Positions 1 to 64,000 of a stretch of 64,000 bases of DNA are shown one piece after another (the first letter of the stretch is position 1; each line of letters begins with the position of its first letter). The DNA comes from Deltaproteobacteria bacterium (GTDB taxonomy: Bacteria; Myxococcota_A; UBA9160; UBA6930): NCBI GenBank assembly GCA_028817435.1, contig JAPPPQ010000008.1:1-64000 (forward strand), read 5' to 3'. The notes beneath the pieces were generated by a model that saw nothing but the letters and a program-made list of their open reading frames with translations, had not been told where the DNA came from and did no database searches. A program made the translations under genes and the position numbers.

Positions 1-202
1 CCGCCGTCTTCACCGTCACCGTCAGCGGCGCAGAACTCACCGCAGATGCCACCATCAACTTCAGCGTGGCCGGCTGCGCCGCCACCACCACCAACCCCGG
101 CGAAGATTGCACCATCTCGCCCACAGGCGGCAAGCTCACCATCCGCCCCAACGCCGGCGAAAACACCTCCACCGCAGACATCACCCTCACCGCCACGGAC
201 GA
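1..202 (+). repeat. Copy A of a near-identical internal duplication (copy B at 4159-4360)
   Basis: Bases 1-202 match 4159-4360 in register with about four differences by hand count (for example gaa/gag near 110, and Ser/Ala in the acaccNccacc stretch). Identity falls sharply after the shared gccacggacga. Other repeat units in the gene are much more diverged, so this pair is a recent duplication or gene-conversion tract. Confidence 0.85.
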
Positions 203-3200
203 TCTCCGCAACGAGGCCGCCGAAACCATCACCGTCACCCTCACCGGGGCCAGCACCACGGGGGCGATTGCGGTGGACACCGACAACGATGCGGTCACGG
301 CCGTGCTGATGGACAACGACGCGCTCACCGCCCGCATAGACCGCAAGTCCGGAGACACCGGCGCGGTGGCCGAAGGCGGCACGGCGCGCTTCACCGTTTC
401 TCTGCAAGGCACAGGCAGCGTGACCCTCACCCAGGCGGTGAAGGTCGGCTTCTCCGTGTCCGGCGAAAACGGCCTGGCTGTGGATGATTACACCATCACC
501 GATACCGCCCAGGTGGATTTGAACACGGGCGGCGACGGCGGCACGCTCACCATTGCCGCAGGCAGCACGCTGACGGGCGAAATCGCCATCGGCGTGGATA
601 CGGACATGCTGCTCGAAGCCGGCGAAACGCTCACCGTGACCCTCAGCGATCCCACCACCACGGGCGGGGGGGTGGCGCTCAGCAGCGAAGACGGCGCGGC
701 GGCCGAAACCGTCAGCATCACCGATGGCAACAGCGCCACGGTGACCATCGCGCGCAAGGACGGCGACGGCTTCACCGAAGGCGGCAGCGGCGGCATGGGA
801 ACGGCCGTGTTCACCATCACCGTCACCGGCGCAGAGTTGACCGAAGACGCCATCATTTCCTTCACCGCCGCCGATTGCGACGCTTCGGTGCCGGCCAGCG
901 CAGAGCCCGGCGACGAGGACTGCACTTTCTCCTCCCCCGCCACGGTGAAGCCCGCCACAGGCGAAACCACCGCCACCGGAGACATCACGCTCACCGCAGA
1001 GGACGACGGCTTCACCGAGCAGACGGAGACCATCACCGTGGTGCTCACCGGCGCATCCACCACGGGCCAGATTGCCGTGAGCGGCACGCAGAGCGAAAAC
1101 CGGGCGACGGCGGATTTGAAGGACAACGACGCGCTCGTTTTGAGCATTGTCCGCAGCACGCCCCCCGGTGGCGAGATTGCGGAGGACACCGGCATCGCCA
1201 CCTTCACCGTCACGGTGACCGGCGGCACTTCCACGGCGAATGTGAATGTGCCTTTCAGCGTCTCCGGCAAGGACGGCGACGCCATTGACGAGAACGATTA
1301 CAACATCTCGCTGCCCTCTCCGTCCTCCGCCCCCGCCGCAAGCGCCACGGGCGGCACGCTGGTTATCGCCTCGGGGCAGCGCAGCGCCGACATCACCATC
1401 AACGCCAGCGCGGACGACCGGATCGAAGGCACCGAGACCTTGCTCGTGGCGCTGGACAACTCCGCAGACAGCGCGCCCGCGGGCGGCGGCGGCGACAACG
1501 CCCCCACCCTGCACGCCACTGCTGCCAACCGCAGCGCAGAGGTGGACATTCTCGATGCCGAGAACGCCAAAATTGAAATCGCCCGCAGCGACAGCGACAA
1601 CTTCATGGAAGGCGGCAAGGACGGCGCGGGGACGGCCGAATTCACCATCACCATCACCGGCGGCACCCCCACGCAAAAGGTCACCGTGGATTTCGCCGTC
1701 GCTCCCGCCACAGCCGGCGACGCCATCACCGCGGGCGATTACGACATCACCACGCCCACCGGCTTCTCCACCACCGCCACAAGCGGCGAAATCGAAATCG
1801 CCGCAGGCAGCACCTCCGCCACCCTCACCCTCTCCGCCACGGACGACACCCTCAGCGAAAAGACCGAAACCCTCGAAGTCACCCTCTCCAATGCGGGCAC
1901 CGGAAACTCCGCAAGCATCGCCGTCAACACCGAAGGCGGCAAAGACAAAGCCACCGCGCAGCTTGCGGACAACGACGACCTCGTGCTGAGCATTGCGCGC
2001 CAATCGCCCACCGGCGGCGCCATTGACGAGGACGACGCAGCCAGCCGGACTGCGGTCTTCCAGGTGTCCACCGGCAGCGTCATCCCCACCGCGGATCTCA
2101 GCGTGACCTTCCAGGTGGCCGGCGCCACAACCAACAACGGCCTGGACGAAAAAGATTACGACCTCACCGCCACCACCGGCGTGGTGCTTGCAGGCGACAG
2201 CGCCACCGCCGCCACCGGGGGCACCCTCACCATCGCCGCCAATTCCCAGAGCAACACCCTCTCGCTCAGCGCCAGCGCAGACACCCTGCTCGAAGGCGAT
2301 GAAACACTCCGCGTCACCCTCAGCAGCCCCACCGGCGGCGGCGGCGCAGCCCCCACGCTCAGCACCACCCCCTCCGAAACCTACGCCGATGTCACCATCA
2401 CCGATGAAGACAGCGCCACCGTCAGCATTGCAAGGGAGGACGACGGCGCGAGCGACAAGTTCATGGAAGGCGGCATGGGCGCGGACGGCACCGCGGTCTT
2501 CACCGTCACCATCGCAGGCGCAGAACTCACCACCAACGCCGAGATCCCCTTCTCCGTGGACGGCTGCGCCGATGTTCCCACCAATCCCGGCGAAGATTGC
2601 AGCGCCGATCCCACGGGAACCAAGCTCACCATCAATCCCGCGGCGGGGCAGACCACCACCACGGGCGCCATCACCCTCACCGCCACGGAGGACGCGTTCA
2701 ACGAGCCCACGGAAACCATCACCGTTTCGCTCGGCAACAATCCCACCACAAGCGGCACGCTCACGCGCACGGACACCACGGCGCAGCAGTCGGCCACGGC
2801 GGATCTCACCGACAACAACGCCATCACCATCACCGTCGGCCGCAAGAGCGGAGAAGCGGGGGCGGTGCAGGAAGGCGCCAAAGGCCGCGTCACCTTCCAG
2901 CTGTCGGGCGGCACGCCCACCGCGCCCATCACCATCCGCTTCCGCGCAGATTCGGATCGCGGCGCCACGCTGGCGGATTACTCCATCACTCCCTATGACG
3001 GCGGCGCCACCGGCAACACGCTCGCGCTCGATGCCCTGCGCGACGGCGACACCCGCCGCATGGGCACGCTCACCATCGCCAAAGGCCAAACCGCCGCAGA
3101 CCTCGAAATCACCGCAGCGGATGACGACCTGCTCGAAAGCAAGGAGCGCGTGCGCATCCGCGCGCTCACCGCCAGCACCACCGCCGCAGGCGGCGCGGCC

Positions 3201-6200
3201 AAGGTCACAGCGAGCAACGCCTACAACGGCACGGGATACCAACACCGGATCGAGATCGAAGACAACGATGCCGCCGTCGTCACCCTCGCGCGGGACGGCG
3301 CGGACACCACCTTCACCGAAGGCCCCTCCATGGGAGACGGCGCGCTGTCCCCCGCAGACCGCCAGGCCGCCTTCACCGTCACCATCGCAGGCGCAGAACT
3401 CACCGCCAATGCCAAGGTCCCCTTCACCGTGGCCGGCTGCGGCAGCGGCGAAGACTGCACCTACACCCCCGCAGGCGAACTCACCATCATGCCGGTGGAG
3501 GATTCCACCACCGCCACGGGCGCCATCACGCTCACCGCAACGGATGACGACATCAGCGAACGGACCGAGACCATCACCATCACGCTCGGCGCGCCGTCCA
3601 CCGATCCCGCCGGCCGGGGCGCCATCGCGCTCAAGACGGACAGCAGCGGCGATCCCACTGAACACACGGCCAGCGCCCCGCTGCTCGACGACGACGACCT
3701 CAGCATCCAGATCGCACGCAAGGAAGGCGAAAGCGCGGCCCGCAAGGAAGGAGAAGACGCCAACTTCCTGGTCACCATCACGGGCGGCAAGCCCGGCGCA
3801 AACCTCAACATTCCCTTCGCCGTCGGCCCCGCCGCCGCAGACAACGGCCTCGGCGCGGACGATTACGACATCTCCACCCCTTCCGGCCTCGCCGCCACCG
3901 ACACCGGCGGCATCCTCACCATCGCAAAGGGCCTCACCCAAGGCGCCATCGTGCTGGACCTCACCGACGACGATTTGCTCGAAGGCGACGAGACCTTGCG
4001 CGTGACGCTCAGCGCTCCCACAGGCGGCGGCGGCGCAAACATGCTCGGCAGCGACACCCACGCAGACGCCACCATCACCGACGCCGAAACGGCCAAGGTG
4101 GCCATCGCCCGGAAGGATATGGACGGCTTCACCGAAGGCGGCGCAGGCCCCCTGGGCACCGCCGTCTTCACCGTCACCGTCAGCGGCGCAGAACTCACCG
4201 CAGATGCCACCATCAACTTCAGCGTGGCCGGCTGCGCCGCCACCACCACCAACCCCGGCGAGGATTGCACCATCTCGCCCACCGGCGGCAAGCTCACCAT
4301 CCGCCCCAATGCCGGCGAAAACACCGCCACCGCAGACATCACCCTCACCGCCACGGACGACACGCTGAGCGAGCCGAAGGAAACCATCACCATCACCCTT
4401 ACCGGGGCGAGCACCACGGGAGCCATTGCGCCGGATACCAGCGATGGGCGCGACCAGGCCACGGCGGATCTCGAGGACAATGACGCCCTGTCCGCCGGCA
4501 TTGCGCGCAAGACCGGCGAGAGCGGGGATATTGATGAAACCGGCGGCGTGGCGAAGTTCACCGTCAGCCTCACGAACCCCACGAACTCCATGCCGACGGC
4601 GGATGTCCTGCTGGACTTTGCGGTGAGCGGCGCAGTAGCGGCCGGGGATTACGACATTGGCGTTTCCGGCGGCGACGCGCCCGCCGCCGCCGATACCGGC
4701 GGAACGCTGCGCATCAGCGCGCCGGACACCAGCGGCGAAATTACCATCACCGCCAGCCACGATACGCTGCTCGAAGACAAGGAGGGCTTCACCATCACGC
4801 TGACGGCCGTGCGCGGCGGCGGCGGCACGATTGGAATCGCCAGCGCCAAGAAGTCCGCCGGCGCGGCCATTGTGGACGACGAGACCGCCAGCGTCAGCAT
4901 TGCCCGCACCGACACCGCAGATGCGGACAGCAAGTTCACCGAGGCCCCGGCCACCGAGCCCGAGGTGGACCGCACCGCCGAATTCACCGTCACCGTCTCC
5001 GGCGCAGAGTTGACCGCAGATGCCGTGGTCACACTCACGGTGACGGGCTGCGACAACGGCGACACCGTGCCCGCCGACTGCACGCTTTCGGGTGGGGTGA
5101 CGGATTCGCTCACGGTGATGCCGAACACCGGCAGCACCAGCGCCCAGACCGTTCTCACCATTACCGCGGTGGACGATGAGCTGAGCGAAATGACAGAGAC
5201 CATCAGCGTTACCCTCACCAAGGTAACCAGCACCGGCAGCATTGCGCTCAGCACAACTCCCGAGGCGTTGAAGGCCAGCGCCGGGCTCGCAGACGATGAT
5301 CCCATCACGGCCAGCATTGCGCGCAGCGGCGAAGACACCGCCATTTCCGAGAACGGCGGCACGGCGACCTTCCAGATTACGCTGGATCACACGCCGACTG
5401 CGCCGCTGCTGCTGCCTTTCAGCATTGCCGGAAGCGGCGAAAACCCCGCGGACGGGGAAGATCACGACATCACCGCGCCCACCCCCACCGATGCGGATAC
5501 CGACACCACCGGCACGGTCCGCATTGAGAGCGGCGATACCACAGGCAGCATCACCATCACCGCCCAGCAGGATGAACTGCTGGAAGGGCAGGAAAGCTTC
5601 GCCGTGCAACTGGGTTCGGGGCTGAACGGCGGCGGCGGCGCAGCGCCCTCGGTTTCCGCAACCAGCGGCGAGGCCGTGGCGAGCATCAGCGATGACGACC
5701 GGGCCACCCTGCGCATCAGCCGCACGGGGGGAAGCGGCGACATTGCAGAGGATGGCGGCGCGGCGAGTTTCCAGGTGACGCTGGACAAGACGCCGACTGC
5801 GGAATGGAGCGTGGATTTCTCGGTGACCGGCGCTGTGGAGGCCGGCGATTACGACATCACCGCGCCCACGGGAATTGAAGCCACTGCAACCAGCGGCACC
5901 TTGACCCTGGCCAGCCCGGCGAAGAGCGGCCAGATCACCATCACCGCCGTGAACGACGAACTGCTGGAAGGCCGGGAGGTCTTCAGCGTTGAGCTCGACA
6001 GCGCCAGCGGCGGCGGTGGAGAGACGCCCGCCATTTCCACGGTGGCTGCGGAAAAGGCCGCGGGCACAGGCATCACCGATGACGACAGCGCCAACATCAA
6101 CATCGCCCGCAAGGGTGGAGAGCAGGTGAACATTGCCGAGAGCGGCGGCGTGGCCACCTTCGTCGTAACCATCAGCGGCGCTGTGCCGACGCAGAATGTG

Positions 6201-9200
6201 AGCGTGCCCTTCACGGTGAATCCCGCCGCCACAGAGCCTCTCTCCGCCAGCGATTACGACATCACCACTCCCGCCGGCACGGCGGCCGATGCCGAGGGCG
6301 GCCAGCTCGTCATCGCGGCCGGCAGCACCTCGGGCGAAATTGTCATCGGCGCCACCGATGACAACCTGCTGGAAAATACCGAAACAGCCAGCGTGACTCT
6401 GAGCGCGCCCACCGGCGGCGGCGGCGCGGCGCTCAACCGCCTTGTGCCGGCGAACAACAGCTTCGGCATTGTGAGCGACGAAACCGCCAGCGCCACCATT
6501 GCCCGGGTGGATGATGCAGACCCCGCGGACGGCGGCTTCATCGAAGGCGGCGCAGACTCGGCGGGCAGCGCCGTGTTCCGGGTCAGCGTGAGCGGCGCAG
6601 CACTGAGCGCCAATGCGGAAGTCAGCTTTGCAATCGGCGGCACGGGCATTGTGGCCGGCGCGGACGGCGATTACACCCTCGCCGCCGGCTCGGAGTCGCC
6701 GCTGCGCATTCCGCCCGCAACCGGCACAGACCCCACCACGGCCCACCTCGATATCACCGTGCTTGCGCGGGCCGATGGCTTGAACGAGCCGACCGAAACG
6801 CTCCGCGTCACCCTCACCGGGGCCAGCTCGAAGGGCAGCATTGCCTATCAGGATGTGGATGCGGACAGCGGCGAAACCACGGCGCGAAGCGCCGAGGCCG
6901 ATATTACGGACAACGATCCCATCACCGCCACGCTGAGCGGCAGCGCAAATGCCACCGAGGGCAGCGAAGCGGTGTTCACCGTCACGCTCACGGGCGGAAC
7001 CCACACCGCAGCGGTAAGCGTGCCGTGGCGCGTGACCGTAACCGGCGATGGCGAGGGCCACGCGGCGGCGGGCGATTTCACGGGGAACGCGCTGCCCGCC
7101 AGTTCCTTCGATATTGCGGTGGGCGACAGCAGCGGAACCTTCAAGGTCCCCATTTGGGACGACGGCTTCATGGAGCCGGCGGAGACCTTCACGGTTTCGC
7201 TGGGCGATTCCACCGGCGGAGGCGGCGGCGTCATTGCGCCCGCGGGATCGCCGCTCACCGTCACCATTGCGGAGAGCGTGGACACCGAGCGCACCGTGCT
7301 GCTGAGCCTCAAGCCGGACGAGGTGACCGAGGGCGCAACCGTGGCCTTCAAGGTGAAGATTGACGGCCACAGGCCCACCGGCGATATCGGCGTCTCCTGG
7401 GCGGTTGCGGATGGCAGCGGCGCAAACCCGGCCGTTGCCGCCGATATTTCCGGCAGCCCCGGCGGCACGCTCACCTTCACGCCGGACAACTACGAAACAG
7501 AGCAGGATTTCAGCGTCACCACCGCGCAAGATTCACTGCTGGAAGCAAAGGAGACCTTCCATGTGGTGCTCACCATAGATGGCAGCGGCACCACCGGCGC
7601 GGTGCTCCCCGCAGGCGGAATCACCCACCCCGTCCGCATTGCCGACGACGATTCGGTGACAGTCACCATCGCCCGGGATGCCGATGCCGACGGCTTCACC
7701 GAGGGTGGAGCGAACACGGCAAAGACGGCGAGCTTCACCGTCACCGTGAGCGGTGCAGAGCTCACCGCCGATGCCAGCATTCCCTTCAGCATTGGCGGCA
7801 GCGGTGTGGAGAGCAGCGATTACAGCGCCACCGCAAGCCCGCTCGCCATTGCCAGGCTGGCCAGCGACGCCACCCCCGCCGACCGCACCACGCTCACGGG
7901 CAAAATCAGCATCACCGCCGCGGACGATACGCTGAACGAGGCGACGGAGACCCTCACCGTCACCCTCGGCGACGCGCCGGCCACCACGGGCAGCATTGCG
8001 CTGGGCACAGCCAAGCAGGCCGCCGCCGATCTCGCAGACAACGATCCCATCACTGTGAAGATCGCCGATGAGAGCGTTGATTCCGATCCCGACACCGGCG
8101 GCGTGCAGGTGGATGAGGGCGAAACCGCCGTGTTCCGCGTCACCCTGGACGGCGCAGCCTCCGGCTCGGCGGCGGCGGTGACAATTCCCTACACCGTGGG
8201 CGGCGATGTCAGCGACAACACCGGTTGCTCGCACATGATTTCCGATTACACCGACAGCCTGGGCGGCACACTGATGATTCCCGCCGATACCGCCAGCGCG
8301 GCAATTTCCATCGCAACGCTCCAGGATCAGTGCCGGGAGCCCGACGAGACGCTGACGGTGACTCTCGGCAGCACCCCCAGCGTGGCGGCGGGCGGCGGCG
8401 TCATTGCGCGCAGCGGTGTTTCGGGCGAGCAGAGCGCCTCGGTGGTGATTCCCGCCAACGCCAACACGGTGCGCGATTTCTCCGCCGCCGTGGCCAATGC
8501 AGAAGCAACGGACCGGGATTCGGAAACGGACGGCGTGCAGGTGAACGAGGGCGACATCGTCACCTTCAGCGTCAGCCTGGCCGGGCAAGCGCCGGACAGC
8601 GGCGCATCGGTGGCCTGGGCCATCAGCGGCGTTTCCAACGAGGACTATGAAATTCAGGGAACGGTGGCCAGCCCGCTGAGCTTCAGCACCTCGAACTGGG
8701 AGACCGCGCAGACTATTTCGGTGATCGTGAACACCGACGGGCTGAACGAGGGCGTGGAGACGCTAACGTTGACACTGAGCGGGGCCATGGGCGGCGGCGT
8801 CGGCGGCACCGGCATTACCCTGGAAGGCATCAGCGCCCAGGCGGAAATTACCGCCAGCGATCCCATCCAATACGAAATCAGCGCCGACCAGAGCGTGGTG
8901 GAAGGGGCCAGCCCCGGCACAAAGCAGCAGCGCTTCGATATCCGCATCTCCGGCGCAGAGCACGGCAGCCAAGGCGGCGAAATTACCCTGCCCTTCACCG
9001 TCGCCGATGCCAGCACCGCCGCTGCCCCCGGCGATTACACAATCAGCGCAAGCCCGCTCACTTTCGCCGGTGCGCCGGAGACGCAGCAAATCGTCGTCAC
9101 CGTCAAGGGCGACGAATTGAGCGAGCAGGATGAAACCGTGGTGATTGCGCTCGGCGCAGCCAGCACCGCGGAGAGCGGCGCGGGGGTAATTGCGCCGCCC

Positions 9201-12200
9201 TCTGCGGATGGCGCCACGGCCACCCTCACCATCCAGGACGACGAATCGCTCAGCATTCGCCTGGCGCGCAAGGAGGGCGAGAGCGGAGACATTACCGAGG
9301 GCGACGCCCCGGCGAAGTTCAGCGTCACCATTGTGGGCGGCGAACCTACTGCAAACCTGGTGGTGAATTTCCGCATTGCGGGCAGCGGATCGGATCCGGC
9401 GGAGCCGGAGGACCTGAGCGCAAGCGGCACGGGGGTGGATTTCACCGCCGGGACAAATGCCATTACCGGCACCCTCACAATTGCCGCGGGAGAAACCAGC
9501 GGCGAAATCAGCGTCAGCGCCGAAACCGACGACGAGCTGGAGGCGCCGGAGGATTTCGACATCAGCCTGGAGAGCGCCACGGGCGGCGGCGGCAAAACGC
9601 CAGTGGTGGAGACCGCGCACAACAGCGAAAACCTCGGCATCACCGACGCCGGCGCGAATCTCAGCATTGCCCGCACCACCGGCGCTTCCATTGCCGAAGG
9701 CGAAACAGCCACCTTCCGCGTAACCCTGGACAAGCAGCCGCCCCGGGATGTGACGGTTTACTTCCTCGTAAGCGGCGTGAGCTCCGGCGACTTCGAGCTT
9801 CCCAGTGGGGCGGCGGGGAGAGAGCTCACCATTGCGGGCGGCGAGACCACGGTGGATCTCACCATCACCGCCGCGGACGACGCGCAGAATGAAGCGGCGG
9901 AGACGCTGACCGTCATTCTCGACCGGGCCGCCACCTCCATCGGCGCGATCAGCGTGGACAGCAGGAGAGGCCAGGCCGAAGTGGTGATTGCCGAGAGCGA
10001 TCCCATCACCGTTTCCGTTGCCGTTGCGGACACCACCACCGATGCCGACAGCAGCACGCCGGGGGTGCAGGTGCTGGAGGGGCAGACCGCCAGCTTCCTC
10101 ATTGAGCTCACGGGCGCTACCGCCGGTTCGGCGGGGATCGTCACCATTCCCTATACGGTGGGAGGAACGGGAATCACCGAAAGCGACCTGAACATTCTGA
10201 GGCTGAGCACCGGCTTTGAGCTGAGTCCTGGCATTACCGAGGTAGAATTTGAAATTCCCATCCGCCTGGACGGGGAAGCAGAGCCCGCCGAAACCCTGGA
10301 GGTGACTCTGGGCACAATCACAACCGGCAGCGGCGCGGGCACGGTCTCGCTCAGCAGCGACGCGGCGATGCAGAAGGCATCGGTGCAAATTCCCGCCAAC
10401 GATGCCGCCAAGCGCACCTTCCACATCGCCATCGTGAGCACCGAAGACAGAGATACGCTGAACGACGGCGTCCAGGTGAACGAGGGCGACACGGCCACCT
10501 TCCGCGTCAGCCTGAGCGGCGACGCGCCGGGCAGCGATGCCACGGTGAAGTGGGCTGTGACTCGCTACCTGGAGGACGAGGACTGGACCGGAGCGGCGAG
10601 GTCCGGAACACTCACCTTCACCCCGGACAACTGGGATACCCCGCAGGATCTGGTGTTCGACATTCTTGACGATAATCTGAACGAGGGTTCGGAAACTCTG
10701 GAGGTGATTCTCAGCGAGCCGGCTGGAGGCGGCGGCAACACCGAATTCGGCGATGAAGAGGCCTCGCTGAGTATCCTCCGCAGCGACCCCATCACTTTCT
10801 CGCTCGCCGCGGCGGAGACGCGCATTGACGAATCCGACGGCACGGCAACCGTCCTCCTCAGGCTCACGGGCGCACCCGGCGGCAGCGAAGGCGGGCTGCC
10901 CGAGTTCCCGGTGAACGCACTCATCGGCGCCGACGGGGGCACCGCCACCTACGACGCCTCCACTGATTTTGAGTTGGGCGGGGATTTCCGCTTCGGCGAA
11001 CCCAACCCGCACGATACCAGCCCGGACGATGTCACCGGCGCACTGGAGACAGAGGTGCAGCTGGTCATCAACGACGACAACTTGAACGAGGCGGATGAGA
11101 CCATCGTGATCGAAGTCGGCACACCCGGCACTTACTATGGCGGCAACGGCGAATTCATCGCCGGAACAGACACCCGGGTGACCCTCACCATCGCCGACGA
11201 CGACGATCTCAGCCTCAGCGTCAGCAGCAACGGCGAGGCCGAAGAGGGCAGCGCGGCGGTCTTCACCCTGCGCGTGCAGGGCACGGCCACCACCGCTTTG
11301 CAGGTGGAATACACGCTGAGCGGCAGCGGCATTACCGCCGAGGATGTGGGCACGGGCTCGCTCACGGGCCGCTTCGATCTCACCCTGGCGGAAGCGCAGG
11401 CGGGAGAGGCGCGCCGCGCCATCTCCATTGCCGACGACGACCGCCCCGAGGGCGAAGAGACGCTGACCCTGACGCTGGGCGCAATTACCCTGACGGGGGG
11501 AGGCTCGGCGCAGGCCCCTGCGCCCGGCAACAGCGCCGAAGTCACCATTCCCGCAAACGACGGGCTCACTTTGAACATTGCGCGGCAGGATATGGACGGC
11601 TTCAGCGAGGGCGCGGCCGGCGCAGCCGGCAACGCGGTGTTCCGCGTTTCGGTGCAGGGCGGCACGCCCGCCGAATCGCTGCGCGCGCCCTTTGCACTGA
11701 GCGGCGCGGGAATTGAGCGCAGCGATTACGAGATCGAAAGCTCCGGCGGCGTCACCCCCGCCATGAGCGGCGACCGCGGCGAGCTTGTAATTACAGCCGG
11801 CAACACCCACGGCGACATTACCATCCGCGCGCTGGATGACGACCTGGGCGAGGCGCAGGAGACGCTGCGCGTGGAGCTGCAGACGCCCAGCGGCGGGGGC
11901 GGCAGCATTGCGCCGCGCCTCGGCGTCCGCCGCGCAACCGCGCCGATTGCGGCGAACGAGGACGCAACGGCGACCCTCTCCCGCGTCGGCACGGGCAATG
12001 TGGACGAGGGCACGGCGGTGACCTTCCGCGTGACGCTCGACATCGCAAACGCCGCCCCGGTGACGCTGGCGTGGAGCGCGGTAATGCTCATGCAGGCAAA
12101 CGGCCCAGATGGCACAAACGGCCGCGGCGCGTCCGAGTTCAGCAGCGCGGACGGCGTGGACAACAGCTTCTCGAACCACCAGGGCGCAAGCGGCCAGGTG

Positions 12201-15200
12201 CGCATCTCCGCTGGCAGCTCCAGCGCCGATTTCACCCTCACCCCGGCCCAGGACGGCTTGGGGGAAGGCGAAGAGACCCTCCGCGTAACTTTGAACACGG
12301 CTTCCGTCGTGAGCGGCGGCGGCGCGGTTGCGGTGGACACGACCATGAACACGGCGCAGGCGACGGTGAATCCCAGCGCCACCATTGACCGCTTCGTCGG
12401 AGTGAATGTGGTGAGCGGCACAGTGAGCGGCATGGCAAACGAGGGCGACGCAATCACCTTCGAGGTGTATTGGGGCGGCCGGATGCTGCCCACCGCAGCC
12501 GCCTCGGTGGATTGGTCCATCAGCGGCGTGGACGACAGCGATTGGAGCAGCAGCGCCTCGCAGACCATCACCTTCCCCTATCCCTTCGAAAAGGCGGCGG
12601 ATGGAGTTTCGCCCGCGCCGCACCAATTCACCATCACCCTTGCCGCCGATGAGCTGAACGAGGGCGCAGAGGATCTGCTGCTTACGCTGAGCAATGCCAG
12701 CGGCGGCGGGCCGGGCGGCACCTCTATCAGTGGCGACTATGCCGACGCGGCGGTCACCATCAACGCCAGCGATCCGCTCACCTACGCCGTTGCCGCGGTG
12801 CCGGAAGAGGCCGGCGAAAACGACGGCGAAGCGGCCTTCCGCATCACCCTCTCGGGCGCAAGCGGGGGCAGCGCGGGGGCGCTGCGCGTGCCCTTTGTGG
12901 TGGGCGGCGCGAGCACCGCGGAGGATCCCGCCGACTACACCATCACCACCCCCGGCGGCGCGCCCGTCTTCACCATTCCCGCCGGGCAGAACAGCGGCGA
13001 CATCAGCGTCTCCCTCGCCGACGACGCGCTGAACGAGCCGGATGAGACCATCGTGGTGGCGCTCGACACCGATGCAATTGAAAAGGACGCTGGCGCAGGC
13101 GAGATTACGGCCGGCGATCCCACCAGCGCGACCCTCACCATTGCCGACGCCGACCCCATCCTCGTCAGCATTATTGCGCACACCGGCAGCGACAACGACC
13201 CCAGCATGGCGGGCGTGCAGGTGAATGAGGGCAACATTGCCCGCTTCACCGTCACCCTGCTCCGCGCGGCTGCGACCAGGGATGTGCAGGTTTCCTACGC
13301 CGTGCGAGACACCGAAAACCTGACATGCGGCGATTACAGCGACTCCACCGCTGCCGTGCGAAACTTCAACTGCGAGAGCGGCGAAAAGGGAATTCTGCGC
13401 ATTCCGGTGGGTATGCAGCGGGGAACCATTGCCATCCAGATTGTCCAGGATCGCCTGCAGGAGGACAACGACGAAGCGCTGGTGGTGATCCTGAGCGATG
13501 CCACTTCCGAAGGCGGCGAGGTCGAGGAAGCCTGCGCGTATGGAGCTTGCATCGCCCAGGTGCAAATCCCCGCCAACGGCGCATCGGCCCGCGACTTCAT
13601 GGTGAGCGTGAACCATCTCAACACCCAGGAGGGCCGGAGCGTCACCTTCACCGTGGAGCTGATGAGCCATGTGCGGCAGAGCCCGCCCGAGAACGCCACG
13701 GTGGAATGGGAGATCAGCGGCGTCGAGGAATCGGATTACAGCACCGCCTCGGGAAGCACCCTCACCTTCCGCCCCAGCAATTGGAATCGCCCGCAGCGCA
13801 TCCGCGTCGCCATTTTGGACGACGATTTGAACGAAGCGGCGGAGACGCTGCTGTTTTCCCTGGTGAATCCGCAGGGCGGCGGGGCCGGCGGAACGGGGGT
13901 TTCCATCAGGATGGGGAGTGCGCAGACCGTCATCGCCGCCAGCGATCCCATCACCTACAGCATCCAGACCGAAGACCAGACCGTCGCAGAGGGCGCGAGC
14001 GGCAGCGAGATGGAGGTGGTGTTCCGCGTCTCTTTGTCCGGCGAGAGCGAGGGAAATCTCACGCTGCCCCTCGGCCAGGGCAGTGGCAGCACGACCAACT
14101 CCGATGAAGTTGCGGACTACGAACTCAGCGATTCCCTGGTGATTGCGGCGGGCGAACGGGAAGGCGATATCACCGTCACCGTCACCGGCGATGATCGGCA
14201 TGAGGCGAATGAGCGCCTGATCCTGCAGATTACCGCCGCCGAGCCCGATGAGGACGGCGGCGAGTTCCACCCGGGCCGGGACAGCGCAACGCTGGACATT
14301 ACGGACGACGACCCGATTGTCGTTTCGCTGCAGGGCCCCGGCAATGTCAGCGAGAGCAGCCCCAATGACCAGGGGCGCAGCACGGAGAGCTTCACCGTGA
14401 GCCTGGCTGGCGGCGCGCACACCACCCCGGTGACGGTGCCGTGGCGCCATGAAGACATCAGCACCGAATTCCTCGCCGGCAGCCGCTACCGCACCGATTA
14501 CAGGGTTGCGGAAGGCGATATGCCGCTCAGCTTCCCCGTCGGCACCACGGAGCTGCAGATTGAAATCCACATCGTGGACGACGCGCGCGCAGAAGGCGAG
14601 GAGCAATTCGAGCTGGTGCTCGGCACGCCCCGGAGCGTGCCCGGCGCAGACATCACCACCGACGGCAGCACGCCGCACCTGGTCACCATCGCCCCCAGCG
14701 AAGAAGGCGCGCGCGAGGTAGGCGTGGAGGTCGTGGGCGAGGCGGCGGAGGGCGGCAGCGCCGTGTTCCGCATCAGCGTCACCGGCAACGCCCACCAGGA
14801 TGCGGTGACCGTCAACTACGCCCTCACCGGCAACGCCATTCTCGGAGAGGACTACACCGGAGACGCCGGCACCGGCGGCGGCGCAACCGGGGTAATTTCG
14901 ATTCCGCCGGGCGAGTTCAGCGCCGATATTGAGCTGGCCATTCTCGAAGACGATCTCTCGGAAATGGGCGAGGAAATCATCCTCACGCTCTCCGGGCAGA
15001 GCGGCGGAGAGAGCAACGGCGTCACAAACCTGGCCGAGGCGTCGCAGGCCACCGCCGCTATTGCGGACAGCGGCCTGCTCATCGCAGCGCTGGTGCGGGA
15101 AGGCAGAAACGATTCTCTGCCGCTGGAAGACGCGGTGCGCGTGGCGGAGGGCGACAGCATCTTCTTCACCGTGAGCCTGAGCAGCGAGGGCGGCGCGCCG

Positions 15201-18044
15201 CAGCGCACCGTGGGAGACCTGGTGCTGGGCTTCCTCGTGACGGGCTTCGAATTCCCGCCGCCCGAGGGGGAAGAGCGCTTCGCGACCACTTCATCCGCCG
15301 GAGAGACGGACTACCGCGTGGTCCCCAGCGACTTCGTCGTGACCTCCGGCCGCGACGGGCAACTTTCCGGCACGCTGCGCATTCCCGCGGGCGAGAGCAG
15401 CGCGCAGGTGGAAGTGCGGATGCTGGACGACGAAGCATGGGAGCGGCCCGAGGTGCTCGGGATTGAACTCACAGAGGTGGCCGATTCCGGTGGCAACTTC
15501 GTCGAGATTGCCAGCTTCTCCCGGAACTTCGCGCTGGCGATCATCGTCGACACCGACACGCTCTCGGCTTCGGTCAGCACGGTGATTCCGCCGGACAACG
15601 CCGAGCGCCGCTGCCGGGATTACTGCGAGGGACAGGATGCAGTGTTCCGGGTGCAGTTGACGGGGGGCACGCCGGGGCAGATCACCGAAGCCCACGCTTC
15701 CATCTATTACGAGCTCTCGGGCAGCGCAACCGGCTTTGTCGAAGAAGGCGCAGAGGGCGCGCTGGATTACACCGAGCCCGATGATGTGCAGGCGCAGAGC
15801 AGCGGCGCGCGGCGTGGCGAGCTGGTGATTCCCCCCGGCGAGATCAGCGGCGAAATCCGCATTCCAATTATCAACGACGATACGCCGGAGCCGGCGGAGA
15901 CCATCACCGTCACCCTGATGGCTACTCCGACTCCCGGCGGCGGCACTGTGAATCTGCTTCCGCCCACCTCGGCCACGGCCGTAATTGGCGAGAGCGACAA
16001 CACCCCGGTGACCCTCGTGGCGAGCGGGCCGGAGGAATTGCTGCTGGAAGGCGAGGAGGCGGTGTTCACCATCGCCATCAGCCAGGCGGATATTGACGCC
16101 GATCGCCTGCCCTCCACCGATGTCCGGGTCTTCTGGCGCATTGACTGCGATCCCTCAAATCCCAATCCCGACACCGACACCGAACCCGAATGCGCCGATT
16201 TCGCCCAGGTCCGTGGCGAGGTGCTCCTGACGCGCAGCGAAGTTTCCGCAGAGGTCACCATCTCGATCGTCGAGGACAACCGCCCCGAACCGGCGGAGCA
16301 CTTCACGCTGCTGCTCGATTCATTCCAGACCGCCTTCGGCGATGTGGCGCTGGCCGATGTTGTGCCGCCGGCCTCGGGAGAAACCAGCCACGCGCGCGCG
16401 ATGATTGCCACCAGCGAAAACCCGCAGCAGATCACGCGCCGCTCGGAGCGGACGCAGGCCACGACGACGGTGCTGGACCGCTCCTTCGCGGAAGTGGCGA
16501 ACATCGCCATCAACACGCGCTTCACCCAGGGCGCAGCGGGGGCGCGCACCGGGCTGCGCATTGCGGGGCGGGAGCTGATTGCCGCGCCCACCGCCGAAGA
16601 GGCCACCGAAAGCCTGGTGGAAGAGGCCACCGCTCCCAAATACAGCGCAGCCAGCGCAGAGCTGGGCCTGGCGCTCTTCGGCGCCGCGGGAATCGGCGCG
16701 GCGGGGGAAACAAAGGACGCCCTGGATCCCTTCGGCGGGCTTTCTGCGGGCATTGCAGGCGACCGCAACATGAGCGAGCCCTTCGACTTCCCGAGCACCC
16801 AGCAGTTCCTGAACGGCAGCGGCTTCAACATGAACGCCGAGGGCTGGAACGGCAAGGGCGGCATTACGCTGTGGGGATCGGGGGCGGCGGTGACCATGCA
16901 GGGCAAGCCGAAGCTCGACGGCGGCGTGCTGGATTACACCGGCGCAAACCAGGCCATGGTGATCGGCGCAGAGCGCTGGATTGGCGGCAACCTGCTCACC
17001 GGAATGGCGGTCAGCTACAACCTCAGCGCCGTGGATTTCAAGGACGCCGCGGACGGATCCAGCGCCAACGCGGGCCGCGTGGTGCGCAACATGATCCTGC
17101 TGCACCCCTACGCCTCCTGGTGGCCCAACCTGCGCACCAATATGTGGCTGGTGCAGGGCTACGGCAGCGGCACCATGACGGTGACGGAGAAGTATACGGT
17201 GGAAGGAACCGAGCGCGAGCGCGAGGCGGAAACCAGCGCCAGCCTGATGCTGGCCTCCTTTGGGCTGAAGCGGCTCTACCAATTGCGCGACCGCAACGAC
17301 ATCGCAATTACCTTCGAGACCACGCGGGTTCAGAGCGAGTTTGCCGAGACGCGCTTTGACGACGGCGTGCTGCTGCGCAGTTCGGACAGCGAGAGCAACT
17401 TTGTCAGCACCGGCATTGAGGGGAGCCACTACCTGAACCTGCGCGGCGGGCGCAGCATGCGGCTCTACGCCTCGGGCAAGGCGCACGCCAGGGTGCGCGG
17501 CACACTGGGCGCAGAAGAGGCTTTTAGTTACGAGCTCGGCTTCGGCACCGAGTTCGCATCGCAAAAGCTCGGCGTGCGTCTGTGGTTTGACGGCGGTGCC
17601 AAGCAGAGTTCCGGAAACTCGGCGCAGCGCTTCTCCGTCTCCGGCACCTACGACCGCGGCAATGACCAGCGCGGGCTCGCGCTCTCTCTCAACACCGCGC
17701 TGACCGGCCTGCGCAAGGTGGCGGAAGAGGTGCAGGCCCTGAAGATCAGCGGCGCGCGCGCGCGCGAAAACTCCATCAGCAGCGAAACTTGGGATCCGGG
17801 GCAGACCCTCACCGGCGAGGTGAGCTACGGCGTGGCGCTGCCGCGCTTCGGCAGTGAAGCGCTGCTCTCGCCCTACGGGCGCTTCGATCTGGGCCTGGAA
17901 AAGCGCAACTTCAGCGCGGGCCTGCGCTTCGAGGCCGGCAGCGGATTGGAACTGCGCCTGGAAGGCATCATGAAGCAACCGCTCGGGGATGAGGACGCGC
18001 TGCCCGAATTCGATCTGATGCTGCACGGCGATCTGCGCTTCTGA
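3..18044 (+). CDS. Giant Calx-beta-like repeat protein with C-terminal outer-membrane beta-barrel (5' end outside window)
   Basis: The open frame runs from the first bases of the window, so the true start lies upstream; about 6013 residues are visible. The first ~5450 residues are tandem units of roughly 100-125 residues (perhaps 45, rough estimate), with a recurring pattern: acidic EGG/EGD, AxFTVTxxG, DYxI, GxLTIxAG, DDxLxExxETxxVTL, then a short acidic linker. This resembles Calx-beta domains (known as Ca-binding beta-sandwiches in Na/Ca exchangers, integrins and bacterial adhesins). Several early units carry a Cys pair about 10-15 residues apart, suggesting disulphides. The last ~400 residues (from about base 16840) look like an autotransporter-type barrel: alternating aromatic/Gly strands and a terminal Phe. 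I infer a very large surface protein, probably an adhesin. No RTX nonapeptides are seen. Codon choice drifts from ATC-rich to ATT-rich for Ile after about base 4500. The repeat/barrel reading is confident; the biological role is not. Confidence 0.85.
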   Translation, partial: AVFTVTVSGAELTADATINFSVAGCAATTTNPGEDCTISPTGGKLTIRPNAGENTSTADITLTATDDLRNEAAETITVTLTGASTTGAIAVDTDNDAVTAVLMDNDALTARIDRKSGDTGAVAEGGTARFTVSLQGTGSVTLTQAVKVGFSVSGENGLAVDDYTITDTAQVDLNTGGDGGTLTIAAGSTLTGEIAIGVDTDMLLEAGETLTVTLSDPTTTGGGVALSSEDGAAAETVSITDGNSATVTIARKDGDGFTEGGSGGMGTAVFTITVTGAELTEDAIISFTAADCDASVPASAEPGDEDCTFSSPATVKPATGETTATGDITLTAEDDGFTEQTETITVVLTGASTTGQIAVSGTQSENRATADLKDNDALVLSIVRSTPPGGEIAEDTGIATFTVTVTGGTSTANVNVPFSVSGKDGDAIDENDYNISLPSPSSAPAASATGGTLVIASGQRSADITINASADDRIEGTETLLVALDNSADSAPAGGGGDNAPTLHATAANRSAEVDILDAENAKIEIARSDSDNFMEGGKDGAGTAEFTITITGGTPTQKVTVDFAVAPATAGDAITAGDYDITTPTGFSTTATSGEIEIAAGSTSATLTLSATDDTLSEKTETLEVTLSNAGTGNSASIAVNTEGGKDKATAQLADNDDLVLSIARQSPTGGAIDEDDAASRTAVFQVSTGSVIPTADLSVTFQVAGATTNNGLDEKDYDLTATTGVVLAGDSATAATGGTLTIAANSQSNTLSLSASADTLLEGDETLRVTLSSPTGGGGAAPTLSTTPSETYADVTITDEDSATVSIAREDDGASDKFMEGGMGADGTAVFTVTIAGAELTTNAEIPFSVDGCADVPTNPGEDCSADPTGTKLTINPAAGQTTTTGAITLTATEDAFNEPTETITVSLGNNPTTSGTLTRTDTTAQQSATADLTDNNAITITVGRKSGEAGAVQEGAKGRVTFQLSGGTPTAPITIRFRADSDRGATLADYSITPYDGGATGNTLALDALRDGDTRRMGTLTIAKGQTAADLEITAADDDLLESKERVRIRALTASTTAAGGAAKVTASNAYNGTGYQHRIEIEDNDAAVVTLARDGADTTFTEGPSMGDGALSPADRQAAFTVTIAGAELTANAKVPFTVAGCGSGEDCTYTPAGELTIMPVEDSTTATGAITLTATDDDISERTETITITLGAPSTDPAGRGAIALKTDSSGDPTEHTASAPLLDDDDLSIQIARKEGESAARKEGEDANFLVTITGGKPGANLNIPFAVGPAAADNGLGADDYDISTPSGLAATDTGGILTIAKGLTQGAIVLDLTDDDLLEGDETLRVTLSAPTGGGGANMLGSDTHADATITDAETAKVAIARKDMDGFTEGGAGPLGTAVFTVTVSGAELTADATINFSVAGCAATTTNPGEDCTISPTGGKLTIRPNAGENTATADITLTATDDTLSEPKETITITLTGASTTGAIAPDTSDGRDQATADLEDNDALSAGIARKTGESGDIDETGGVAKFTVSLTNPTNSMPTADVLLDFAVSGAVAAGDYDIGVSGGDAPAAADTGGTLRISAPDTSGEITITASHDTLLEDKEGFTITLTAVRGGGGTIGIASAKKSAGAAIVDDETASVSIARTDTADADSKFTEAPATEPEVDRTAEFTVTVSGAELTADAVVTLTVTGCDNGDTVPADCTLSGGVTDSLTVMPNTGSTSAQTVLTITAVDDELSEMTETISVTLTKVTSTGSIALSTTPEALKASAGLADDDPITASIARSGEDTAISENGGTATFQITLDHTPTAPLLLPFSIAGSGENPADGEDHDITAPTPTDADTDTTGTVRIESGDTTGSITITAQQDELLEGQESFAVQLGSGLNGGGGAAPSVSATSGEAVASISDDDRATLRISRTGGSGDIAEDGGAASFQVTLDKTPTAEWSVDFSVTGAVEAGDYDITAPTGIEATATSGTLTLASPAKSGQITITAVNDELLEGREVFSVELDSASGGGGETPAISTVAAEKAAGTGITDDDSANINIARKGGEQVNIAESGGVATFVVTISGAVPTQNVSVPFTVNPAATEPLSASDYDITTPAGTAADAEGGQLVIAAGSTSGEIVIGATDDNLLENTETASVTLSAPTGGGGAALNRLVPANNSFGIVSDETASATIARVDDADPADGGFIEGGADSAGSAVFRVSVSGAALSANAEVSFAIGGTGIVAGADGDYTLAAGSESPLRIPPATGTDPTTAHLDITVLARADGLNEPTETLRVTLTGASSKGSIAYQDVDADSGETTARSAEADITDNDPITATLSGSANATEGSEAVFTVTLTGGTHTAAVSVPWRVTVTGDGEGHAAAGDFTGNALPASSFDIAVGDSSGTFKVPIWDDGFMEPAETFTVSLGDSTGGGGGVIAPAGSPLTVTIAESVDTERTVLLSLKPDEVTEGATVAFKVKIDGHRPTGDIGVSWAVADGSGANPAVAADISGSPGGTLTFTPDNYETEQDFSVTTAQDSLLEAKETFHVVLTIDGSGTTGAVLPAGGITHPVRIADDDSVTVTIARDADADGFTEGGANTAKTASFTVTVSGAELTADASIPFSIGGSGVESSDYSATASPLAIARLASDATPADRTTLTGKISITAADDTLNEATETLTVTLGDAPATTGSIALGTAKQAAADLADNDPITVKIADESVDSDPDTGGVQVDEGETAVFRVTLDGAASGSAAAVTIPYTVGGDVSDNTGCSHMISDYTDSLGGTLMIPADTASAAISIATLQDQCREPDETLTVTLGSTPSVAAGGGVIARSGVSGEQSASVVIPANANTVRDFSAAVANAEATDRDSETDGVQVNEGDIVTFSVSLAGQAPDSGASVAWAISGVSNEDYEIQGTVASPLSFSTSNWETAQTISVIVNTDGLNEGVETLTLTLSGAMGGGVGGTGITLEGISAQAEITASDPIQYEISADQSVVEGASPGTKQQRFDIRISGAEHGSQGGEITLPFTVADASTAAAPGDYTISASPLTFAGAPETQQIVVTVKGDELSEQDETVVIALGAASTAESGAGVIAPPSADGATATLTIQDDESLSIRLARKEGESGDITEGDAPAKFSVTIVGGEPTANLVVNFRIAGSGSDPAEPEDLSASGTGVDFTAGTNAITGTLTIAAGETSGEISVSAETDDELEAPEDFDISLESATGGGGKTPVVETAHNSENLGITDAGANLSIARTTGASIAEGETATFRVTLDKQPPRDVTVYFLVSGVSSGDFELPSGAAGRELTIAGGETTVDLTITAADDAQNEAAETLTVILDRAATSIGAISVDSRRGQAEVVIAESDPITVSVAVADTTTDADSSTPGVQVLEGQTASFLIELTGATAGSAGIVTIPYTVGGTGITESDLNILRLSTGFELSPGITEVEFEIPIRLDGEAEPAETLEVTLGTITTGSGAGTVSLSSDAAMQKASVQIPANDAAKRTFHIAIVSTEDRDTLNDGVQVNEGDTATFRVSLSGDAPGSDATVKWAVTRYLEDEDWTGAARSGTLTFTPDNWDTPQDLVFDILDDNLNEGSETLEVILSEPAGGGGNTEFGDEEASLSILRSDPITFSLAAAETRIDESDGTATVLLRLTGAPGGSEGGLPEFPVNALIGADGGTATYDASTDFELGGDFRFGEPNPHDTSPDDVTGALETEVQLVINDDNLNEADETIVIEVGTPGTYYGGNGEFIAGTDTRVTLTIADDDDLSLSVSSNGEAEEGSAAVFTLRVQGTATTALQVEYTLSGSGITAEDVGTGSLTGRFDLTLAEAQAGEARRAISIADDDRPEGEETLTLTLGAITLTGGGSAQAPAPGNSAEVTIPANDGLTLNIARQDMDGFSEGAAGAAGNAVFRVSVQGGTPAESLRAPFALSGAGIERSDYEIESSGGVTPAMSGDRGELVITAGNTHGDITIRALDDDLGEAQETLRVELQTPSGGGGSIAPRLGVRRATAPIAANEDATATLSRVGTGNVDEGTAVTFRVTLDIANAAPVTLAWSAVMLMQANGPDGTNGRGASEFSSADGVDNSFSNHQGASGQVRISAGSSSADFTLTPAQDGLGEGEETLRVTLNTASVVSGGGAVAVDTTMNTAQATVNPSATIDRFVGVNVVSGTVSGMANEGDAITFEVYWGGRMLPTAAASVDWSISGVDDSDWSSSASQTITFPYPFEKAADGVSPAPHQFTITLAADELNEGAEDLLLTLSNASGGGPGGTSISGDYADAAVTINASDPLTYAVAAVPEEAGENDGEAAFRITLSGASGGSAGALRVPFVVGGASTAEDPADYTITTPGGAPVFTIPAGQNSGDISVSLADDALNEPDETIVVALDTDAIEKDAGAGEITAGDPTSATLTIADADPILVSIIAHTGSDNDPSMAGVQVNEGNIARFTVTLLRAAATRDVQVSYAVRDTENLTCGDYSDSTAAVRNFNCESGEKGILRIPVGMQRGTIAIQIVQDRLQEDNDEALVVILSDATSEGGEVEEACAYGACIAQVQIPANGASARDFMVSVNHLNTQEGRSVTFTVELMSHVRQSPPENATVEWEISGVEESDYSTASGSTLTFRPSNWNRPQRIRVAILDDDLNEAAETLLFSLVNPQGGGAGGTGVSIRMGSAQTVIAASDPITYSIQTEDQTVAEGASGSEMEVVFRVSLSGESEGNLTLPLGQGSGSTTNSDEVADYELSDSLVIAAGEREGDITVTVTGDDRHEANERLILQITAAEPDEDGGEFHPGRDSATLDITDDDPIVVSLQGPGNVSESSPNDQGRSTESFTVSLAGGAHTTPVTVPWRHEDISTEFLAGSRYRTDYRVAEGDMPLSFPVGTTELQIEIHIVDDARAEGEEQFELVLGTPRSVPGADITTDGSTPHLVTIAPSEEGAREVGVEVVGEAAEGGSAVFRISVTGNAHQDAVTVNYALTGNAILGEDYTGDAGTGGGATGVISIPPGEFSADIELAILEDDLSEMGEEIILTLSGQSGGESNGVTNLAEASQATAAIADSGLLIAALVREGRNDSLPLEDAVRVAEGDSIFFTVSLSSEGGAPQRTVGDLVLGFLVTGFEFPPPEGEERFATTSSAGETDYRVVPSDFVVTSGRDGQLSGTLRIPAGESSAQVEVRMLDDEAWERPEVLGIELTEVADSGGNFVEIASFSRNFALAIIVDTDTLSASVSTVIPPDNAERRCRDYCEGQDAVFRVQLTGGTPGQITEAHASIYYELSGSATGFVEEGAEGALDYTEPDDVQAQSSGARRGELVIPPGEISGEIRIPIINDDTPEPAETITVTLMATPTPGGGTVNLLPPTSATAVIGESDNTPVTLVASGPEELLLEGEEAVFTIAISQADIDADRLPSTDVRVFWRIDCDPSNPNPDTDTEPECADFAQVRGEVLLTRSEVSAEVTISIVEDNRPEPAEHFTLLLDSFQTAFGDVALADVVPPASGETSHARAMIATSENPQQITRRSERTQATTTVLDRSFAEVANIAINTRFTQGAAGARTGLRIAGRELIAAPTAEEATESLVEEATAPKYSAASAELGLALFGAAGIGAAGETKDALDPFGGLSAGIAGDRNMSEPFDFPSTQQFLNGSGFNMNAEGWNGKGGITLWGSGAAVTMQGKPKLDGGVLDYTGANQAMVIGAERWIGGNLLTGMAVSYNLSAVDFKDAADGSSANAGRVVRNMILLHPYASWWPNLRTNMWLVQGYGSGTMTVTEKYTVEGTEREREAETSASLMLASFGLKRLYQLRDRNDIAITFETTRVQSEFAETRFDDGVLLRSSDSESNFVSTGIEGSHYLNLRGGRSMRLYASGKAHARVRGTLGAEEAFSYELGFGTEFASQKLGVRLWFDGGAKQSSGNSAQRFSVSGTYDRGNDQRGLALSLNTALTGLRKVAEEVQALKISGARARENSISSETWDPGQTLTGEVSYGVALPRFGSEALLSPYGRFDLGLEKRNFSAGLRFEAGSGLELRLEGIMKQPLGDEDALPEFDLMLHGDLRF
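4159..4360 (+). repeat. Copy B of the near-identical internal duplication (copy A at 1-202)
   Basis: Partner of 1-202, same strand and same reading frame, about 4.16 kb apart. The spacing equals a block of roughly 1386 residues, so a multi-domain block may have been duplicated. Copy A is truncated by the window edge, so the full length of the identity cannot be measured here. Confidence 0.85.
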
Positions 18045-18062
18045 AGCAGCGCGCTTTGGGCG

Positions 18063-19307
18063 CTATGCGTAGGCGCGGCTCAGCATCCAGAAGACGCCCA
18101 GCGCGCAGATCAGCGCGCTGCCTGCTTCCAGCAGCGGGCGGCCCGCGCCGCTGCGCGTCAGTATGCGAAGCAGCGGCCAGCACAGCGCCAGCGCGGCGAG
18201 CTGCCCCAGCTCGACGCCGAGATTGAAGCCGAGCAGAGCGGGCAGCAGCCGCTCCGGGGGCAGCGCAATCTCTGCCAGCACGCCGGCGAAACCGAAGCCG
18301 TGCACCAGGCCGAAGCCGAAGGCAATGGCGAAGCGCAGCCGCCCCGCCCAGGGACGCAGCGCCACCGCAGACTGCAAGCGCCGCAGCAGCGCGAAATAAC
18401 AGCCGCAAAACAGCGCCAGCCCGGCCAGCGTGAGAGCAGACACGGCCCCCACGCCAAAGGCGGCCAGCGCGGCCGCCGCCAGCAGGGCCGCCACCACTGC
18501 GGCGGGCACGGCCCGTGCGCCTCCCGAGAGCCGCCAACTGTTCTCGGCCGCAACCAGCGCGATGGAGAATCCAATCAGCGATTCCACCGCCGCTGCATCT
18601 GGCGCGAGCCGGCCACTGGCCGCCAATCCCAGCGTAATGCTGTGCGCCAGCGTGAAGCCCGTCACCACCACCGCCACCTCGCGCAGCGAAGCCGCCAACA
18701 GCAACAGGCCGAGCAAAAAAACCAGATGGTCGTAGCCCGTGACAATATGCTGCACGCCCAGCCATCCGTAGCGCGCAATGGAACTGCCGCCGGTGGCGGA
18801 GTCGGCAGTGCTTGCGGCGGCGCTTGTTCCGGCGGCCGCGGCGGGCAAGGTCCAGCGCCGCGCGGCGTTTGAGAGCACGCGCTCGGAGACCGCGCCATCT
18901 GGCCCGCGCAGCCGCGCAAAGTGCAGATGCCCCGGCGCAACATCCAGCAGCAGCGCGCTCTCGATGGAAAGCGCCCCGGCGGGACACTGCAGGCGCCACT
19001 CAATTGCGGCGCGCCCGCGCGGCGCAGAAAGTGCGCGGGGTGCAGCGGCAGTGCAGCGCGCCGCGCCCGCGCGCAGTTGCAGCGATTCCACCAGGTAATC
19101 GGCCAGCCGGGGCGGAAGCTGCGGCGGCGACACCGGCCCCCAGGGCAGGCGCGTGAGTTCCAGCTGCGCAATGCGCAACTGAACCCGCGCGCGGCCCTCC
19201 CCAATTTCCCAGCTCGAATAGGAAACGCTGCGCGTGTGCGCCTGCGAATCCGCGCCCGCCAGCAGCAGCGCGCAGATTGCCGCGCAACGCGCGGCCCGCA
19301 GATTCAC
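18063..19307 (-). CDS. HupE/UreJ-type membrane protein
   Basis: Predicted 414-residue membrane protein starting at a GTG that overlaps the stop of the upstream isomerase gene by 4 bases (GTGA). Residues ~1-20 form a signal peptide ending in a small-residue cleavage site. A ~200-residue extracytoplasmic domain follows. The C-terminal half has about six to seven hydrophobic segments and carries the family hallmarks HIVTGYDHLVFLLGLLLL and FTLAHSITL, plus a later GLVHGFGFAG. HupE/UreJ proteins are associated with nickel uptake in some bacteria, but this longer form with an N-terminal extracytoplasmic domain is usually uncharacterised, so the substrate is not assigned. It is the last gene of the minus-strand run and converges on the giant repeat gene with an 18-base gap. 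Confidence 0.8.
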   Translation of the reverse strand: MNLRAARCAAICALLLAGADSQAHTRSVSYSSWEIGEGRARVQLRIAQLELTRLPWGPVSPPQLPPRLADYLVESLQLRAGAARCTAAAPRALSAPRGRAAIEWRLQCPAGALSIESALLLDVAPGHLHFARLRGPDGAVSERVLSNAARRWTLPAAAAGTSAAASTADSATGGSSIARYGWLGVQHIVTGYDHLVFLLGLLLLAASLREVAVVVTGFTLAHSITLGLAASGRLAPDAAAVESLIGFSIALVAAENSWRLSGGARAVPAAVVAALLAAAALAAFGVGAVSALTLAGLALFCGCYFALLRRLQSAVALRPWAGRLRFAIAFGFGLVHGFGFAGVLAEIALPPERLLPALLGFNLGVELGQLAALALCWPLLRILTRSGAGRPLLEAGSALICALGVFWMLSRAYA

Positions 19308-20215
19308 GGCAGTTGCGGGCGCACCGCCACATCGGCGCGCCCGCGCAGTTCGGCCAGATAGCGGCGCAGCGCCTCGTCTCCCGCGCGGCGGCGCCACTCG
19401 GCCTGCACCTGCTCCCGAATTTCCTCGAAGGGCGGCAGGCGCGGCGGCTCGCGCTGCAACAACCGGAAGATGCGAAAGCCGCCCGCGCCGCGCAGTGGCG
19501 CGCTGGTTTCGCCGGGCGCCAGCGCCATGACCGCCTGCAGCGCGGTGGGGCCCAGGTAATCGCGCAGCTTGGCGGGGGGCAGCAGGGCGTTGGGAAGCGG
19601 CGACACCTCGGCGTCGCCGCTGGCGGCGCGCAGCGCTTCGAAATCTTCTCCCGCTGCAATGCGCGCACGCACCCGCTCGGCCCGGCGGCGGGCCGCGTCC
19701 TCTCCTGCGCCGCCCGGCGCACCCGGCGCGCGGAAATAAATCTGCGCGGCGCGAAACCGGCCGGGCCGCGTGAAAAAAGCCGCCTGCTCCCGGTAAAAGC
19801 GGCGCAATGCGCCCGGACTCGGCGACTCGTCCTCGGCCTCCACCACCACAGAGCGAATCACGGCGGAGCTGAGATCGGCGCGCACCCTGCGGTCGCTGGC
19901 GGCGAGTCCCAGTTCGAGTCCGCGCTGCACCAGCAATTCCTCTTCGATCATGCGATCCAGAACGCGGCGGCGCAGTTCGGGCGTAACCGGCCCGCGCAAA
20001 TCGGCGGCGAGCGCCGCCACCAGCCTGTGGTAGGCATCGGCGCGAATCAGCGCGCCGTTTACCCGGGCGACGGCGGATTGCGGCAGCGCCTGCGAAGGCG
20101 CATCGGCGAGCAACCCCCAGGCGGACAGCGCCACGCCCGCGGCGCAACCCAGCGCCAGCCAGATCAGCGCGCGCCGGGGCGCAGCGGTTTCGCCGGTTTC
20201 GCCCGCTTCGCCCAT
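19304..20215 (-). CDS. Parvulin-type peptidyl-prolyl cis-trans isomerase (PpiC/SurA-like), membrane-anchored
   Basis: 303 residues. After a short Gly-Glu-Thr-rich N-terminus there is one hydrophobic helix (about residues 15-38, LIWLALGCAAGVALSAWGLL), then an N-terminal chaperone-like helical region (DRMIEEELLVQRGLELGL) and a C-terminal domain with the parvulin-like GEDFEALRAASGDAEVSPLP and a late GxxGFxIFRLLxR. It would act on the periplasmic side in folding of exported proteins. HupE/UreJ proteins with an adjacent isomerase are a recurrent pairing, and here the genes overlap by 4 bases. The N-terminal MGEAGETGET is encoded by a GGCGAAN simple repeat that continues into the upstream gap. Confidence 0.75.
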   Translation of the reverse strand: MGEAGETGETAAPRRALIWLALGCAAGVALSAWGLLADAPSQALPQSAVARVNGALIRADAYHRLVAALAADLRGPVTPELRRRVLDRMIEEELLVQRGLELGLAASDRRVRADLSSAVIRSVVVEAEDESPSPGALRRFYREQAAFFTRPGRFRAAQIYFRAPGAPGGAGEDAARRRAERVRARIAAGEDFEALRAASGDAEVSPLPNALLPPAKLRDYLGPTALQAVMALAPGETSAPLRGAGGFRIFRLLQREPPRLPPFEEIREQVQAEWRRRAGDEALRRYLAELRGRADVAVRPQLP

Positions 20216-20240
20216 TTCCCCATTTCGCCCGCTTGCGATT

Positions 20241-20263
20241 CGATTTGCGATTTGCGATTTGCG
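20241..20263. repeat. Heptamer tandem repeat (CGATTTG x3 plus partial)
   Basis: Three head-to-tail copies of CGATTTG followed by CG, preceded by a degenerate copy (TTGCGATT). It lies in the 51-base gap between the beta-helix gene stop and the isomerase start. No role can be assigned. Confidence 0.8.
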
Positions 20264-20266
20264 CGG

Positions 20267-21760
20267 CTACGGGGCGACGGTCACGGTGGCGCCGCGCATG
20301 GGCGCTTGATCCAGGTGCGGCAAACACAGGTATTCAAACACGCCGCTCTTGGCAAAAGCGTGGCGATAGACATCGCCCCGAGCCAGAAATGGCGAGGCCA
20401 GCGGCGCCGCCAGCACGCGGGTGCCGCTGCCGCTGGTTACGGTGTGGGCGACGGCGTCATCGTTCACCCAGGCCACGGTGCCACCGGGGCGCACCGAAAT
20501 GTGCTTGGGCACAAAGCGCATGCCGCGCAACCGCACCACGGCATCGGCGCCCTCGGTATTGGCCGGCGCCGCGCCAATTTTCGCGCGCTTTGCCGGGGCG
20601 GCGGCCAGCGCGCCGCTGCCATTTGCGCCGCCCCCTTCGACAGGCCCGGCACCGGGGCCGAGCGGCGAATCCGGCGAGCCGGAATCCGGACAGCCGCGCA
20701 GCGGAGCGCCGACGCGCTGCACCGCGTCGGAGAGATCTGCGCAGTTGTCGCGGCCGCTGCCGTCCCAGGCAAAGTCTCCCCCGCCGCCGTATTGGCTCTT
20801 CACATCCCGGTGGGGGTTGTCGCCATTTTGCGAGAGATAGTTGAAGCCGATGCGGTTGCGGTCGGCAAAAGGCTCCTGCTCGGGATCCTGCGCCGCGTCC
20901 TCCTCGGCCAGGCGAATCAGGCCAATGCCGACGGAGCGATTCTGCTTCACCCAGTTGCCCTCCACCACGCTGTCGTCCGCGCCCATTACCAGAATGCCAA
21001 TGCCCGCGGGCAGCGAACCCACGGTGGATTCCGGATCGCCGAAGTTGCGGGTGTTGTTGCGCACCACCCAGTTGCTGTGCACGCGGTTGCGGCGCGCCTC
21101 TTTCAGCACCTTGCCGGGCAGCACGAAGACCAGAATGCCCGCGGTGTTGTCATAGACCAGGTTGTCGCGCACCTCGGTGTCGTTGCTGTTCTCAATTTCA
21201 ATGCCGGCCACATTGCGGTGCACCTCGTTGTAGGCCACCAGCGCGCGCTCCGATTCGCCCACATAAATCCCCGCATCGCGCACGCGGGTCACCGTGCAAT
21301 GCACCACCGTGATGTTGCGCGACTGCACCGGATAGACGCCGTAGAGGCCGGTGTCGTCCACCACCAGATCCCGGAACAGCGCGCCGTCCACGCCCTGGGT
21401 GGTAACGCCGTTGCCCTTGTAGCGGCGCACGCCGAAGCCGCTGATCGCAAAGGGGCTGGCCGAGGCAATCACGCCATCGTTGAGCTTGCCGCGGCCGTCC
21501 AGCACCGGGCGCTCGCTGCCGCGCACCACGCCGCGCAGGGTGATGCCCGGCGTATCCACCACCAGCGCCTCGTGATAGACGCCGGGCTCCACCTCAATGA
21601 CGCTGCCGGGGGCGGCGCGCGCAATGGCGCGGGAGATGGACTCGCCGGCGCGCACGCGCAGCGTCTCTGCCGCCGCCCCCGCCGCCAGGCCCGCGGCGCA
21701 GAGCAAAGCCAGCAGGGCGCGGGGCGCAAGTGAAGCCAGGTTGCCGGAAATGCGATTCAT
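20267..21760 (-). CDS. Secreted parallel beta-helix (NosD-like) protein fused to a C-terminal type 1 copper (cupredoxin) domain
   Basis: 497 residues. An N-terminal signal peptide (about residues 1-31, LASLAPRALLALLCAAGLAAGAAA) is followed by a right-handed beta-helix of about 310 residues with repeating GIxIxxS/N, VxxNxVxxN and NxxGIxV units, as in NosD/carbohydrate-binding-and-sugar-hydrolysis proteins. After a Pro/Gly/Ala-rich linker, the last ~90 residues form a plastocyanin/azurin-like fold with visible copper ligands: His in VAHTVTS, Cys and His in YLCLPH, and a nearby Met in APM. The start codon overlaps the stop of the di-heme peroxidase gene by 4 bases, so they are translationally coupled. 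The fusion plus its redox neighbour suggests periplasmic electron transfer tied to a surface or glycan substrate; that is inference. Confidence 0.85.
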   Translation of the reverse strand: MNRISGNLASLAPRALLALLCAAGLAAGAAAETLRVRAGESISRAIARAAPGSVIEVEPGVYHEALVVDTPGITLRGVVRGSERPVLDGRGKLNDGVIASASPFAISGFGVRRYKGNGVTTQGVDGALFRDLVVDDTGLYGVYPVQSRNITVVHCTVTRVRDAGIYVGESERALVAYNEVHRNVAGIEIENSNDTEVRDNLVYDNTAGILVFVLPGKVLKEARRNRVHSNWVVRNNTRNFGDPESTVGSLPAGIGILVMGADDSVVEGNWVKQNRSVGIGLIRLAEEDAAQDPEQEPFADRNRIGFNYLSQNGDNPHRDVKSQYGGGGDFAWDGSGRDNCADLSDAVQRVGAPLRGCPDSGSPDSPLGPGAGPVEGGGANGSGALAAAPAKRAKIGAAPANTEGADAVVRLRGMRFVPKHISVRPGGTVAWVNDDAVAHTVTSGSGTRVLAAPLASPFLARGDVYRHAFAKSGVFEYLCLPHLDQAPMRGATVTVAP

Positions 21761-22800
21761 GGAAAGTCCTCCGCAGTTCGGGGAAATTCATCCAGAACGG
21801 GCAGGCCGGAGGGTACCCGATCCGGAACGCGGGGGCGCGCGCTTTCATCGCTGAGACTGCGCAGAAAAGCGGCCAGCGCGGCGGCCTCGTCGCCGGAAAT
21901 CTCAAAGGCGCGGATTTGCCCCGAGATGCGCGAGGCGGGGACGCCCAGCGCGCGCCCGCCGCCGCGCTGGTAAAAGGCGATCACATCTTCCAGCGTCGCA
22001 AGGGATCCATCGTGCATATAGGGCGCGGTGCCGGCGACATTGCGCAGCGAGGGAACGCCGAAGAAGCCGTGCTGCGCGGGGGTGCCGCCGGCCCCGGCGA
22101 CGCCGGGATCGGGCGACGCGACGCCCACGCCCAGCGCCAGCGGCGCGCCGAAGGTGGGCGGGCGGTGGCATTCGAAACAGCGCGTGTTGAGCGAGCGGAA
22201 CAGCGCCAGGCCGCGCAACTCAACCGGGCTGAGGGCGTCCCGCGCGCCCCGCGTCCAGCGGTCGTAGCGCGAGTTCTGCGAAACCAGCGTCCGCTCGAAG
22301 GCGGCCAGCGCCCGCGCCGTGTTGCGCAGCGAGAGCGGCTGCGAATCCTGCGGAAAAGCGCGGGCAAAATGCGCGCGGTATTCCGGCAGCGCGGCCAGCC
22401 GCGCAAGCAACTTTGCGGGATCTGCGCCGAGCTCTGCGGGCGAGAGCAGCGGAATTAGCGCCTGCGCTTCCAGCGACTCTGCGCGCCGGTCCCACATGAG
22501 CCGCTGCTTGAAAGCCGCGTTGTAAAGGGTGGGCGTGTTGCGCGCGAGCTCTGCGCCGCCGCGCCCCCGCGCCCTGGGCAAACCATCGGCGAGAAAGCGC
22601 CCAGGCCGGTGGCAGTGCGCGCAGGAAAGCGCGCCATCCTTTGAGAGCAGCGGATCGAAGAACAACAACCGCCCCAACTCCACGCGCGCCGCCGTCGGCG
22701 CTTCCCCCGGCATGGGCGGAAAAGGCCGGTCGAGTCCGGTAGCCGCGCCGAGCAGCCACCACGCACAGGCGGCCAGCAGCAGCCGGTCTCTGCGCTCCAC
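21757..22800 (-). CDS. Di-heme cytochrome c peroxidase / MauG family protein
   Basis: 347 residues from a GTG two bases after the upstream E2 stop. A short hydrophobic N-terminus (LLLAACAWWLLGAATG) would direct export. Two haem c sites are visible, CAHCH near residue 60 and CFECH near residue 205, together with family motifs LGRLLFFDPLLSKDGALSC, RNTPTLYNAAF and a late PYMHDGSLATLEDVIAFY. Family members reduce peroxide in the periplasm or, as MauG, make oxidative post-translational modifications. The tight coupling to a beta-helix/cupredoxin protein makes that protein its obvious redox partner or substrate. Its place directly behind acetoin-dehydrogenase genes is unusual. Confidence 0.85.
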   Translation of the reverse strand: MERRDRLLLAACAWWLLGAATGLDRPFPPMPGEAPTAARVELGRLLFFDPLLSKDGALSCAHCHRPGRFLADGLPRARGRGGAELARNTPTLYNAAFKQRLMWDRRAESLEAQALIPLLSPAELGADPAKLLARLAALPEYRAHFARAFPQDSQPLSLRNTARALAAFERTLVSQNSRYDRWTRGARDALSPVELRGLALFRSLNTRCFECHRPPTFGAPLALGVGVASPDPGVAGAGGTPAQHGFFGVPSLRNVAGTAPYMHDGSLATLEDVIAFYQRGGGRALGVPASRISGQIRAFEISGDEAAALAAFLRSLSDESARPRVPDRVPSGLPVLDEFPRTAEDFP

Positions 22801-22802
22801 GC

Positions 22803-24143
22803 TCAGCCGGCGGCTTGCAGATGGGCGAGCAGCGCTTCGGTGACAGCAGCGGGGGCATCGCTGGCCAGGGCGTGCCCCGCACCGGGAATGACCGTGCAGC
22901 GCGCGCCGGGAATTTGCGCGGCGAGGGATTCGGCATCGGGCGTCAACAGATCTGCACCGGCGGCGAGCACCAGCAGCGGCGCGCCCCGGCCGGCGAGCGC
23001 CTCGCCCAGCGCGCCGAGATGGCCGCGGCGGCTTTGGGACCAGGCGGCGAGGCCCGCGGCGCTGCGCGCCAAAGTATCGGGCGGCGTCCGCGCAAGGCTC
23101 GCGGCCAATCCGCGCAGGGTGCGCGCGAGTTGTGCGGCGTTGCCCAACAGCGAATCGCCGAAGAGCCAGGGCGCGAGGCTCTGCGCCAGCGCGGCCGGGC
23201 CGGCATCTGCCGCAACCCGCTGCCAGGCTTCCAGCACGGCCAGCAGCCGCGGCGTCGCCGCAACGAAGGGCGTGAGCAGCGCGAGGCTGCGCACGCGCTC
23301 GGGCTGCGACAGCGCCAATTCCATGGCGGCGGCAGCACCCAGGCTTGCGCCCACAATGTGCGCCGGGCCGCAATCGAGCTCCCGCAACACGGCGGCGGCG
23401 TCGGCGGCGGCCTGCTTCACCTCGTAGCCCAGGGGCGGCGCATCGGAGTGGCCGACGCCCCTGGGATTCACCCCCGCCACGGCAAAGTGCTCGCGCAGCG
23501 CCGGAATCTGCAGCGCAAAGGAAGAGACATCGCTGCCGAAGCCGGGCAGCAACAGCACGCAGTGCCCCGCGCCTTCGCGCAACACTTCGAGCGCCACGCC
23601 CTCCGCCACCGGCACCAATCGCTCGCGCGCCTCGGCGTGGGCGGATACATCTTCCCGGGTAACGCGGCCGCCCGGGCCGCTGCCCGCTACCTGCGACAAA
23701 TCTACGCCGAGCTTTCGCGCCAGCGCCCGGGCCGCCGGCGCCACCGGACGGCGCGCGGTGGAAGCGGCGCTGCGCGCGGGCGCTGCCGAAGGCGTGGAAG
23801 ACGCAACCGGCGCGGGCGGAGTCTTCGCCCCCGCCGCTGAAGGCGGCTGCGCGGCGGCGTGGGCGGCGGCAAAAGCCTCGGCGTCGAAGTCTTCGTCGGC
23901 CGTTTCGGTAATGGCAGCCAACAGCGCGCCGCAGGGAACCGGATCTGCGCCGGCCGCAATGTAAATGTGGCGCAAAAATCCCTCGGCGGCGGATTCAATC
24001 TCGGCCTCGCTCTTCTCGGACTCGATCACCAGCACCACCTGCCCCTTGGCGACCGGTGCGCCGAGGGGCAGCGGCCAGGAGACGACGCTGCCCTCTTCCA
24101 TGGTCATGCCCAGCTTGGGCATGGCGATGGCGGTGGCGGCCAA
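22803..24143 (-). CDS. acoC: Dihydrolipoyllysine acyltransferase (E2) of an acetoin-dehydrogenase-type complex, alpha/beta-hydrolase form
   Basis: 446 residues from a TTG start 3 bases after the E1 beta stop. Residues 1-78 are a biotinyl/lipoyl domain with the modified lysine at K44 in IESEKSEAE. An Ala/Pro linker leads to a peripheral-subunit-binding domain (about residues 130-170, ARALARKLGVDL..GSGPGGRVTREDV). Instead of the usual CAT-type acyltransferase core, residues ~180-446 are an alpha/beta-hydrolase with the nucleophile elbow GASLG and a late GAGHAL. That layout is known for AcoC-type E2s. It would accept the C2 unit from E1 and pass it to CoA. No E3 (dihydrolipoamide dehydrogenase) gene is nearby. 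A lipoate ligase lies 5 kb away. Confidence 0.85.
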   Translation of the reverse strand: MAATAIAMPKLGMTMEEGSVVSWPLPLGAPVAKGQVVLVIESEKSEAEIESAAEGFLRHIYIAAGADPVPCGALLAAITETADEDFDAEAFAAAHAAAQPPSAAGAKTPPAPVASSTPSAAPARSAASTARRPVAPAARALARKLGVDLSQVAGSGPGGRVTREDVSAHAEARERLVPVAEGVALEVLREGAGHCVLLLPGFGSDVSSFALQIPALREHFAVAGVNPRGVGHSDAPPLGYEVKQAAADAAAVLRELDCGPAHIVGASLGAAAAMELALSQPERVRSLALLTPFVAATPRLLAVLEAWQRVAADAGPAALAQSLAPWLFGDSLLGNAAQLARTLRGLAASLARTPPDTLARSAAGLAAWSQSRRGHLGALGEALAGRGAPLLVLAAGADLLTPDAESLAAQIPGARCTVIPGAGHALASDAPAAVTEALLAHLQAAG

Positions 24144-24146
24144 CGC

Positions 24147-25151
24147 TCAGCCGAGCTCGCGCACCGCGGCAATCACATCGGCGGCGGCGGGCATATAGGC
24201 GCGCTCGAGCACCTGGCTGAACGGCACGGGAGCGTGGGGTGCGGTCACGCGCTTCACCGGCGCGTTCAGCGAATCGAAGCCGCGGTCCACGCAGAGCGCC
24301 GCCACATCGCTGGCGATGCCGCAGCGCGGCGTCGCTTCATCCACCACCACCATGCTGCCGGTCTTGGCAAGCGAGCTCAGAATCGCCTCTTCGTCCAGGG
24401 GCTGCAGCGAGCGCAGATCCAGCACATCGGCCTCAATGCCCTCGGCGGCGAGTTGTGCGGCGGCCTCCATGCACACCGGCACCGTGCAGCCCAGCCCCAC
24501 CAGCGACACATCGCCGCCGCTGCGCAACAGCGCGGCTTCTCCCAGCGGCACGGTGTAATCGCCTTCGGGCACCTCGCCCGTCAGGCCCAGCACGCCCTTC
24601 GCCTCGCAAAAGATCACGGGGTTGTCGTCGCGGATTGCGGAGAGCAGCAACCCCTTGGCGTCGGCGGGGTTCGAGGGAATCACCGTCTTGAGTCCCGGAA
24701 TGCCGGTGGTGATCCAGTAGAGCGACTGCGAGTGCTGCGCGGCGGCCTGCATGCCCGCGCCGCTGACGGTGCGCACGGTGAGCGGCACGCGCACCTTGCC
24801 GCCAAACATGTAACGCAGCTTGGCGGCCTGGTTGAGCAGCGGATCGAGGCAGGTGCCGAGAAAGTCCATGAACATCAACTCGGCGACGGGGCGCAACCCG
24901 GTGGCCGCAGCGCCCACCGCCGTGCCGATGATGCCCATTTCGCTGATGGGCGTATCGAGCACCCGGCCCGGGAAGGACTTGACGAGCCCCTTGGTGGTGC
25001 CGAGCACGCCGCCCATCTCGTCCACATCGCCGGAATCGCGTGCGCCGCCGCCGGCCACATCCTCGCCGAGCAAAATCACATCGGGATCGGATTCCAGCGC
25101 CAGGTGCAGCGCCTCGTTCACCGCCATGCCGAATCCGAGTTCGCGGCTCAT
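24147..25151 (-). CDS. acoB: Thiamine-dependent dehydrogenase E1 beta subunit (acetoin/pyruvate type)
   Basis: 334 residues, complete transketolase-like pyrimidine-binding plus C-terminal domain. Visible family motifs include ALHLALESDPDVILLGEDV, the SEMGIIGTAVGAA stretch and the C-terminal LRSLQPLDEE..S..KTG..VVVDEA. With E1 alpha it forms the heterotetramer that decarboxylates an alpha-keto acid or cleaves acetoin using thiamine diphosphate. ATG overlaps the E1 alpha stop by 4 bases. Substrate choice (acetoin, pyruvate, or another 2-oxo compound) cannot be read from sequence alone; the AcoC-type E2 favours acetoin. Confidence 0.9.
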   Translation of the reverse strand: MSRELGFGMAVNEALHLALESDPDVILLGEDVAGGGARDSGDVDEMGGVLGTTKGLVKSFPGRVLDTPISEMGIIGTAVGAAATGLRPVAELMFMDFLGTCLDPLLNQAAKLRYMFGGKVRVPLTVRTVSGAGMQAAAQHSQSLYWITTGIPGLKTVIPSNPADAKGLLLSAIRDDNPVIFCEAKGVLGLTGEVPEGDYTVPLGEAALLRSGGDVSLVGLGCTVPVCMEAAAQLAAEGIEADVLDLRSLQPLDEEAILSSLAKTGSMVVVDEATPRCGIASDVAALCVDRGFDSLNAPVKRVTAPHAPVPFSQVLERAYMPAAADVIAAVRELG

Positions 25152-26122
25152 GCCGGGCTCTCCGCATACACATCGGCGTCCACCTCGGCGGGATCGGGCA
25201 GCGGCGCAGCTTCCGCCGCTTCCACCGCGGCGGCAATTTCCTCCTCCACCAGCTTGTCCACCCGGCGCAGCGCATCGGAATCCAGCAACCCCTCTGCAAG
25301 CGCGCGGTCCTCGAAGCGCAGCAGCGGATCGCGGTTCTGAATCCAGTCTTCGGCCTCTTCCTTGGAGCGATAGACCAGCGGATCGCCCACATAGTGGCCG
25401 TGGAAGCGGTAGGTCTTGCACTCCAGCAACGTCGGCCCGCCGCCGCTGCGCGCGCGTTCAATGGCGCGGCCCGCCTTCTCGAACACATCGAAGAAGTCCA
25501 TGCCGTCGGCAATGTCGGAATTCATGGCGTAAGATTCGGCGCGCACCGCAATGTCCTTCACCGGAATCACAAAGTCCGTCGGCGTGAATTCGCCGAAGCC
25601 GTTGTTTTCCACCACATAAACTGCCGGCAGCTTCCAGTTCGAGGCCATGTTGAGGGATTCGTGAAAAGAGCCCTGGTTCGTGGCGCCGTCGCCGAAAAAG
25701 GCCACAGCCACAGCGCCGGTCTGCTTGAGCTTGGCCGTGAGCGCAGCGCCGGTGGTGAGCGGAATGCCCGCGCCCACGATGCCATTTGCACCGAGCATGC
25801 CCTTTTCGATGTCGGCGATGTGCATGGAGCCGCCGCGGCCCTTGCAAACCCCCGTCGCGCGCCCGAAAAGCTCGGCCATCATGCCCGCCACCTCCACGCC
25901 CTTGGCAATGCAGTGGCCGTGGCCGCGGTGGGTGGAGGAGACGAAATCTCCCCCGGCCAATTGCGCGCAGACCCCCACGGCCACGGCCTCTTCGCCGGCG
26001 TAGAGGTGCATGAAGCCGCCCATCTTGCCCGCGCTGACGAGCTCGGTGAGCTTCTCCTCGAATGCGCGGATGGTGCGCATCTTGCGGTAGCTGTCGAGCA
26101 ACTGCTCGCGATTCCATTGCAT
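25148..26122 (-). CDS. acoA: Thiamine-dependent dehydrogenase E1 alpha subunit (acetoin/pyruvate type)
   Basis: 324 residues. The thiamine-diphosphate motif is clear: GDGATNQGSFHESLN and ending VVENN, about 30 residues apart. The family N-terminus YRKMRTIRAFEEKL and the HRGHGHCIAKGV stretch are present, as is the C-terminal TYRFHGHYVGDP. I chose the ATG giving MQWNREQ because GGGAGA lies about 6 bases upstream; an in-frame ATG upstream would add MGHGRIL. It follows the luciferase-like monooxygenase gene by 26 bases and overlaps E1 beta, so the complex is one operon. Confidence 0.9.
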   Translation of the reverse strand: MQWNREQLLDSYRKMRTIRAFEEKLTELVSAGKMGGFMHLYAGEEAVAVGVCAQLAGGDFVSSTHRGHGHCIAKGVEVAGMMAELFGRATGVCKGRGGSMHIADIEKGMLGANGIVGAGIPLTTGAALTAKLKQTGAVAVAFFGDGATNQGSFHESLNMASNWKLPAVYVVENNGFGEFTPTDFVIPVKDIAVRAESYAMNSDIADGMDFFDVFEKAGRAIERARSGGGPTLLECKTYRFHGHYVGDPLVYRSKEEAEDWIQNRDPLLRFEDRALAEGLLDSDALRRVDKLVEEEIAAAVEAAEAAPLPDPAEVDADVYAESPA

Positions 26123-26148
26123 CAGAATTCTCCCATGTCCCATTGCGC

Positions 26149-27120
26149 TCAGAGCTGAGGCAGAACCTCGGCAGCATAGAGGCGCAGGCTCTCCCAGGCC
26201 AGCTCCGGCGGCGTGCCGCCGCACAGCGGATGCAAAATCACAGCGCCGGCCGCCTGGGCGTGCTCGACGCATTCCGCGGGGGTGAAAATGCGGAACAATC
26301 CCTCGGCGCGCAATTCCTCAACGCTCCCGGCCCGCGAGTGCATTACCGAAGACTGCTGCGACGGCGGCTGCCAGTTCGCGTAGGTGACCGCTTCGTGCAG
26401 CAGGTAGCGGCCAAACTCCCGCCAGGCGCGCTCGGGATCCCGCGCCACCCAGATGGTCTCGCCGCTGCCGGGCGGCAACAGCAGCGGCGCGTGCCCCCGC
26501 CGCTCGCATTCGGCGCGGTAGAGCGCGTTCATTTCGCCGTCGTCATTGGCAGGCTGATAGGGCAGACCGAAGCGCGCCGCCCGGCGCGCCGCCGCGCGGC
26601 TCTGCCCGCCCAGCATCAGCGGCGGATGCGGCTGCGTAAAAGGCGCGGGGGTGACGAGGACGCGGCGCCCGCGCCACTCAAAGCTCTCGCCGCGCCAGGC
26701 CCGCAGCAGCACCTCCAGGTGCTCGTCCATCAGCGCGCCGCGCCGCCGCCCGTCAATTCCGAACATGGCGAATTCTTCGGGCCGGTAGCCTGCGCCCAGC
26801 GTGCAGATTACACGCCCGCGGCTCAGGTGGTCCAGCACCGCCAACTCTTCGGCGAGCTTCACCGGGTCGTGATAGGGAAGCAGCAGCGCGGCAATGGTGA
26901 TGCGCAGACGCTGGCTGCGCGCGGCCATTGCAGCGGCCATGGTGAGCGGCGCGGGCAGGTAGCCATCTGCCGTCGCGTGATGCTCGGAGAGGGTCACGCC
27001 GTCCAGCCCCTGCGCGTCGGCCCAGGCGGCCATGTCGAGCGCCGCCGCGTAGTAATCCTCCCGCCGCACCGGCGAAAAGTCCGGCACGCGCATATCGAAG
27101 CGCAGCAAAGAGATGGGCAT
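26149..27120 (-). CDS. LLM-class flavin-dependent oxidoreductase (luciferase-like)
   Basis: 323 residues forming a bacterial-luciferase-like TIM barrel: the N-terminus has DFSP and a YAAALDMAAWADAQGLDGVTLSEHH strand-helix unit, then AARSQRLRITIAALLLPYHDPVKLAEELAVLDHLSRGR and LGAGYRPEEFAMFG, all typical of the family. Members use reduced FMN or F420 to oxidise or reduce small substrates. The substrate here is unknown. It sits between a fumarylacetoacetate-hydrolase family gene (18-base gap) and the E1 alpha gene, which suggests a small catabolic cassette delivering 2-oxo acids to the dehydrogenase; that link is inference. Confidence 0.85.
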   Translation of the reverse strand: MPISLLRFDMRVPDFSPVRREDYYAAALDMAAWADAQGLDGVTLSEHHATADGYLPAPLTMAAAMAARSQRLRITIAALLLPYHDPVKLAEELAVLDHLSRGRVICTLGAGYRPEEFAMFGIDGRRRGALMDEHLEVLLRAWRGESFEWRGRRVLVTPAPFTQPHPPLMLGGQSRAAARRAARFGLPYQPANDDGEMNALYRAECERRGHAPLLLPPGSGETIWVARDPERAWREFGRYLLHEAVTYANWQPPSQQSSVMHSRAGSVEELRAEGLFRIFTPAECVEHAQAAGAVILHPLCGGTPPELAWESLRLYAAEVLPQL

Positions 27121-27138
27121 GGCAATCCTCTGGCGAAT

Positions 27139-27993
27139 TCAAATTCGCTGCGTGTCGGGCTCCTCAATGACCTCGTTCTCAATAACGCCGATGGATTCAA
27201 TCTCAATGCGCACGCGGTCGCCGGGAACCAGCCAGCGCGGCGGCTTCATGGCCATGCCGACGCCGCCGCAGGTGCCGGTGGCAATCAGGTCGCCGGGCTC
27301 CAGCGTGAAGGCGGTGCTGAGATGCTCAACCAGCGCGCCGCAATCGAAAATGAGTTCGCGGGTGTTCGAGTGCTGCCGCAGTTCGCCGTTCACCCAGGTG
27401 CGCAGTTCCAGGCCCGATGCATCGCCGCCGAGCTCGTCGGCGCTGACCAGCGCGGGGCCGAAAGGGCAGTGCGTATCGAAAGACTTGCCCATCATGTAGG
27501 TGGGGCTGCGCATTTGCCAATCGCGCACAGAGACATCGTTCAGCACCGTGTAACCGGCGATCACCTCGGCGGCGCGCGCCCGGGGCACATGGCGGCAGCG
27601 CCGGCCAATCACCAGGGCCAGCTCGCCCTCGTAATCGAGGTGCTTCGAGGCGCGGGGGCGGTGGATGGGATCGAAAGGCCCGCTCGCCGCCGTGCTCTGC
27701 TTGTTGAAAATGATCGGCACCTCCGGCGCTTTGCGGCCGCCTTCGGCCACATGGTCCGCGTAGTTGAGTCCGGCGGCCAAAATCTTCCCAGGGCGCGGGA
27801 TGGGCGCTTCGAGGCGCACGGCATCGAGCGGAATGCGCGGCCCGGAAGCCGCCCCCGCGGCGGCCAGCGCGCCGGCTTCGAGCAGCGCCCGCAGATCCCG
27901 GGGCAGCCCCGCCTCGCCCAGATCTGTGATCTCGCCGCCTTCCAGCCGCCCTGCCCGCGTGGCGCCGCCGTGTGTGAAGGTGACCAGCCGCAT
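27139..27993 (-). CDS. Fumarylacetoacetate hydrolase family protein
   Basis: 284 residues. Core motifs: KILAAGLNYADHVAE, the metal-binding DYEGELALVIGR, NDVSVRDWQ, KSFDTHCPFGPALVS, and the C-terminal GDLIATGTCGGVGM followed by a basic-site region. The family includes hydrolases and decarboxylases of 2-oxo acids in aromatic and sugar-acid breakdown. The start is set by GGAGGAGCC just before the ATG. It is the first gene of the nine-gene minus-strand run and diverges from an SDR gene, with a 105-base shared upstream gap. Confidence 0.9.
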   Translation of the reverse strand: MRLVTFTHGGATRAGRLEGGEITDLGEAGLPRDLRALLEAGALAAAGAASGPRIPLDAVRLEAPIPRPGKILAAGLNYADHVAEGGRKAPEVPIIFNKQSTAASGPFDPIHRPRASKHLDYEGELALVIGRRCRHVPRARAAEVIAGYTVLNDVSVRDWQMRSPTYMMGKSFDTHCPFGPALVSADELGGDASGLELRTWVNGELRQHSNTRELIFDCGALVEHLSTAFTLEPGDLIATGTCGGVGMAMKPPRWLVPGDRVRIEIESIGVIENEVIEEPDTQRI

Positions 27994-28098
27994 GGCTCCT
28001 CCGCCGCCGCCGGGCGGCCGGCACAGCATACCGCAGGCGCTGTGGTATCGTGGCGCCGCCCGTCTGCAGGGACAAAACGGGCGGCGAAGGAGGCGCAT

Positions 28099-28992
28099 AT
28101 GGCAGGGCGGATTGAGGGCAAGGTGGCGGTGGTTACCGGCGGCGCCAGCGGCATGGGGAGGGACACCGTGCTGCGCTTTTTGGCCGAGGGCGCAAAGGTG
28201 GTGGCCCTGGACATGAACCGGGAGACGGGCGAGGAGACCTGCAAGCTCGCCACCGCCCAGGGCTGCGGCGAGCGGCTGCGCTTTTTGCCGGGCGATGTGT
28301 CGCAAGAGTCCGATGTGCAGGCCGCCGTGGCGCTGGCCGTCTCCGAATTCGGCGGCCTCGACTGCATGTTCAACAACGCCGGCATCATCGGCGCCATTGG
28401 CAGCGTGATGGAGACCGAAGCCGAAGACTGGGACCGCACCTTTGCGGTCATGGTGCGCGGCGTCTTTCTCGGCGTGAAGCACGCCGCGCGCGCCATGGTG
28501 CAGCGCGGCGCGGGCGGCTCCATTATCAACACGGCCTCGGTGGCCGCGCTCTCCGGCGGCAGCGGCCCGCCGGCCTACTCGGCCGCCAAAGCCGCGGTGG
28601 TGAATTTGAGCCGCGCGGCGGCGGTGGAGCTGGCCGAACAGCGCATTCGCGTGAATGCAATCTGCCCCGGCGGCATTCTCACCCCGCTGCTGCACCGCGG
28701 CAACGAGGAAATTTTGCGCCCGCGTTTGCAGGCGCTGCAGCCCTGGCCCGATGCGGGACTGGGCGAGCACATTGCGGGCGCAGCGCTGTTTCTCGCCAGC
28801 GACGATGCGGAATTCGTAACCGGCGAGGCGCTGGTGGTGGATGGCGGACTCACCGCCATGGGGCCTTCGCTGCCCCAGCGCATCCGCCCGGAGGACGCCG
28901 GAGAGCTCGCCGAGCGCTTCGCCTTTGTCGGCCTGGATCAGGGGACGACGGGGCAGCCGCCCATCATCCGCAAAACCGGCGCGGAAGGCTGA
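28099..28992 (+). CDS. Short-chain dehydrogenase/reductase
   Basis: 297 residues; GAAGGAGG sits just upstream of the ATG. Classic SDR features are intact: cofactor loop TGGASGMG near residue 14, NNAG near residue 93, catalytic Ser in NTASVAALSG and YSAAK, then ICPGGILTP. The acidic residue after the second strand (ALDMN) suggests NAD(H) preference. The C-terminus is about 35 residues longer than a minimal SDR. The substrate is unknown. It diverges from the fumarylacetoacetate-hydrolase family gene and may belong to the same pathway. Its stop abuts the convergent lipoate ligase gene. Confidence 0.9.
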   Translation: MAGRIEGKVAVVTGGASGMGRDTVLRFLAEGAKVVALDMNRETGEETCKLATAQGCGERLRFLPGDVSQESDVQAAVALAVSEFGGLDCMFNNAGIIGAIGSVMETEAEDWDRTFAVMVRGVFLGVKHAARAMVQRGAGGSIINTASVAALSGGSGPPAYSAAKAAVVNLSRAAAVELAEQRIRVNAICPGGILTPLLHRGNEEILRPRLQALQPWPDAGLGEHIAGAALFLASDDAEFVTGEALVVDGGLTAMGPSLPQRIRPEDAGELAERFAFVGLDQGTTGQPPIIRKTGAEG

Positions 28993-29745
28993 TCAGGGCA
29001 GCTGCAGCGCGGCTTCGGCGGCGGCGGCCTCGCGCAACAGAGCGGGAGAAAACTCCGCGGCAATCAGCCTGCGGCGCCGTTGCAGCGCCGCGCGCAGCGC
29101 CTGCGCCACCGCCATGCAGGTGAGGCCGGGCGCTTCGTCCTCGGCGGCCCCGGCGCTTTCGGGATTCCACGGCAGCGCCAGACTCTCATAAACGGGGCTG
29201 AGCACCCGGCGAATGCGGCTGCCGCCGGTCACCACGATGACGCCGCCGAGATAGGCCGCGCCCCGCGACAGACGCTGCGCCAAACCGGCGAGCTTGATGC
29301 GCCCACCTGCATTCACGCTGAACGCGCCGGGGCAATACTCGCCGGGAACAGCGCCCACCCGGGCGTCCACGCCGAGGCTCTGCAGCGCGCCGGCAATGGC
29401 CGCGGCGGCGCAGGCAAAGCGCGCGCGAATGTTGCGGCGCGGATCGGCGCTGGGCACGCACCACGAAAACGCCAGCGCGCCGCCATGCGCCGCCGCCGCC
29501 CGCCCCCCCGTGAGCCGCAGCACCGCCTCGAAGCCCGCGCTGCGGGCGGCGGCTACTGCGGCGGCGAAACCCGGGCTCGCGCGGTCGAGCCCGGAAAACG
29601 CCACGAAGTCGCCCGGCCTGTGCAGCCGCAGCGATTCCGGCGCGCGCCCCGTTGCCACCGCACGCAACAACGCGCGGCCGAGCGCCGCATCGTAAGCCGG
29701 GCGTTGGGGAAAAGACGCCTGGTAGAAATGCAGCGGCTCAGCCAC
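28993..29745 (-). CDS. Lipoate/octanoate protein ligase family protein (LplA/LipM-like)
   Basis: 250 residues from a GTG that overlaps the SelD-fusion stop by 8 bases. Family signatures are the RLTGGRAAAAHGG acyl-binding loop and, later, PGEYCPGAFSVN followed by GRIKLAGLAQR, where the lysine would contact the acyl-adenylate and the cysteine matches the position used by LipM-type transferases. The product should attach lipoate or octanoate to lipoyl domains. The only lipoyl-domain protein in the window is the E2 at 22803-24143, a plausible client. Whether it uses free lipoate (LplA) or octanoyl-ACP (LipM) cannot be decided from sequence. Confidence 0.8.
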   Translation of the reverse strand: MAEPLHFYQASFPQRPAYDAALGRALLRAVATGRAPESLRLHRPGDFVAFSGLDRASPGFAAAVAAARSAGFEAVLRLTGGRAAAAHGGALAFSWCVPSADPRRNIRARFACAAAAIAGALQSLGVDARVGAVPGEYCPGAFSVNAGGRIKLAGLAQRLSRGAAYLGGVIVVTGGSRIRRVLSPVYESLALPWNPESAGAAEDEAPGLTCMAVAQALRAALQRRRRLIAAEFSPALLREAAAAEAALQLP

Positions 29746-32110
29746 GCCGCACTTGCCCTGCGCCCTCGATTCGAATGCGCGGCTGCGCCGCCGAATGAGG
29801 CAGCGCCTCGCCAATCTCCACCGCATCCGAATCTCCCGCGGCGCGCAGGGCCTGCACCAGCGCGGCACTGCGCGCGGCAGAAACCCCGAGCAGCAACCCG
29901 CCCGAAGTTTGCGGATCGCAGAGCAGCGCGAGATCCAGCGCCGAAGCATCGCCGCTGCACATGGCGCGCGCGCGCGGCTCGTTCTGCGCGTGAAAAGTGC
30001 TGCGCAGCCCCAGGGCCAGCAGCGCGCGAACCCCCGGCAGGGCCGGAAGCTGCGGGGCAAAAAGCCGCGCGGCGAGTCCGCTGCTGCACAGCATTTCGCC
30101 CAAATGCCCCGCCAAACCGAAGCCCGAAACATCGGTGGCAGCGCAAACCCCGTGCTCCCGCGCCAGCGCCGCGGCGCGTGCATTGCTGCGCAACATGGCG
30201 GCGTGCGCGGCGGCGAGCCACGCGCCCGCCGCGCGCCCCTGCATATCGGCGGCCAGCACTACGCCGCTGCCCAGCGCGCGCGTCAGCACCAGCCGGTCGC
30301 CCGCGCGCAGCGCAGATTTCAGCAGCGGCGCAGCATCGCGCGGAAGCGCGCCGAGCACGGCGAGTCCCACGCTGAGTTCCGGGCCGGTGCTGCTGTGCCC
30401 GCCGAGCAGCGAGACGCCCTGCGCATCGAGTTCGCGCCGCAGCCCGGCCAGCACCTGGTAGAGCGCCTCGCCGCCTGCATCTTCCGGCACGCACACCCAT
30501 GCCAGCGCAAAGCGCGGGCTGCCGCCGCAGGCCGCGATGTCGTTCATCGCATTCTGCGCGGCGACGCGGCCTACCAGCCAATCATCGTCGGTGAAGGCGC
30601 GAAAGCCGTCCAAAGTGGCGAGCAGCGCGCCGCTTCCGGCCAGGGAAAATGCCGCGGCGTCATCGGGCGTGCGCAATCCCAGCAGCACTGCGGGGTCGGC
30701 GGCGGGCGCGGGCAGCCGCGCCAACGCCTCAGCAAGCGCTCCGGCGGAGAGCTTCGCTGCACAACCGCCGCAGGCCATTTGCGCCATGCCCATGCGCTCC
30801 GGCGGCGGAAAACCCCGGGCGTCTCCGCCGCCCGCATTGAGGACGCGGAAGCGGCGCACAAAGCGGCGGTCAATGCGGTCCTTGAGCCGCCACAACGCGC
30901 GGCCCGACGCCGCCATTCCCCACTTGCCGCCGAGCACGCGCCCGCCGCCCAGATTGAGCAGCGATAAAAAATCGCGCTGCGGCCGAAAGCGCCGCAAACG
31001 CGGCGCAGCGCGCAGTGCAGAGTCTTGCGCGGCGCGCAGTGCGTGCAGGCGGCGGCGCAAATTTGTCTCGAGCACGGGACCGGCGCGCACCGCATAGACG
31101 CCGGCCTTCGGCAAATCCGGCGCGCTATCCAGCGCCGCGCAATCTCCCGCGGCGAAGATATTGCCGCAGGCCGGCGATTGCAGCGTCTCGCTCACGCGCA
31201 AAAACCCGCGCGCATCCCGGGGCAACGGCAGCGCAGCCAGCAGCGGCGGCGGCGCAGCGCCGGTGGCCCACACCGCCAAATCGCAATCCACGCGCTCTCC
31301 CCCCTCCAGCAACACCGCCAGCGCAACGGGCTGCGCGCAAAGCTGTGAAGCCGGCGGCTGCACGGCGCGCTCTGCTTCCAGGGCCACGGCTGTGCAACCG
31401 CCGCGCAGGCGAATGCCGCGGCGGCGGGCCTCTCTGCTCGCGCGGCGCGCCAGCGCCCGGGAAGCGCCGGGCAGCACGCCCCCCGAATCGCCGAGCACGG
31501 TGACCTCCACCGCGCCCTCCCCCACTTCGGCGCGCAGCCGGTGCTGCAGGGTGAAGGCCAGCTCCACCCCCGCCGCCCCCGCGCCGACCACCGCGGCGCG
31601 CAACGGCCCGCCCCGCTCTTGCGCGCGCGCACGGGCCAGCGCAATCAGCGCCGGAAGCCGCCGCGCAAATTGGTGCAGCGGGCGCGTGGCCAGCGCGTGC
31701 TCGCGCACGCCGGGAAGCTCAGCGCCGCGCAGCACAGAGCCCACATCGAAACTCGCAATGTCAAAGAAAAGCGGCGGCCGCCCCTCCAGATGCAAAAGGC
31801 GGCGCTCAATGTCAAGTCCCGTGGCCGCGGCCAAAATCACCCGCGCCCCCGCGCGCCGGGCCAGCGGCACGCAGTCCACCTCAATCTCGCGCGCCCCGTA
31901 ATCCCCCGCCACAAAGCCCGGCAGCATGCCCGAATACACCGCCTCCGCCCGGTCCAACACCAGGCTGAGCCGCACCCCCGGCGCCGGCCGCATCATCCAG
32001 CGCCGCAACACCTGCAAATGCGCGTGCCCCCCACCCACCAGCACCAGCTCCAGCCGCCTCGCGCCCGCAGGCGCCGCGCCGAGCTTCTCCGCTTCCAAAA
32101 CCGCAGCCAT
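29738..32110 (-). CDS. selD: FAD-dependent oxidoreductase / selenide, water dikinase fusion (SelD)
   Basis: 790 residues. Residues ~20-380 are a pyridine-nucleotide-disulphide oxidoreductase of the NDH-2-like type: LVLVGGGHAHLQVL at the start, a second dinucleotide loop AAVVGAGAAGVELAF, and AAGDCAAL. After a linker, residues ~440-790 are SelD: MACGGCAAKL places the catalytic Cys at 450 and Lys at 453 (the Cys-x-x-Lys pair of SelD), followed by TPDDAAAF, AMNDIAACGG, LLGGHSSTGPE, TDVSGFGLAGHL and CDPQTSGG. SelD makes selenophosphate from ATP and selenide. This fusion is a known architecture. No SelA, SelB, SelU or tRNA-Sec is in the window. I chose the ATG at 32110 (GAGGCAA upstream); in-frame codons extend to 32176. 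Confidence 0.92.
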   Translation of the reverse strand: MAAVLEAEKLGAAPAGARRLELVLVGGGHAHLQVLRRWMMRPAPGVRLSLVLDRAEAVYSGMLPGFVAGDYGAREIEVDCVPLARRAGARVILAAATGLDIERRLLHLEGRPPLFFDIASFDVGSVLRGAELPGVREHALATRPLHQFARRLPALIALARARAQERGGPLRAAVVGAGAAGVELAFTLQHRLRAEVGEGAVEVTVLGDSGGVLPGASRALARRASREARRRGIRLRGGCTAVALEAERAVQPPASQLCAQPVALAVLLEGGERVDCDLAVWATGAAPPPLLAALPLPRDARGFLRVSETLQSPACGNIFAAGDCAALDSAPDLPKAGVYAVRAGPVLETNLRRRLHALRAAQDSALRAAPRLRRFRPQRDFLSLLNLGGGRVLGGKWGMAASGRALWRLKDRIDRRFVRRFRVLNAGGGDARGFPPPERMGMAQMACGGCAAKLSAGALAEALARLPAPAADPAVLLGLRTPDDAAAFSLAGSGALLATLDGFRAFTDDDWLVGRVAAQNAMNDIAACGGSPRFALAWVCVPEDAGGEALYQVLAGLRRELDAQGVSLLGGHSSTGPELSVGLAVLGALPRDAAPLLKSALRAGDRLVLTRALGSGVVLAADMQGRAAGAWLAAAHAAMLRSNARAAALAREHGVCAATDVSGFGLAGHLGEMLCSSGLAARLFAPQLPALPGVRALLALGLRSTFHAQNEPRARAMCSGDASALDLALLCDPQTSGGLLLGVSAARSAALVQALRAAGDSDAVEIGEALPHSAAQPRIRIEGAGQVRRG

Positions 32111-32120
32111 TTGCCTCGCC

Positions 32121-32137
32121 ACAATACACCAGCCGCG
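32121..32137. repeat. Direct repeat R1, copy 1 (17 bases)
   Basis: ACAATACACCAGCCGCG, exactly repeated at 34001-34017, 1880 bases away. The two copies bracket the carbamoyltransferase gene. Copy 1 lies in the gap between the divergent selD fusion and the carbamoyltransferase. Confidence 0.9.
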
Positions 32138-32196
32138 CCCGTGCCTTCCCGTGCCGCCTGCCGAGGCGCTTTGCATCAGACAGGGGAATGTGTATC

Positions 32197-33976
32197 ATGC
32201 CACATATGCTGATTCTGGCCGTCGCCAACCACCTGCACCACGATTCCGCTGCAGTCGTTGCCCAAGACTATCAGATTCTCTCCGCTGTGCAGACCGAACG
32301 CCTGACTCGCATGAAGGGCGATGGACAATGCGCGCACCAACCGACCATTACCGAGGCACTGCGCATTGCAGGCGCATCCATACGCGATGTGGATGCACTG
32401 CTCGTATCACCTTACTCCATATCGGTGCAATACTTTGATCCTTGGTCTTTGAAGCGCTCATTGAGCAACCACTTTGCAAGGCGAGTGCGCGGCAGGATCA
32501 GGTATGCATTTGCCCTGCCGAACGGCGCTCGTTATCGAGAAGTAGAATACAAAGTGAAATTCATTCCCGAACGCTTCCTAAAAGATCTCGGCCTGCGCGA
32601 GGACTGTGAATTCTTTTTCTATGAGCACCACTTCTCCCACGCACTCTCCGCGCTGTTTTTCACCGATTACGAGAACGCGCTGATCTACACCGCCGATGGA
32701 GGTGGCGATTTCCGGTATTACTCGGCTCACTATCTGAGCGGCGCAACACTGCGCAATGCTATCCCACCCCCCCCCCCCCCGGGGGAGATGGCGCTGGCTG
32801 CCCAAGGAGGGTGCCGCCTGCGTCGGCCTCGCTTACCGCTTCATGACGGAAGCACTTGGCTACACGCCAAATCGCCACGAGGGCAAGCTGACCGGACTCG
32901 CCGCCTACGGGGAGCCTGAAATTTATGACGAGATACGAGCGCCCTTCCGGGTGCTGGACGATGGGCAGATTACCTCGGAACTGCGCAGTGGCGAAGAACT
33001 GAAATCGCTGATTTTCTCCGCCACCCGCAGGACCACGCCGCAGAATGCCGCGGCTTCCGTGCAGAAGCTGCTGGAAGATCTGATTCTATCGTCCATCGGC
33101 GCCCACCTGCGGCACAGCAATGCCCGGCAGGTCGCGCTGGCTGGGGGCGTCTTCGCCAATGTGACACTGAACCGGCGCATTGCAGAGCTGCCCGGTGTGG
33201 AGCAGGTCTTCATCTTCCCCGGCATGGGCGATGAAGGGCTCGCCGTCGGCGGGCTCTACCAATATCTGCTCGAACGCGATGGCCTGCAGCACTGGCTCGC
33301 ACAACGCCGGCCGCTTGCGGATGTCTACTGGGGCGGTGCTTACGACGCCGAATTGCCCCGCGTTTTCGCCGATTCAGAAATTGAGCGGCTGCCCGGCACC
33401 GTGGCGGAGACGACGGCGCAGCTGCTGCAGGAAGGTGAAATCGTCGCGCTTTTCAACGGGCGCATGGAGTTCGGCCCGCGGGCACTGGGCGCGCGCAGCA
33501 TTCTGGCAAGTCCCGCGCAACAGAGCGTCAACAACACGCTGAACGCGCGCCTCGAACGCACCGAATTCATGCCTTTTGCGCCCTGCGTTCTGGAAGAAGA
33601 CGCCGACGAAGTTTTCGAGGTGACGGACGCGAACCGCTACGCCATGCGCTTCATGACCATCACCTGCCAAGTGCGCAAAGCATGGCGCGCGCGAATCCCC
33701 GCAGTAGTGCATGTGGACGGAACCGCGCGGCCGCAGATCGTGCGCGAGGAGTGGAATCCCCTCTATGCACAGATTCTGCGCTGCTTCAAACAGCGCAGCG
33801 GCCTGCCGGTGTTGGTGAACACCAGCTTCAACGCTCATGAGGAGCCCATCATCCACACACCTGCCGAGTGTCTGCGCGCACTGCGCGGTGGCCGCGTGGA
33901 CTATGTCGCCGCTGAATCCGGCGTGTATCGCCTGCGCCAGACCAAGCCGCGTGCTTCCCGGCGGAGCGCGCGGTGA
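32197..33976 (+). pseudogene. Carbamoyltransferase (NodU/CmcH/TobZ family), frame broken at a C14G5 tract
   Basis: Two overlapping frames encode one protein of about 592 residues once joined. Frame 1 (to the tract at 32767) has the family start LILAVANHLHHDSAAVV, FYEHHFSHALSALF and TADGGGDFRYYS. Frame 2 resumes after the tract with GLAYRFMTEALGY, NRHEGKLTGLAAYGE, GGVFANVTLNRR, GMGDEGLAVGGLY, FGPRALGARSIL and NTSFNAHEEPI. The family transfers carbamoyl from carbamoyl phosphate to hydroxyls (Nod factors, antibiotics, sugars). Removing one base, or adding two, joins the frames. The tract replaces a segment that normally holds a few residues. The start at 32197 follows AGGGGA by about 9 bases; ATGs at 32188 and 32206 are alternatives. 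Whether it is dead, phase-variable or mis-sequenced is open. Base composition in its first half is less GC-rich than the neighbours. Confidence 0.8.
32762..32786 (+). repeat. Homopolymer tract TCCCA-C14-G5-A inside the carbamoyltransferase
   Basis: T at 32762, CCC, A at 32766, fourteen C (32767-32780), five G (32781-32785), A at 32786. On the minus strand at 46427-46451 an almost identical sequence occurs (C15G4 instead of C14G5, same total of 19). The coding frame changes across it. Confidence 0.9.
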
Positions 33977-34004
33977 TGCGCTGCTGGGGAGCCAAAATTG
34001 ACAA
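33977..34004. repeat. Imperfect direct repeat R2, copy 1 (28 bases), directly overlapping R1 copy 2
   Basis: Starts right after the carbamoyltransferase stop; begins TGCGCTGC and ends GCCAAAATTGACAA. It matches 36956-36983 at 25 of 28 positions. Together the two copies bracket the DNA methyltransferase gene. Confidence 0.85.
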
Positions 34005-34017
34005 TACACCAGCCGCG
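34001..34017. repeat. Direct repeat R1, copy 2 (17 bases)
   Basis: Exact copy of 32121-32137. It overlaps the last four bases of R2 copy 1, so the gap between the carbamoyltransferase and the methyltransferase is largely made of the two repeats. Confidence 0.9.
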
Positions 34018-34055
34018 GCGAGAGCGGGGCGGCGGGGTGTGGTAATCTGGGGGAC

Positions 34056-36935
34056 ATGGAAAACGACGAACCGCGGCTCAATGCCGCGCTCGCCACAGCG
34101 CTTGCGCCGTTTCTGCAGCGCGCGAATGTGAATTCGGAAGCGCTCAAAGCCTTTGCTGGCAGCGCCCGCAAGCCGGACATTCTGATTCACGAGCAGGGCG
34201 CTGCGCCGGTGGTAATTGAGACGGAGGTGCAGCCGGCGCGCAGTGTCGAGAGGGATGCGAAGGCGCGCCTTGGCGAAACCATGCGCGCTTCGGGGCGCGT
34301 GGTGGAATCGGCCATTGCCGTGCGCATTCCGCAACGCTACCGGGATTTGCCGCAGGCAAATATCATTTCCAATTTTCAGAATGACGACAAGCTGGAATAC
34401 GCGCTTTTCAACGGCGACGCCGAAGCGCCGGACCGCTTTCCCGGCGCAGGCTGGCTGGTGGGCAGCGTGCGCGACCTCGCTGCATTCTCGCGCGAAGCCT
34501 CGCTTCCCGAGCGCACCATTGAGCAGGCGACTGGCATTCTCGAGTCCGGCGTCATCCGCGCGGCCGGAAGGCTCAGCAGCAGCGCTTCCAAAGAGATTCT
34601 CGCAGAAATTGCGGCAGATCTGCATCAACCTGTCGGCGAGCAGACTTGGCGCATGGCAGCCACCATTATCGCAAACGCATTTACTTTTCATGAGAACCTC
34701 GCTGGTTTCCGGGGCATCACATCCCCCGATGGGCTGCGCCATGAGGCTTCGGGGGCGCTTTCCAAGACCGCCGTGCTAAAGGAGTGGCGCAAAATCCTGC
34801 GCATCAATTATTACCCGATCTTCAAAATCGCCCTCGACATTGCGGTGAAGCTTCAGGCGAGACTTGCCGCGGAGATATTTGACCTGTTGCAGGAAACGGC
34901 GAGTCAACTCGCGGCCACGGGCATTACCCGTTCGCACGATTTGTCGGGAACGGTATTTCAGCGTCTCATCAGCGACCGCAAGGCGCTGGCGACTTTCTAC
35001 ACGAGTCCGCCGGCAGCGACGCTGCTTTCTGTTTTGGCAATTCCCGAAGTGCCTGCGGGGCGCAATTGGGGCGATCCCAAAGCGCTCACCGAGTTTCGCA
35101 TGGCCGATTTCGCCTGCGGCACAGGCACGCTGTTGTCGACGGCTTATCAGCGGCTTATCCGCTTGCACGAAGCAGAGGGCGGCAACGCTGCGACTTGCCA
35201 CGCGGCAATGATGCAACAGGCGCTGACCGGCTGTGATGTGCTGCCGGCCTCGGTGCACCTCACCGCCTCCATGCTCGCCGCGGCCTTTCCCCGCGCGCGT
35301 TTTTACGGCACCCGGGTGCATACGCTGCCCTACGGCCGCACCGAGCAGGGCAAAATCATGCTGGGTTCGCTGGATTTGCTGGAGCGGCAATCCGTGGCGC
35401 TGCTCTTTGCCAGCGAAGCGCCGGTGCGGCAGACGGGAAGCGGCATGGTGCGGGAGAGCAGCAATTGCTCTGCCTTCAATTTTCCGTGGCGCACCTACGA
35501 TCTGGTAATCATGAATCCGCCTTTCACCCGCGCGACGAATCACGAGGGCGAGCGTTCGGATATTGCCAATCCGGCGGTATCCGCTTTTCAGCACGACGCC
35601 AAGACGCAGGGCGAAATGGGGAGCCGTCTCAACCAACTTGCCAGGAACACGGTTGCCCATGGCAACGCCGGTTTGGCGAGCCATTTTGTGGCGCTGGCCG
35701 ACAAGATGGTGAAGGACGGCGGGCACATAGCATTGGTGCTGCCGCTGGTTGCCCTGCAGGGCATTTCGTGGTCGCAGATTCGGGAGCTGTGGGAATCGCG
35801 CTACCGCGACATTCGAATTGTGACCATCGCGGGCGCGCGCGACAAAGAGCGCTCTTTTTCTGCGGATACGGGAATGGCGGAGATATTGATCGTGGCGGAG
35901 AAGGCGAACGGCGGGCCGAGGCGGGGGCGCAGCACTTTTATCAATTTGCGGCGCCAGCCCCGCGGCAACATCGAGGCGCTGGAAATTGCGCGGGCAGTGC
36001 AGAATGCGCCGCGCGCGCGCCGTCTTGAGGCCGGTCCGCAAGGCGGAACGGATTTGTATGCCGGAGAGCAGCATTTGGGACATATGCTCTCCGTGCCTTT
36101 CGGCGCGTGGTTCGCCGGTGGAGTGGAAGATGCCGAGGTCGCGCAGTGTGCGTGGCAACTCGCCCGCGGCAAGCTCTGGCTGCCGGGGCAGCCGAAATCG
36201 CAGGCGCTCGAGATTCCGATTGTGGCGCTCGGAGAGATTGCAGAGCGCGGACTTGTGGATCGGGACATCAACGGCGCGGGCGGGCGCGGTCCCTTTGACA
36301 TTGAGAAAATCGAGAAATCCGTCCCGACCCGTCCGACTCTCTGGGCGCACAATCACGAGAAAGAGCGCCGCCTCGTCGTCGCGCCCGACCGGGAAGCCCG
36401 GCCGAGAAAAGGGGCGGACGAGGATCATATTTCCCGCGTTTGGCAGGCGGCCAGCCGCGTCCATTTCAATCTCGATTTTCAGTTTACCTCGCAACCTCTG
36501 GGCGTCTGCCTCACCGAGCGCCCGGCGCTGGGCGGCCAGGCATGGCCCAATCTCTCCTTCCACAATCCGCTGCACGAGATTGCCTTTGTGTTGTGGGCGA
36601 ACTCCACTTTGGGCCTGCTGCTGCATTGGGGCCATGCGACGCGCCAACAGGCAGGCCGCGGGCGAATCACCATCAGCCGTGTTCCGGATCTGCCTACCTT
36701 GAATCTGCACAAGCTCCGCAAGCCCGCTCTGCAACGCTGTGAGAAAATTTTCGGCGACCTGCGCCAGCACGACTTCATGCCGATGCACATGGCCAACCGG
36801 GATTCCGCGCGCGAGGAATTGGACCGGCGCTTCCTCGGCGAGGTGCTGAAGCTGCCGCCGGGCATACTCGCGCCCCTCGGCGTGTTGCGCGGCAAGCTCT
36901 GCGGCGAGCCCTCTGTGCACGGCGGCCAGCGCTGA
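34056..36935 (+). CDS. Adenine-specific DNA methyltransferase with nuclease-like N-terminus (solitary restriction-modification-like enzyme)
   Basis: 959 residues. The central domain is a class I SAM methyltransferase: motif I DFACGTGTLL near residue 350 and motif IV MNPPFTR near residue 487, diagnostic of N6-adenine DNA methylation (gamma-type order). A ~330-residue C-terminal part may contain the DNA-recognition domain. The first ~80 residues hold KPDILI followed 13 residues later by IETE (D41, E55, E57), reminiscent of a PD-(D/E)xK nuclease core in which the usual Lys is Glu; cleavage activity is therefore uncertain. The layout resembles single-chain type IIG enzymes, but a solitary methylase or a phage-defence component are alternatives. 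It is flanked by direct repeat R2, and no separate specificity or restriction subunit is adjacent. Both suggest a mobile cassette. Confidence 0.82.
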   Translation: MENDEPRLNAALATALAPFLQRANVNSEALKAFAGSARKPDILIHEQGAAPVVIETEVQPARSVERDAKARLGETMRASGRVVESAIAVRIPQRYRDLPQANIISNFQNDDKLEYALFNGDAEAPDRFPGAGWLVGSVRDLAAFSREASLPERTIEQATGILESGVIRAAGRLSSSASKEILAEIAADLHQPVGEQTWRMAATIIANAFTFHENLAGFRGITSPDGLRHEASGALSKTAVLKEWRKILRINYYPIFKIALDIAVKLQARLAAEIFDLLQETASQLAATGITRSHDLSGTVFQRLISDRKALATFYTSPPAATLLSVLAIPEVPAGRNWGDPKALTEFRMADFACGTGTLLSTAYQRLIRLHEAEGGNAATCHAAMMQQALTGCDVLPASVHLTASMLAAAFPRARFYGTRVHTLPYGRTEQGKIMLGSLDLLERQSVALLFASEAPVRQTGSGMVRESSNCSAFNFPWRTYDLVIMNPPFTRATNHEGERSDIANPAVSAFQHDAKTQGEMGSRLNQLARNTVAHGNAGLASHFVALADKMVKDGGHIALVLPLVALQGISWSQIRELWESRYRDIRIVTIAGARDKERSFSADTGMAEILIVAEKANGGPRRGRSTFINLRRQPRGNIEALEIARAVQNAPRARRLEAGPQGGTDLYAGEQHLGHMLSVPFGAWFAGGVEDAEVAQCAWQLARGKLWLPGQPKSQALEIPIVALGEIAERGLVDRDINGAGGRGPFDIEKIEKSVPTRPTLWAHNHEKERRLVVAPDREARPRKGADEDHISRVWQAASRVHFNLDFQFTSQPLGVCLTERPALGGQAWPNLSFHNPLHEIAFVLWANSTLGLLLHWGHATRQQAGRGRITISRVPDLPTLNLHKLRKPALQRCEKIFGDLRQHDFMPMHMANRDSAREELDRRFLGEVLKLPPGILAPLGVLRGKLCGEPSVHGGQR

Positions 36936-36955
36936 GCCTTTTGCGTGGAGCGGGT

Positions 36956-36983
36956 TGCGCTGCCGGGAGGCCAAAATTGACAA
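36956..36983. repeat. Imperfect direct repeat R2, copy 2 (28 bases)
   Basis: Matches 33977-34004 at 25 of 28 positions, 2979 bases apart. It lies 20 bases after the methyltransferase stop and contains TTGACA, the apparent -35 element of the next gene. Confidence 0.85.
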
Positions 36984-37004
36984 AGCGCGCGGCGGGCTTA
37001 TCTG
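36977..37004 (+). promoter_or_regulatory. Possible sigma-70-type promoter for the CadI/ArsI-like gene
   Basis: TTGACA at 36977-36982, then TTATCTG at 36998-37004, giving a spacer of 15 or 16 bases depending on the hexamer chosen. The -35 match is perfect but the -10 is poor, so this is a weak call. The -35 lies inside repeat R2. Confidence 0.25.
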
Positions 37005-37043
37005 GGCGGGCAGATTGCGCGCCTGCGCGGGGAGGAGGAAGGG

Positions 37044-37499
37044 ATGCGATTGCAACTCGCGTTGAATGTGGAGGATCTGGAGGCGGCGGTTGCGTTTTAC
37101 TCGCGGATGTTCGGGGCTGCGCCGCACAAGCGGCGGCCCGGCTATGCGAACTTTGCGCTGGAGAAGCCGCCGCTGAAGCTGGTGCTCTTTGAGCAGCCCG
37201 GAGCGCGGCAGCAACTGAACCATCTGGGCGTGGAGGTCTTCGACGAAGCGGCGGTGGCCGAGGCCGGGGCGCGTTTGAGCGCCGCCGGGCTGCCGCGCCG
37301 CACCGAGCGCGACACCACCTGCTGCCACGCGCGGGCGAACAAGGAGTGGACCCGCGCGCCCGGCGGCCTGCGCTGGGAGTGGTATCGCATCACCGACGAC
37401 GCGCCGGCGGACGCTGCGCCCCGCGCCACTGCTACGGACGCCGCGGAATGCGCGCCCGGCCCGCAGGCGCGGGACTGTTGCGGCTCCCCCAGCGGCTAG
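37044..37499 (+). CDS. CadI/ArsI-family vicinal-oxygen-chelate protein (heavy-metal/organoarsenical resistance type)
   Basis: 151 residues; a strong GGAGGAGGAAGGG precedes the ATG. The N-terminus (LQLALNVEDLEAAVAFYSRMFG.. RRPGYANFALEKPPLKLVL) and NHLGVEVF are typical of the CadI branch of the glyoxalase/VOC superfamily. The vicinal cysteines C93-C94 in TTCCHARANKEW match the thiols that bind trivalent arsenic in ArsI, and His60 and Glu112 match metal ligands. Position 4-5 has Gln-Leu where ArsI has its first His, so C-As lyase activity is not assured. The C-terminus adds another CC pair. No arsR or arsM neighbour is present. It converges with the SDR gene, overlapping its stop by 4 bases. Confidence 0.85.
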   Translation: MRLQLALNVEDLEAAVAFYSRMFGAAPHKRRPGYANFALEKPPLKLVLFEQPGARQQLNHLGVEVFDEAAVAEAGARLSAAGLPRRTERDTTCCHARANKEWTRAPGGLRWEWYRITDDAPADAAPRATATDAAECAPGPQARDCCGSPSG

Positions 37500-38266
37500 C
37501 TGTTCCACCACGGCTGCTCGGAGTGGGGGCGGATGTCCACCTCGTGGCTCCAGGCAGAGCGGTGCTGGTGGGCGATGTGCCAGTAGGTTTCGGCCACCTT
37601 CTCGGGAATAACCAACTCGTCCTTGCCGCCGCCCTTCTCTTCCAGCAGCTTCTTGAACAGTTCCGGCCCGAGCAGCCGGCCGAGGGTGTCGGGCGCTTCA
37701 ATGGCCGCGTCTATGTAGATGTGGCAAATGTGGATGCCCTTGACCGACAGCTCGGCGTTGAGCGACTGACACAGCAGCCGCCGCCCGCCAATGGCCGCCG
37801 CGTGGGCGTGCTGGCCGGCGTTGCCGCGCATGGCCGAGGTGGCCGAGGTGACGAGGATCTTGCCGCCGCCCCGCTTTGCCATGAGGGGCGCGATGGTCTT
37901 GGCGAGCCGGAACAGGGCGAAGCTGGTCATGCGCCAGCCCAGCTCGAACAGCTTGTTGGGGGTTTCCTCCAGTGTGCGGTTGCCGAACTGCGCCCCGAGG
38001 TTGAACAGCGCCACCTCAATAGGGCCGATGTCGCGCTCGACATGGATGACGAGATCCTCGATGGCGCCGTCCTCGACGGCGTTGAGCATGCGCCCTGTCG
38101 CCTCGCCGCCGGCGTCTTCTATGGCCTTGACGAGCCTGCCAAGCCCCTCTTCATCGCTACGGCGGACCAGCACGGCGTGGTAGCCCCCGGCGGCGAACCT
38201 CTTGCCGACATGGCCGCCGATGCCGGCCCCGGCCCCCAGCACCAGACATACGGGCTTCCTGCTCAT
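37496..38266 (-). CDS. SDR-fold protein lacking the catalytic Tyr-Lys pair
   Basis: 256 residues. The Rossmann start LVLGAGAGIGGHVGKRFAAGG and an SDR-like fold through VTSATSAMRGN are clear. In the active-site helix, the position of the Tyr in YxxxK is His (GQHAHAAAIGGRR) and the Lys position is Ile, and NNAG is replaced by FNLGA. Catalysis by the usual SDR mechanism is therefore doubtful. It may be a divergent reductase or a binding protein. The C-terminus (TYWHIAHQHRSAWSHEVDIRP) is conserved-looking in this SDR subgroup, including His residues. It ends convergent with the CadI/ArsI-like gene and starts 42 bases after the moaA stop. Confidence 0.8.
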   Translation of the reverse strand: MSRKPVCLVLGAGAGIGGHVGKRFAAGGYHAVLVRRSDEEGLGRLVKAIEDAGGEATGRMLNAVEDGAIEDLVIHVERDIGPIEVALFNLGAQFGNRTLEETPNKLFELGWRMTSFALFRLAKTIAPLMAKRGGGKILVTSATSAMRGNAGQHAHAAAIGGRRLLCQSLNAELSVKGIHICHIYIDAAIEAPDTLGRLLGPELFKKLLEEKGGGKDELVIPEKVAETYWHIAHQHRSAWSHEVDIRPHSEQPWWNS

Positions 38267-38308
38267 GGCTTTCTCCTGTTGGTTGCGAAGCGGTTGCGTT
38301 GCTCCCGG

Positions 38309-39325
38309 CTAGCCGCCGATCTGGAACATCTCGACTTTGCGGGGCGAAGCGGGGCTGCGGGCGGCGCGCTCCTCGCTGTAACGGTCGCGGCGGCGGCGCC
38401 AGGTTCCGGCGATCTGCTCGCGCAGTTCCGAGTCGCTGGCCCCCGCGCGCAGAGGCGTCTTCAGATCCCGGCCCTCGGCGGCAAAGAGGCAGGTGAAGAG
38501 CCGGCCATCGGCAGAGAGCCGCGCGCGGCTGCAATCGCCGCAAAAGGGCTGGCTCACCGAGGCGATGATTCCAATCTCGCCCCCGCCATCCCGGTAGAGG
38601 TAGCGGCGCGCCACTTCGCCGGGGTAGTTCGGCGCCACGGGTTCCAGCGGAAACTCGGCCTCAATGCGCTGCAAAATCTCCCGGGCGGGCGCCACTTCGG
38701 CGAGGTTCCAGGCGTTTGTGGTGCCCACATCCATGAATTCGATCAGGCGCAGCACATGGCCGGTGCCCCGGAAGCGCCGCGCCAGCGCCACCACCTGGTC
38801 GTCGTTCACCCCCCGCTGCACCACGCAGTTAATTTTGATGGGCGAAAGCCCCGCCGACTCTGCCGCGGCAATGCCGTCCAGCACCGCCCCGGCTTCGCCG
38901 CGCCCGCCGCTCATGCGCCGAAAGGTCGCAGCGTCCAGGCTGTCCAGGCTGATGGTGACGCGGTGCAGCCCCGCTTCGGCCAGCGCCCCGGCGAAGCGCG
39001 GCAACAGCACGCCGTTGGTGGTGAGCGCCAGATCTTGCACGCCGGGCAGCGCGGCCAGTTTTGCCACCAGCCGCGGCAACTGGGCGCGCAGCAGCGGCTC
39101 GCCGCCGGTAATGCGCAGCTTGCCTGCTCCCAGACCCACCAGAATGCGCGCCAGGCGCACAATCTCCTCGAAGCTCAAAATCTCGCCGCGCCGCTGAAAG
39201 GGAAAGCCCTCGCCGAAGATCTCCTCCGGCATGCAGTAGGGGCAGCGGAAGTTGCAGCGGTCGGTAACGGAGATGCGCAGGTCGCGGAGCGGGCGCGCCA
39301 GCGTATCCTGCAAGGGCGCGCTCAC
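38309..39325 (-). CDS. moaA: GTP 3',8-cyclase (molybdenum cofactor biosynthesis protein A)
   Basis: A radical-SAM enzyme of about 338 residues. The N-terminal cluster motif is CNFRCPYC within [20 protein letters not shown] binds SAM; the C-terminal second 4Fe-4S cluster ligands are in [21 protein letters not shown]. It performs the first step of molybdopterin synthesis from GTP. I start it at the GTG that overlaps the ferredoxin stop (GTGA, 4 bases); an upstream GTG at 39340 would add MELQR. The C-terminus does not end in the Gly-Gly seen in many MoaAs by accident here: it does end in IGG, as expected. No other moa genes are present. Confidence 0.93.
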
Positions 39326-39675
39326 CCGCTGAAGTTCCACTTCTCCTTGTTCGCCTGCACATCCTCGGGAGTGGGCTTCTCGTGCTCCTCAATCTCGGGC
39401 ACCTGGAAGTCATCCTTGGACTCGGTGAGCAGCGCGTTGTGCTTGATGTCTTCCTGGAACACATCGGGGACGCGCTCGTCCTCGTAGATGGCCTCCCACG
39501 GGCACTCGGGCTCGCAGACGCCGCAGTCAATGCACTCCTCGGGGTCAATGTAAAGCTGGTTCGGAAAGCTCTCGCGGTCATCGCCGGTGTATTCGTAGAT
39601 GCAATCCACGGGACACACCTCCACGCAGGAAAGGTCAACGCAATCGCGGCAGAGTTTGGTAATCACCCAGGGCAT
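39322..39675 (-). CDS. 7Fe ferredoxin (3Fe-4S/4Fe-4S, FdxA-like)
   Basis: 117 residues. Two cluster motifs: [21 protein letters not shown] and [16 protein letters not shown], followed by an acidic, Pro/Glu-rich tail typical of FdxA. A low-potential electron carrier in the cytoplasm. GGAGGAGGGAACAAGAGC precedes the ATG at 39675. The stop overlaps the moaA start, so it may supply electrons to MoaA's radical chemistry; that is inference from coupling. Confidence 0.92.
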
Positions 39676-39895
39676 TGCTCTTGTTCCCTCCTCCCGGCCG
39701 GGGCTGCGCCCAGGCCCGGGATTTCGCCTCTTCGCCGCTGCCGGCCCGGAGCCGGGCGGCAACTGCTCTCTACCACAACGGGCGGCGGGGCGAAAGTGGG
39801 GAGGCTTGCGCCCCGCGCCGGGAGCGGCTTCAATGGCCCCGGGCCGCCTTCCCGGCCCATCCCCACGCCCGGGCCCCCCGGGATCAGGAGGTGCC
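39676..39895. promoter_or_regulatory. Divergent upstream region between ferredoxin and glutaredoxin genes
   Basis: 220 bases, very GC-rich with several short C/G palindromes (for example around GGGCCCCCCGGG near 39881-39892). It must hold promoters for both directions, but I see no convincing -35/-10 pair. Both flanking genes have strong Shine-Dalgarno sequences. Confidence 0.3.
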
Positions 39896-40234
39896 ATGAA
39901 CCCCGGCGACGCAACGGCGCAGCGCATCCGCCAAATCCTGGATTCGCAGCGGATCGTGCTGTTCATGAAGGGCAGCCGCCAGCGCCCCCAGTGCGGCTTT
40001 TCGGCCCAGGTGGTGCAGATTCTCGATTCGCTGCTGCCCGACTACGCCAGCGTGGATGTGCTGCAGGACGCCGAGCTGCGCCAGGGCATCAAGGACTTCT
40101 CGAACTGGCCGACCATCCCCCAGTTGTTCGTGGCGGGGGAGCTGGTCGGCGGCTGCGACATCATCACCGAGATGTTCCAGTCCGGGGAGCTGCAGCAGGC
40201 GCTGGCCCCGGCGGGCGGAGCGGCCGGAGGCTAG
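39896..40234 (+). CDS. grxD: Monothiol glutaredoxin (Grx4/GrxD family)
   Basis: 112 residues. The active site is PQCGFS (monothiol CGFS, with Gln before Cys instead of the usual Met-Cys or Pro-x-Cys variants), preceded by RIVLFMKGS and followed by [23 protein letters not shown], all diagnostic of the family. These proteins bind and deliver 2Fe-2S clusters. AGGAGGTGCC lies directly before the ATG. It is followed after 10 bases by DNA polymerase II, itself not a cluster protein by sequence, so the pairing may just be co-transcription. Confidence 0.93.
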
Positions 40235-40244
40235 GCCGCGGCGC

Positions 40245-42695
40245 GTGGCCCGCGGCTTCATCGTCCACCCGACCTACCGGGTGCGCGCAGGCGTCCCGGT
40301 GGTGCAGCTCTACGGACGGCTCGAAACCGGCGCGGCCTTTCTGGTCGAGGACGACCGCTTCCGCCCCTACTTCTTTGCCACCCGGGAAGGCGCGCGGGCG
40401 CTGCAAGGCGCGCGCGGCATCGAAATCGCAGAGACGGAGCTGCGCGACCTGCGCGGGCGCGGGCTGCTGCGCATCGAAACGCAAAAGCCGGCAGAGGTGC
40501 CGCCGCTGCGCGAGCGCATTGCTGCCGCGGGGGGCGAGGCCCTGGAAGCAGATCTGCGCTTCCCCTACCGCTTTTTGATTGACCGCGGCATTCGCGCCAC
40601 CTGCGAAATTGAAGGGCGCGGCGAACTGCGCCGGGACGAGATCAACCCGGACGGCATTGTGCACTTCCACAACCCCGCGCTCGCCCCCGGACCGGCGCGG
40701 GTGGCGCTGCGCACGCTCTCCCTTGATCTCGAGACCACCCCCGACGCCGGGCGCATTCTGGGCGCTGCCCTGGTGTGCGGCGGAGTGCAAGAGGTGCATC
40801 TGCTGGCAAAGCGCAAAGTGGCCGGCGCCATTGCGCACCCGAAGGAGCCGGGGCTGATTTTCAGCCTGCTGAAGCGCATCCGCAGCCTGGATCCGGATCT
40901 GATCGTCGGCTGGAATGTGATTGACTTCGACCTGCGCGTGCTCTTTGCGCGCTGCGACGCGCTGCGCATGGAGTGCAACCTGGGCCGCGCGCGGGATCGG
41001 CCCCGCATTCTGCAGCGCGAGGGCAGCTTCATGCGGCAGAGCCGCGCCGATGTGGCCGGGCGCATGGTGGTGGACGGCATTCCACTGGTGCGCGACGCGC
41101 TGCGGCTCCCCAATTACCGCCTGCAGACCGTGGCGCAGCGGCTGCTCGGCCGCGGCAAGAAGATTGCCGAAGACGCGCCCGATGCGGCGCAGGAAATTAT
41201 GCGCATGTGGCGCGAAGCGCCCGAGGCCCTGGCCGAATACAACCTGGAGGACGCGCGGCTGGCCCTGGAAATTCTCGAGCACGAGGGGCTGCTCAATCTG
41301 TGCGTGGAGCGCAGCCGCCTCTGCGGCATGCAGCTCGACCGGGTGGGCGCCAGCATTGCATCCTTTGACCTGCTCTACCTGCCCGAGCTGCGGCGGCGCG
41401 GAATTGTGGCGCCCTCGGTGGACGCCTCGCGCAAACAGGCGCATGTGCGGGGCGGCACGCTGCTCGATCCGCAGCCCGGACTGCACCGCCATGTGGCGGT
41501 GCTTGATTTCAAGAGCCTGTATCCCAGCCTGATCCGCACCTTTCACCTGGACCCCCTTGCCCGCGCCCGCGCCGCGCAGGCCAACGGCGCGAAAGACGCC
41601 ATTGCCGCGCCCAACGGCGCGCGCTTTTCGCGCGAGGATTCCATTCTGCCCGGCGTGCTCGAACGGCTGGCCCAGCGCCGTGAACAGGCGCGGGCGCGGG
41701 GCGACCGCCACGCCGATTACGCCATCAAGATTATGATGAATGCGCTGTTCGGCGTGCTGGGCGCAGGCGCCTGCCGCTTCTTCGATCCGCAAATTGCCAA
41801 CGCCATTACCGGCTTCGGCCAGCAGACGCTGCACTGGACCCGCGAGGCATTCGAGGCCGAAGAGGTTCCCGTCCTGTATGGCGACACCGACTCGGTTTTT
41901 GTGAAGCTCCCCGAGATTCAGGACGCCCGCGCGCTGCGTGCAGCCGCCGAGCGCCTGCGCCAGAGCGCACAGCAGACCGTGGCCGAGCGCATCCGCCGCG
42001 AATACCGGGTCGAGCCGCGTCTGGAGCTGGAGCTGGAGCGCATTTTCGAGCACTTTTTTCTGCCGCGCTTGCGCGGCGGCAGGGGCGGAAGCAAGAAGCG
42101 CTATGCGGGCTGGGAGGCGCGGGACGGCGGACGCCTGGTGGTGGTGGGATTGGAGGCCGTGCGCGGCGACTGGCCCGAGGCCGCCACCCGTTTGCAAGAG
42201 GGTATGTTGAAGCGCCTGTTCCAGGGCGTTGATCCGGCGGAGTTTGTGCGCGAATTGGTGGCTGCATTGCGGGCGGGCCAAATGGATTCCGAGCTGATCT
42301 ACACGAAGCGCGTGCGCAAGGGCGCGCTCTCGAACTACACGGCCAACGCGCCCCACATTCAGGCCGCGCGCAAGGCGGGCGCACGGGCGGGGAGCACGAT
42401 TCAATATCTCATTACCCACAGCGGCCCCGAGCCCGTGCTGCCCGGGCAAGCGCTGCCCGCCGGCATTGACCGCGCGCACTACATCGAAAAGGTGCTGCGC
42501 CCGGTGGCCGACAGCATTCTGCTCGAAATCGGCAGCAGTTTCGACCGCGTGCTCGGCGTCCCGCACCAGATTTCGCTGTTCGATCCGCAGCCGAAGGCGG
42601 CGCTGCGCGCCGATTCTCACTCTGCGGGCTTCGCCGGGACGAGCTCGAGCAGCGAGGCTTCGCCGGGAACGCCGATGCGCAGCGGAAAACCGTAG
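40245..42695 (+). CDS. polB: DNA polymerase II (family B)
   Basis: 816 residues from a GTG 10 bases after the glutaredoxin stop. An N-terminal domain is followed by the 3'-5' exonuclease (Exo I LSLDLETTP, Exo II region WNVIDFDLRVL, Exo III YNLEDARLALEI) and the polymerase with motif A DFKSLYPSLIRTF, motif B KIMMNALFGVLG and motif C YGDTDSVFV. E. coli Pol II is 783 residues, so this is full length. In enterobacteria it is SOS-regulated and acts in replication restart; no LexA box was looked up here. The 3' end overlaps the convergent phosphoesterase gene by 79 bases. Confidence 0.95.
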   Translation: MARGFIVHPTYRVRAGVPVVQLYGRLETGAAFLVEDDRFRPYFFATREGARALQGARGIEIAETELRDLRGRGLLRIETQKPAEVPPLRERIAAAGGEALEADLRFPYRFLIDRGIRATCEIEGRGELRRDEINPDGIVHFHNPALAPGPARVALRTLSLDLETTPDAGRILGAALVCGGVQEVHLLAKRKVAGAIAHPKEPGLIFSLLKRIRSLDPDLIVGWNVIDFDLRVLFARCDALRMECNLGRARDRPRILQREGSFMRQSRADVAGRMVVDGIPLVRDALRLPNYRLQTVAQRLLGRGKKIAEDAPDAAQEIMRMWREAPEALAEYNLEDARLALEILEHEGLLNLCVERSRLCGMQLDRVGASIASFDLLYLPELRRRGIVAPSVDASRKQAHVRGGTLLDPQPGLHRHVAVLDFKSLYPSLIRTFHLDPLARARAAQANGAKDAIAAPNGARFSREDSILPGVLERLAQRREQARARGDRHADYAIKIMMNALFGVLGAGACRFFDPQIANAITGFGQQTLHWTREAFEAEEVPVLYGDTDSVFVKLPEIQDARALRAAAERLRQSAQQTVAERIRREYRVEPRLELELERIFEHFFLPRLRGGRGGSKKRYAGWEARDGGRLVVVGLEAVRGDWPEAATRLQEGMLKRLFQGVDPAEFVRELVAALRAGQMDSELIYTKRVRKGALSNYTANAPHIQAARKAGARAGSTIQYLITHSGPEPVLPGQALPAGIDRAHYIEKVLRPVADSILLEIGSSFDRVLGVPHQISLFDPQPKAALRADSHSAGFAGTSSSSEASPGTPMRSGKP

Positions 42696-43978
42696 AAGCC
42701 CGTGCCCCGGTGCACATAGAGCCGGCTCGCGCCGTGGCCAAACAATCCGTGGTCGGGCCAGGGCGAGCGCGAGAGCACCGTCCAATTGAAGCCGAGGGAG
42801 ACCAGGCCGATTTGCCCGCCGTGGGTATGGCCGGAGAGCGCCAGATCCACTTCGTTTTTCGGGACATCGCGGAAGTGCATCGGATCGTGCAGCAGCAGCA
42901 ACCGCAAACGCCCGGCCTGCCGGGGAAAGCGCGCAAAGAGCGCGGCCAGCCGCTCGCTGCGGCCGCGGCGGTGAAAGTCTGCGCCGAGAATTTGCACGGG
43001 GCCAAGCGGCGTCCGGGCCTGCGCGGCGTCATCCACCAGCAGCGAAACGCCGCACTCCGCCAGCGCGGACTCCACTTCGTGCAACGCCTCGTGGTCGTGA
43101 TTGCCAAGGCAGGCGAAGCAGCGCCCCGGCGCATCGGCAAGCGGCGCCAGCGCCTGCGCCAGCGCACCGGGGGTGCCGTTGCCCTCCATAGTGAGAAAGT
43201 CGCCGGTGAGCAGCACCAGGTCGGGATTGTGGCCGAGGAGCTCCTCAATGCGCCGCCGCAAGCGGTGCAAAGGCTGCCAGGGGCCGAGATGCGGATCGGT
43301 AATCTGCACGATGCGCAGCGGACGCGCGGGAGAATCCCGCAGCGCTGCGGCAGCCCCGCGCGGCGCAACCCTCGCGCGCGCCCGCGCCCGCGCCGCCCTG
43401 CGCGGCCGGTGGCGGCGGCGCACAAGCGGCAGCCGGGTGAGCACCTCGGGCGTTGCGCCGCCGAGTTCAATGCGCACAATTTCTCGCCGCAGGCGCAGCG
43501 AGGTGGCGAGCGAGAGCGCGATTACGAGCGGCGGCAACAGGTCCAGCCAGCGCAGGGCGGACTGCGCGCCCGCTGCGCCGAGCAACTCGAACAGGCCCCA
43601 AAACAGCGCGCGCACAGCGAAGTAGGGAACGCACAGCGCGCCCAGCGCCACCAGCGCCATGCCCGGCAGGCTCAGCGCATAGCGGTAGAGCGGGCGGCGC
43701 AAGCGCGCGCGCACCAGCCCCGAGTGGTGCACACCCGCCGCCCCAAAAGCATACACAAACCCCCACCCCGCCAGCGGCCCAAGCAGCGTCTGCAAATGCT
43801 CCGCCAACAACAGCGCCGCCGGAAACGAGAGCAGCACCACCACCCCCGCAAACCCCGCATACACCCTCCCCCGCACCCGCCACGCATAGAGCGGCAACGC
43901 CGCACCAATCACCAGCGCAAGCGAGGGCAAAAGCCAACCAGGCGGCGCATGAAGACCCACGGGGGGGAGCATAGTCAA
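42617..43978 (-). CDS. Membrane-anchored metallophosphoesterase
   Basis: 453 residues. The first ~190 contain about four to five hydrophobic segments. After a very Arg/Ala-rich stretch (RRRHRPRRAARARARARVAP) comes a calcineurin-like phosphoesterase with all metal motifs: TDPHLG, LTGDFL, LGNHDHE, HDPMHF and GHTHGGQ. Similar proteins (YkuE/YaeI-like) act on phospholipids or nucleotides at the membrane; the substrate here is unknown. It begins at either of two nearby ATGs (43978 or 43972). It converges with polB and precedes, with a 46-base gap, the lower-GC island that ends in the opposite gene order. Confidence 0.9.
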   Translation of the reverse strand: MTMLPPVGLHAPPGWLLPSLALVIGAALPLYAWRVRGRVYAGFAGVVVLLSFPAALLLAEHLQTLLGPLAGWGFVYAFGAAGVHHSGLVRARLRRPLYRYALSLPGMALVALGALCVPYFAVRALFWGLFELLGAAGAQSALRWLDLLPPLVIALSLATSLRLRREIVRIELGGATPEVLTRLPLVRRRHRPRRAARARARARVAPRGAAAALRDSPARPLRIVQITDPHLGPWQPLHRLRRRIEELLGHNPDLVLLTGDFLTMEGNGTPGALAQALAPLADAPGRCFACLGNHDHEALHEVESALAECGVSLLVDDAAQARTPLGPVQILGADFHRRGRSERLAALFARFPRQAGRLRLLLLHDPMHFRDVPKNEVDLALSGHTHGGQIGLVSLGFNWTVLSRSPWPDHGLFGHGASRLYVHRGTGFYGFPLRIGVPGEASLLELVPAKPAE

Positions 43979-44024
43979 TGTTGGAATGCTGCGGCCAGCC
44001 GGCCCGAGGGCTTCCCGCTGATCG

Positions 44025-45419
44025 TCACATCCTCTGCGAGACCCTGTAGTAGATCAGCGCTGCGATAAAGAGCGAAAAGATAGACACCGCGGAAGGCCAC
44101 CTGAGGTCGTAGATAACGCTGGTGACATCAACCACGACCGAAATGCCACCCATCAAGGTGAATCCAAGTGCGAACTTATTCAGAAACTCGGACTTCTTCT
44201 GGTCAATAATTGTGATGATCCGATCGTAAACAACCCGCAGGGAATCGCTTTTCTCGTCAATGTGAGCGAATTTGTCTTCGGTTCCCCAGCGCTTTCCCAA
44301 ACGCTTCCAGATTTCGGTCTCTTGAGGATTGAGATGATTCCCGTAATCCAAAAATGCGCTCTTGAACAGAATGCCCTCTTCCAGCAGAACCACAATGTCC
44401 CGCGAAAAATCGTCAATACCCTTGTTCTCCTGGCTCTTTTTCCTGCGGAGCAGACCCGTCTTCTCCGAAATCCTATCCTTGCCCAAAGACACATTGCTGG
44501 TCATAAGAAACAGATCGTCCTCCAAATCCTCCGCAGCGGCGAAAAATGCATTCTGCATTTGAATCATCTCTGACAAGGTGGAAAAAGAACACCAAGCGCC
44601 TTCTTCGTCGGCACTCGAGAAAAGGGAAGCAGAATTTCCAGTCGAGACATAGATATGCGAATGTTCGTGCACGCTTTCCCTGTCCCTATGAAGATCCTCT
44701 TGGCTGGATGTGAAAATCAAATCACTGATGTTGTCACATGCCTCGGAAAGCGCTCTGGGATCTGAGAACTGCAGGCCGAAAACCCGGTGCACCCAGGTCA
44801 CTCCGGTGTCCTTCATCCGAATTTTCTCCGATGTGGGGCCCTTGATCAAATCCCCATCTTCGTGATCAGGCAGCGATGCCGCAGATTCCAACTGAACTCT
44901 CATGAGGTCGAATATCGGCCCAATCTCCTTGATGTTTCCCGCCAGAGCCTCAATGCCCTCGCGCAGGCCGTCCAGAGTCAACTGGCTGGCAGGCTTCCTG
45001 CTCAAATGGAAGTCTGCCCAAAATGTGGCATAGCCGAAATCGAAGAAATGAACCCGAATTTTCTGCAGAGAAACCTCTCCGATTTTCTCTGTGACACTCT
45101 CACCTGCCTGCTTCAAGAGTGTCTGTTTGATCTCTTCCAGGTAATCCTCATCCGTGATCAACGACTCCACCACATAGGGGGGCTTGATGGTCGTGCCCCT
45201 GCGGGTATCGGTGTCTCGGTCGAGACCACTCGTGCGCTGCCCGTCGGGGCAGCAGGCCCATTGCCACTTTCCGTCCCGGCCCAGATTCTTCTCCAATTCT
45301 GGGAAAAGCCGCTCCCTGCGCTTTTGGTCAATCAGCTTGCGGGGGTCCAGAAACAGATTGGTTCGGATCGGGCCGTTCAGAGCAAACCGAATGCGCACGT
45401 CTTCAGGAAGAACGAACAT
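44025..45419 (-). CDS. Unknown protein with two C-terminal transmembrane helices (CorA-like shape)
   Basis: 464 residues with no family I can name. The first ~400 residues are soluble, mixed alpha/beta then helical and strongly charged; the last ~55 hold two transmembrane helices (FALGFTLMGGISVVVDVTSVIY and AVSIFSLFIAALIYYRV) separated by a short polar turn, ending RVSQRM. A large cytosolic domain, a long charged helix leading into TM1 and a pair of terminal TMs match the outline of CorA-type channels, but the GMN signature is absent. AAGGAGATT lies 6-7 bases before the ATG, and the start overlaps the upstream MurL-like gene by 17 bases, so the two are co-translated. G+C is visibly lower than in neighbours, suggesting transfer. 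Confidence 0.75.
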   Translation of the reverse strand: MFVLPEDVRIRFALNGPIRTNLFLDPRKLIDQKRRERLFPELEKNLGRDGKWQWACCPDGQRTSGLDRDTDTRRGTTIKPPYVVESLITDEDYLEEIKQTLLKQAGESVTEKIGEVSLQKIRVHFFDFGYATFWADFHLSRKPASQLTLDGLREGIEALAGNIKEIGPIFDLMRVQLESAASLPDHEDGDLIKGPTSEKIRMKDTGVTWVHRVFGLQFSDPRALSEACDNISDLIFTSSQEDLHRDRESVHEHSHIYVSTGNSASLFSSADEEGAWCSFSTLSEMIQMQNAFFAAAEDLEDDLFLMTSNVSLGKDRISEKTGLLRRKKSQENKGIDDFSRDIVVLLEEGILFKSAFLDYGNHLNPQETEIWKRLGKRWGTEDKFAHIDEKSDSLRVVYDRIITIIDQKKSEFLNKFALGFTLMGGISVVVDVTSVIYDLRWPSAVSIFSLFIAALIYYRVSQRM

Positions 45420-46915
45420 TGAGAATCTCCTTGATGTAGCGCCTGGCGTCCTCGGCTGTTGACTGCAGCTTGGCGTCCAGCGCCGTTTTGAACCTTGCGG
45501 GCACCTCGCTCTCTTCGCTGTAAACGGTCAGATACTTTTCGAGCGCTTGACCCAATTGAAACCGCGTCTTCTCCCGGATATACATATCGAAGGCAGAACC
45601 GGTCAGCCCTTTTGCGATGCAAAGCTCAAACGCCAATTGGGTCTCCTGAGACTGGCCGATGCACTCGAAGGGAAGGCCCTCGGTGAATCCCAGCATGGCG
45701 CGGAATATGGGGACATTCCCCGGCACATCGGCCAAATTCTCGCCAAACATCGCTTCCACGCGCACGGGTTGCAGATAGGCCATGTAGTTGACCCACACAT
45801 AGAGACACTTGGGGCAGCGCTTGCACCAGGGCTTCTGGACATTGCAGGAGTGGGTTTGCGGGACAAATTCCTCGTGTTCCCGCAGCAAATTGAAGATCAT
45901 CACATCGTGGATGGATTTCAGAATGCTGTAATAATGGAAATCCGGCAGAAGATTATCTCGTATGTAACGATTGATGAGCTTCTCGGCTTCGAAGCTCTTT
46001 CCCCATTGATGATTAACATCCTCGCCCGTTCGGTTCCAGAATACTTGCCCCGTGTCGGCGCTCTTTTCATGCGCAAGGCAGATCTCGCTGATGTCATTCG
46101 CCATCACCACCGGAAGCGAGGCGAAGATGGAGCTGGGCGTCTCGGCAGCCGTCAACGTCTTGACTCGCGTGTCCGGGCCAAGCGCGAGGACCGGCGAATC
46201 CATGAAGTCGTCAAATATCCACTGGCGGTGCCGGCGTTCCGGGCTGCAGTGATTCAGCAGGCCCGTGATCTGTTCATGCTGGCGGCCCAGTTGCCCATAG
46301 ATGGAAGAGGCGTAGACCAGCGAATCATACGGCTGCCCGAGCGTTTCCAAGAGCTTGGCGGCGACCAGGCTGTCTTTGCCACCGCCGAAAAATGACAGGG
46401 CCTTTGGAGCGTTAATTCGGCGGCTTTCCCCGGGGGGGGGGGGGGGTGGGAGAAGAGGCAATCTTCATCTGGGGTCCGAAGTATCCCGGGTCATCGTTCT
46501 CAAAGCGCCACTGCGCCCAGACATTGCGAAATATCGCCGACCAAGTGCTCCAAAAGTCCTCGCCCACAAAGCGGGAATACTCCCCCCAGTCCACTACCTT
46601 GGGGCGCAAACTGCAGAGCCTGTTGATCTCAAAGGCCGCAATGTGGAAGTAGATGTTCTGCATCTGCTCTGCGCCGAAGCGCGCTTCCAGGGCGTTCAAA
46701 TCCACCGTATCGAACCAATAGGTCGTGGAAAACCGGTAGCCGTCAACGGAGAACAGCGCCGACAATTGGTGCTTTTGCGCCCGGATGTCTTCAAGCAGCA
46801 GGAGTTCGGACAAGTTCGCGCCCCGCCGGGAGGATTCCCGAATGGCCCGCTTTGTAGCAGCAATTTGTTTGCTTTGCAAAAAGGCTGGAAAATCTGAAAA
46901 ATTCAGCAATTTCAA
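45403..46915 (-). pseudogene. MurL-like PP-loop enzyme (UDP-MurNAc-L-Ala-L-Glu epimerase family), frame broken at a C15G4 tract
   Basis: Joined, about 505 residues. The N-terminal part (from 46915) has a small-molecule-binding look (YWFDTVDLNALEARFG, IYFHIAAFEINRL). After the tract, the second frame starts with ALSFFGGGKDSLVAAKLL, a PP-loop ATP-pyrophosphatase motif, and contains a Cys cluster WCKRCPKCLYVWVNY and FECIGQSQETQ. From memory these later motifs resemble MurL, which epimerises the terminal Glu of UDP-MurNAc-L-Ala-L-Glu after adenylation; QueC-like or other PP-loop enzymes are alternatives. No MurD-like partner is adjacent. One base fewer, or two more, in the tract would restore one frame. 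Lower G+C than the surroundings. Confidence 0.65.
46427..46451 (-). repeat. Homopolymer tract TCCCA-C15-G4-A inside the MurL-like gene
   Basis: On the plus strand: T, CCCC (46428-46431), fifteen G (46432-46446), T, GGG, A. On the coding strand it reads TCCCA, C15, G4, A. It differs from the tract at 32762-32786 by one position in 25 and has the same orientation relative to its gene. Confidence 0.9.
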
Positions 46916-46986
46916 TGATTTGCCGATTCGATAGACTCGGCGGGAAATTGGCGTGGTGCGGGGGGCTGCGCTGGGGGAGGCGGCAT

Positions 46987-47565
46987 ATGGCCAAGCTCTA
47001 TTTCCGCTATGGCGTGGTTGGCAGCGCCAAGACGCTCAATCTGCTCGCCGTGGCGCACAATTACGAGCAGCAGGGGAAGCGGGTGCTGGTGCTGAAGCCC
47101 GAGCTCGACACCCGCTTCGGGCGGGAGCTCGTCAGGTCCCGGGCCGGGCTGCGGCGCAACGCCGATATCCTCGTGAATGAGGCAACCGATCTCAATTTCG
47201 GGCGCTTCGAGGGCGTCTCCTGCGTGCTCGCCGATGAGGCGCAGTTTTTGCCGGTCCGGATCATTGACCAGTTGCGCGAGCTCACCTGGCGCTGCGACAT
47301 CCCGGCCATCTGCTACGGGCTGCGCACGGACTTCCGCACCCGCGCTTTCGAGGCTTCGCAGCGGCTGCTGGAGGTGGCGGATTCCATTGAAGAGATCAAA
47401 ATCAGTTGCAACTTCTGCAACGACAAGGCTGTCTTCAATCTCAAGCACCGCGGCGGTGTGGCCAGCGCCGACGGGCCGACCATAGAGCTCGGCGCGGAAG
47501 AGAAGTTTCTCCCCGCCTGCTGCCGGTGCTACCGGGAGCAGCTCGAGCCCGGGCTCAGGCCATGA
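46987..47565 (+). CDS. tdk: Thymidine kinase (type II)
   Basis: 192 residues. P-loop GVVGSAKT, the DEAQF motif, the lasso-type YGLRTDFRTRAFEAS loop and a four-Cys zinc site (CNFCNDK and CCRCY) are all present. It salvages thymidine to dTMP. The ATG giving MAKLYFRYG is chosen because GGGGGAGGCGGC lies just before it; upstream in-frame codons extend to 46915 and would overlap the MurL-like gene's start. It diverges from that gene and overlaps the ABC permease stop by 11 bases at its 3' end. Confidence 0.93.
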   Translation: MAKLYFRYGVVGSAKTLNLLAVAHNYEQQGKRVLVLKPELDTRFGRELVRSRAGLRRNADILVNEATDLNFGRFEGVSCVLADEAQFLPVRIIDQLRELTWRCDIPAICYGLRTDFRTRAFEASQRLLEVADSIEEIKISCNFCNDKAVFNLKHRGGVASADGPTIELGAEEKFLPACCRCYREQLEPGLRP

Positions 47566-48321
47566 GCCGCCGCCGCGTGACCCGCGCGGCAATGGCGAGC
47601 AGCAGCGCCGAGAGCGCGAGCACATAGGCCAGATCCCACAGCAGCACGGGCGACCAGGTTCCCTGAAAGGCGCTGCGCATGAGCCGCACCGGATGCAACA
47701 GCGGCAGCGCTTCGGCCACATAAATCCACGCGCCCTGGAGCCGCTCTTCCAGCGGAAAGAATACATCGGAAAACAGAAACAGCGGCATGAGAAACAGCGT
47801 GAAGTAGAAGCTGAACAGATCAATGCTGGGAATGCGAAGCGAAAATGCAATGCCGATTGCGGCAAAGAGCAGCCCCGCAAGCGGCGTTATGGGCAGCGCC
47901 AGGAGCGCGTGCAGGGGAGTCACCAGCCCCCAGAGCATGGCGATCAGCAGAAAGCAGCCGCCGTAGAGCGTGGCGCGGGTGGTCGCCCACAAAATTTCGC
48001 CCGCCAGCACATCCTCGGGCTGGATGGGCGTGGTGAGCATGGATTCGTAGGTCTTTTCGAAGTTCATGCGCACAAAGGCGTTGTAGGTGACCTCGAAGCT
48101 CGCGCCGTTCATCGCCGCCACCGCCACCAGGCCCGGCGCCAAAAAGGCGATGTAGGAGGTGCCGCCCATCTCGGTAATGTAAGCGCCCACGCCCACGCCC
48201 ATCGCCAGCAGGTAGAGCACCGGCTCAAAGAAGTTCGGCAGAATGTTGAGCTTCCAGGTGCGCTGGTAGAGCGCGAAGTTGCGGCGCCAGACGGCCAGTG
48301 CGTAGGGCAGCGAAGCGCGCA

Positions 48322-48325
<4 letters not shown>
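47555..48325 (-). CDS. ABC-2 type transporter permease (NodJ/multidrug-exporter type)
   Basis: 256 residues with about six hydrophobic segments and the ABC-2 family core: NGASFEVTYNAFVRMNFEKTYESMLTTPIQPEDVLAGEILW and FFPLEERLQGAWIYVAEALPLLHPVRLMRSAF. It is the membrane half of an exporter; with the upstream ATPase (4-base ATGA overlap) it forms a NodIJ-like or drug/polysaccharide efflux pump. The substrate is unknown. Confidence 0.88.
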
Positions 48326-49251
<926 letters not shown>

Positions 49252-49278
49252 CGCGAAAAGCTAACACACCGCGCGCCA

Positions 49279-49334
49279 GCGCGGCGCGGCCAGCACGGCG
49301 CGGCCGGCGCGGCGCGGCCGGCGCGGCGCGGAGG
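49279..49334. repeat. Four tandem copies of a 14-base GC-only unit
   Basis: Unit GCGCGGCGCGGCCG at 49279, 49293, 49307 and 49321; the third copy is exact and the others differ at one to three positions. It fills most of the 90-base gap between the NtrY-like kinase stop and the ABC ATPase start. It could form strong hairpins and may act in termination or simply be a slippage product. Confidence 0.8.
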
Positions 49335-49341
49335 CGGCGGT

Positions 49342-51627
49342 TCAGGCCGCGCGCATCGGCAACTCGACGACGAAGCGCGCGCCGTGGGGGCGGTTGCCGT
49401 GAACGCGCAGGTAGCCATGGTGGTCGGCGACAATGCGCGCCACAATGGCGAGGCCAAGCCCGGTGCCGTGGGGCTTGGTGGAAAAGTAGGGCTCGAAGAT
49501 GCGGCGGCGGTCCTCGCCGCGAATGCCGACGCCGTTGTCGCAGACCTCAATGCGCACAGTCTCGCGCTCGGCGTCGTGCTCGGTGCGAAGCTGCAGCGCG
49601 CCGCGCCGGGGCACGCCCTCGACGGCGGCGCGGGCGTTCACCAGCAGGTTGGTCAGCACGCGGCGCAGTTGCTCGCGGTCGAAAGCCACGCGGGGCAGCG
49701 TCTCCGCGCAGTCGCAATCGAAGTCAATGCCCGGATCGCCCGCATAGCCCGACGCCACCTCCTTCACCAGCGCGTTCAGGTCGCCGGGCCGGGGCTGCGC
49801 CGCCGGCAGCCGCGCAAACTGCGAGAACTCGTTGACCAGCACCTTCAGCCCCTCCACATGGCTGGTGATGGTCTGCACGCAGTCGTCGAAGACGCGCAGA
49901 TCGTCGGCGGCAGCGCCCGGCGCGCCCTCGAAGCGCGCGCGGAAGCGGCGGCGAATGCGCTGCGCCGAAAGCTGAATGGGCGTGAGCGGATTCTTGATCT
50001 CGTGGGCGATGCGCCGGGCCACCTCGCGCCAGGCCGCCATGCGCTGGGCGCGCACCTCCTGGGTGTAATCGTCGAAGACAATCACCGAGCCCAGCGCGCG
50101 GCCCTCGTCGTCGTGCAGCAGCGAGAGGGTAATGACGAAGGTCAGGCGGTCCTCGCCGCGCGGCAGCAGCACCTGGCGGCGGACGCTCTCGCGGAGACCG
50201 GGGCGGGTCTGGCCGGCCATGTCGCGCAGCGCGTCGAGAAACTCGGGGCGGTCGAGAACCTCTTCGAGCTTGCAGCCCAGCGCGGGCGCGCCGGGCGCAA
50301 TGCCGAGCAGCCGCAGCGCCGAGGGGTTGATGGCGCCAATGCGCCCCTCGGCGTCCAGGGAAACCACCCCCGCGTCGGCGAAGCGCAGCACAATCTCCAT
50401 GTAGCGGCGCCGCTGCTCCAGATCGTTGTTGGTCTGCTCGAGCCCGGCCAGCGCCTCGCGCAGGTCGCCGGTCATTTGGTTGAAAGAGCGCACCAGCACG
50501 CCAATCTCATCGTCGCCGCTCTGCTCAATCACAAAATCCAAATCACCGCGGGCGACGCGCTCGGCTCCCTCCGAAAGCTCCAAAATCGGCCCCGTCACGC
50601 CGTGGGCCATGCGCAGCCCCCACCACAGCGCAAACAGCACCACCGCCAGCGAAAAGAGCAGCAGCACCAACTGGTAGACGCCGGCCAGCTCTCCCGAAAG
50701 CGACTTGAAGAGCCCGTATTCTTCCCGCGCCGCGCGAATGTTGGCCATGCGCAGCGCCAGCGCATGGGGCACCAGGTGGTTCACCACCAGCGCGCCCACC
50801 ACCTCGTCGCTGCGCAGCGGGTCCGAAGAGAAAATCGGCACCGCGCCGCGAATCACATCGCCGATCTGCGTGCCGGTGCTCTCCACCACCGAAGCCCGCT
50901 CGCCGGAAAGCGCCGCGGCGACAATGGCGCTGTCGCGCTGCAGGAAGGAGGCGGTGGGCACCTCGGGGTTGATGAGCGTGACCAGAGGCTCCGCCGTGGC
51001 GCTGTGAATCACCTGCACCACGCCGAGATTGTATTCGCGCTGCTTGGCGGAGACGAAGGACTCGAGCTCCCCGCGGCTCTCTTCGCGCAGCAGACGCCGC
51101 CCGGTAATCTGCGCCGCGAGCTGATCGCCGAAGTGGCGGGCGTTGCCCGCCCAGGCGTCGTAGTAGGCGTCGGCCACTTCGCGGCTCTGGTCCACCGCCC
51201 GGTCCATCTGCAGCGAGAACCAAGCGTCAAAAGAACCCGCGATGAAGGAAGAGGCGACGAAGTAGAGCACCCCGGTGGGCGCCACCGCCGCCAAAAACAG
51301 CGCCAGCAAAAACTTGAGGTGCAGCTTCGAGCCCGGATCGCCGCGCCGCCGCTCGAAGAAGAGCTTGACGAAGTGACGCCCGATCAAATAGACGAGCATC
51401 ACAATCAACACCACGCTGGTGGCGTTCAGAAACAGGAACAGCAGGCTGTCGGCAAAGGGCAGCGCGTCGGGCAGGCTGGTGATGCGCTGCCGAACCCAGT
51501 AAAGGGCCGCCACCGCCACCACCACCAGGGCGGTGAGCGCGAAATCGCGCTGGCGGCGGCGGCGCTCGGACTCCGGCAGACCGGGCGCAGCGCGCCGCGC
51601 CGTCTTTCGCCGGGCCACAGCCGCCAT
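49342..51627 (-). CDS. NtrY-like membrane sensor histidine kinase
   Basis: 761 residues. Three N-terminal transmembrane helices, a ~180-residue extracytoplasmic domain, a further helix (YQLVLLLFSLAVVLFALWW), HAMP (ITGPILELSEGAERVARGDLDF region), PAS (near residue 410) and a HisKA/HATPase pair: H-box RRIAHEIKNPLTPIQLSAQR with the phosphorylated His near 541, N-box TNLLVNARAA, G1 DNGVGI and G2 GTGLGLAI. This order is typical of NtrY, a nitrogen-metabolism kinase. No ntrX-like response regulator follows; the gene instead abuts lpxC upstream and an ABC exporter downstream, so its partner must be elsewhere. Confidence 0.9.
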   Translation of the reverse strand: MAAVARRKTARRAAPGLPESERRRRQRDFALTALVVVAVAALYWVRQRITSLPDALPFADSLLFLFLNATSVVLIVMLVYLIGRHFVKLFFERRRGDPGSKLHLKFLLALFLAAVAPTGVLYFVASSFIAGSFDAWFSLQMDRAVDQSREVADAYYDAWAGNARHFGDQLAAQITGRRLLREESRGELESFVSAKQREYNLGVVQVIHSATAEPLVTLINPEVPTASFLQRDSAIVAAALSGERASVVESTGTQIGDVIRGAVPIFSSDPLRSDEVVGALVVNHLVPHALALRMANIRAAREEYGLFKSLSGELAGVYQLVLLLFSLAVVLFALWWGLRMAHGVTGPILELSEGAERVARGDLDFVIEQSGDDEIGVLVRSFNQMTGDLREALAGLEQTNNDLEQRRRYMEIVLRFADAGVVSLDAEGRIGAINPSALRLLGIAPGAPALGCKLEEVLDRPEFLDALRDMAGQTRPGLRESVRRQVLLPRGEDRLTFVITLSLLHDDEGRALGSVIVFDDYTQEVRAQRMAAWREVARRIAHEIKNPLTPIQLSAQRIRRRFRARFEGAPGAAADDLRVFDDCVQTITSHVEGLKVLVNEFSQFARLPAAQPRPGDLNALVKEVASGYAGDPGIDFDCDCAETLPRVAFDREQLRRVLTNLLVNARAAVEGVPRRGALQLRTEHDAERETVRIEVCDNGVGIRGEDRRRIFEPYFSTKPHGTGLGLAIVARIVADHHGYLRVHGNRPHGARFVVELPMRAA

Positions 51628-51665
51628 GGCGCCGCCAGCATAGCCCCTTGGAGGGGCGGGCGGAA

Positions 51666-52577
51666 TCAGGCCGTGGCGCGCAGCGGGGCGGGCGAAGCGA
51701 AGGCCGGGGCGGCGGCGCGGGCCTCCGGCACGCCTTCCAGGCTCCAGGCCGAGGGCGTGGCGGCGATCTTCCGCACCAGCGCCTGGTGCAGGGCGTGCCC
51801 GCCGCGCTCGGCGACGAAGCGCCCGCGCACGGGGACGCCAAGCAGGGCGAGATCGCCCAGCAGGTCCAGGGCCTTGTGGCGCACGAACTCGTCGGGCCAG
51901 CGCAGGCCGTCCGCGTTCAGCACGCGCTCGCCGTCCAGCACCACCGTGTTCTGCAGGCTGCCGCCCTGCGCCAGGCCGGCGCGATGCAGCGCCTCGACCT
52001 CGTGCAAAAAGCCGAAGGTGCGCGCCCCGGCCAGCTCGCGCTCGAAGCAGCCGGAATCCAGCAGCAGTGCGAGCTGCTGGCGGCCGATGGCGGGGTGCGG
52101 GTAATCCAGCGCGTATTGAATGCGCAGGTAGCGCGAGGGCTCGACGCGAATGCGGTGCGCGCCCCGGCGCACCTCAATGGGCTTGCGGATGCGCAAGCAG
52201 GGGCGCGGCGCGCGCTGCGCCAGGGTGCCCGCGCGCTGCAGCAGGCGGACAAAGGGCGCGGCGCTGCCGTCCATCACCGGCACCTCGGGGCCATCCACCT
52301 CGGCGCGCACATTGTCAATGCCCAGGGCGTAGAGCGCCGAAAGCAGGTGCTCGACGGTGCCAATGGCGGCATCGCCCCGCCCCAGGGTGGTGGCGCGCTC
52401 CACCGAGGCCACGGAGTCCGGGCACGCGGGAATCTCGACGGGATGGGGGAGATCGCTGCGCACGAAGACAACGCCGCTGTCTGCCCGCGCCGGGTGCAGG
52501 GTAAGCTGCGCCAGCGCGCCCGAGTGCAGGCCGCGCCCCGTGCAGGAAATCTTCTCGGCGATGGTGTGCTGGGCCAA
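51666..52577 (-). CDS. lpxC: UDP-3-O-acyl-N-acetylglucosamine deacetylase
   Basis: 303 residues from a TTG start preceded by GGGAGCGAGC (family length ~305). The zinc ligands and catalytic residues fall where expected: H77 in GTVEHLLSAL, H234 and D238 in RHKALDLLGDL, H261 in GHALHQAL. It commits lipid A synthesis, so the organism makes lipopolysaccharide. Frames extending to 52658 would add an unrelated N-terminus. It precedes the NtrY-like gene by 38 bases, an unusual pairing that may just be co-transcription. Confidence 0.93.
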   Translation of the reverse strand: MAQHTIAEKISCTGRGLHSGALAQLTLHPARADSGVVFVRSDLPHPVEIPACPDSVASVERATTLGRGDAAIGTVEHLLSALYALGIDNVRAEVDGPEVPVMDGSAAPFVRLLQRAGTLAQRAPRPCLRIRKPIEVRRGAHRIRVEPSRYLRIQYALDYPHPAIGRQQLALLLDSGCFERELAGARTFGFLHEVEALHRAGLAQGGSLQNTVVLDGERVLNADGLRWPDEFVRHKALDLLGDLALLGVPVRGRFVAERGGHALHQALVRKIAATPSAWSLEGVPEARAAAPAFASPAPLRATA

Positions 52578-52796
52578 GCTCGCTCCCTTCCCCCTCGCAG
52601 GCCCTCTCATAGAGCAAACTGCGTGCCAAGCCCATGTGTATGACAGATGCGGACACAATCAATTTTCCTTTATTTCCAAATAGTTGAGGGAATTTCCCGG
52701 CGCTGCACCCCGCGCTTCTGCGGCCCTCTGGCGCGCCGCTACGGCCCGCCGCGGCGCTTTTGAGGTGATGTTTGAGTCACGCCTGTGAGGTTTTTA
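52578..52796. promoter_or_regulatory. Gap between ruvB and lpxC; likely holds the lpxC promoter
   Basis: 219 bases. The lpxC-proximal part, about 52640-52690, is distinctly AT-rich against its surroundings (read on the minus strand it contains GGAAATAAAGGAAAATTGATTG) and is a plausible promoter site, but no spaced -35/-10 pair is convincing. The ruvB-proximal part is GC-rich. No gene is seen. Confidence 0.35.
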
Positions 52797-53930
52797 TCAC
52801 AGCAGGCGGCCCTGGTTGCCTACGGGGCGGCCCGGTTCGAGGCCGAAGTGCCCGTAGGCGTGGCGGGTGGCGACGCGGCCCCGAGGCGTCCGGTCCAGGT
52901 AGCCGCCCTGGATCAGGAAGGGCTCGACCAGGTCTTCCAGGGTGCCCTTGTCTTCGCCGATGGCGGCGGCCAGGGTTTCCAGCCCCGTGGGGCCGCCGTC
53001 GAATTTGCCGATCAGCGTGAGCAGCAGGGCGCGGTCGAGCTTGTCAAAGCCCGCCGAATCCACATCGAGGCGGGAGAGCGCATAGCGCGCCAGCGCCAAA
53101 TCCACGGCCACGCCCTCCCCGCCCTCCGCTTCGCCCGCAGCGCCGCCCTCCGCGCCCTCCGCGCTGCCGCCCGCTTCGCTCGCCTGTCCCGCTTCGCTCG
53201 CTTCGCCCGCCTGCACCTCGGCGAAATCGCGCACGCGGCGCAGCAGGCGGTTGGCGACGCGGGGGGTGCCGCGGGCGCGCCGGGCCAGCTCTCCGGCGGC
53301 CTCGGGATCGAGGCGCACGCCCAGCAGCCGGGCAGAGCGCGCCAGCACGCTCACCAGGTCTTCGGCGGGGTAGTAGTCCAGGCGGGCCGACCAGCCGAAG
53401 CGGTCGCGCAGCGGCGAGGTGAGCAGGCCGGCGCGGGTGGTGGCGCCCACCAGGGTGAAGCGCGGCAAATCCAGGCGCATGGAGTGCGCCCCCGGCCCCT
53501 GGCCGATCAAAATGTCGAGCTGGAAGTCCTCCATCGCCGGGTAGAGGATTTCCTCCACGGCGGCGGGCAGGCGGTGGATTTCGTCTATGAACAGCACATC
53601 GCCCGCCTCAATGTTCGAGAGCAGCGCGGCCAGATCGCCGGTGCGCTCCATTACCGGGCCGCTGGTGGCGCGGAACTGCGCCTGCATCTCCCGGGCCACA
53701 ATGCGCGCCAGCGAGGTCTTGCCCAGCCCCGGCGGGCCGTAGAAGAGCAGATGGTCGAGGCTTTCGCCCCGCGCCCGGGCGGCGGCGATGAAGACGCCGA
53801 GGTTCTCGCGCAGGCGGTCCTGGCCCACCATCTCGGAGAGCGTGCGGGGCCGAAGCTGCTCTTCCAGGCGGCGCTCTGCCGGCAGCGCGTCCCGGCTTAG
53901 CGCGCCCCGCGCCTCGGCCTCGCCGCTCAC
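52797..53930 (-). CDS. ruvB: Holliday junction branch-migration ATPase
   Basis: 377 residues, versus ~336 in E. coli. Walker [12 protein letters not shown], Walker B DEIHRL, sensor [18 protein letters not shown] and the arginine finger, plus a C-terminal winged-helix region [12 protein letters not shown]...RTPRGRVAT, are intact. An insertion of about 35 residues (about residues 237-273, composed of Gly/Glu/Ala/Ser) sits after [10 protein letters not shown] and before the winged helix, where E. coli has a short loop. It is encoded by a simple repeat of GCGAAGCGGGC-like units. RuvB still has every catalytic element, so it should be active. Confidence 0.95.
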
Positions 53931-54532
53931 CGGGAAAGCCTCCGCAGGGCGGCGCGCACCAGCACCTCAATCTCCGCCTCGCCGCCCAGCTCGGCGAGCA
54001 CTTCGTCGGCCACGCGCTCCGCCCGGCCCTTCTGAGTCTGCAAATTGAGCAGGGCCGAGAGCAGCTGCGCCCGCACGCCGCCTGTCTCCGCTACGGGGGC
54101 CGCGGCCTCGCCCCCGGCGGCTTCGGCCAATGCACCGGCGCGCTCGCGCAGCTCCACCGACAGGCGCTCCGCCATTTTCGCGCCGATTCCGGGCACCGCC
54201 TTCAGCGCCGGCACATCGCCCTGCTCAATGGCGCTGAGCAGCGCCCGCGCCTCGATGCCCGAGAGAATGGCCTGGGCCAGCCGCGGCCCCACGCGGCTGG
54301 CGTGCAGCAGCAGCTCGAAGACCCGCCGCTCCAGCTCGGTGGCAAAGCCATAGAGCTGGAAGACATCGGCGCGCACATGGGTGTGGATGCGAAGCGCCAC
54401 CTGCGCGCCTTCCTCGGGCAGCGCGCTGAAGGTGGAGAGGGGAATCAGCGCCTCGTAGCCCACGCCGCCCACATCAATGACCGCGCGGGTGGGCGTCCGC
54501 TCGCGCAGCACGCCTTCGAGCCGCGCAATCAC
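53927..54532 (-). CDS. ruvA: Holliday junction DNA-binding subunit
   Basis: 201 residues, starting at a GTG that overlaps the ruvC stop by 4 bases. Domain I begins IARLEGVL and has [10 protein letters not shown]; the HhH domains hold [15 protein letters not shown] and [16 protein letters not shown]; the C-terminal domain III ends [19 protein letters not shown]. It tetramerises on four-way junctions and positions RuvB. Stop overlaps the ruvB start. Confidence 0.95.
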
Positions 54533-55077
54533 AGCCCGCGCTCCGGCGCGAGCCGCACCGCGCGCACCCGCAGCGGGCGCGGGCGAAGCGCCGCGCGGCG
54601 GCGCGGCGGAGGCAGCGGCGGCGCGAGGGCGCGGCAAATGGCGGCGGCCAGGGCATCGGCGGCGTCCCGGGGCGGCGCTGCGGGCAGCGCCAGCAGGCGC
54701 GTCACCATGCGCTGCACCTGCGCCTTGTCCGCCGCGCCGCTGCGAGAGACGGCGCGCTTGATCTGGGTGGCGCTGAGCTCTTCCACGGTCACCCCCGCCG
54801 CCGCCGCCGCTGCCAGCGCCGCCCCCCGGGCCTGCCCCAGCACCAGCGCCGAGCGGGCGCTGCGCCCCACGAAAACGCGCTCCACCACGGCGATATCCGG
54901 CCCGTGCTCGGCAATTACCTGGGCCAAGCCGCGCTGAATCTCCGCCAGCCGCGCGGCCAGCGCCGCGGCCCGCGGACGCAGCGCGCCGTGCGCCACATGG
55001 CGCAACCGGGCGCTTTGGCCCTCGACTACGCCGTAGCCCGTGACCCGCGCCCCGGGATCTATGCCCAGAACCTTCAC
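54529..55077 (-). CDS. ruvC: Holliday junction resolvase
   Basis: 182 residues. The catalytic Asp7 in GIDPGARVTGYG, the Glu in VVERVF and the acidic pair near DAADALAAAI match the RuvC active site. The C-terminus is about ten residues longer and Arg-rich (RRRAALRPRPLRVRAVRL). It cuts Holliday junctions bound by RuvAB. It follows yebC after 41 bases, the usual gene order. Confidence 0.95.
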   Translation of the reverse strand: MKVLGIDPGARVTGYGVVEGQSARLRHVAHGALRPRAAALAARLAEIQRGLAQVIAEHGPDIAVVERVFVGRSARSALVLGQARGAALAAAAAAGVTVEELSATQIKRAVSRSGAADKAQVQRMVTRLLALPAAPPRDAADALAAAICRALAPPLPPPRRRAALRPRPLRVRAVRLAPERGL

Positions 55078-55118
55078 CCCGGCGGGAGCATAGCAGCGCC
55101 GGGGCGGGCCGGGGCAGG

Positions 55119-55865
55119 CTACCCGGCGAAGCGCGCCAGCAGCTCCTCGGCAATATCGAAGTTGGCGTGCACCGCCTGCACATCGTCGAGATCTTCCAGA
55201 GCCAGGGCCAGCTTCAGCATGCGCTCCGCCGCCTCCCCTTCCAGGGGGACGGTGCTGGCGGGCTCCATGCCCACTTCCACCGCCGCGGGCGCAAAGCCCG
55301 CCGCCGCCAGCGCCTCCTTCACCTCGCCCAGAGCGCCCGGCGCACTGACCACCGTAAACTGCCCGCCGGCTTCGCGGACATCTTCCGCGCCGGCTTCCAG
55401 CGCCGCTTCCAGCAGGGCGTCGCCCGAGGCCACCTCCTCGAAGAGCAGCAGCCCCTTCTTCTCGAACAGGTAGGAGACGCAGCCCGGATCGCCGAGGCTC
55501 CCCCCCGCCCGGCTGAAGGCGTGGCGCACCGCGCCCACCGTGCGGTTGCGGTTGTCGGTGAGCCCCTCCACCAGCACCGCGGCGCCGCCCGGCCCGTAGC
55601 CCTCGTAGACCACCTCGTCATAGGCCGCCTCGCCGCCGCCGCCTGTGCCCCGGGTAATGGCCCGGGTCATCGTCTCCTTCGGCATATTGGCGGCGCGGGC
55701 CTTGTCGAGCACCAGGCGCAGGCGGGCGTTCGCGCCGGGATCGCCGCCGCCCAGCCGGGCGGCCGTGGCGATTTCGCGGATCAGCTTGGTGAAAATCTTG
55801 CCCCGCCGGGCGTCCTGCGCCCCCTTGCGCCGCTTCACATTGGCCCATTTCGAATGCCCCGACAT
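55119..55865 (-). CDS. yebC: YebC/PmpR-family transcriptional/translational regulator
   Basis: 248 residues. Starts MSGHSKWANVKRRKGAQDARRGKIFTKLIREI, followed by GGDPGANARLR and the YEGYGPGG motif, all diagnostic. The central and C-terminal domains are complete. YebC proteins regulate gene expression and rescue ribosomes at proline stretches in recent reports. In many bacteria yebC precedes ruvC, as here. Confidence 0.95.
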   Translation of the reverse strand: MSGHSKWANVKRRKGAQDARRGKIFTKLIREIATAARLGGGDPGANARLRLVLDKARAANMPKETMTRAITRGTGGGGEAAYDEVVYEGYGPGGAAVLVEGLTDNRNRTVGAVRHAFSRAGGSLGDPGCVSYLFEKKGLLLFEEVASGDALLEAALEAGAEDVREAGGQFTVVSAPGALGEVKEALAAAGFAPAAVEVGMEPASTVPLEGEAAERMLKLALALEDLDDVQAVHANFDIAEELLARFAG

Positions 55866-56031
55866 CGCCCGCCTCCCCGCAGCCCCTGCCCCCCTTCACA
55901 TAGCCCGGCCCGCCCGCCGCTTCCAGCGGGGTTGACGGCGCGCCCGATTCTGCGCCACAATGCCCCCGCTGCGGCGAACCCCATCCACCGGCACCAGCAG
56001 CGGGCCACGGCCCGCGGAGGAACATCCCCCC

Positions 56032-56466
56032 ATGTCCCAGGAGAAGGCGGCCAGCGGGCCGCTCCCCGCCGTCCCCTACCTGAAGCTGCCCGAGGGCGGC
56101 GATCCCTACCTCGAGGGCCACAAGTGCCAGTCCTGCGGCTCCATCTTCGTGGGCGAGCGCGAGGTCTGCTCGAAGTGCGGCGCGCGCGGCCAGCTCAAGG
56201 CCGTGCGGCTCTCGAACCAGGGGACGCTCTATGTGTATTCCATCGTGCACCGCTCCTTTCCCGGCATTGAGACGCCCTATGTCTCGGCCATCGTGGATCT
56301 GGAGGGCGGCGGCACGGTGAAGGGCAACCTCATCGGCATTGACCCCGATCCGGAGAAGATCGAGTTCGGCATGCCCATCGAGGTGGTTTACAAGGACGCC
56401 CTGGGCCGCAAGGACCGCGAGGGCAACTCCTACATCTCCTACTTTTTCCAACCCCGCTCTCAGTAA
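56032..56466 (+). CDS. Zn-ribbon/OB-fold DUF35 protein, thiolase partner
   Basis: 144 residues. A rubredoxin-like four-Cys zinc ribbon (CQSCGSIF and CSKCGARG, residues ~34-55) is followed by an OB fold (GTLYVYSIVHRSFPGIETPYVSAIVDLEGG). The ATG has GCGGAGG nine bases upstream. DUF35 proteins pair with thiolases (for example in steroid side-chain and acyl-CoA metabolism) and are thought to bind acyl-CoA or mediate channelling. The thiolase follows after 24 bases. Confidence 0.9.
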   Translation: MSQEKAASGPLPAVPYLKLPEGGDPYLEGHKCQSCGSIFVGEREVCSKCGARGQLKAVRLSNQGTLYVYSIVHRSFPGIETPYVSAIVDLEGGGTVKGNLIGIDPDPEKIEFGMPIEVVYKDALGRKDREGNSYISYFFQPRSQ

Positions 56467-56490
56467 GCGGGCTCACGAGGAGCTTCCAAA

Positions 56491-57639
56491 ATGACCGATG
56501 CCTACATCGTCGGAGTCGACATGATCAAGTTCGGGCGCTTTCCCGAGCGCGGCGTGCCGGAGATCGGCGCAGAATCCGCCCTGCTGGCCCTCGACGACTG
56601 CGGTCTCGAGATCCAGAAGATGGAGGCGCTCTACTGCGGCAACCTCGGCCAGGCCGGCGCCATGGTGGGGCAGCGCATCCTGCAGCAGATCGGCCAGACC
56701 GGAATCCCGGTGGTCAACTGCGCCAACGCCTGCGCCACCGGCGCCACGGCCTTCCGCGAGGCCTGGATGGCGGTGAAGGCCGGGGTCTACGACCTGGTGC
56801 TGGCCGTGGGCGTGGAGCAAATGGGCAAGGGCCTGCTCGGCGGCGGCGGCGGCGGCAAGGGCATCCCCAAGGAGGGAATGCTCGGCTCCGGCACCATGCC
56901 GGCGGTCTTTGCCGAAGCGGGCATGGAGCACGCCCGCAACTACGGCACCACCTTCGAGCAGTTCGCCAAGGTCTCGGTGAAGAACCACCACCATTCGACC
57001 ATGAACCCGAAGGCCATGTATCAGATCGAAACGCCCCTGGATGTGGTGATGAACGCCGAGATGATCGCCTACCCGAACACCAAGCTGATGTGCTCGGTGA
57101 ATGTGGACGGGTCGGCGGCGGCGGTCATTGCCAGCGGGAAGAAGGCCCGCGAGCTGGGGCTCATGGGCCGGGCGGTGAAGGTGTCGGCCAGCGCGCTGAC
57201 CAGCGATCCCTGGCAGGAGCGCGATCTGGTCATGCCCGATGTGAACACCTGCACCCGCAGGGCGGCGCAGACGGCCTTCGAAATGGCGGGCATCGGCCCG
57301 CAGGATGTGGATCTGGTGGAGCTGCACGACTGCTTCGCCACCGCCGAGATCCTCCACTACGAAAACCTGGGCCTGTGCGCCGACGGCGAGGCGGGGCGCA
57401 TGATTGACGAGGGCGAGACCTCTCTCGGCGGGCGCATTCCCGTGAATGTGTCGGGCGGGCTGCTCTCGAAGGGCCACCCGCTGGGCGCCACGGGCATTGC
57501 CAACCTCTACGAGGTCTCGACGCACCTGCGCGGCGAAGCGGGAAAGCGGCAGGTCGAAGGCGCGAAGGTGGGCATGACCCATGTGATCGGCCTCGGCAGC
57601 GCCTGCGGCATCCACATCCTCGAGAAGGTGGCGGCTTAA
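56491..57639 (+). CDS. Thiolase-family acetyl-CoA acetyltransferase (lipid-transfer/SCPx type)
   Basis: 382 residues. Nucleophilic Cys in NCANACATGATA, then AVGVEQMGKG, VDLVELHDCFATAEI, and the C-terminal GGLLSKGHPLGATG and GLGSACGIHIL, marking the acetyl-CoA acetyltransferase/SCP-x thiolase branch with both catalytic Cys and His. It cleaves or condenses beta-keto acyl-CoA. With the DUF35 partner it suggests breakdown of a sterol-like or branched acyl-CoA; the specific substrate cannot be read. Confidence 0.9.
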   Translation: MTDAYIVGVDMIKFGRFPERGVPEIGAESALLALDDCGLEIQKMEALYCGNLGQAGAMVGQRILQQIGQTGIPVVNCANACATGATAFREAWMAVKAGVYDLVLAVGVEQMGKGLLGGGGGGKGIPKEGMLGSGTMPAVFAEAGMEHARNYGTTFEQFAKVSVKNHHHSTMNPKAMYQIETPLDVVMNAEMIAYPNTKLMCSVNVDGSAAAVIASGKKARELGLMGRAVKVSASALTSDPWQERDLVMPDVNTCTRRAAQTAFEMAGIGPQDVDLVELHDCFATAEILHYENLGLCADGEAGRMIDEGETSLGGRIPVNVSGGLLSKGHPLGATGIANLYEVSTHLRGEAGKRQVEGAKVGMTHVIGLGSACGIHILEKVAA

Positions 57640-57689
57640 GGTCGACCGATTCACTGGCCCGGTAATCCCACCAAAAAGGAAAAACTCAA

Positions 57690-58019
57690 ATGCATCGCAA
57701 CGTCGTCACTCTGACTCTGCGCTCCCTCGCTGTGGTCTTCATTGCCGCATCGCTCACCGCCTGCATGAAGACCACTTTCTACACGGACGGAAACCCCATA
57801 GACGACTCACAGGTCGCCACCCGCGAGGACATCTCGCACTACTTCATTGAGGGCTTGGGCCAGCGCAGTGACGTTAACGCTGCAGAAATTTGCGGTGGGG
57901 CTGAGAATGTCGCCAAGGTTCAGACGCAAAGGACGTTCGTCAACTACCTCGTCTCCGTAATCACCTTCGGCTTCTACACCCCGCAGCAATACCGGGTCTA
58001 TTGCTCCGCCAACAGGTAG
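57690..58019 (+). CDS. bor: Bor-family lipoprotein (phage lambda Bor-like)
   Basis: 109 residues. Signal peptide with lipobox LTAC at about residues 22-25. The body closely follows lambda Bor: [53 protein letters not shown]; two Cys outside the lipobox are conserved. Bor in lambda is a lysogenic-conversion lipoprotein linked to serum resistance. AAAAAGGAAAAAC precedes the ATG. G+C is lower than in flanking genes and no other phage gene is seen, so this looks like a domesticated remnant; function in this host is unknown. Confidence 0.9.
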   Translation: MHRNVVTLTLRSLAVVFIAASLTACMKTTFYTDGNPIDDSQVATREDISHYFIEGLGQRSDVNAAEICGGAENVAKVQTQRTFVNYLVSVITFGFYTPQQYRVYCSANR

Positions 58020-60133
58020 CCCTCGCGGCAGCGCGAGCGCTTGTAGCGCTCGCGTTGCCGTTGTGCGCGGCGGGGTGTTCGGAAGAGCGCCCCGCCGCGG
58101 CATCGCCCAATCCCGCCCCGGAAGCCCGGGAGAGCGCGAAGAAGGACGAGCGGCGCGGCCGCCCCCTGCCCTCTTTTGACGGCGCTTCCCTGGGCGGCGA
58201 TTCGCTGTCGCTTTCCGCCATGCTGGGGCGGCGGCTGCTGATCTTCGGCTACAACCCGGAGCTTCCCGAGGCGGCCCACGCGGCCCAGGCGCTTGCGGCC
58301 ATTGCCGGCGAGCAGGCAGCTCACAACTTCGAGATCGTGGGCTTCGCCATGGGCGTTTCCGCCGCTGCCGCGCGGGCCTTTCTGGCAGAGCACGGGCTCG
58401 AAATCGAATCCTTCCACGACGAGCCCGGCGCGCTGATGCGGCAGCTCGGCTTCCGCCGCCCGCGCTACCTGCTGTTGGTGGATGCCGACGGCAATATGCT
58501 GAGCGGCACGGATTATTTCTCCGAGTCCAGCGCCGACCCCGCCGGCGAAATCGAAACCTGGGCGCGGCAGAGCCTGCGCCTGCCGGATCCAAATTTGCTC
58601 GAAGGCGAAAAGCCGCTGGCCCCGCTCTTCACCGCCCCGCGCCTGCGCGGCGACGAGACCTTTTCGCTGGAGGATCACCGGGGCAAAAAGCCGCTGCTGC
58701 TGACCTTCTTTTTGCACACCTGCCCCCACTGCCACTACGCCCTGGCCTCGCTGCGCAAAAGCCTGGATGCGCTGCCCGAAGACAAACGCCCGCTGTTAAT
58801 CGGCATCTCGGTGGAGAACAGGCCCTACGCGGTGCGGCAACTGCTGGCCGAAGAAGAACTCGACTTCTTCCCCGTGGTCTTCGATCCCGACTCCAAAATT
58901 CGCACGGCCTACGGCGCGCTGCGCGCCGTGCCCATCATCATCGGCGTCAATGCAGAGGGGCGCATTGACTGGCGCATGGATGGCTGGGACGACAACCGCT
59001 ACGCCGCGCTCAGCCGCATGCGCATTGCAAAAATGGCGGGGCTGCCCATCTCGGAAATTCCCATGCTGCTGCACACCACCAGCTACAGCGGCAACGAGTT
59101 CTGCGGCGTCTGCCACGAATCCCAAACCGCCACCTGGGAACTTACCAACCACGCCGGAGCCTACGAGACGCTGCTGCGCCACGGGGTGGACCACAAAGGC
59201 GAGTGCGTCTCTTGCCATGTGGTGGGCTACGGCGAGCCCGGCGGCTTTGCGGTGGCGCGCCCCAACCCCGATCTGGAGGATGTGGGCTGCGAAACCTGCC
59301 ACGGCCGCGGCGGCCCGCACCGCTCGCCGGATTTTGTGAAGAACCACGACTACGAGGCCGTCTGCAAGACCTGCCACAACCCCGAGCACTCCCTCGGCTT
59401 CGAATACGCATCGTTTTTGCCCCGAGTCTCTCACGCGGCGAACCTGGGCATTACGCTGCTGCCCGCGGCGCAGCGCGAAAAGCTGCTGGCCGAACGCCGC
59501 CAACCGCGCAGCAATCTGCTGCCCACCGAAGCAGATTTCGTGGGCTCCGCGGCCTGCCGCAGTTGCCACGCCGCGGAATACGAGACCTGGTCCCAGCACG
59601 GCCACGCAAACGCCCTCGACACCCTCAAGGCCAAGCGCGAGCAGCGCAACACAGACTGCCTGCGCTGCCACACCACCGGCTTCGGCCAAACCGGGGGCTT
59701 CCCCAAGCGCGGCACCGCGGCCTCGCACCCCGCACTGGCGGGCGTGGGCTGCGAATCCTGCCACGGCCCCGGCGGCGATCACATCGCAGAAGAAGCGACA
59801 AAGCGCGGCAGCATCGTGAGTCTCGGCGACAAGTGCGATTCCTGCGTGATCCTGCAAATTTGCGGAAGCTGCCACGACGACGCCAACGATCCCGGCTTCG
59901 AGTTCGAGGTGCTCGACAAAATTGAAGCGCAGCGCCACGGCACCATCGAAGCCGGCACCGGCCGCCCCCTCCAAAACGGCGAGACCCAGCACAAGGGCGC
60001 AAAAGCGCCCGCACCCGGGCACGGCGCGGCAGCACACGCGCAGCACGGCGCAGCCGCGCGCCATCCGCGCGCGGCAATAATCGCCGCCGACGGAACGCTG
60101 CTCGCCCGGCTGCTGCGCGGCAGCGCGCCGTGA
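58001..60133 (+). CDS. Lipoprotein with two thioredoxin-like domains and an eight-haem cytochrome c domain
   Basis: 710 residues. A TTG start overlaps the bor stop by 19 bases and gives a lipoprotein signal ending LCAAGC. Residues ~50-185 look like a redoxin fold without cysteines; ~210-350 are a TlpA/AhpC-like fold with the dithiol CPHC at 241-244 followed by His, so the site also reads as CxxCH. From residue ~368 to ~625 there are eight CxxCH haem sites (CGVCH, CVSCH, CETCH, CKTCH, CRSCH, CLRCH, CESCH, CGSCH). The protein would be tethered outside the cytoplasm and pass electrons. The C-terminus is His/Ala-rich low complexity. Whether 8 or 9 haems bind is open. The uracil-DNA glycosylase start overlaps its stop by 4 bases. 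Confidence 0.85.
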
Positions 60134-60972
60134 ACGCGCGCACCGGGTCCAATGCACCGGCACGCGGACTCTCCGGGTTGCCCGAGGACGAAAGCGCCGC
60201 CGTTGCGGATTTGCTGCGCGACGCCCGCGCCTGGCTGCAGGAGTTTGCCGAAGAGGGCGTGACGAGCTTCGCGCCGCATTCCCATGCCGCACCTTCGGCG
60301 CGCACCCAAGCGCAAACGCCCTCGCCTGCGAGCGACGCCGAAAGCGCGGGCGCTGCGCCGCCCGGCGCGGGGCAGCCGCAAATCTTCGCTGGCGCCGCGC
60401 CCGGCGAGCGGCCCGAACTCGCGCAGGTGCGCGAGCAGTTGGGCGAGTGCACGCGCTGTCCGCTCTGCGAGGAGCGCACGCAGATTGTCTTCGGCGAAGG
60501 CAACCCCGACGCCGGCCTCATGTTCATCGGCGAGGGGCCGGGCGAGCAAGAGGACCTGAGCGGCCGGCCCTTCGTCGGGCGCGCGGGCGAGCTGCTCACC
60601 GCCATGATCGAGCGCGGCCTCGAAATCCCCCGCGCCGAAGTCTATATCTGCAACATCGTGAAGTGCCGCCCGCCGGGCAACCGCACGCCGCTGGCCAATG
60701 AGGTGGCGGCGTGCCGCCCCTTCCTCGATGCGCAGATTGCCGCGGTGCAGCCGCGGGTCATCGTCGCCCTTGGCAAGCCCGCCACCAGCCTGCTGCTCGG
60801 CCGCGACATTGCCATTACCCGGTTGCGCGGGCAGTGGCACGAATACCGGGGCATTCCCCTCATGCCCACTTTCCACCCCGCCTTTATTCTGCGCCAATAC
60901 ACCGCGCAGAACCGCAAGCTGGTGTGGGACGATCTGCGCGCCGCCCTGCAGCGCAGCCGCGAAGCGCAGTAG
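60130..60972 (+). CDS. Type 4 uracil-DNA glycosylase
   Basis: 280 residues; GTG start overlapping the cytochrome stop. The core from residue ~100 carries [38 protein letters not shown] (motif A with iron-sulphur cysteines), [20 protein letters not shown] and the late TFHPAFILR (motif B). These match the thermostable family 4 UDGs, which bind a 4Fe-4S cluster. The first ~95 residues are a disordered Ala/Pro/Ser extension, common in this family. It repairs deaminated cytosine. Confidence 0.9.
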
Positions 60973-60974
60973 CT

Positions 60975-61451
60975 TTACCCCGGCCGCCCGGCCGCAGCGG
61001 CGGATTGCTGCTCCCGATACTGCGCGAGACGCGCGCGCAGTTCGGCATCGCCGCCGGCCAGAATTGCCGCGGCGAAGAGCCCGGCGTTCTTCGCGCCCCA
61101 GGCCCCCACGCCGAAAGTCGCGACGGGAACGCCGGGCGGCATTTGCACCGTTGCCAGCAGCGCGTCGAAACCGAGCAGCGGCGAGCTCGGGATCGGCACG
61201 CCCAGCACGGGCAGCGCGGTGTGCGCCGCCACCGCGCCGGCCAGGTGCGCCGCGCCCCCCGCGCCGCAGATGAAAACCGCAATGCCGCGCTCCCCGGCCT
61301 CGCCCACATAGCGCCGCAGTTGCTCGGGGTTGCGGTGCGCCGAAAGCACGCGGACATCGCTCTCCACGCCGAGTTGCGCCAACGCGTCCTCGGCGGGCTT
61401 CATCACCTCGTAATCGTTCCGGCTGCCCATCAAAATTGCCACGCTCGCCAC
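60975..61451 (-). CDS. purE: N5-carboxyaminoimidazole ribonucleotide mutase
   Basis: 158 residues. Class I PurE motifs: [12 protein letters not shown] at the N-terminus, [11 protein letters not shown] with the catalytic His, and [13 protein letters not shown] at 61451 is preceded by GGAGGACGGGGC; an alternative GTG at 61442 would give VAILMGS. The purK partner is not in the window. It faces the uracil-DNA glycosylase tail-to-tail with a 2-base gap and diverges from aroE. Confidence 0.92.
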
Positions 61452-61538
61452 GCCCCGTCCTCCGTGCAAAGTGTGAAATGCGAAAAGTGGAAGCCGGCAG
61501 CGTAGCCCTCTACGCTCTCCGCGCCTCCGGAGATTCCC

Positions 61539-62384
61539 ATGAACGCCCCCGCACGCTGCGGCATCGTCCTGCACCCCGTATCCCACACGCGCTCGCCGGC
61601 GATGCACCGCAGGGCCTATGAGGTGCTGGGAATTCGCGCGCGCTACGAGGTCTTCGATACGCCCCCGGCGGCGCTGGGCGCCATTATCGCACGGGCGCGC
61701 GCCGAAGGCTTCCGCCAGCTCGCTATTTCCATTCCCCACAAGCAGGCGGTAATGGCGCATCTCGATTCCATTGAGGAAACCGCCCGGCGCATCGGCGCGG
61801 TGAACACGGTGACGCGCGTGGAAGCGAAAGGCGGGGCAAAACTGGTGGGCGCAAACACCGACTGGCTCGGGCTGACCCGCGCCCTGGCCCGCGAAACCTC
61901 CATTCGAGGCCGCCGCGCCGTGGTGCTCGGCGCGGGCGGCACGGCGCGGGCCGCCGCCTTCGCTCTGGCGCAGGGCGGCGCGCAGGTGCAAATCCTGAAC
62001 CGCAGCGCGGCGCGGGCCACGGCGCTGGCCTCAGAGCTCGGCGGCGGCATCTGCGCCGCCCCCGGCGGGCTCGGCGCACTTTGCGAGCTCGAATACGATG
62101 TGCTGGTGAACACCACCTCTGTCGGGCTGCGCAGCGATGAATCGCCCGTGCCCGCCGAGGCGCTGCGCGCCCTGAACGCCGATTCGGTGGTATTCGACTC
62201 GGTGTATGAGCCGGAAGAGACACGCCTGCTGCGCGAGGCCCGTGCCCGCGGCGCGCGCTGCATTTCCGGCAAGTGGATGCTGATCGAGCAGGCGCTGGAA
62301 CAGCTGCGCCTGTGGACGGGCCGCGCCCCCGATGCCAGCGTTCTCGCCGAAGCCTTTGACTCCGCCTTCACACCTTCGCGGTAG
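61539..62384 (+). CDS. aroE: Shikimate dehydrogenase
   Basis: 281 residues. Substrate-binding [14 protein letters not shown], the catalytic Lys in [18 protein letters not shown], the NADP loop [13 protein letters not shown] followed by NRSAARA (Arg/Ser favouring NADP), and the C-terminal [19 protein letters not shown] are all present. It reduces 3-dehydroshikimate. GGAGATTCCC precedes the ATG. The 3' end overlaps the convergent carboxylate-amine ligase gene by 17 bases. Confidence 0.93.
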
Positions 62385-63507
62385 TTTCGATCAGCCAGTC
62401 CACCACCGCCGCCAGCGCCTCTCTGTGATCTGCGCCCGCCGCGCGGGCCTCGGCAAAGACAGCGCGCTGGCGGTGCGCGCTTGCGCCCCGGGAGAGAATC
62501 TCGCGGCTGCGCAAGACGGCCTCGGCGCAGCCCAGGACGCGGGCGTCGGGTTCAATCAGGGCGATCAGATCATCCAGAGCCTCGGCAAAAGTAATAACGC
62601 GGCCCTGGCCCAGATCAATCATTCCCGCGTCGAAGCTGTAGCGCATGGCGCGCCAGCGATTCTCGTTCACCAGCATGGGGGTGTAGACGCGCCAGCGCTG
62701 GTTGCCGTTGCGCAGCCGCCACAGCATGCGCAGGGTGGAGATCACCAGCGCCGCCAGGCTCTCGGCATCGTCCAGGCGCGTGCACACATCCATAATCCGC
62801 GTTTCGAGTGTGGGAAAGCGCGCGCTGGGCCGCAGATCCCACCAGATTTTGCTGGCGTCTTCCATTACGCCGGCGCGCACCAGCACTTTCACATGGCGCG
62901 CATACTCGGCCCAGCTGGCAAATTGCTCGGGCAGGCCAGTGCGCGGCAGCGCGTCGAAAATGGTGAGCCGGTAGGAATTGAGCCCGGTGTCTTCGCCCTC
63001 GAAAAAAGGCGAAGAGCAGGAAAGCGCGAGCAAATGCGGCAGGAAGTAGGAGAGCTGGCTCATCAAATCTATGCGCAGCTCTTCATCCTCAATGCCGACA
63101 TGCACATGCATGCCGCAAATCAGCATACGGCGGGCGGTTCCCTGCAGCTCGTCGGCCAGGGCGCTGTAACGGTCGCGCTCGGTTCTGCGCTGCTCGGTCC
63201 AGCGCGCAAAAGGATGCGTGGAAGCCGCGATGGGCGCAAGGCCGTGCTGCGCCGCCACCTCGCAGATGGTGGCGCGCAGCCGCGCCAAATCTGCGCGCGC
63301 CTCGGACACCGTCCCGCAGACCCGCGTGCCCACCTCAATCTGCGAGCGCAAAAACTCGGGCGTCACCTGCTCCGGGTCGGCGCAGCGCGCCTGGCATTCG
63401 CGCAGCATGGAGGGCGGCGGATCGGGGGTGAGATCGCGGCTGCGGCAATCCACGAGGAGGTATTCCTCCTCGACTCCCACGCTGAAGGACGGCTCGGGGA
63501 CGGGCAT
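62368..63507 (-). CDS. Carboxylate-amine ligase, GCS2 (YbdK) family
   Basis: 379 residues. N-terminal SVGVEEEYLLVD carries the metal-binding acidic cluster; ICGMHVHVGIEDEELRIDLM and WWDLRPSARFPTLETRIMDV are the other active-site blocks of the glutamate-cysteine ligase 2 family. Known YbdK proteins have weak gamma-glutamyl-cysteine ligase activity, but homologues join various carboxylates and amines, so the substrate is not assigned. Full length for the family. It diverges from the MFS gene with a 72-base gap. Confidence 0.88.
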   Translation of the reverse strand: MPVPEPSFSVGVEEEYLLVDCRSRDLTPDPPPSMLRECQARCADPEQVTPEFLRSQIEVGTRVCGTVSEARADLARLRATICEVAAQHGLAPIAASTHPFARWTEQRRTERDRYSALADELQGTARRMLICGMHVHVGIEDEELRIDLMSQLSYFLPHLLALSCSSPFFEGEDTGLNSYRLTIFDALPRTGLPEQFASWAEYARHVKVLVRAGVMEDASKIWWDLRPSARFPTLETRIMDVCTRLDDAESLAALVISTLRMLWRLRNGNQRWRVYTPMLVNENRWRAMRYSFDAGMIDLGQGRVITFAEALDDLIALIEPDARVLGCAEAVLRSREILSRGASAHRQRAVFAEARAAGADHREALAAVVDWLIETTAKV

Positions 63508-63579
63508 GGGCCGCGCAGCCTAGCAGAGCCACGCCCGCGGGCACGGGCGCGGCGCGCCGGAATGTGCCACCCTGCGGAT

Positions 63580-64000
63580 ATGTTCTTCGGCTGGCGGATG
63601 GTGGGAGTCTCTTTCGCTGCGCAGTTTCTGGCGATCGGGGTTCCCTTCTACTCCTTCCCGGTGCTGCTGAAGCCGCTGACCGAGGCTTTCGAGGTGGGGC
63701 GGCTGCTCGGCTCCATGCCGGGAACGCTGGCGAGCCTGGCCGGCATCGTGGTGAGCCCGCTGGTGGGCCGGATGATCGCCCGCTTTCCGCTGCGCGGGCT
63801 GATGGCCGCGGGCGCGCTGGTCATGGGTCTGTCCTTTTTGATGGCCTCGCACGCGGTGCTGTTCTGGCAAATCTGCGCCATTTATGTCCTCTTCGTCTCT
63901 TTCGGCTCAAACGCGCTGGGCGCAGTAACCGCGCCCACGCTGGTGGTCAACTGGTTCAAGCAGCGGCGCGCCTTTGCGCTGGGCATTTCGCAAATGGGAG
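63580..64000 (+). CDS. Major facilitator superfamily transporter (N-terminal part, cut by window end)
   Basis: The frame is open from the ATG at 63580 to the window end, 140 residues. It reads MFFGWRMVGVSFAAQF, then four hydrophobic helices, with the MFS loop-2/3 signature as VSPLVGRMIARFPLRGLM. The C-terminus (WFKQRRAFALGISQMG) is typical of the oxalate/formate or monocarboxylate-transporter-like branch. No stop occurs before the end of the window. Substrate unknown. Confidence 0.85.
   Translation, partial: MFFGWRMVGVSFAAQFLAIGVPFYSFPVLLKPLTEAFEVGRLLGSMPGTLASLAGIVVSPLVGRMIARFPLRGLMAAGALVMGLSFLMASHAVLFWQICAIYVLFVSFGSNALGAVTAPTLVVNWFKQRRAFALGISQMG

Follow-up and report, generated by a model that had tools for sequence, protein, structure and literature searches.

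A rare MurL-related enzyme with links to the ergothioneine pathway, encoded beside an unclassified membrane protein in a low-G+C island

What do two overlapping genes of low G+C content do between the housekeeping genes of a deltaproteobacterium? The island lies within the 64,000 nucleotides of contig JAPPPQ010000008.1 that were analysed here (the window). The original prediction read it as a MurL-like PP-loop enzyme coupled to a CorA-shaped membrane protein, a layout known from several defence or toxin systems and also from a cell-wall-modification pair. Its description of the locus largely holds. The coordinates and the minus strand of both genes are right, GGGKDS and WCKRCPKC are found in the first gene, the second product has two terminal hydrophobic stretches at its C terminus, and the genes overlap by 17 bases, between the frame for a 352-aa C-terminal part of the first protein (45403-46461) and the 464-aa gene (44025-45419). 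Likewise, the G+C content of 44025-46915 is 0.540 against a median of 0.676 in 1-kb windows, and the minimum of the whole window falls here. The flanks are ordinary genes of housekeeping type; searched at the island, flanking direct repeats, tRNAs and Rfam RNAs were not found. Judged by its sequence, the first gene encodes an ATP-using enzyme, which we name TML and which belongs to a branch of the MurL family not described before; the second product is P0001. The features needed here are as follows.

32188-33976, NodU-type carbamoyltransferase in two frames, split at a C14G5 tract
42617-43978, calcineurin-like phosphoesterase, an ordinary gene flanking the pair
44025-45419, minus strand, P0001, 464 aa, of no recognised family, mostly a long soluble part, followed at the C terminus by two transmembrane segments
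45403-46461, minus strand, C-terminal part of TML, 352 aa, with a PP-loop (QueC/MurL-like) ATP pyrophosphatase domain and C-terminal helices
45805-45846, minus strand, four-cysteine site C-x6-C-xx-C-xx-C (CNVQKPWCKRCPKC)
45991-46023, minus strand, GEDVNHQWGKS, diagnostic of MurL and TML, with G in TML and S or A in MurL
46369-46386, minus strand, GGGKDS P-loop, invariant in the TML clade
46412-46915, minus strand, N-terminal domain of TML in another frame, 167 aa, 48.5% identical to the N-terminal part of the relative L041
46432-46446, run of 15 G on the plus strand (15 C on the coding strand), the site of the TML frame break
46915-47565, thymidine kinase, an ordinary gene flanking the pair

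The pair is real, but its first gene, described as a single gene, is two frames in the assembly. The N-terminal and C-terminal parts of TML meet at the C15 run (46428-46446 is C4G15 on the plus strand), and 15 C put them out of frame. In the relatives, a single intact gene matches both halves (48.5% and 52% identity in the case of L041), and all full-length relatives are intact at the position of the tract. It falls in a variable linker, which in the relatives takes 40-48 residues from the N-terminal motif (WAQWR... or a variant) to GGGKDS. Because homology to the relatives starts near residue 32-41, the true start is probably inside the N-terminal frame and not at 46915. Runs of at least 12 C or G are common throughout the window genome, and many of the tracts have the form CnGm, with n+m mostly 19-20 and reaching C18G37. 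A second tract in the window, C14G5 at 32767-32785, splits a carbamoyltransferase gene of which each half matches carbamoyltransferase families; both window tracts interrupt otherwise intact genes. These observations suggest that the break in TML is an assembly error or homopolymer switching. With its frame interrupted, the window copy has only putative activity.

Relatives of TML were taken from one scan of GTDB genomes with a profile of the TML C-terminal part and seven MurL-like proteins, which gave at least 26 loci at 40-52% identity (TML, L041-L066) and at least 54 at about 26-33% identity (MurL). In an unrooted maximum-likelihood tree, a branch supported at 100/100 separates 61 MurL rows from the 34 rows of TML (the 26 loci, the window copy and, from the window's phylum, seven more, one of which duplicates L045). 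The clade spans six phyla: Pseudomonadota, Bacteroidota, Myxococcota, Cyanobacteriota, Acidobacteriota and Vulcanimicrobiota (Eremiobacterota). TML relatives from the window's phylum group with Nannocystis and Kofleriaceae, which makes Myxococcota the likely phylum of the window; the window copy is sister to L041, and the sister of L047 is L060, a contig that stops within its TML gene. Scans of viral contigs with the C-terminal part (P0002) and with profiles A1 and A4 gave nothing, and plasmids yielded no TML relatives.

The resemblance of the first gene to MurL, as originally predicted, is that of a PP-loop enzyme with shared motifs. MurL (NF041275) is homologous to TML over the whole length at about 22-30% identity, both carry GGGKDS, NHQW, the four cysteines and PFEC[VI]G, they have their fold in common, and the TML C-terminal part matches the NCBIfam MurL model at 3.9e-33. 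However, it is scarcely credible that TML is itself a MurL-type enzyme. At 114.6 bits that match is far below the cut-off of 700, TML forms its own clade, the motifs VWAQWRYEN, YSxSxYG, AAETP and KPWC are specific to TML, and the MurL insertion between SCN and WC is missing from it. Moreover, MurL is paired with MurD in L004, L009 and L040, whereas TML has no MurD2 neighbour and stands in a context of ergothioneine (egt) genes instead. The prediction had noted that a MurD-type partner is lacking at the locus, and none is present among the window genes; MurD2 is also absent from the listed called genes of the TML loci. Its suggestion of a cell-wall-modification pair is likewise not supported, since the TML loci show neither MurD2 nor, as a rule, mur or glycan genes; one Acidobacteriota locus (L058) does have mur and cell-division genes alongside. 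Caution is thus in order, and not every MurL-like protein should be annotated as a peptidoglycan enzyme. Within the MurL clade, four genes lie tail to tail with a gene for a WD40-repeat protein (L005, L006, L007 and L008, from Pseudonocardia plasmids and a genome of the window's own family), with no MurD annotated or seen beside them. One apparent phage match, MT836755.1 (L040), was rejected; it is an ordinary bacterial MurL-MurD contig with a translation-factor-like GTPase, and its label, Bacteriophage sp., is probably wrong.

The best solved fold for TML is that of QueC (PF06508), the preQ0 synthase. The structure model of the intact relative L041 (pLDDT 91.2) has the PP-loop fold of QueC, and its best PDB match in Foldseek is QueC 2pg3 (E 1.4e-5, TM 0.62 by target length). 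Both enzymes have a PP-loop and a cysteine site, but the zinc motif of QueC, C-x8-C-xx-C-xx-C (PMC13329287), is replaced in TML by the variant C-x6-C-xx-C-xx-C. TML further differs in its extra N-terminal domain, its C-terminal helices and its unrelated gene context, and its C-terminal part matched no Pfam family up to E 1, PF06508 included. QueC converts a carboxylate substrate in two ATP-dependent steps (PMC13329287). For MurL, which uses one ATP and forms AMP, adenylation of the alpha-carboxylate has been proposed, followed by epimerisation at the alpha-carbon (PMC8788868). By analogy with these two chemistries, TML may reasonably be expected to adenylate a carboxylate.

Where TML is found, ergothioneine genes are often close by. 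Of the 26 listed loci, 11 have an EgtB-type gene near TML and 10 have EgtD; the same search found neither gene at any of 54 MurL loci. Over whole genomes, EgtD scores above the cut-off in 25 of 26 TML genomes but in 7 of 24 MurL genomes. The Fisher p-values (7e-7 for locus linkage, 6e-7 for the presence of EgtD in the genome) ignore the kinship of loci and overstate independence, since TML loci share ancestry, and the second is also confounded by taxonomy, in which the control MurL genomes differ from the TML genomes. Most of the neighbours checked exceed the NCBIfam cut-offs for EgtB and EgtD, or in L052 that of the OvoA N-terminal model; the EgtB of L065 is just below its cut-off, in the gene order EgtC-EgtB-TML. 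TML follows EgtB-EgtD in L042 and L048, and two relatives from the window's phylum (L172 and L173) have a same-strand run of EgtD, an EgtB-like gene, TML, an ABC ATPase and an OpuAC/permease fusion. The EgtB/OvoA-like proteins of these runs (L172:8404-9888 and L173:8242-9561), which adjoin EgtD, fall far short of the EgtB cut-off and are also below those for OvoA and SenA, and possibly this sulfoxide synthase leads to another thiohistidine or a selenium product. No egt gene adjoins TML within the window; in the window genome, EgtD (409.9 bits) is on contig C48 and EgtB (556 bits) on contig C50, both away from the pair. Some TML loci have neither an egt nor a transporter gene nearby. The linkage of TML to the ergothioneine (thiohistidine) pathway is nevertheless well supported. 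Relative to the aerobic pathway (EgtA-E) and its OvoA/SenA relatives, TML stands in many genomes with EgtB, EgtD and EgtC or with OvoA-type genes, and we know of no described ergothioneine gene for a PP-loop enzyme of the TML type. A link between ergothioneine and MurL or any PP-loop enzyme was absent from the open-access literature searched, which is no proof of novelty; in a 2026 survey of the QueC family, MurL and ergothioneine both go unmentioned. Neighbourhood analysis had been put forward to decide between defence and the cell wall; the context that emerges is one of ergothioneine genes and speaks for neither. In one cyanobacterium (L052:3036-5450), an OvoA-type sulfoxide synthase is encoded directly beside EgtD.

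Other neighbours of TML are varied. A betaine-type ABC transporter is encoded beside it in several loci, with a permease fused to an OpuAC domain as in EgtUV and OpuC-type betaine transporters. We considered these transporters as EgtU importers and rejected that reading, because their readable binding domains have Phe where pneumococcal EgtU has Gly244, a residue described as invariant in EgtU (PMC9732360). The neighbouring binding proteins are accordingly betaine-type, with ergothioneine binding only putative. In one or a few loci each, TML also has as neighbours genes for an FkbH-domain protein and a small carrier-like protein in L041, a sulfotransferase and an SbnA-type enzyme in L042, and a lysine/ornithine monooxygenase in L043. 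Radical SAM proteins (L046, L050, L054), P-type ATPases (L048, L050) and, in cyanobacteria, DUF427 proteins are encoded near TML as well.

The second protein was called unrecognised, and so it is: P0001 has no match in Pfam up to E 10, to a known channel or any other characterised family, and none in NCBIfam, PADLOC or PDB sequences. Its AlphaFold2 model, from a two-sequence alignment, has a pLDDT of 41, so the likeness to CorA stays an argument from shape. The single clear homologue (L047:7001-8344) is in an Eremiobacterota genome, with 20.7% identity over most of the length (BLAST, E 1e-6, small database) and 24% in a MAFFT alignment. Its gene starts at or within the 3' end of a TML gene, between betaine-type ABC genes. 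The co-occurrence that the original prediction made a test of the pair is thus seen once more, in a distant phylum. Single-sequence searches for P0001 in genome contigs, plasmids, phages, 80 genomes of the order and 379 of the phylum returned the window only; with profile A2, L047 was the only match in the 26 TML genomes, there was nothing else in the 379 phylum genomes, viral contigs gave no match, and weak partial matches appeared in Eremiobacterota. Nearly all TML loci lack P0001, the closest one listed (L041) among them. A rare protein beside a rare enzyme at two separate positions in the tree argues for a functional tie, although the recurrence comprises two cases and L047 was found through TML. 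We know of no described system of exactly this composition, in agreement with the prediction.

An Eremiobacterota membrane family (alignment A5, for which there is no Pfam model) resembles P0001 in part. Its C-terminal helical and membrane region aligns with that of P0001 (hhalign, 82%), and the two have the motif F[FY]D[FY]G in common. The alignment covers the C-terminal part and not the soluble part; the family has one membrane helix by eye, and a link of it to TML was not seen. Members with an FFDYG-type motif are L175, L177, L179-L182 and L186.

Taken together, the pair looks less like phage defence or cell-wall chemistry than like a step of antioxidant metabolism that has gone unrecognised. 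We infer that the most likely substrate of TML is ergothioneine or a compound close to it (hercynine, or an EgtB/OvoA-type sulfoxide). Adenylation of a carboxylate on this substrate would release pyrophosphate and AMP, and TML would then modify the compound, for instance through amide formation, conjugation or an epimerisation. P0001, which is rare and membrane-anchored, would probably be a partner of TML in certain lineages and might move, hold or sense the TML product. This account, adenylation and then tailoring of ergothioneine or a relative with a membrane partner in some lineages, is the best explanation and on balance a probable one; tailoring is favoured because the biosynthetic genes around TML are varied and because TML is rare in genomes with EgtD. 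The main rival, unlikely in our view yet live, is that TML supplies the final step missing from ergothioneine synthesis, replacing the C-S lyase EgtE by an ATP-driven reaction that needs no PLP. Adenylation of the cysteine carboxylate of hercynylcysteine sulfoxide would render the alpha-proton acidic, an effect also proposed for MurL, and beta-elimination would yield the thiohistidine, a route to which we give the same modest chance. It is attractive because TML occupies the place expected of EgtE in L065, L042, L048 and L172/L173, and because MurL activates the carbon next to a carboxylate, alpha-carbon epimerisation after carboxylate activation having been proposed for it (PMC8788868). However, TML seems rare and EgtD common, so that most producers manage without TML; the betaine-transporter, FkbH, SbnA and monooxygenase neighbours are left unexplained; and a class V aminotransferase-like gene, possibly EgtE-like, adjoins TML in L048.

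Two further readings concern the island itself. The frame break at the C15 tract and a G+C content far from the genome norm would fit a decaying, horizontally acquired fragment in which TML is broken, P0001 is an unrelated passenger and the pair has no function here. We consider this decidedly unlikely, since every TML motif is kept, the break amounts to one homopolymer of a kind that recurs in another window gene and across the genome, and the pair is seen again in L047. More unlikely still is an anti-phage defence or toxin system, in which the enzyme would make a signal or modify a target and the membrane protein would be the effector. A low-G+C two-gene island that is patchy over phyla has that appearance, a TIR protein adjoins TML in L046, a methyltransferase-like gene lies about 9 kb from the pair in the window, and QueC-family enzymes act in qatABCD and type IV CBASS (PMC13279940, PMC11996544). 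Against this, the pair has no PADLOC match above noise, only two of 76 neighbour proteins of the relatives match PADLOC (a generic ABC ATPase and a TIR protein), viral contigs and plasmids have no relatives, P0001 is usually missing beside TML, and egt genes are often present there. The defence or toxin layout of the original prediction is not borne out by these searches.

Ergothioneine is an antioxidant that is widely made and imported. To our knowledge, little is known of what bacteria do with it afterwards, and outside actinobacteria the C-S lyase often has no gene assigned to it. A conserved ATP-using enzyme beside EgtB and EgtD in several phyla is a concrete, testable candidate for an additional reaction or for the making of a new thiohistidine. 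It is quite possible, if just short of probable, that TML is an undescribed ATP-dependent thiohistidine enzyme, either a PLP-free C-S lyase or the entry to a new ergothioneine-derived metabolite, coupled in two distant lineages to a new kind of membrane protein.

Three other proteins came to attention. In Thiodictyon (L046:2453-5557), a large TIR-like protein is encoded just upstream of TML, a single case; it is probably the ThsB-like PADLOC match. Within the window, 34056-36935 encodes a 959-aa DNA-methyltransferase-like protein of slightly lower G+C, with no Pfam match and weak PADLOC matches to type II and type I methyltransferases and PglX. Finally, an open frame of about 6013 residues runs from the window edge (3-18044) and has repeat-like, adhesin-type sequence.
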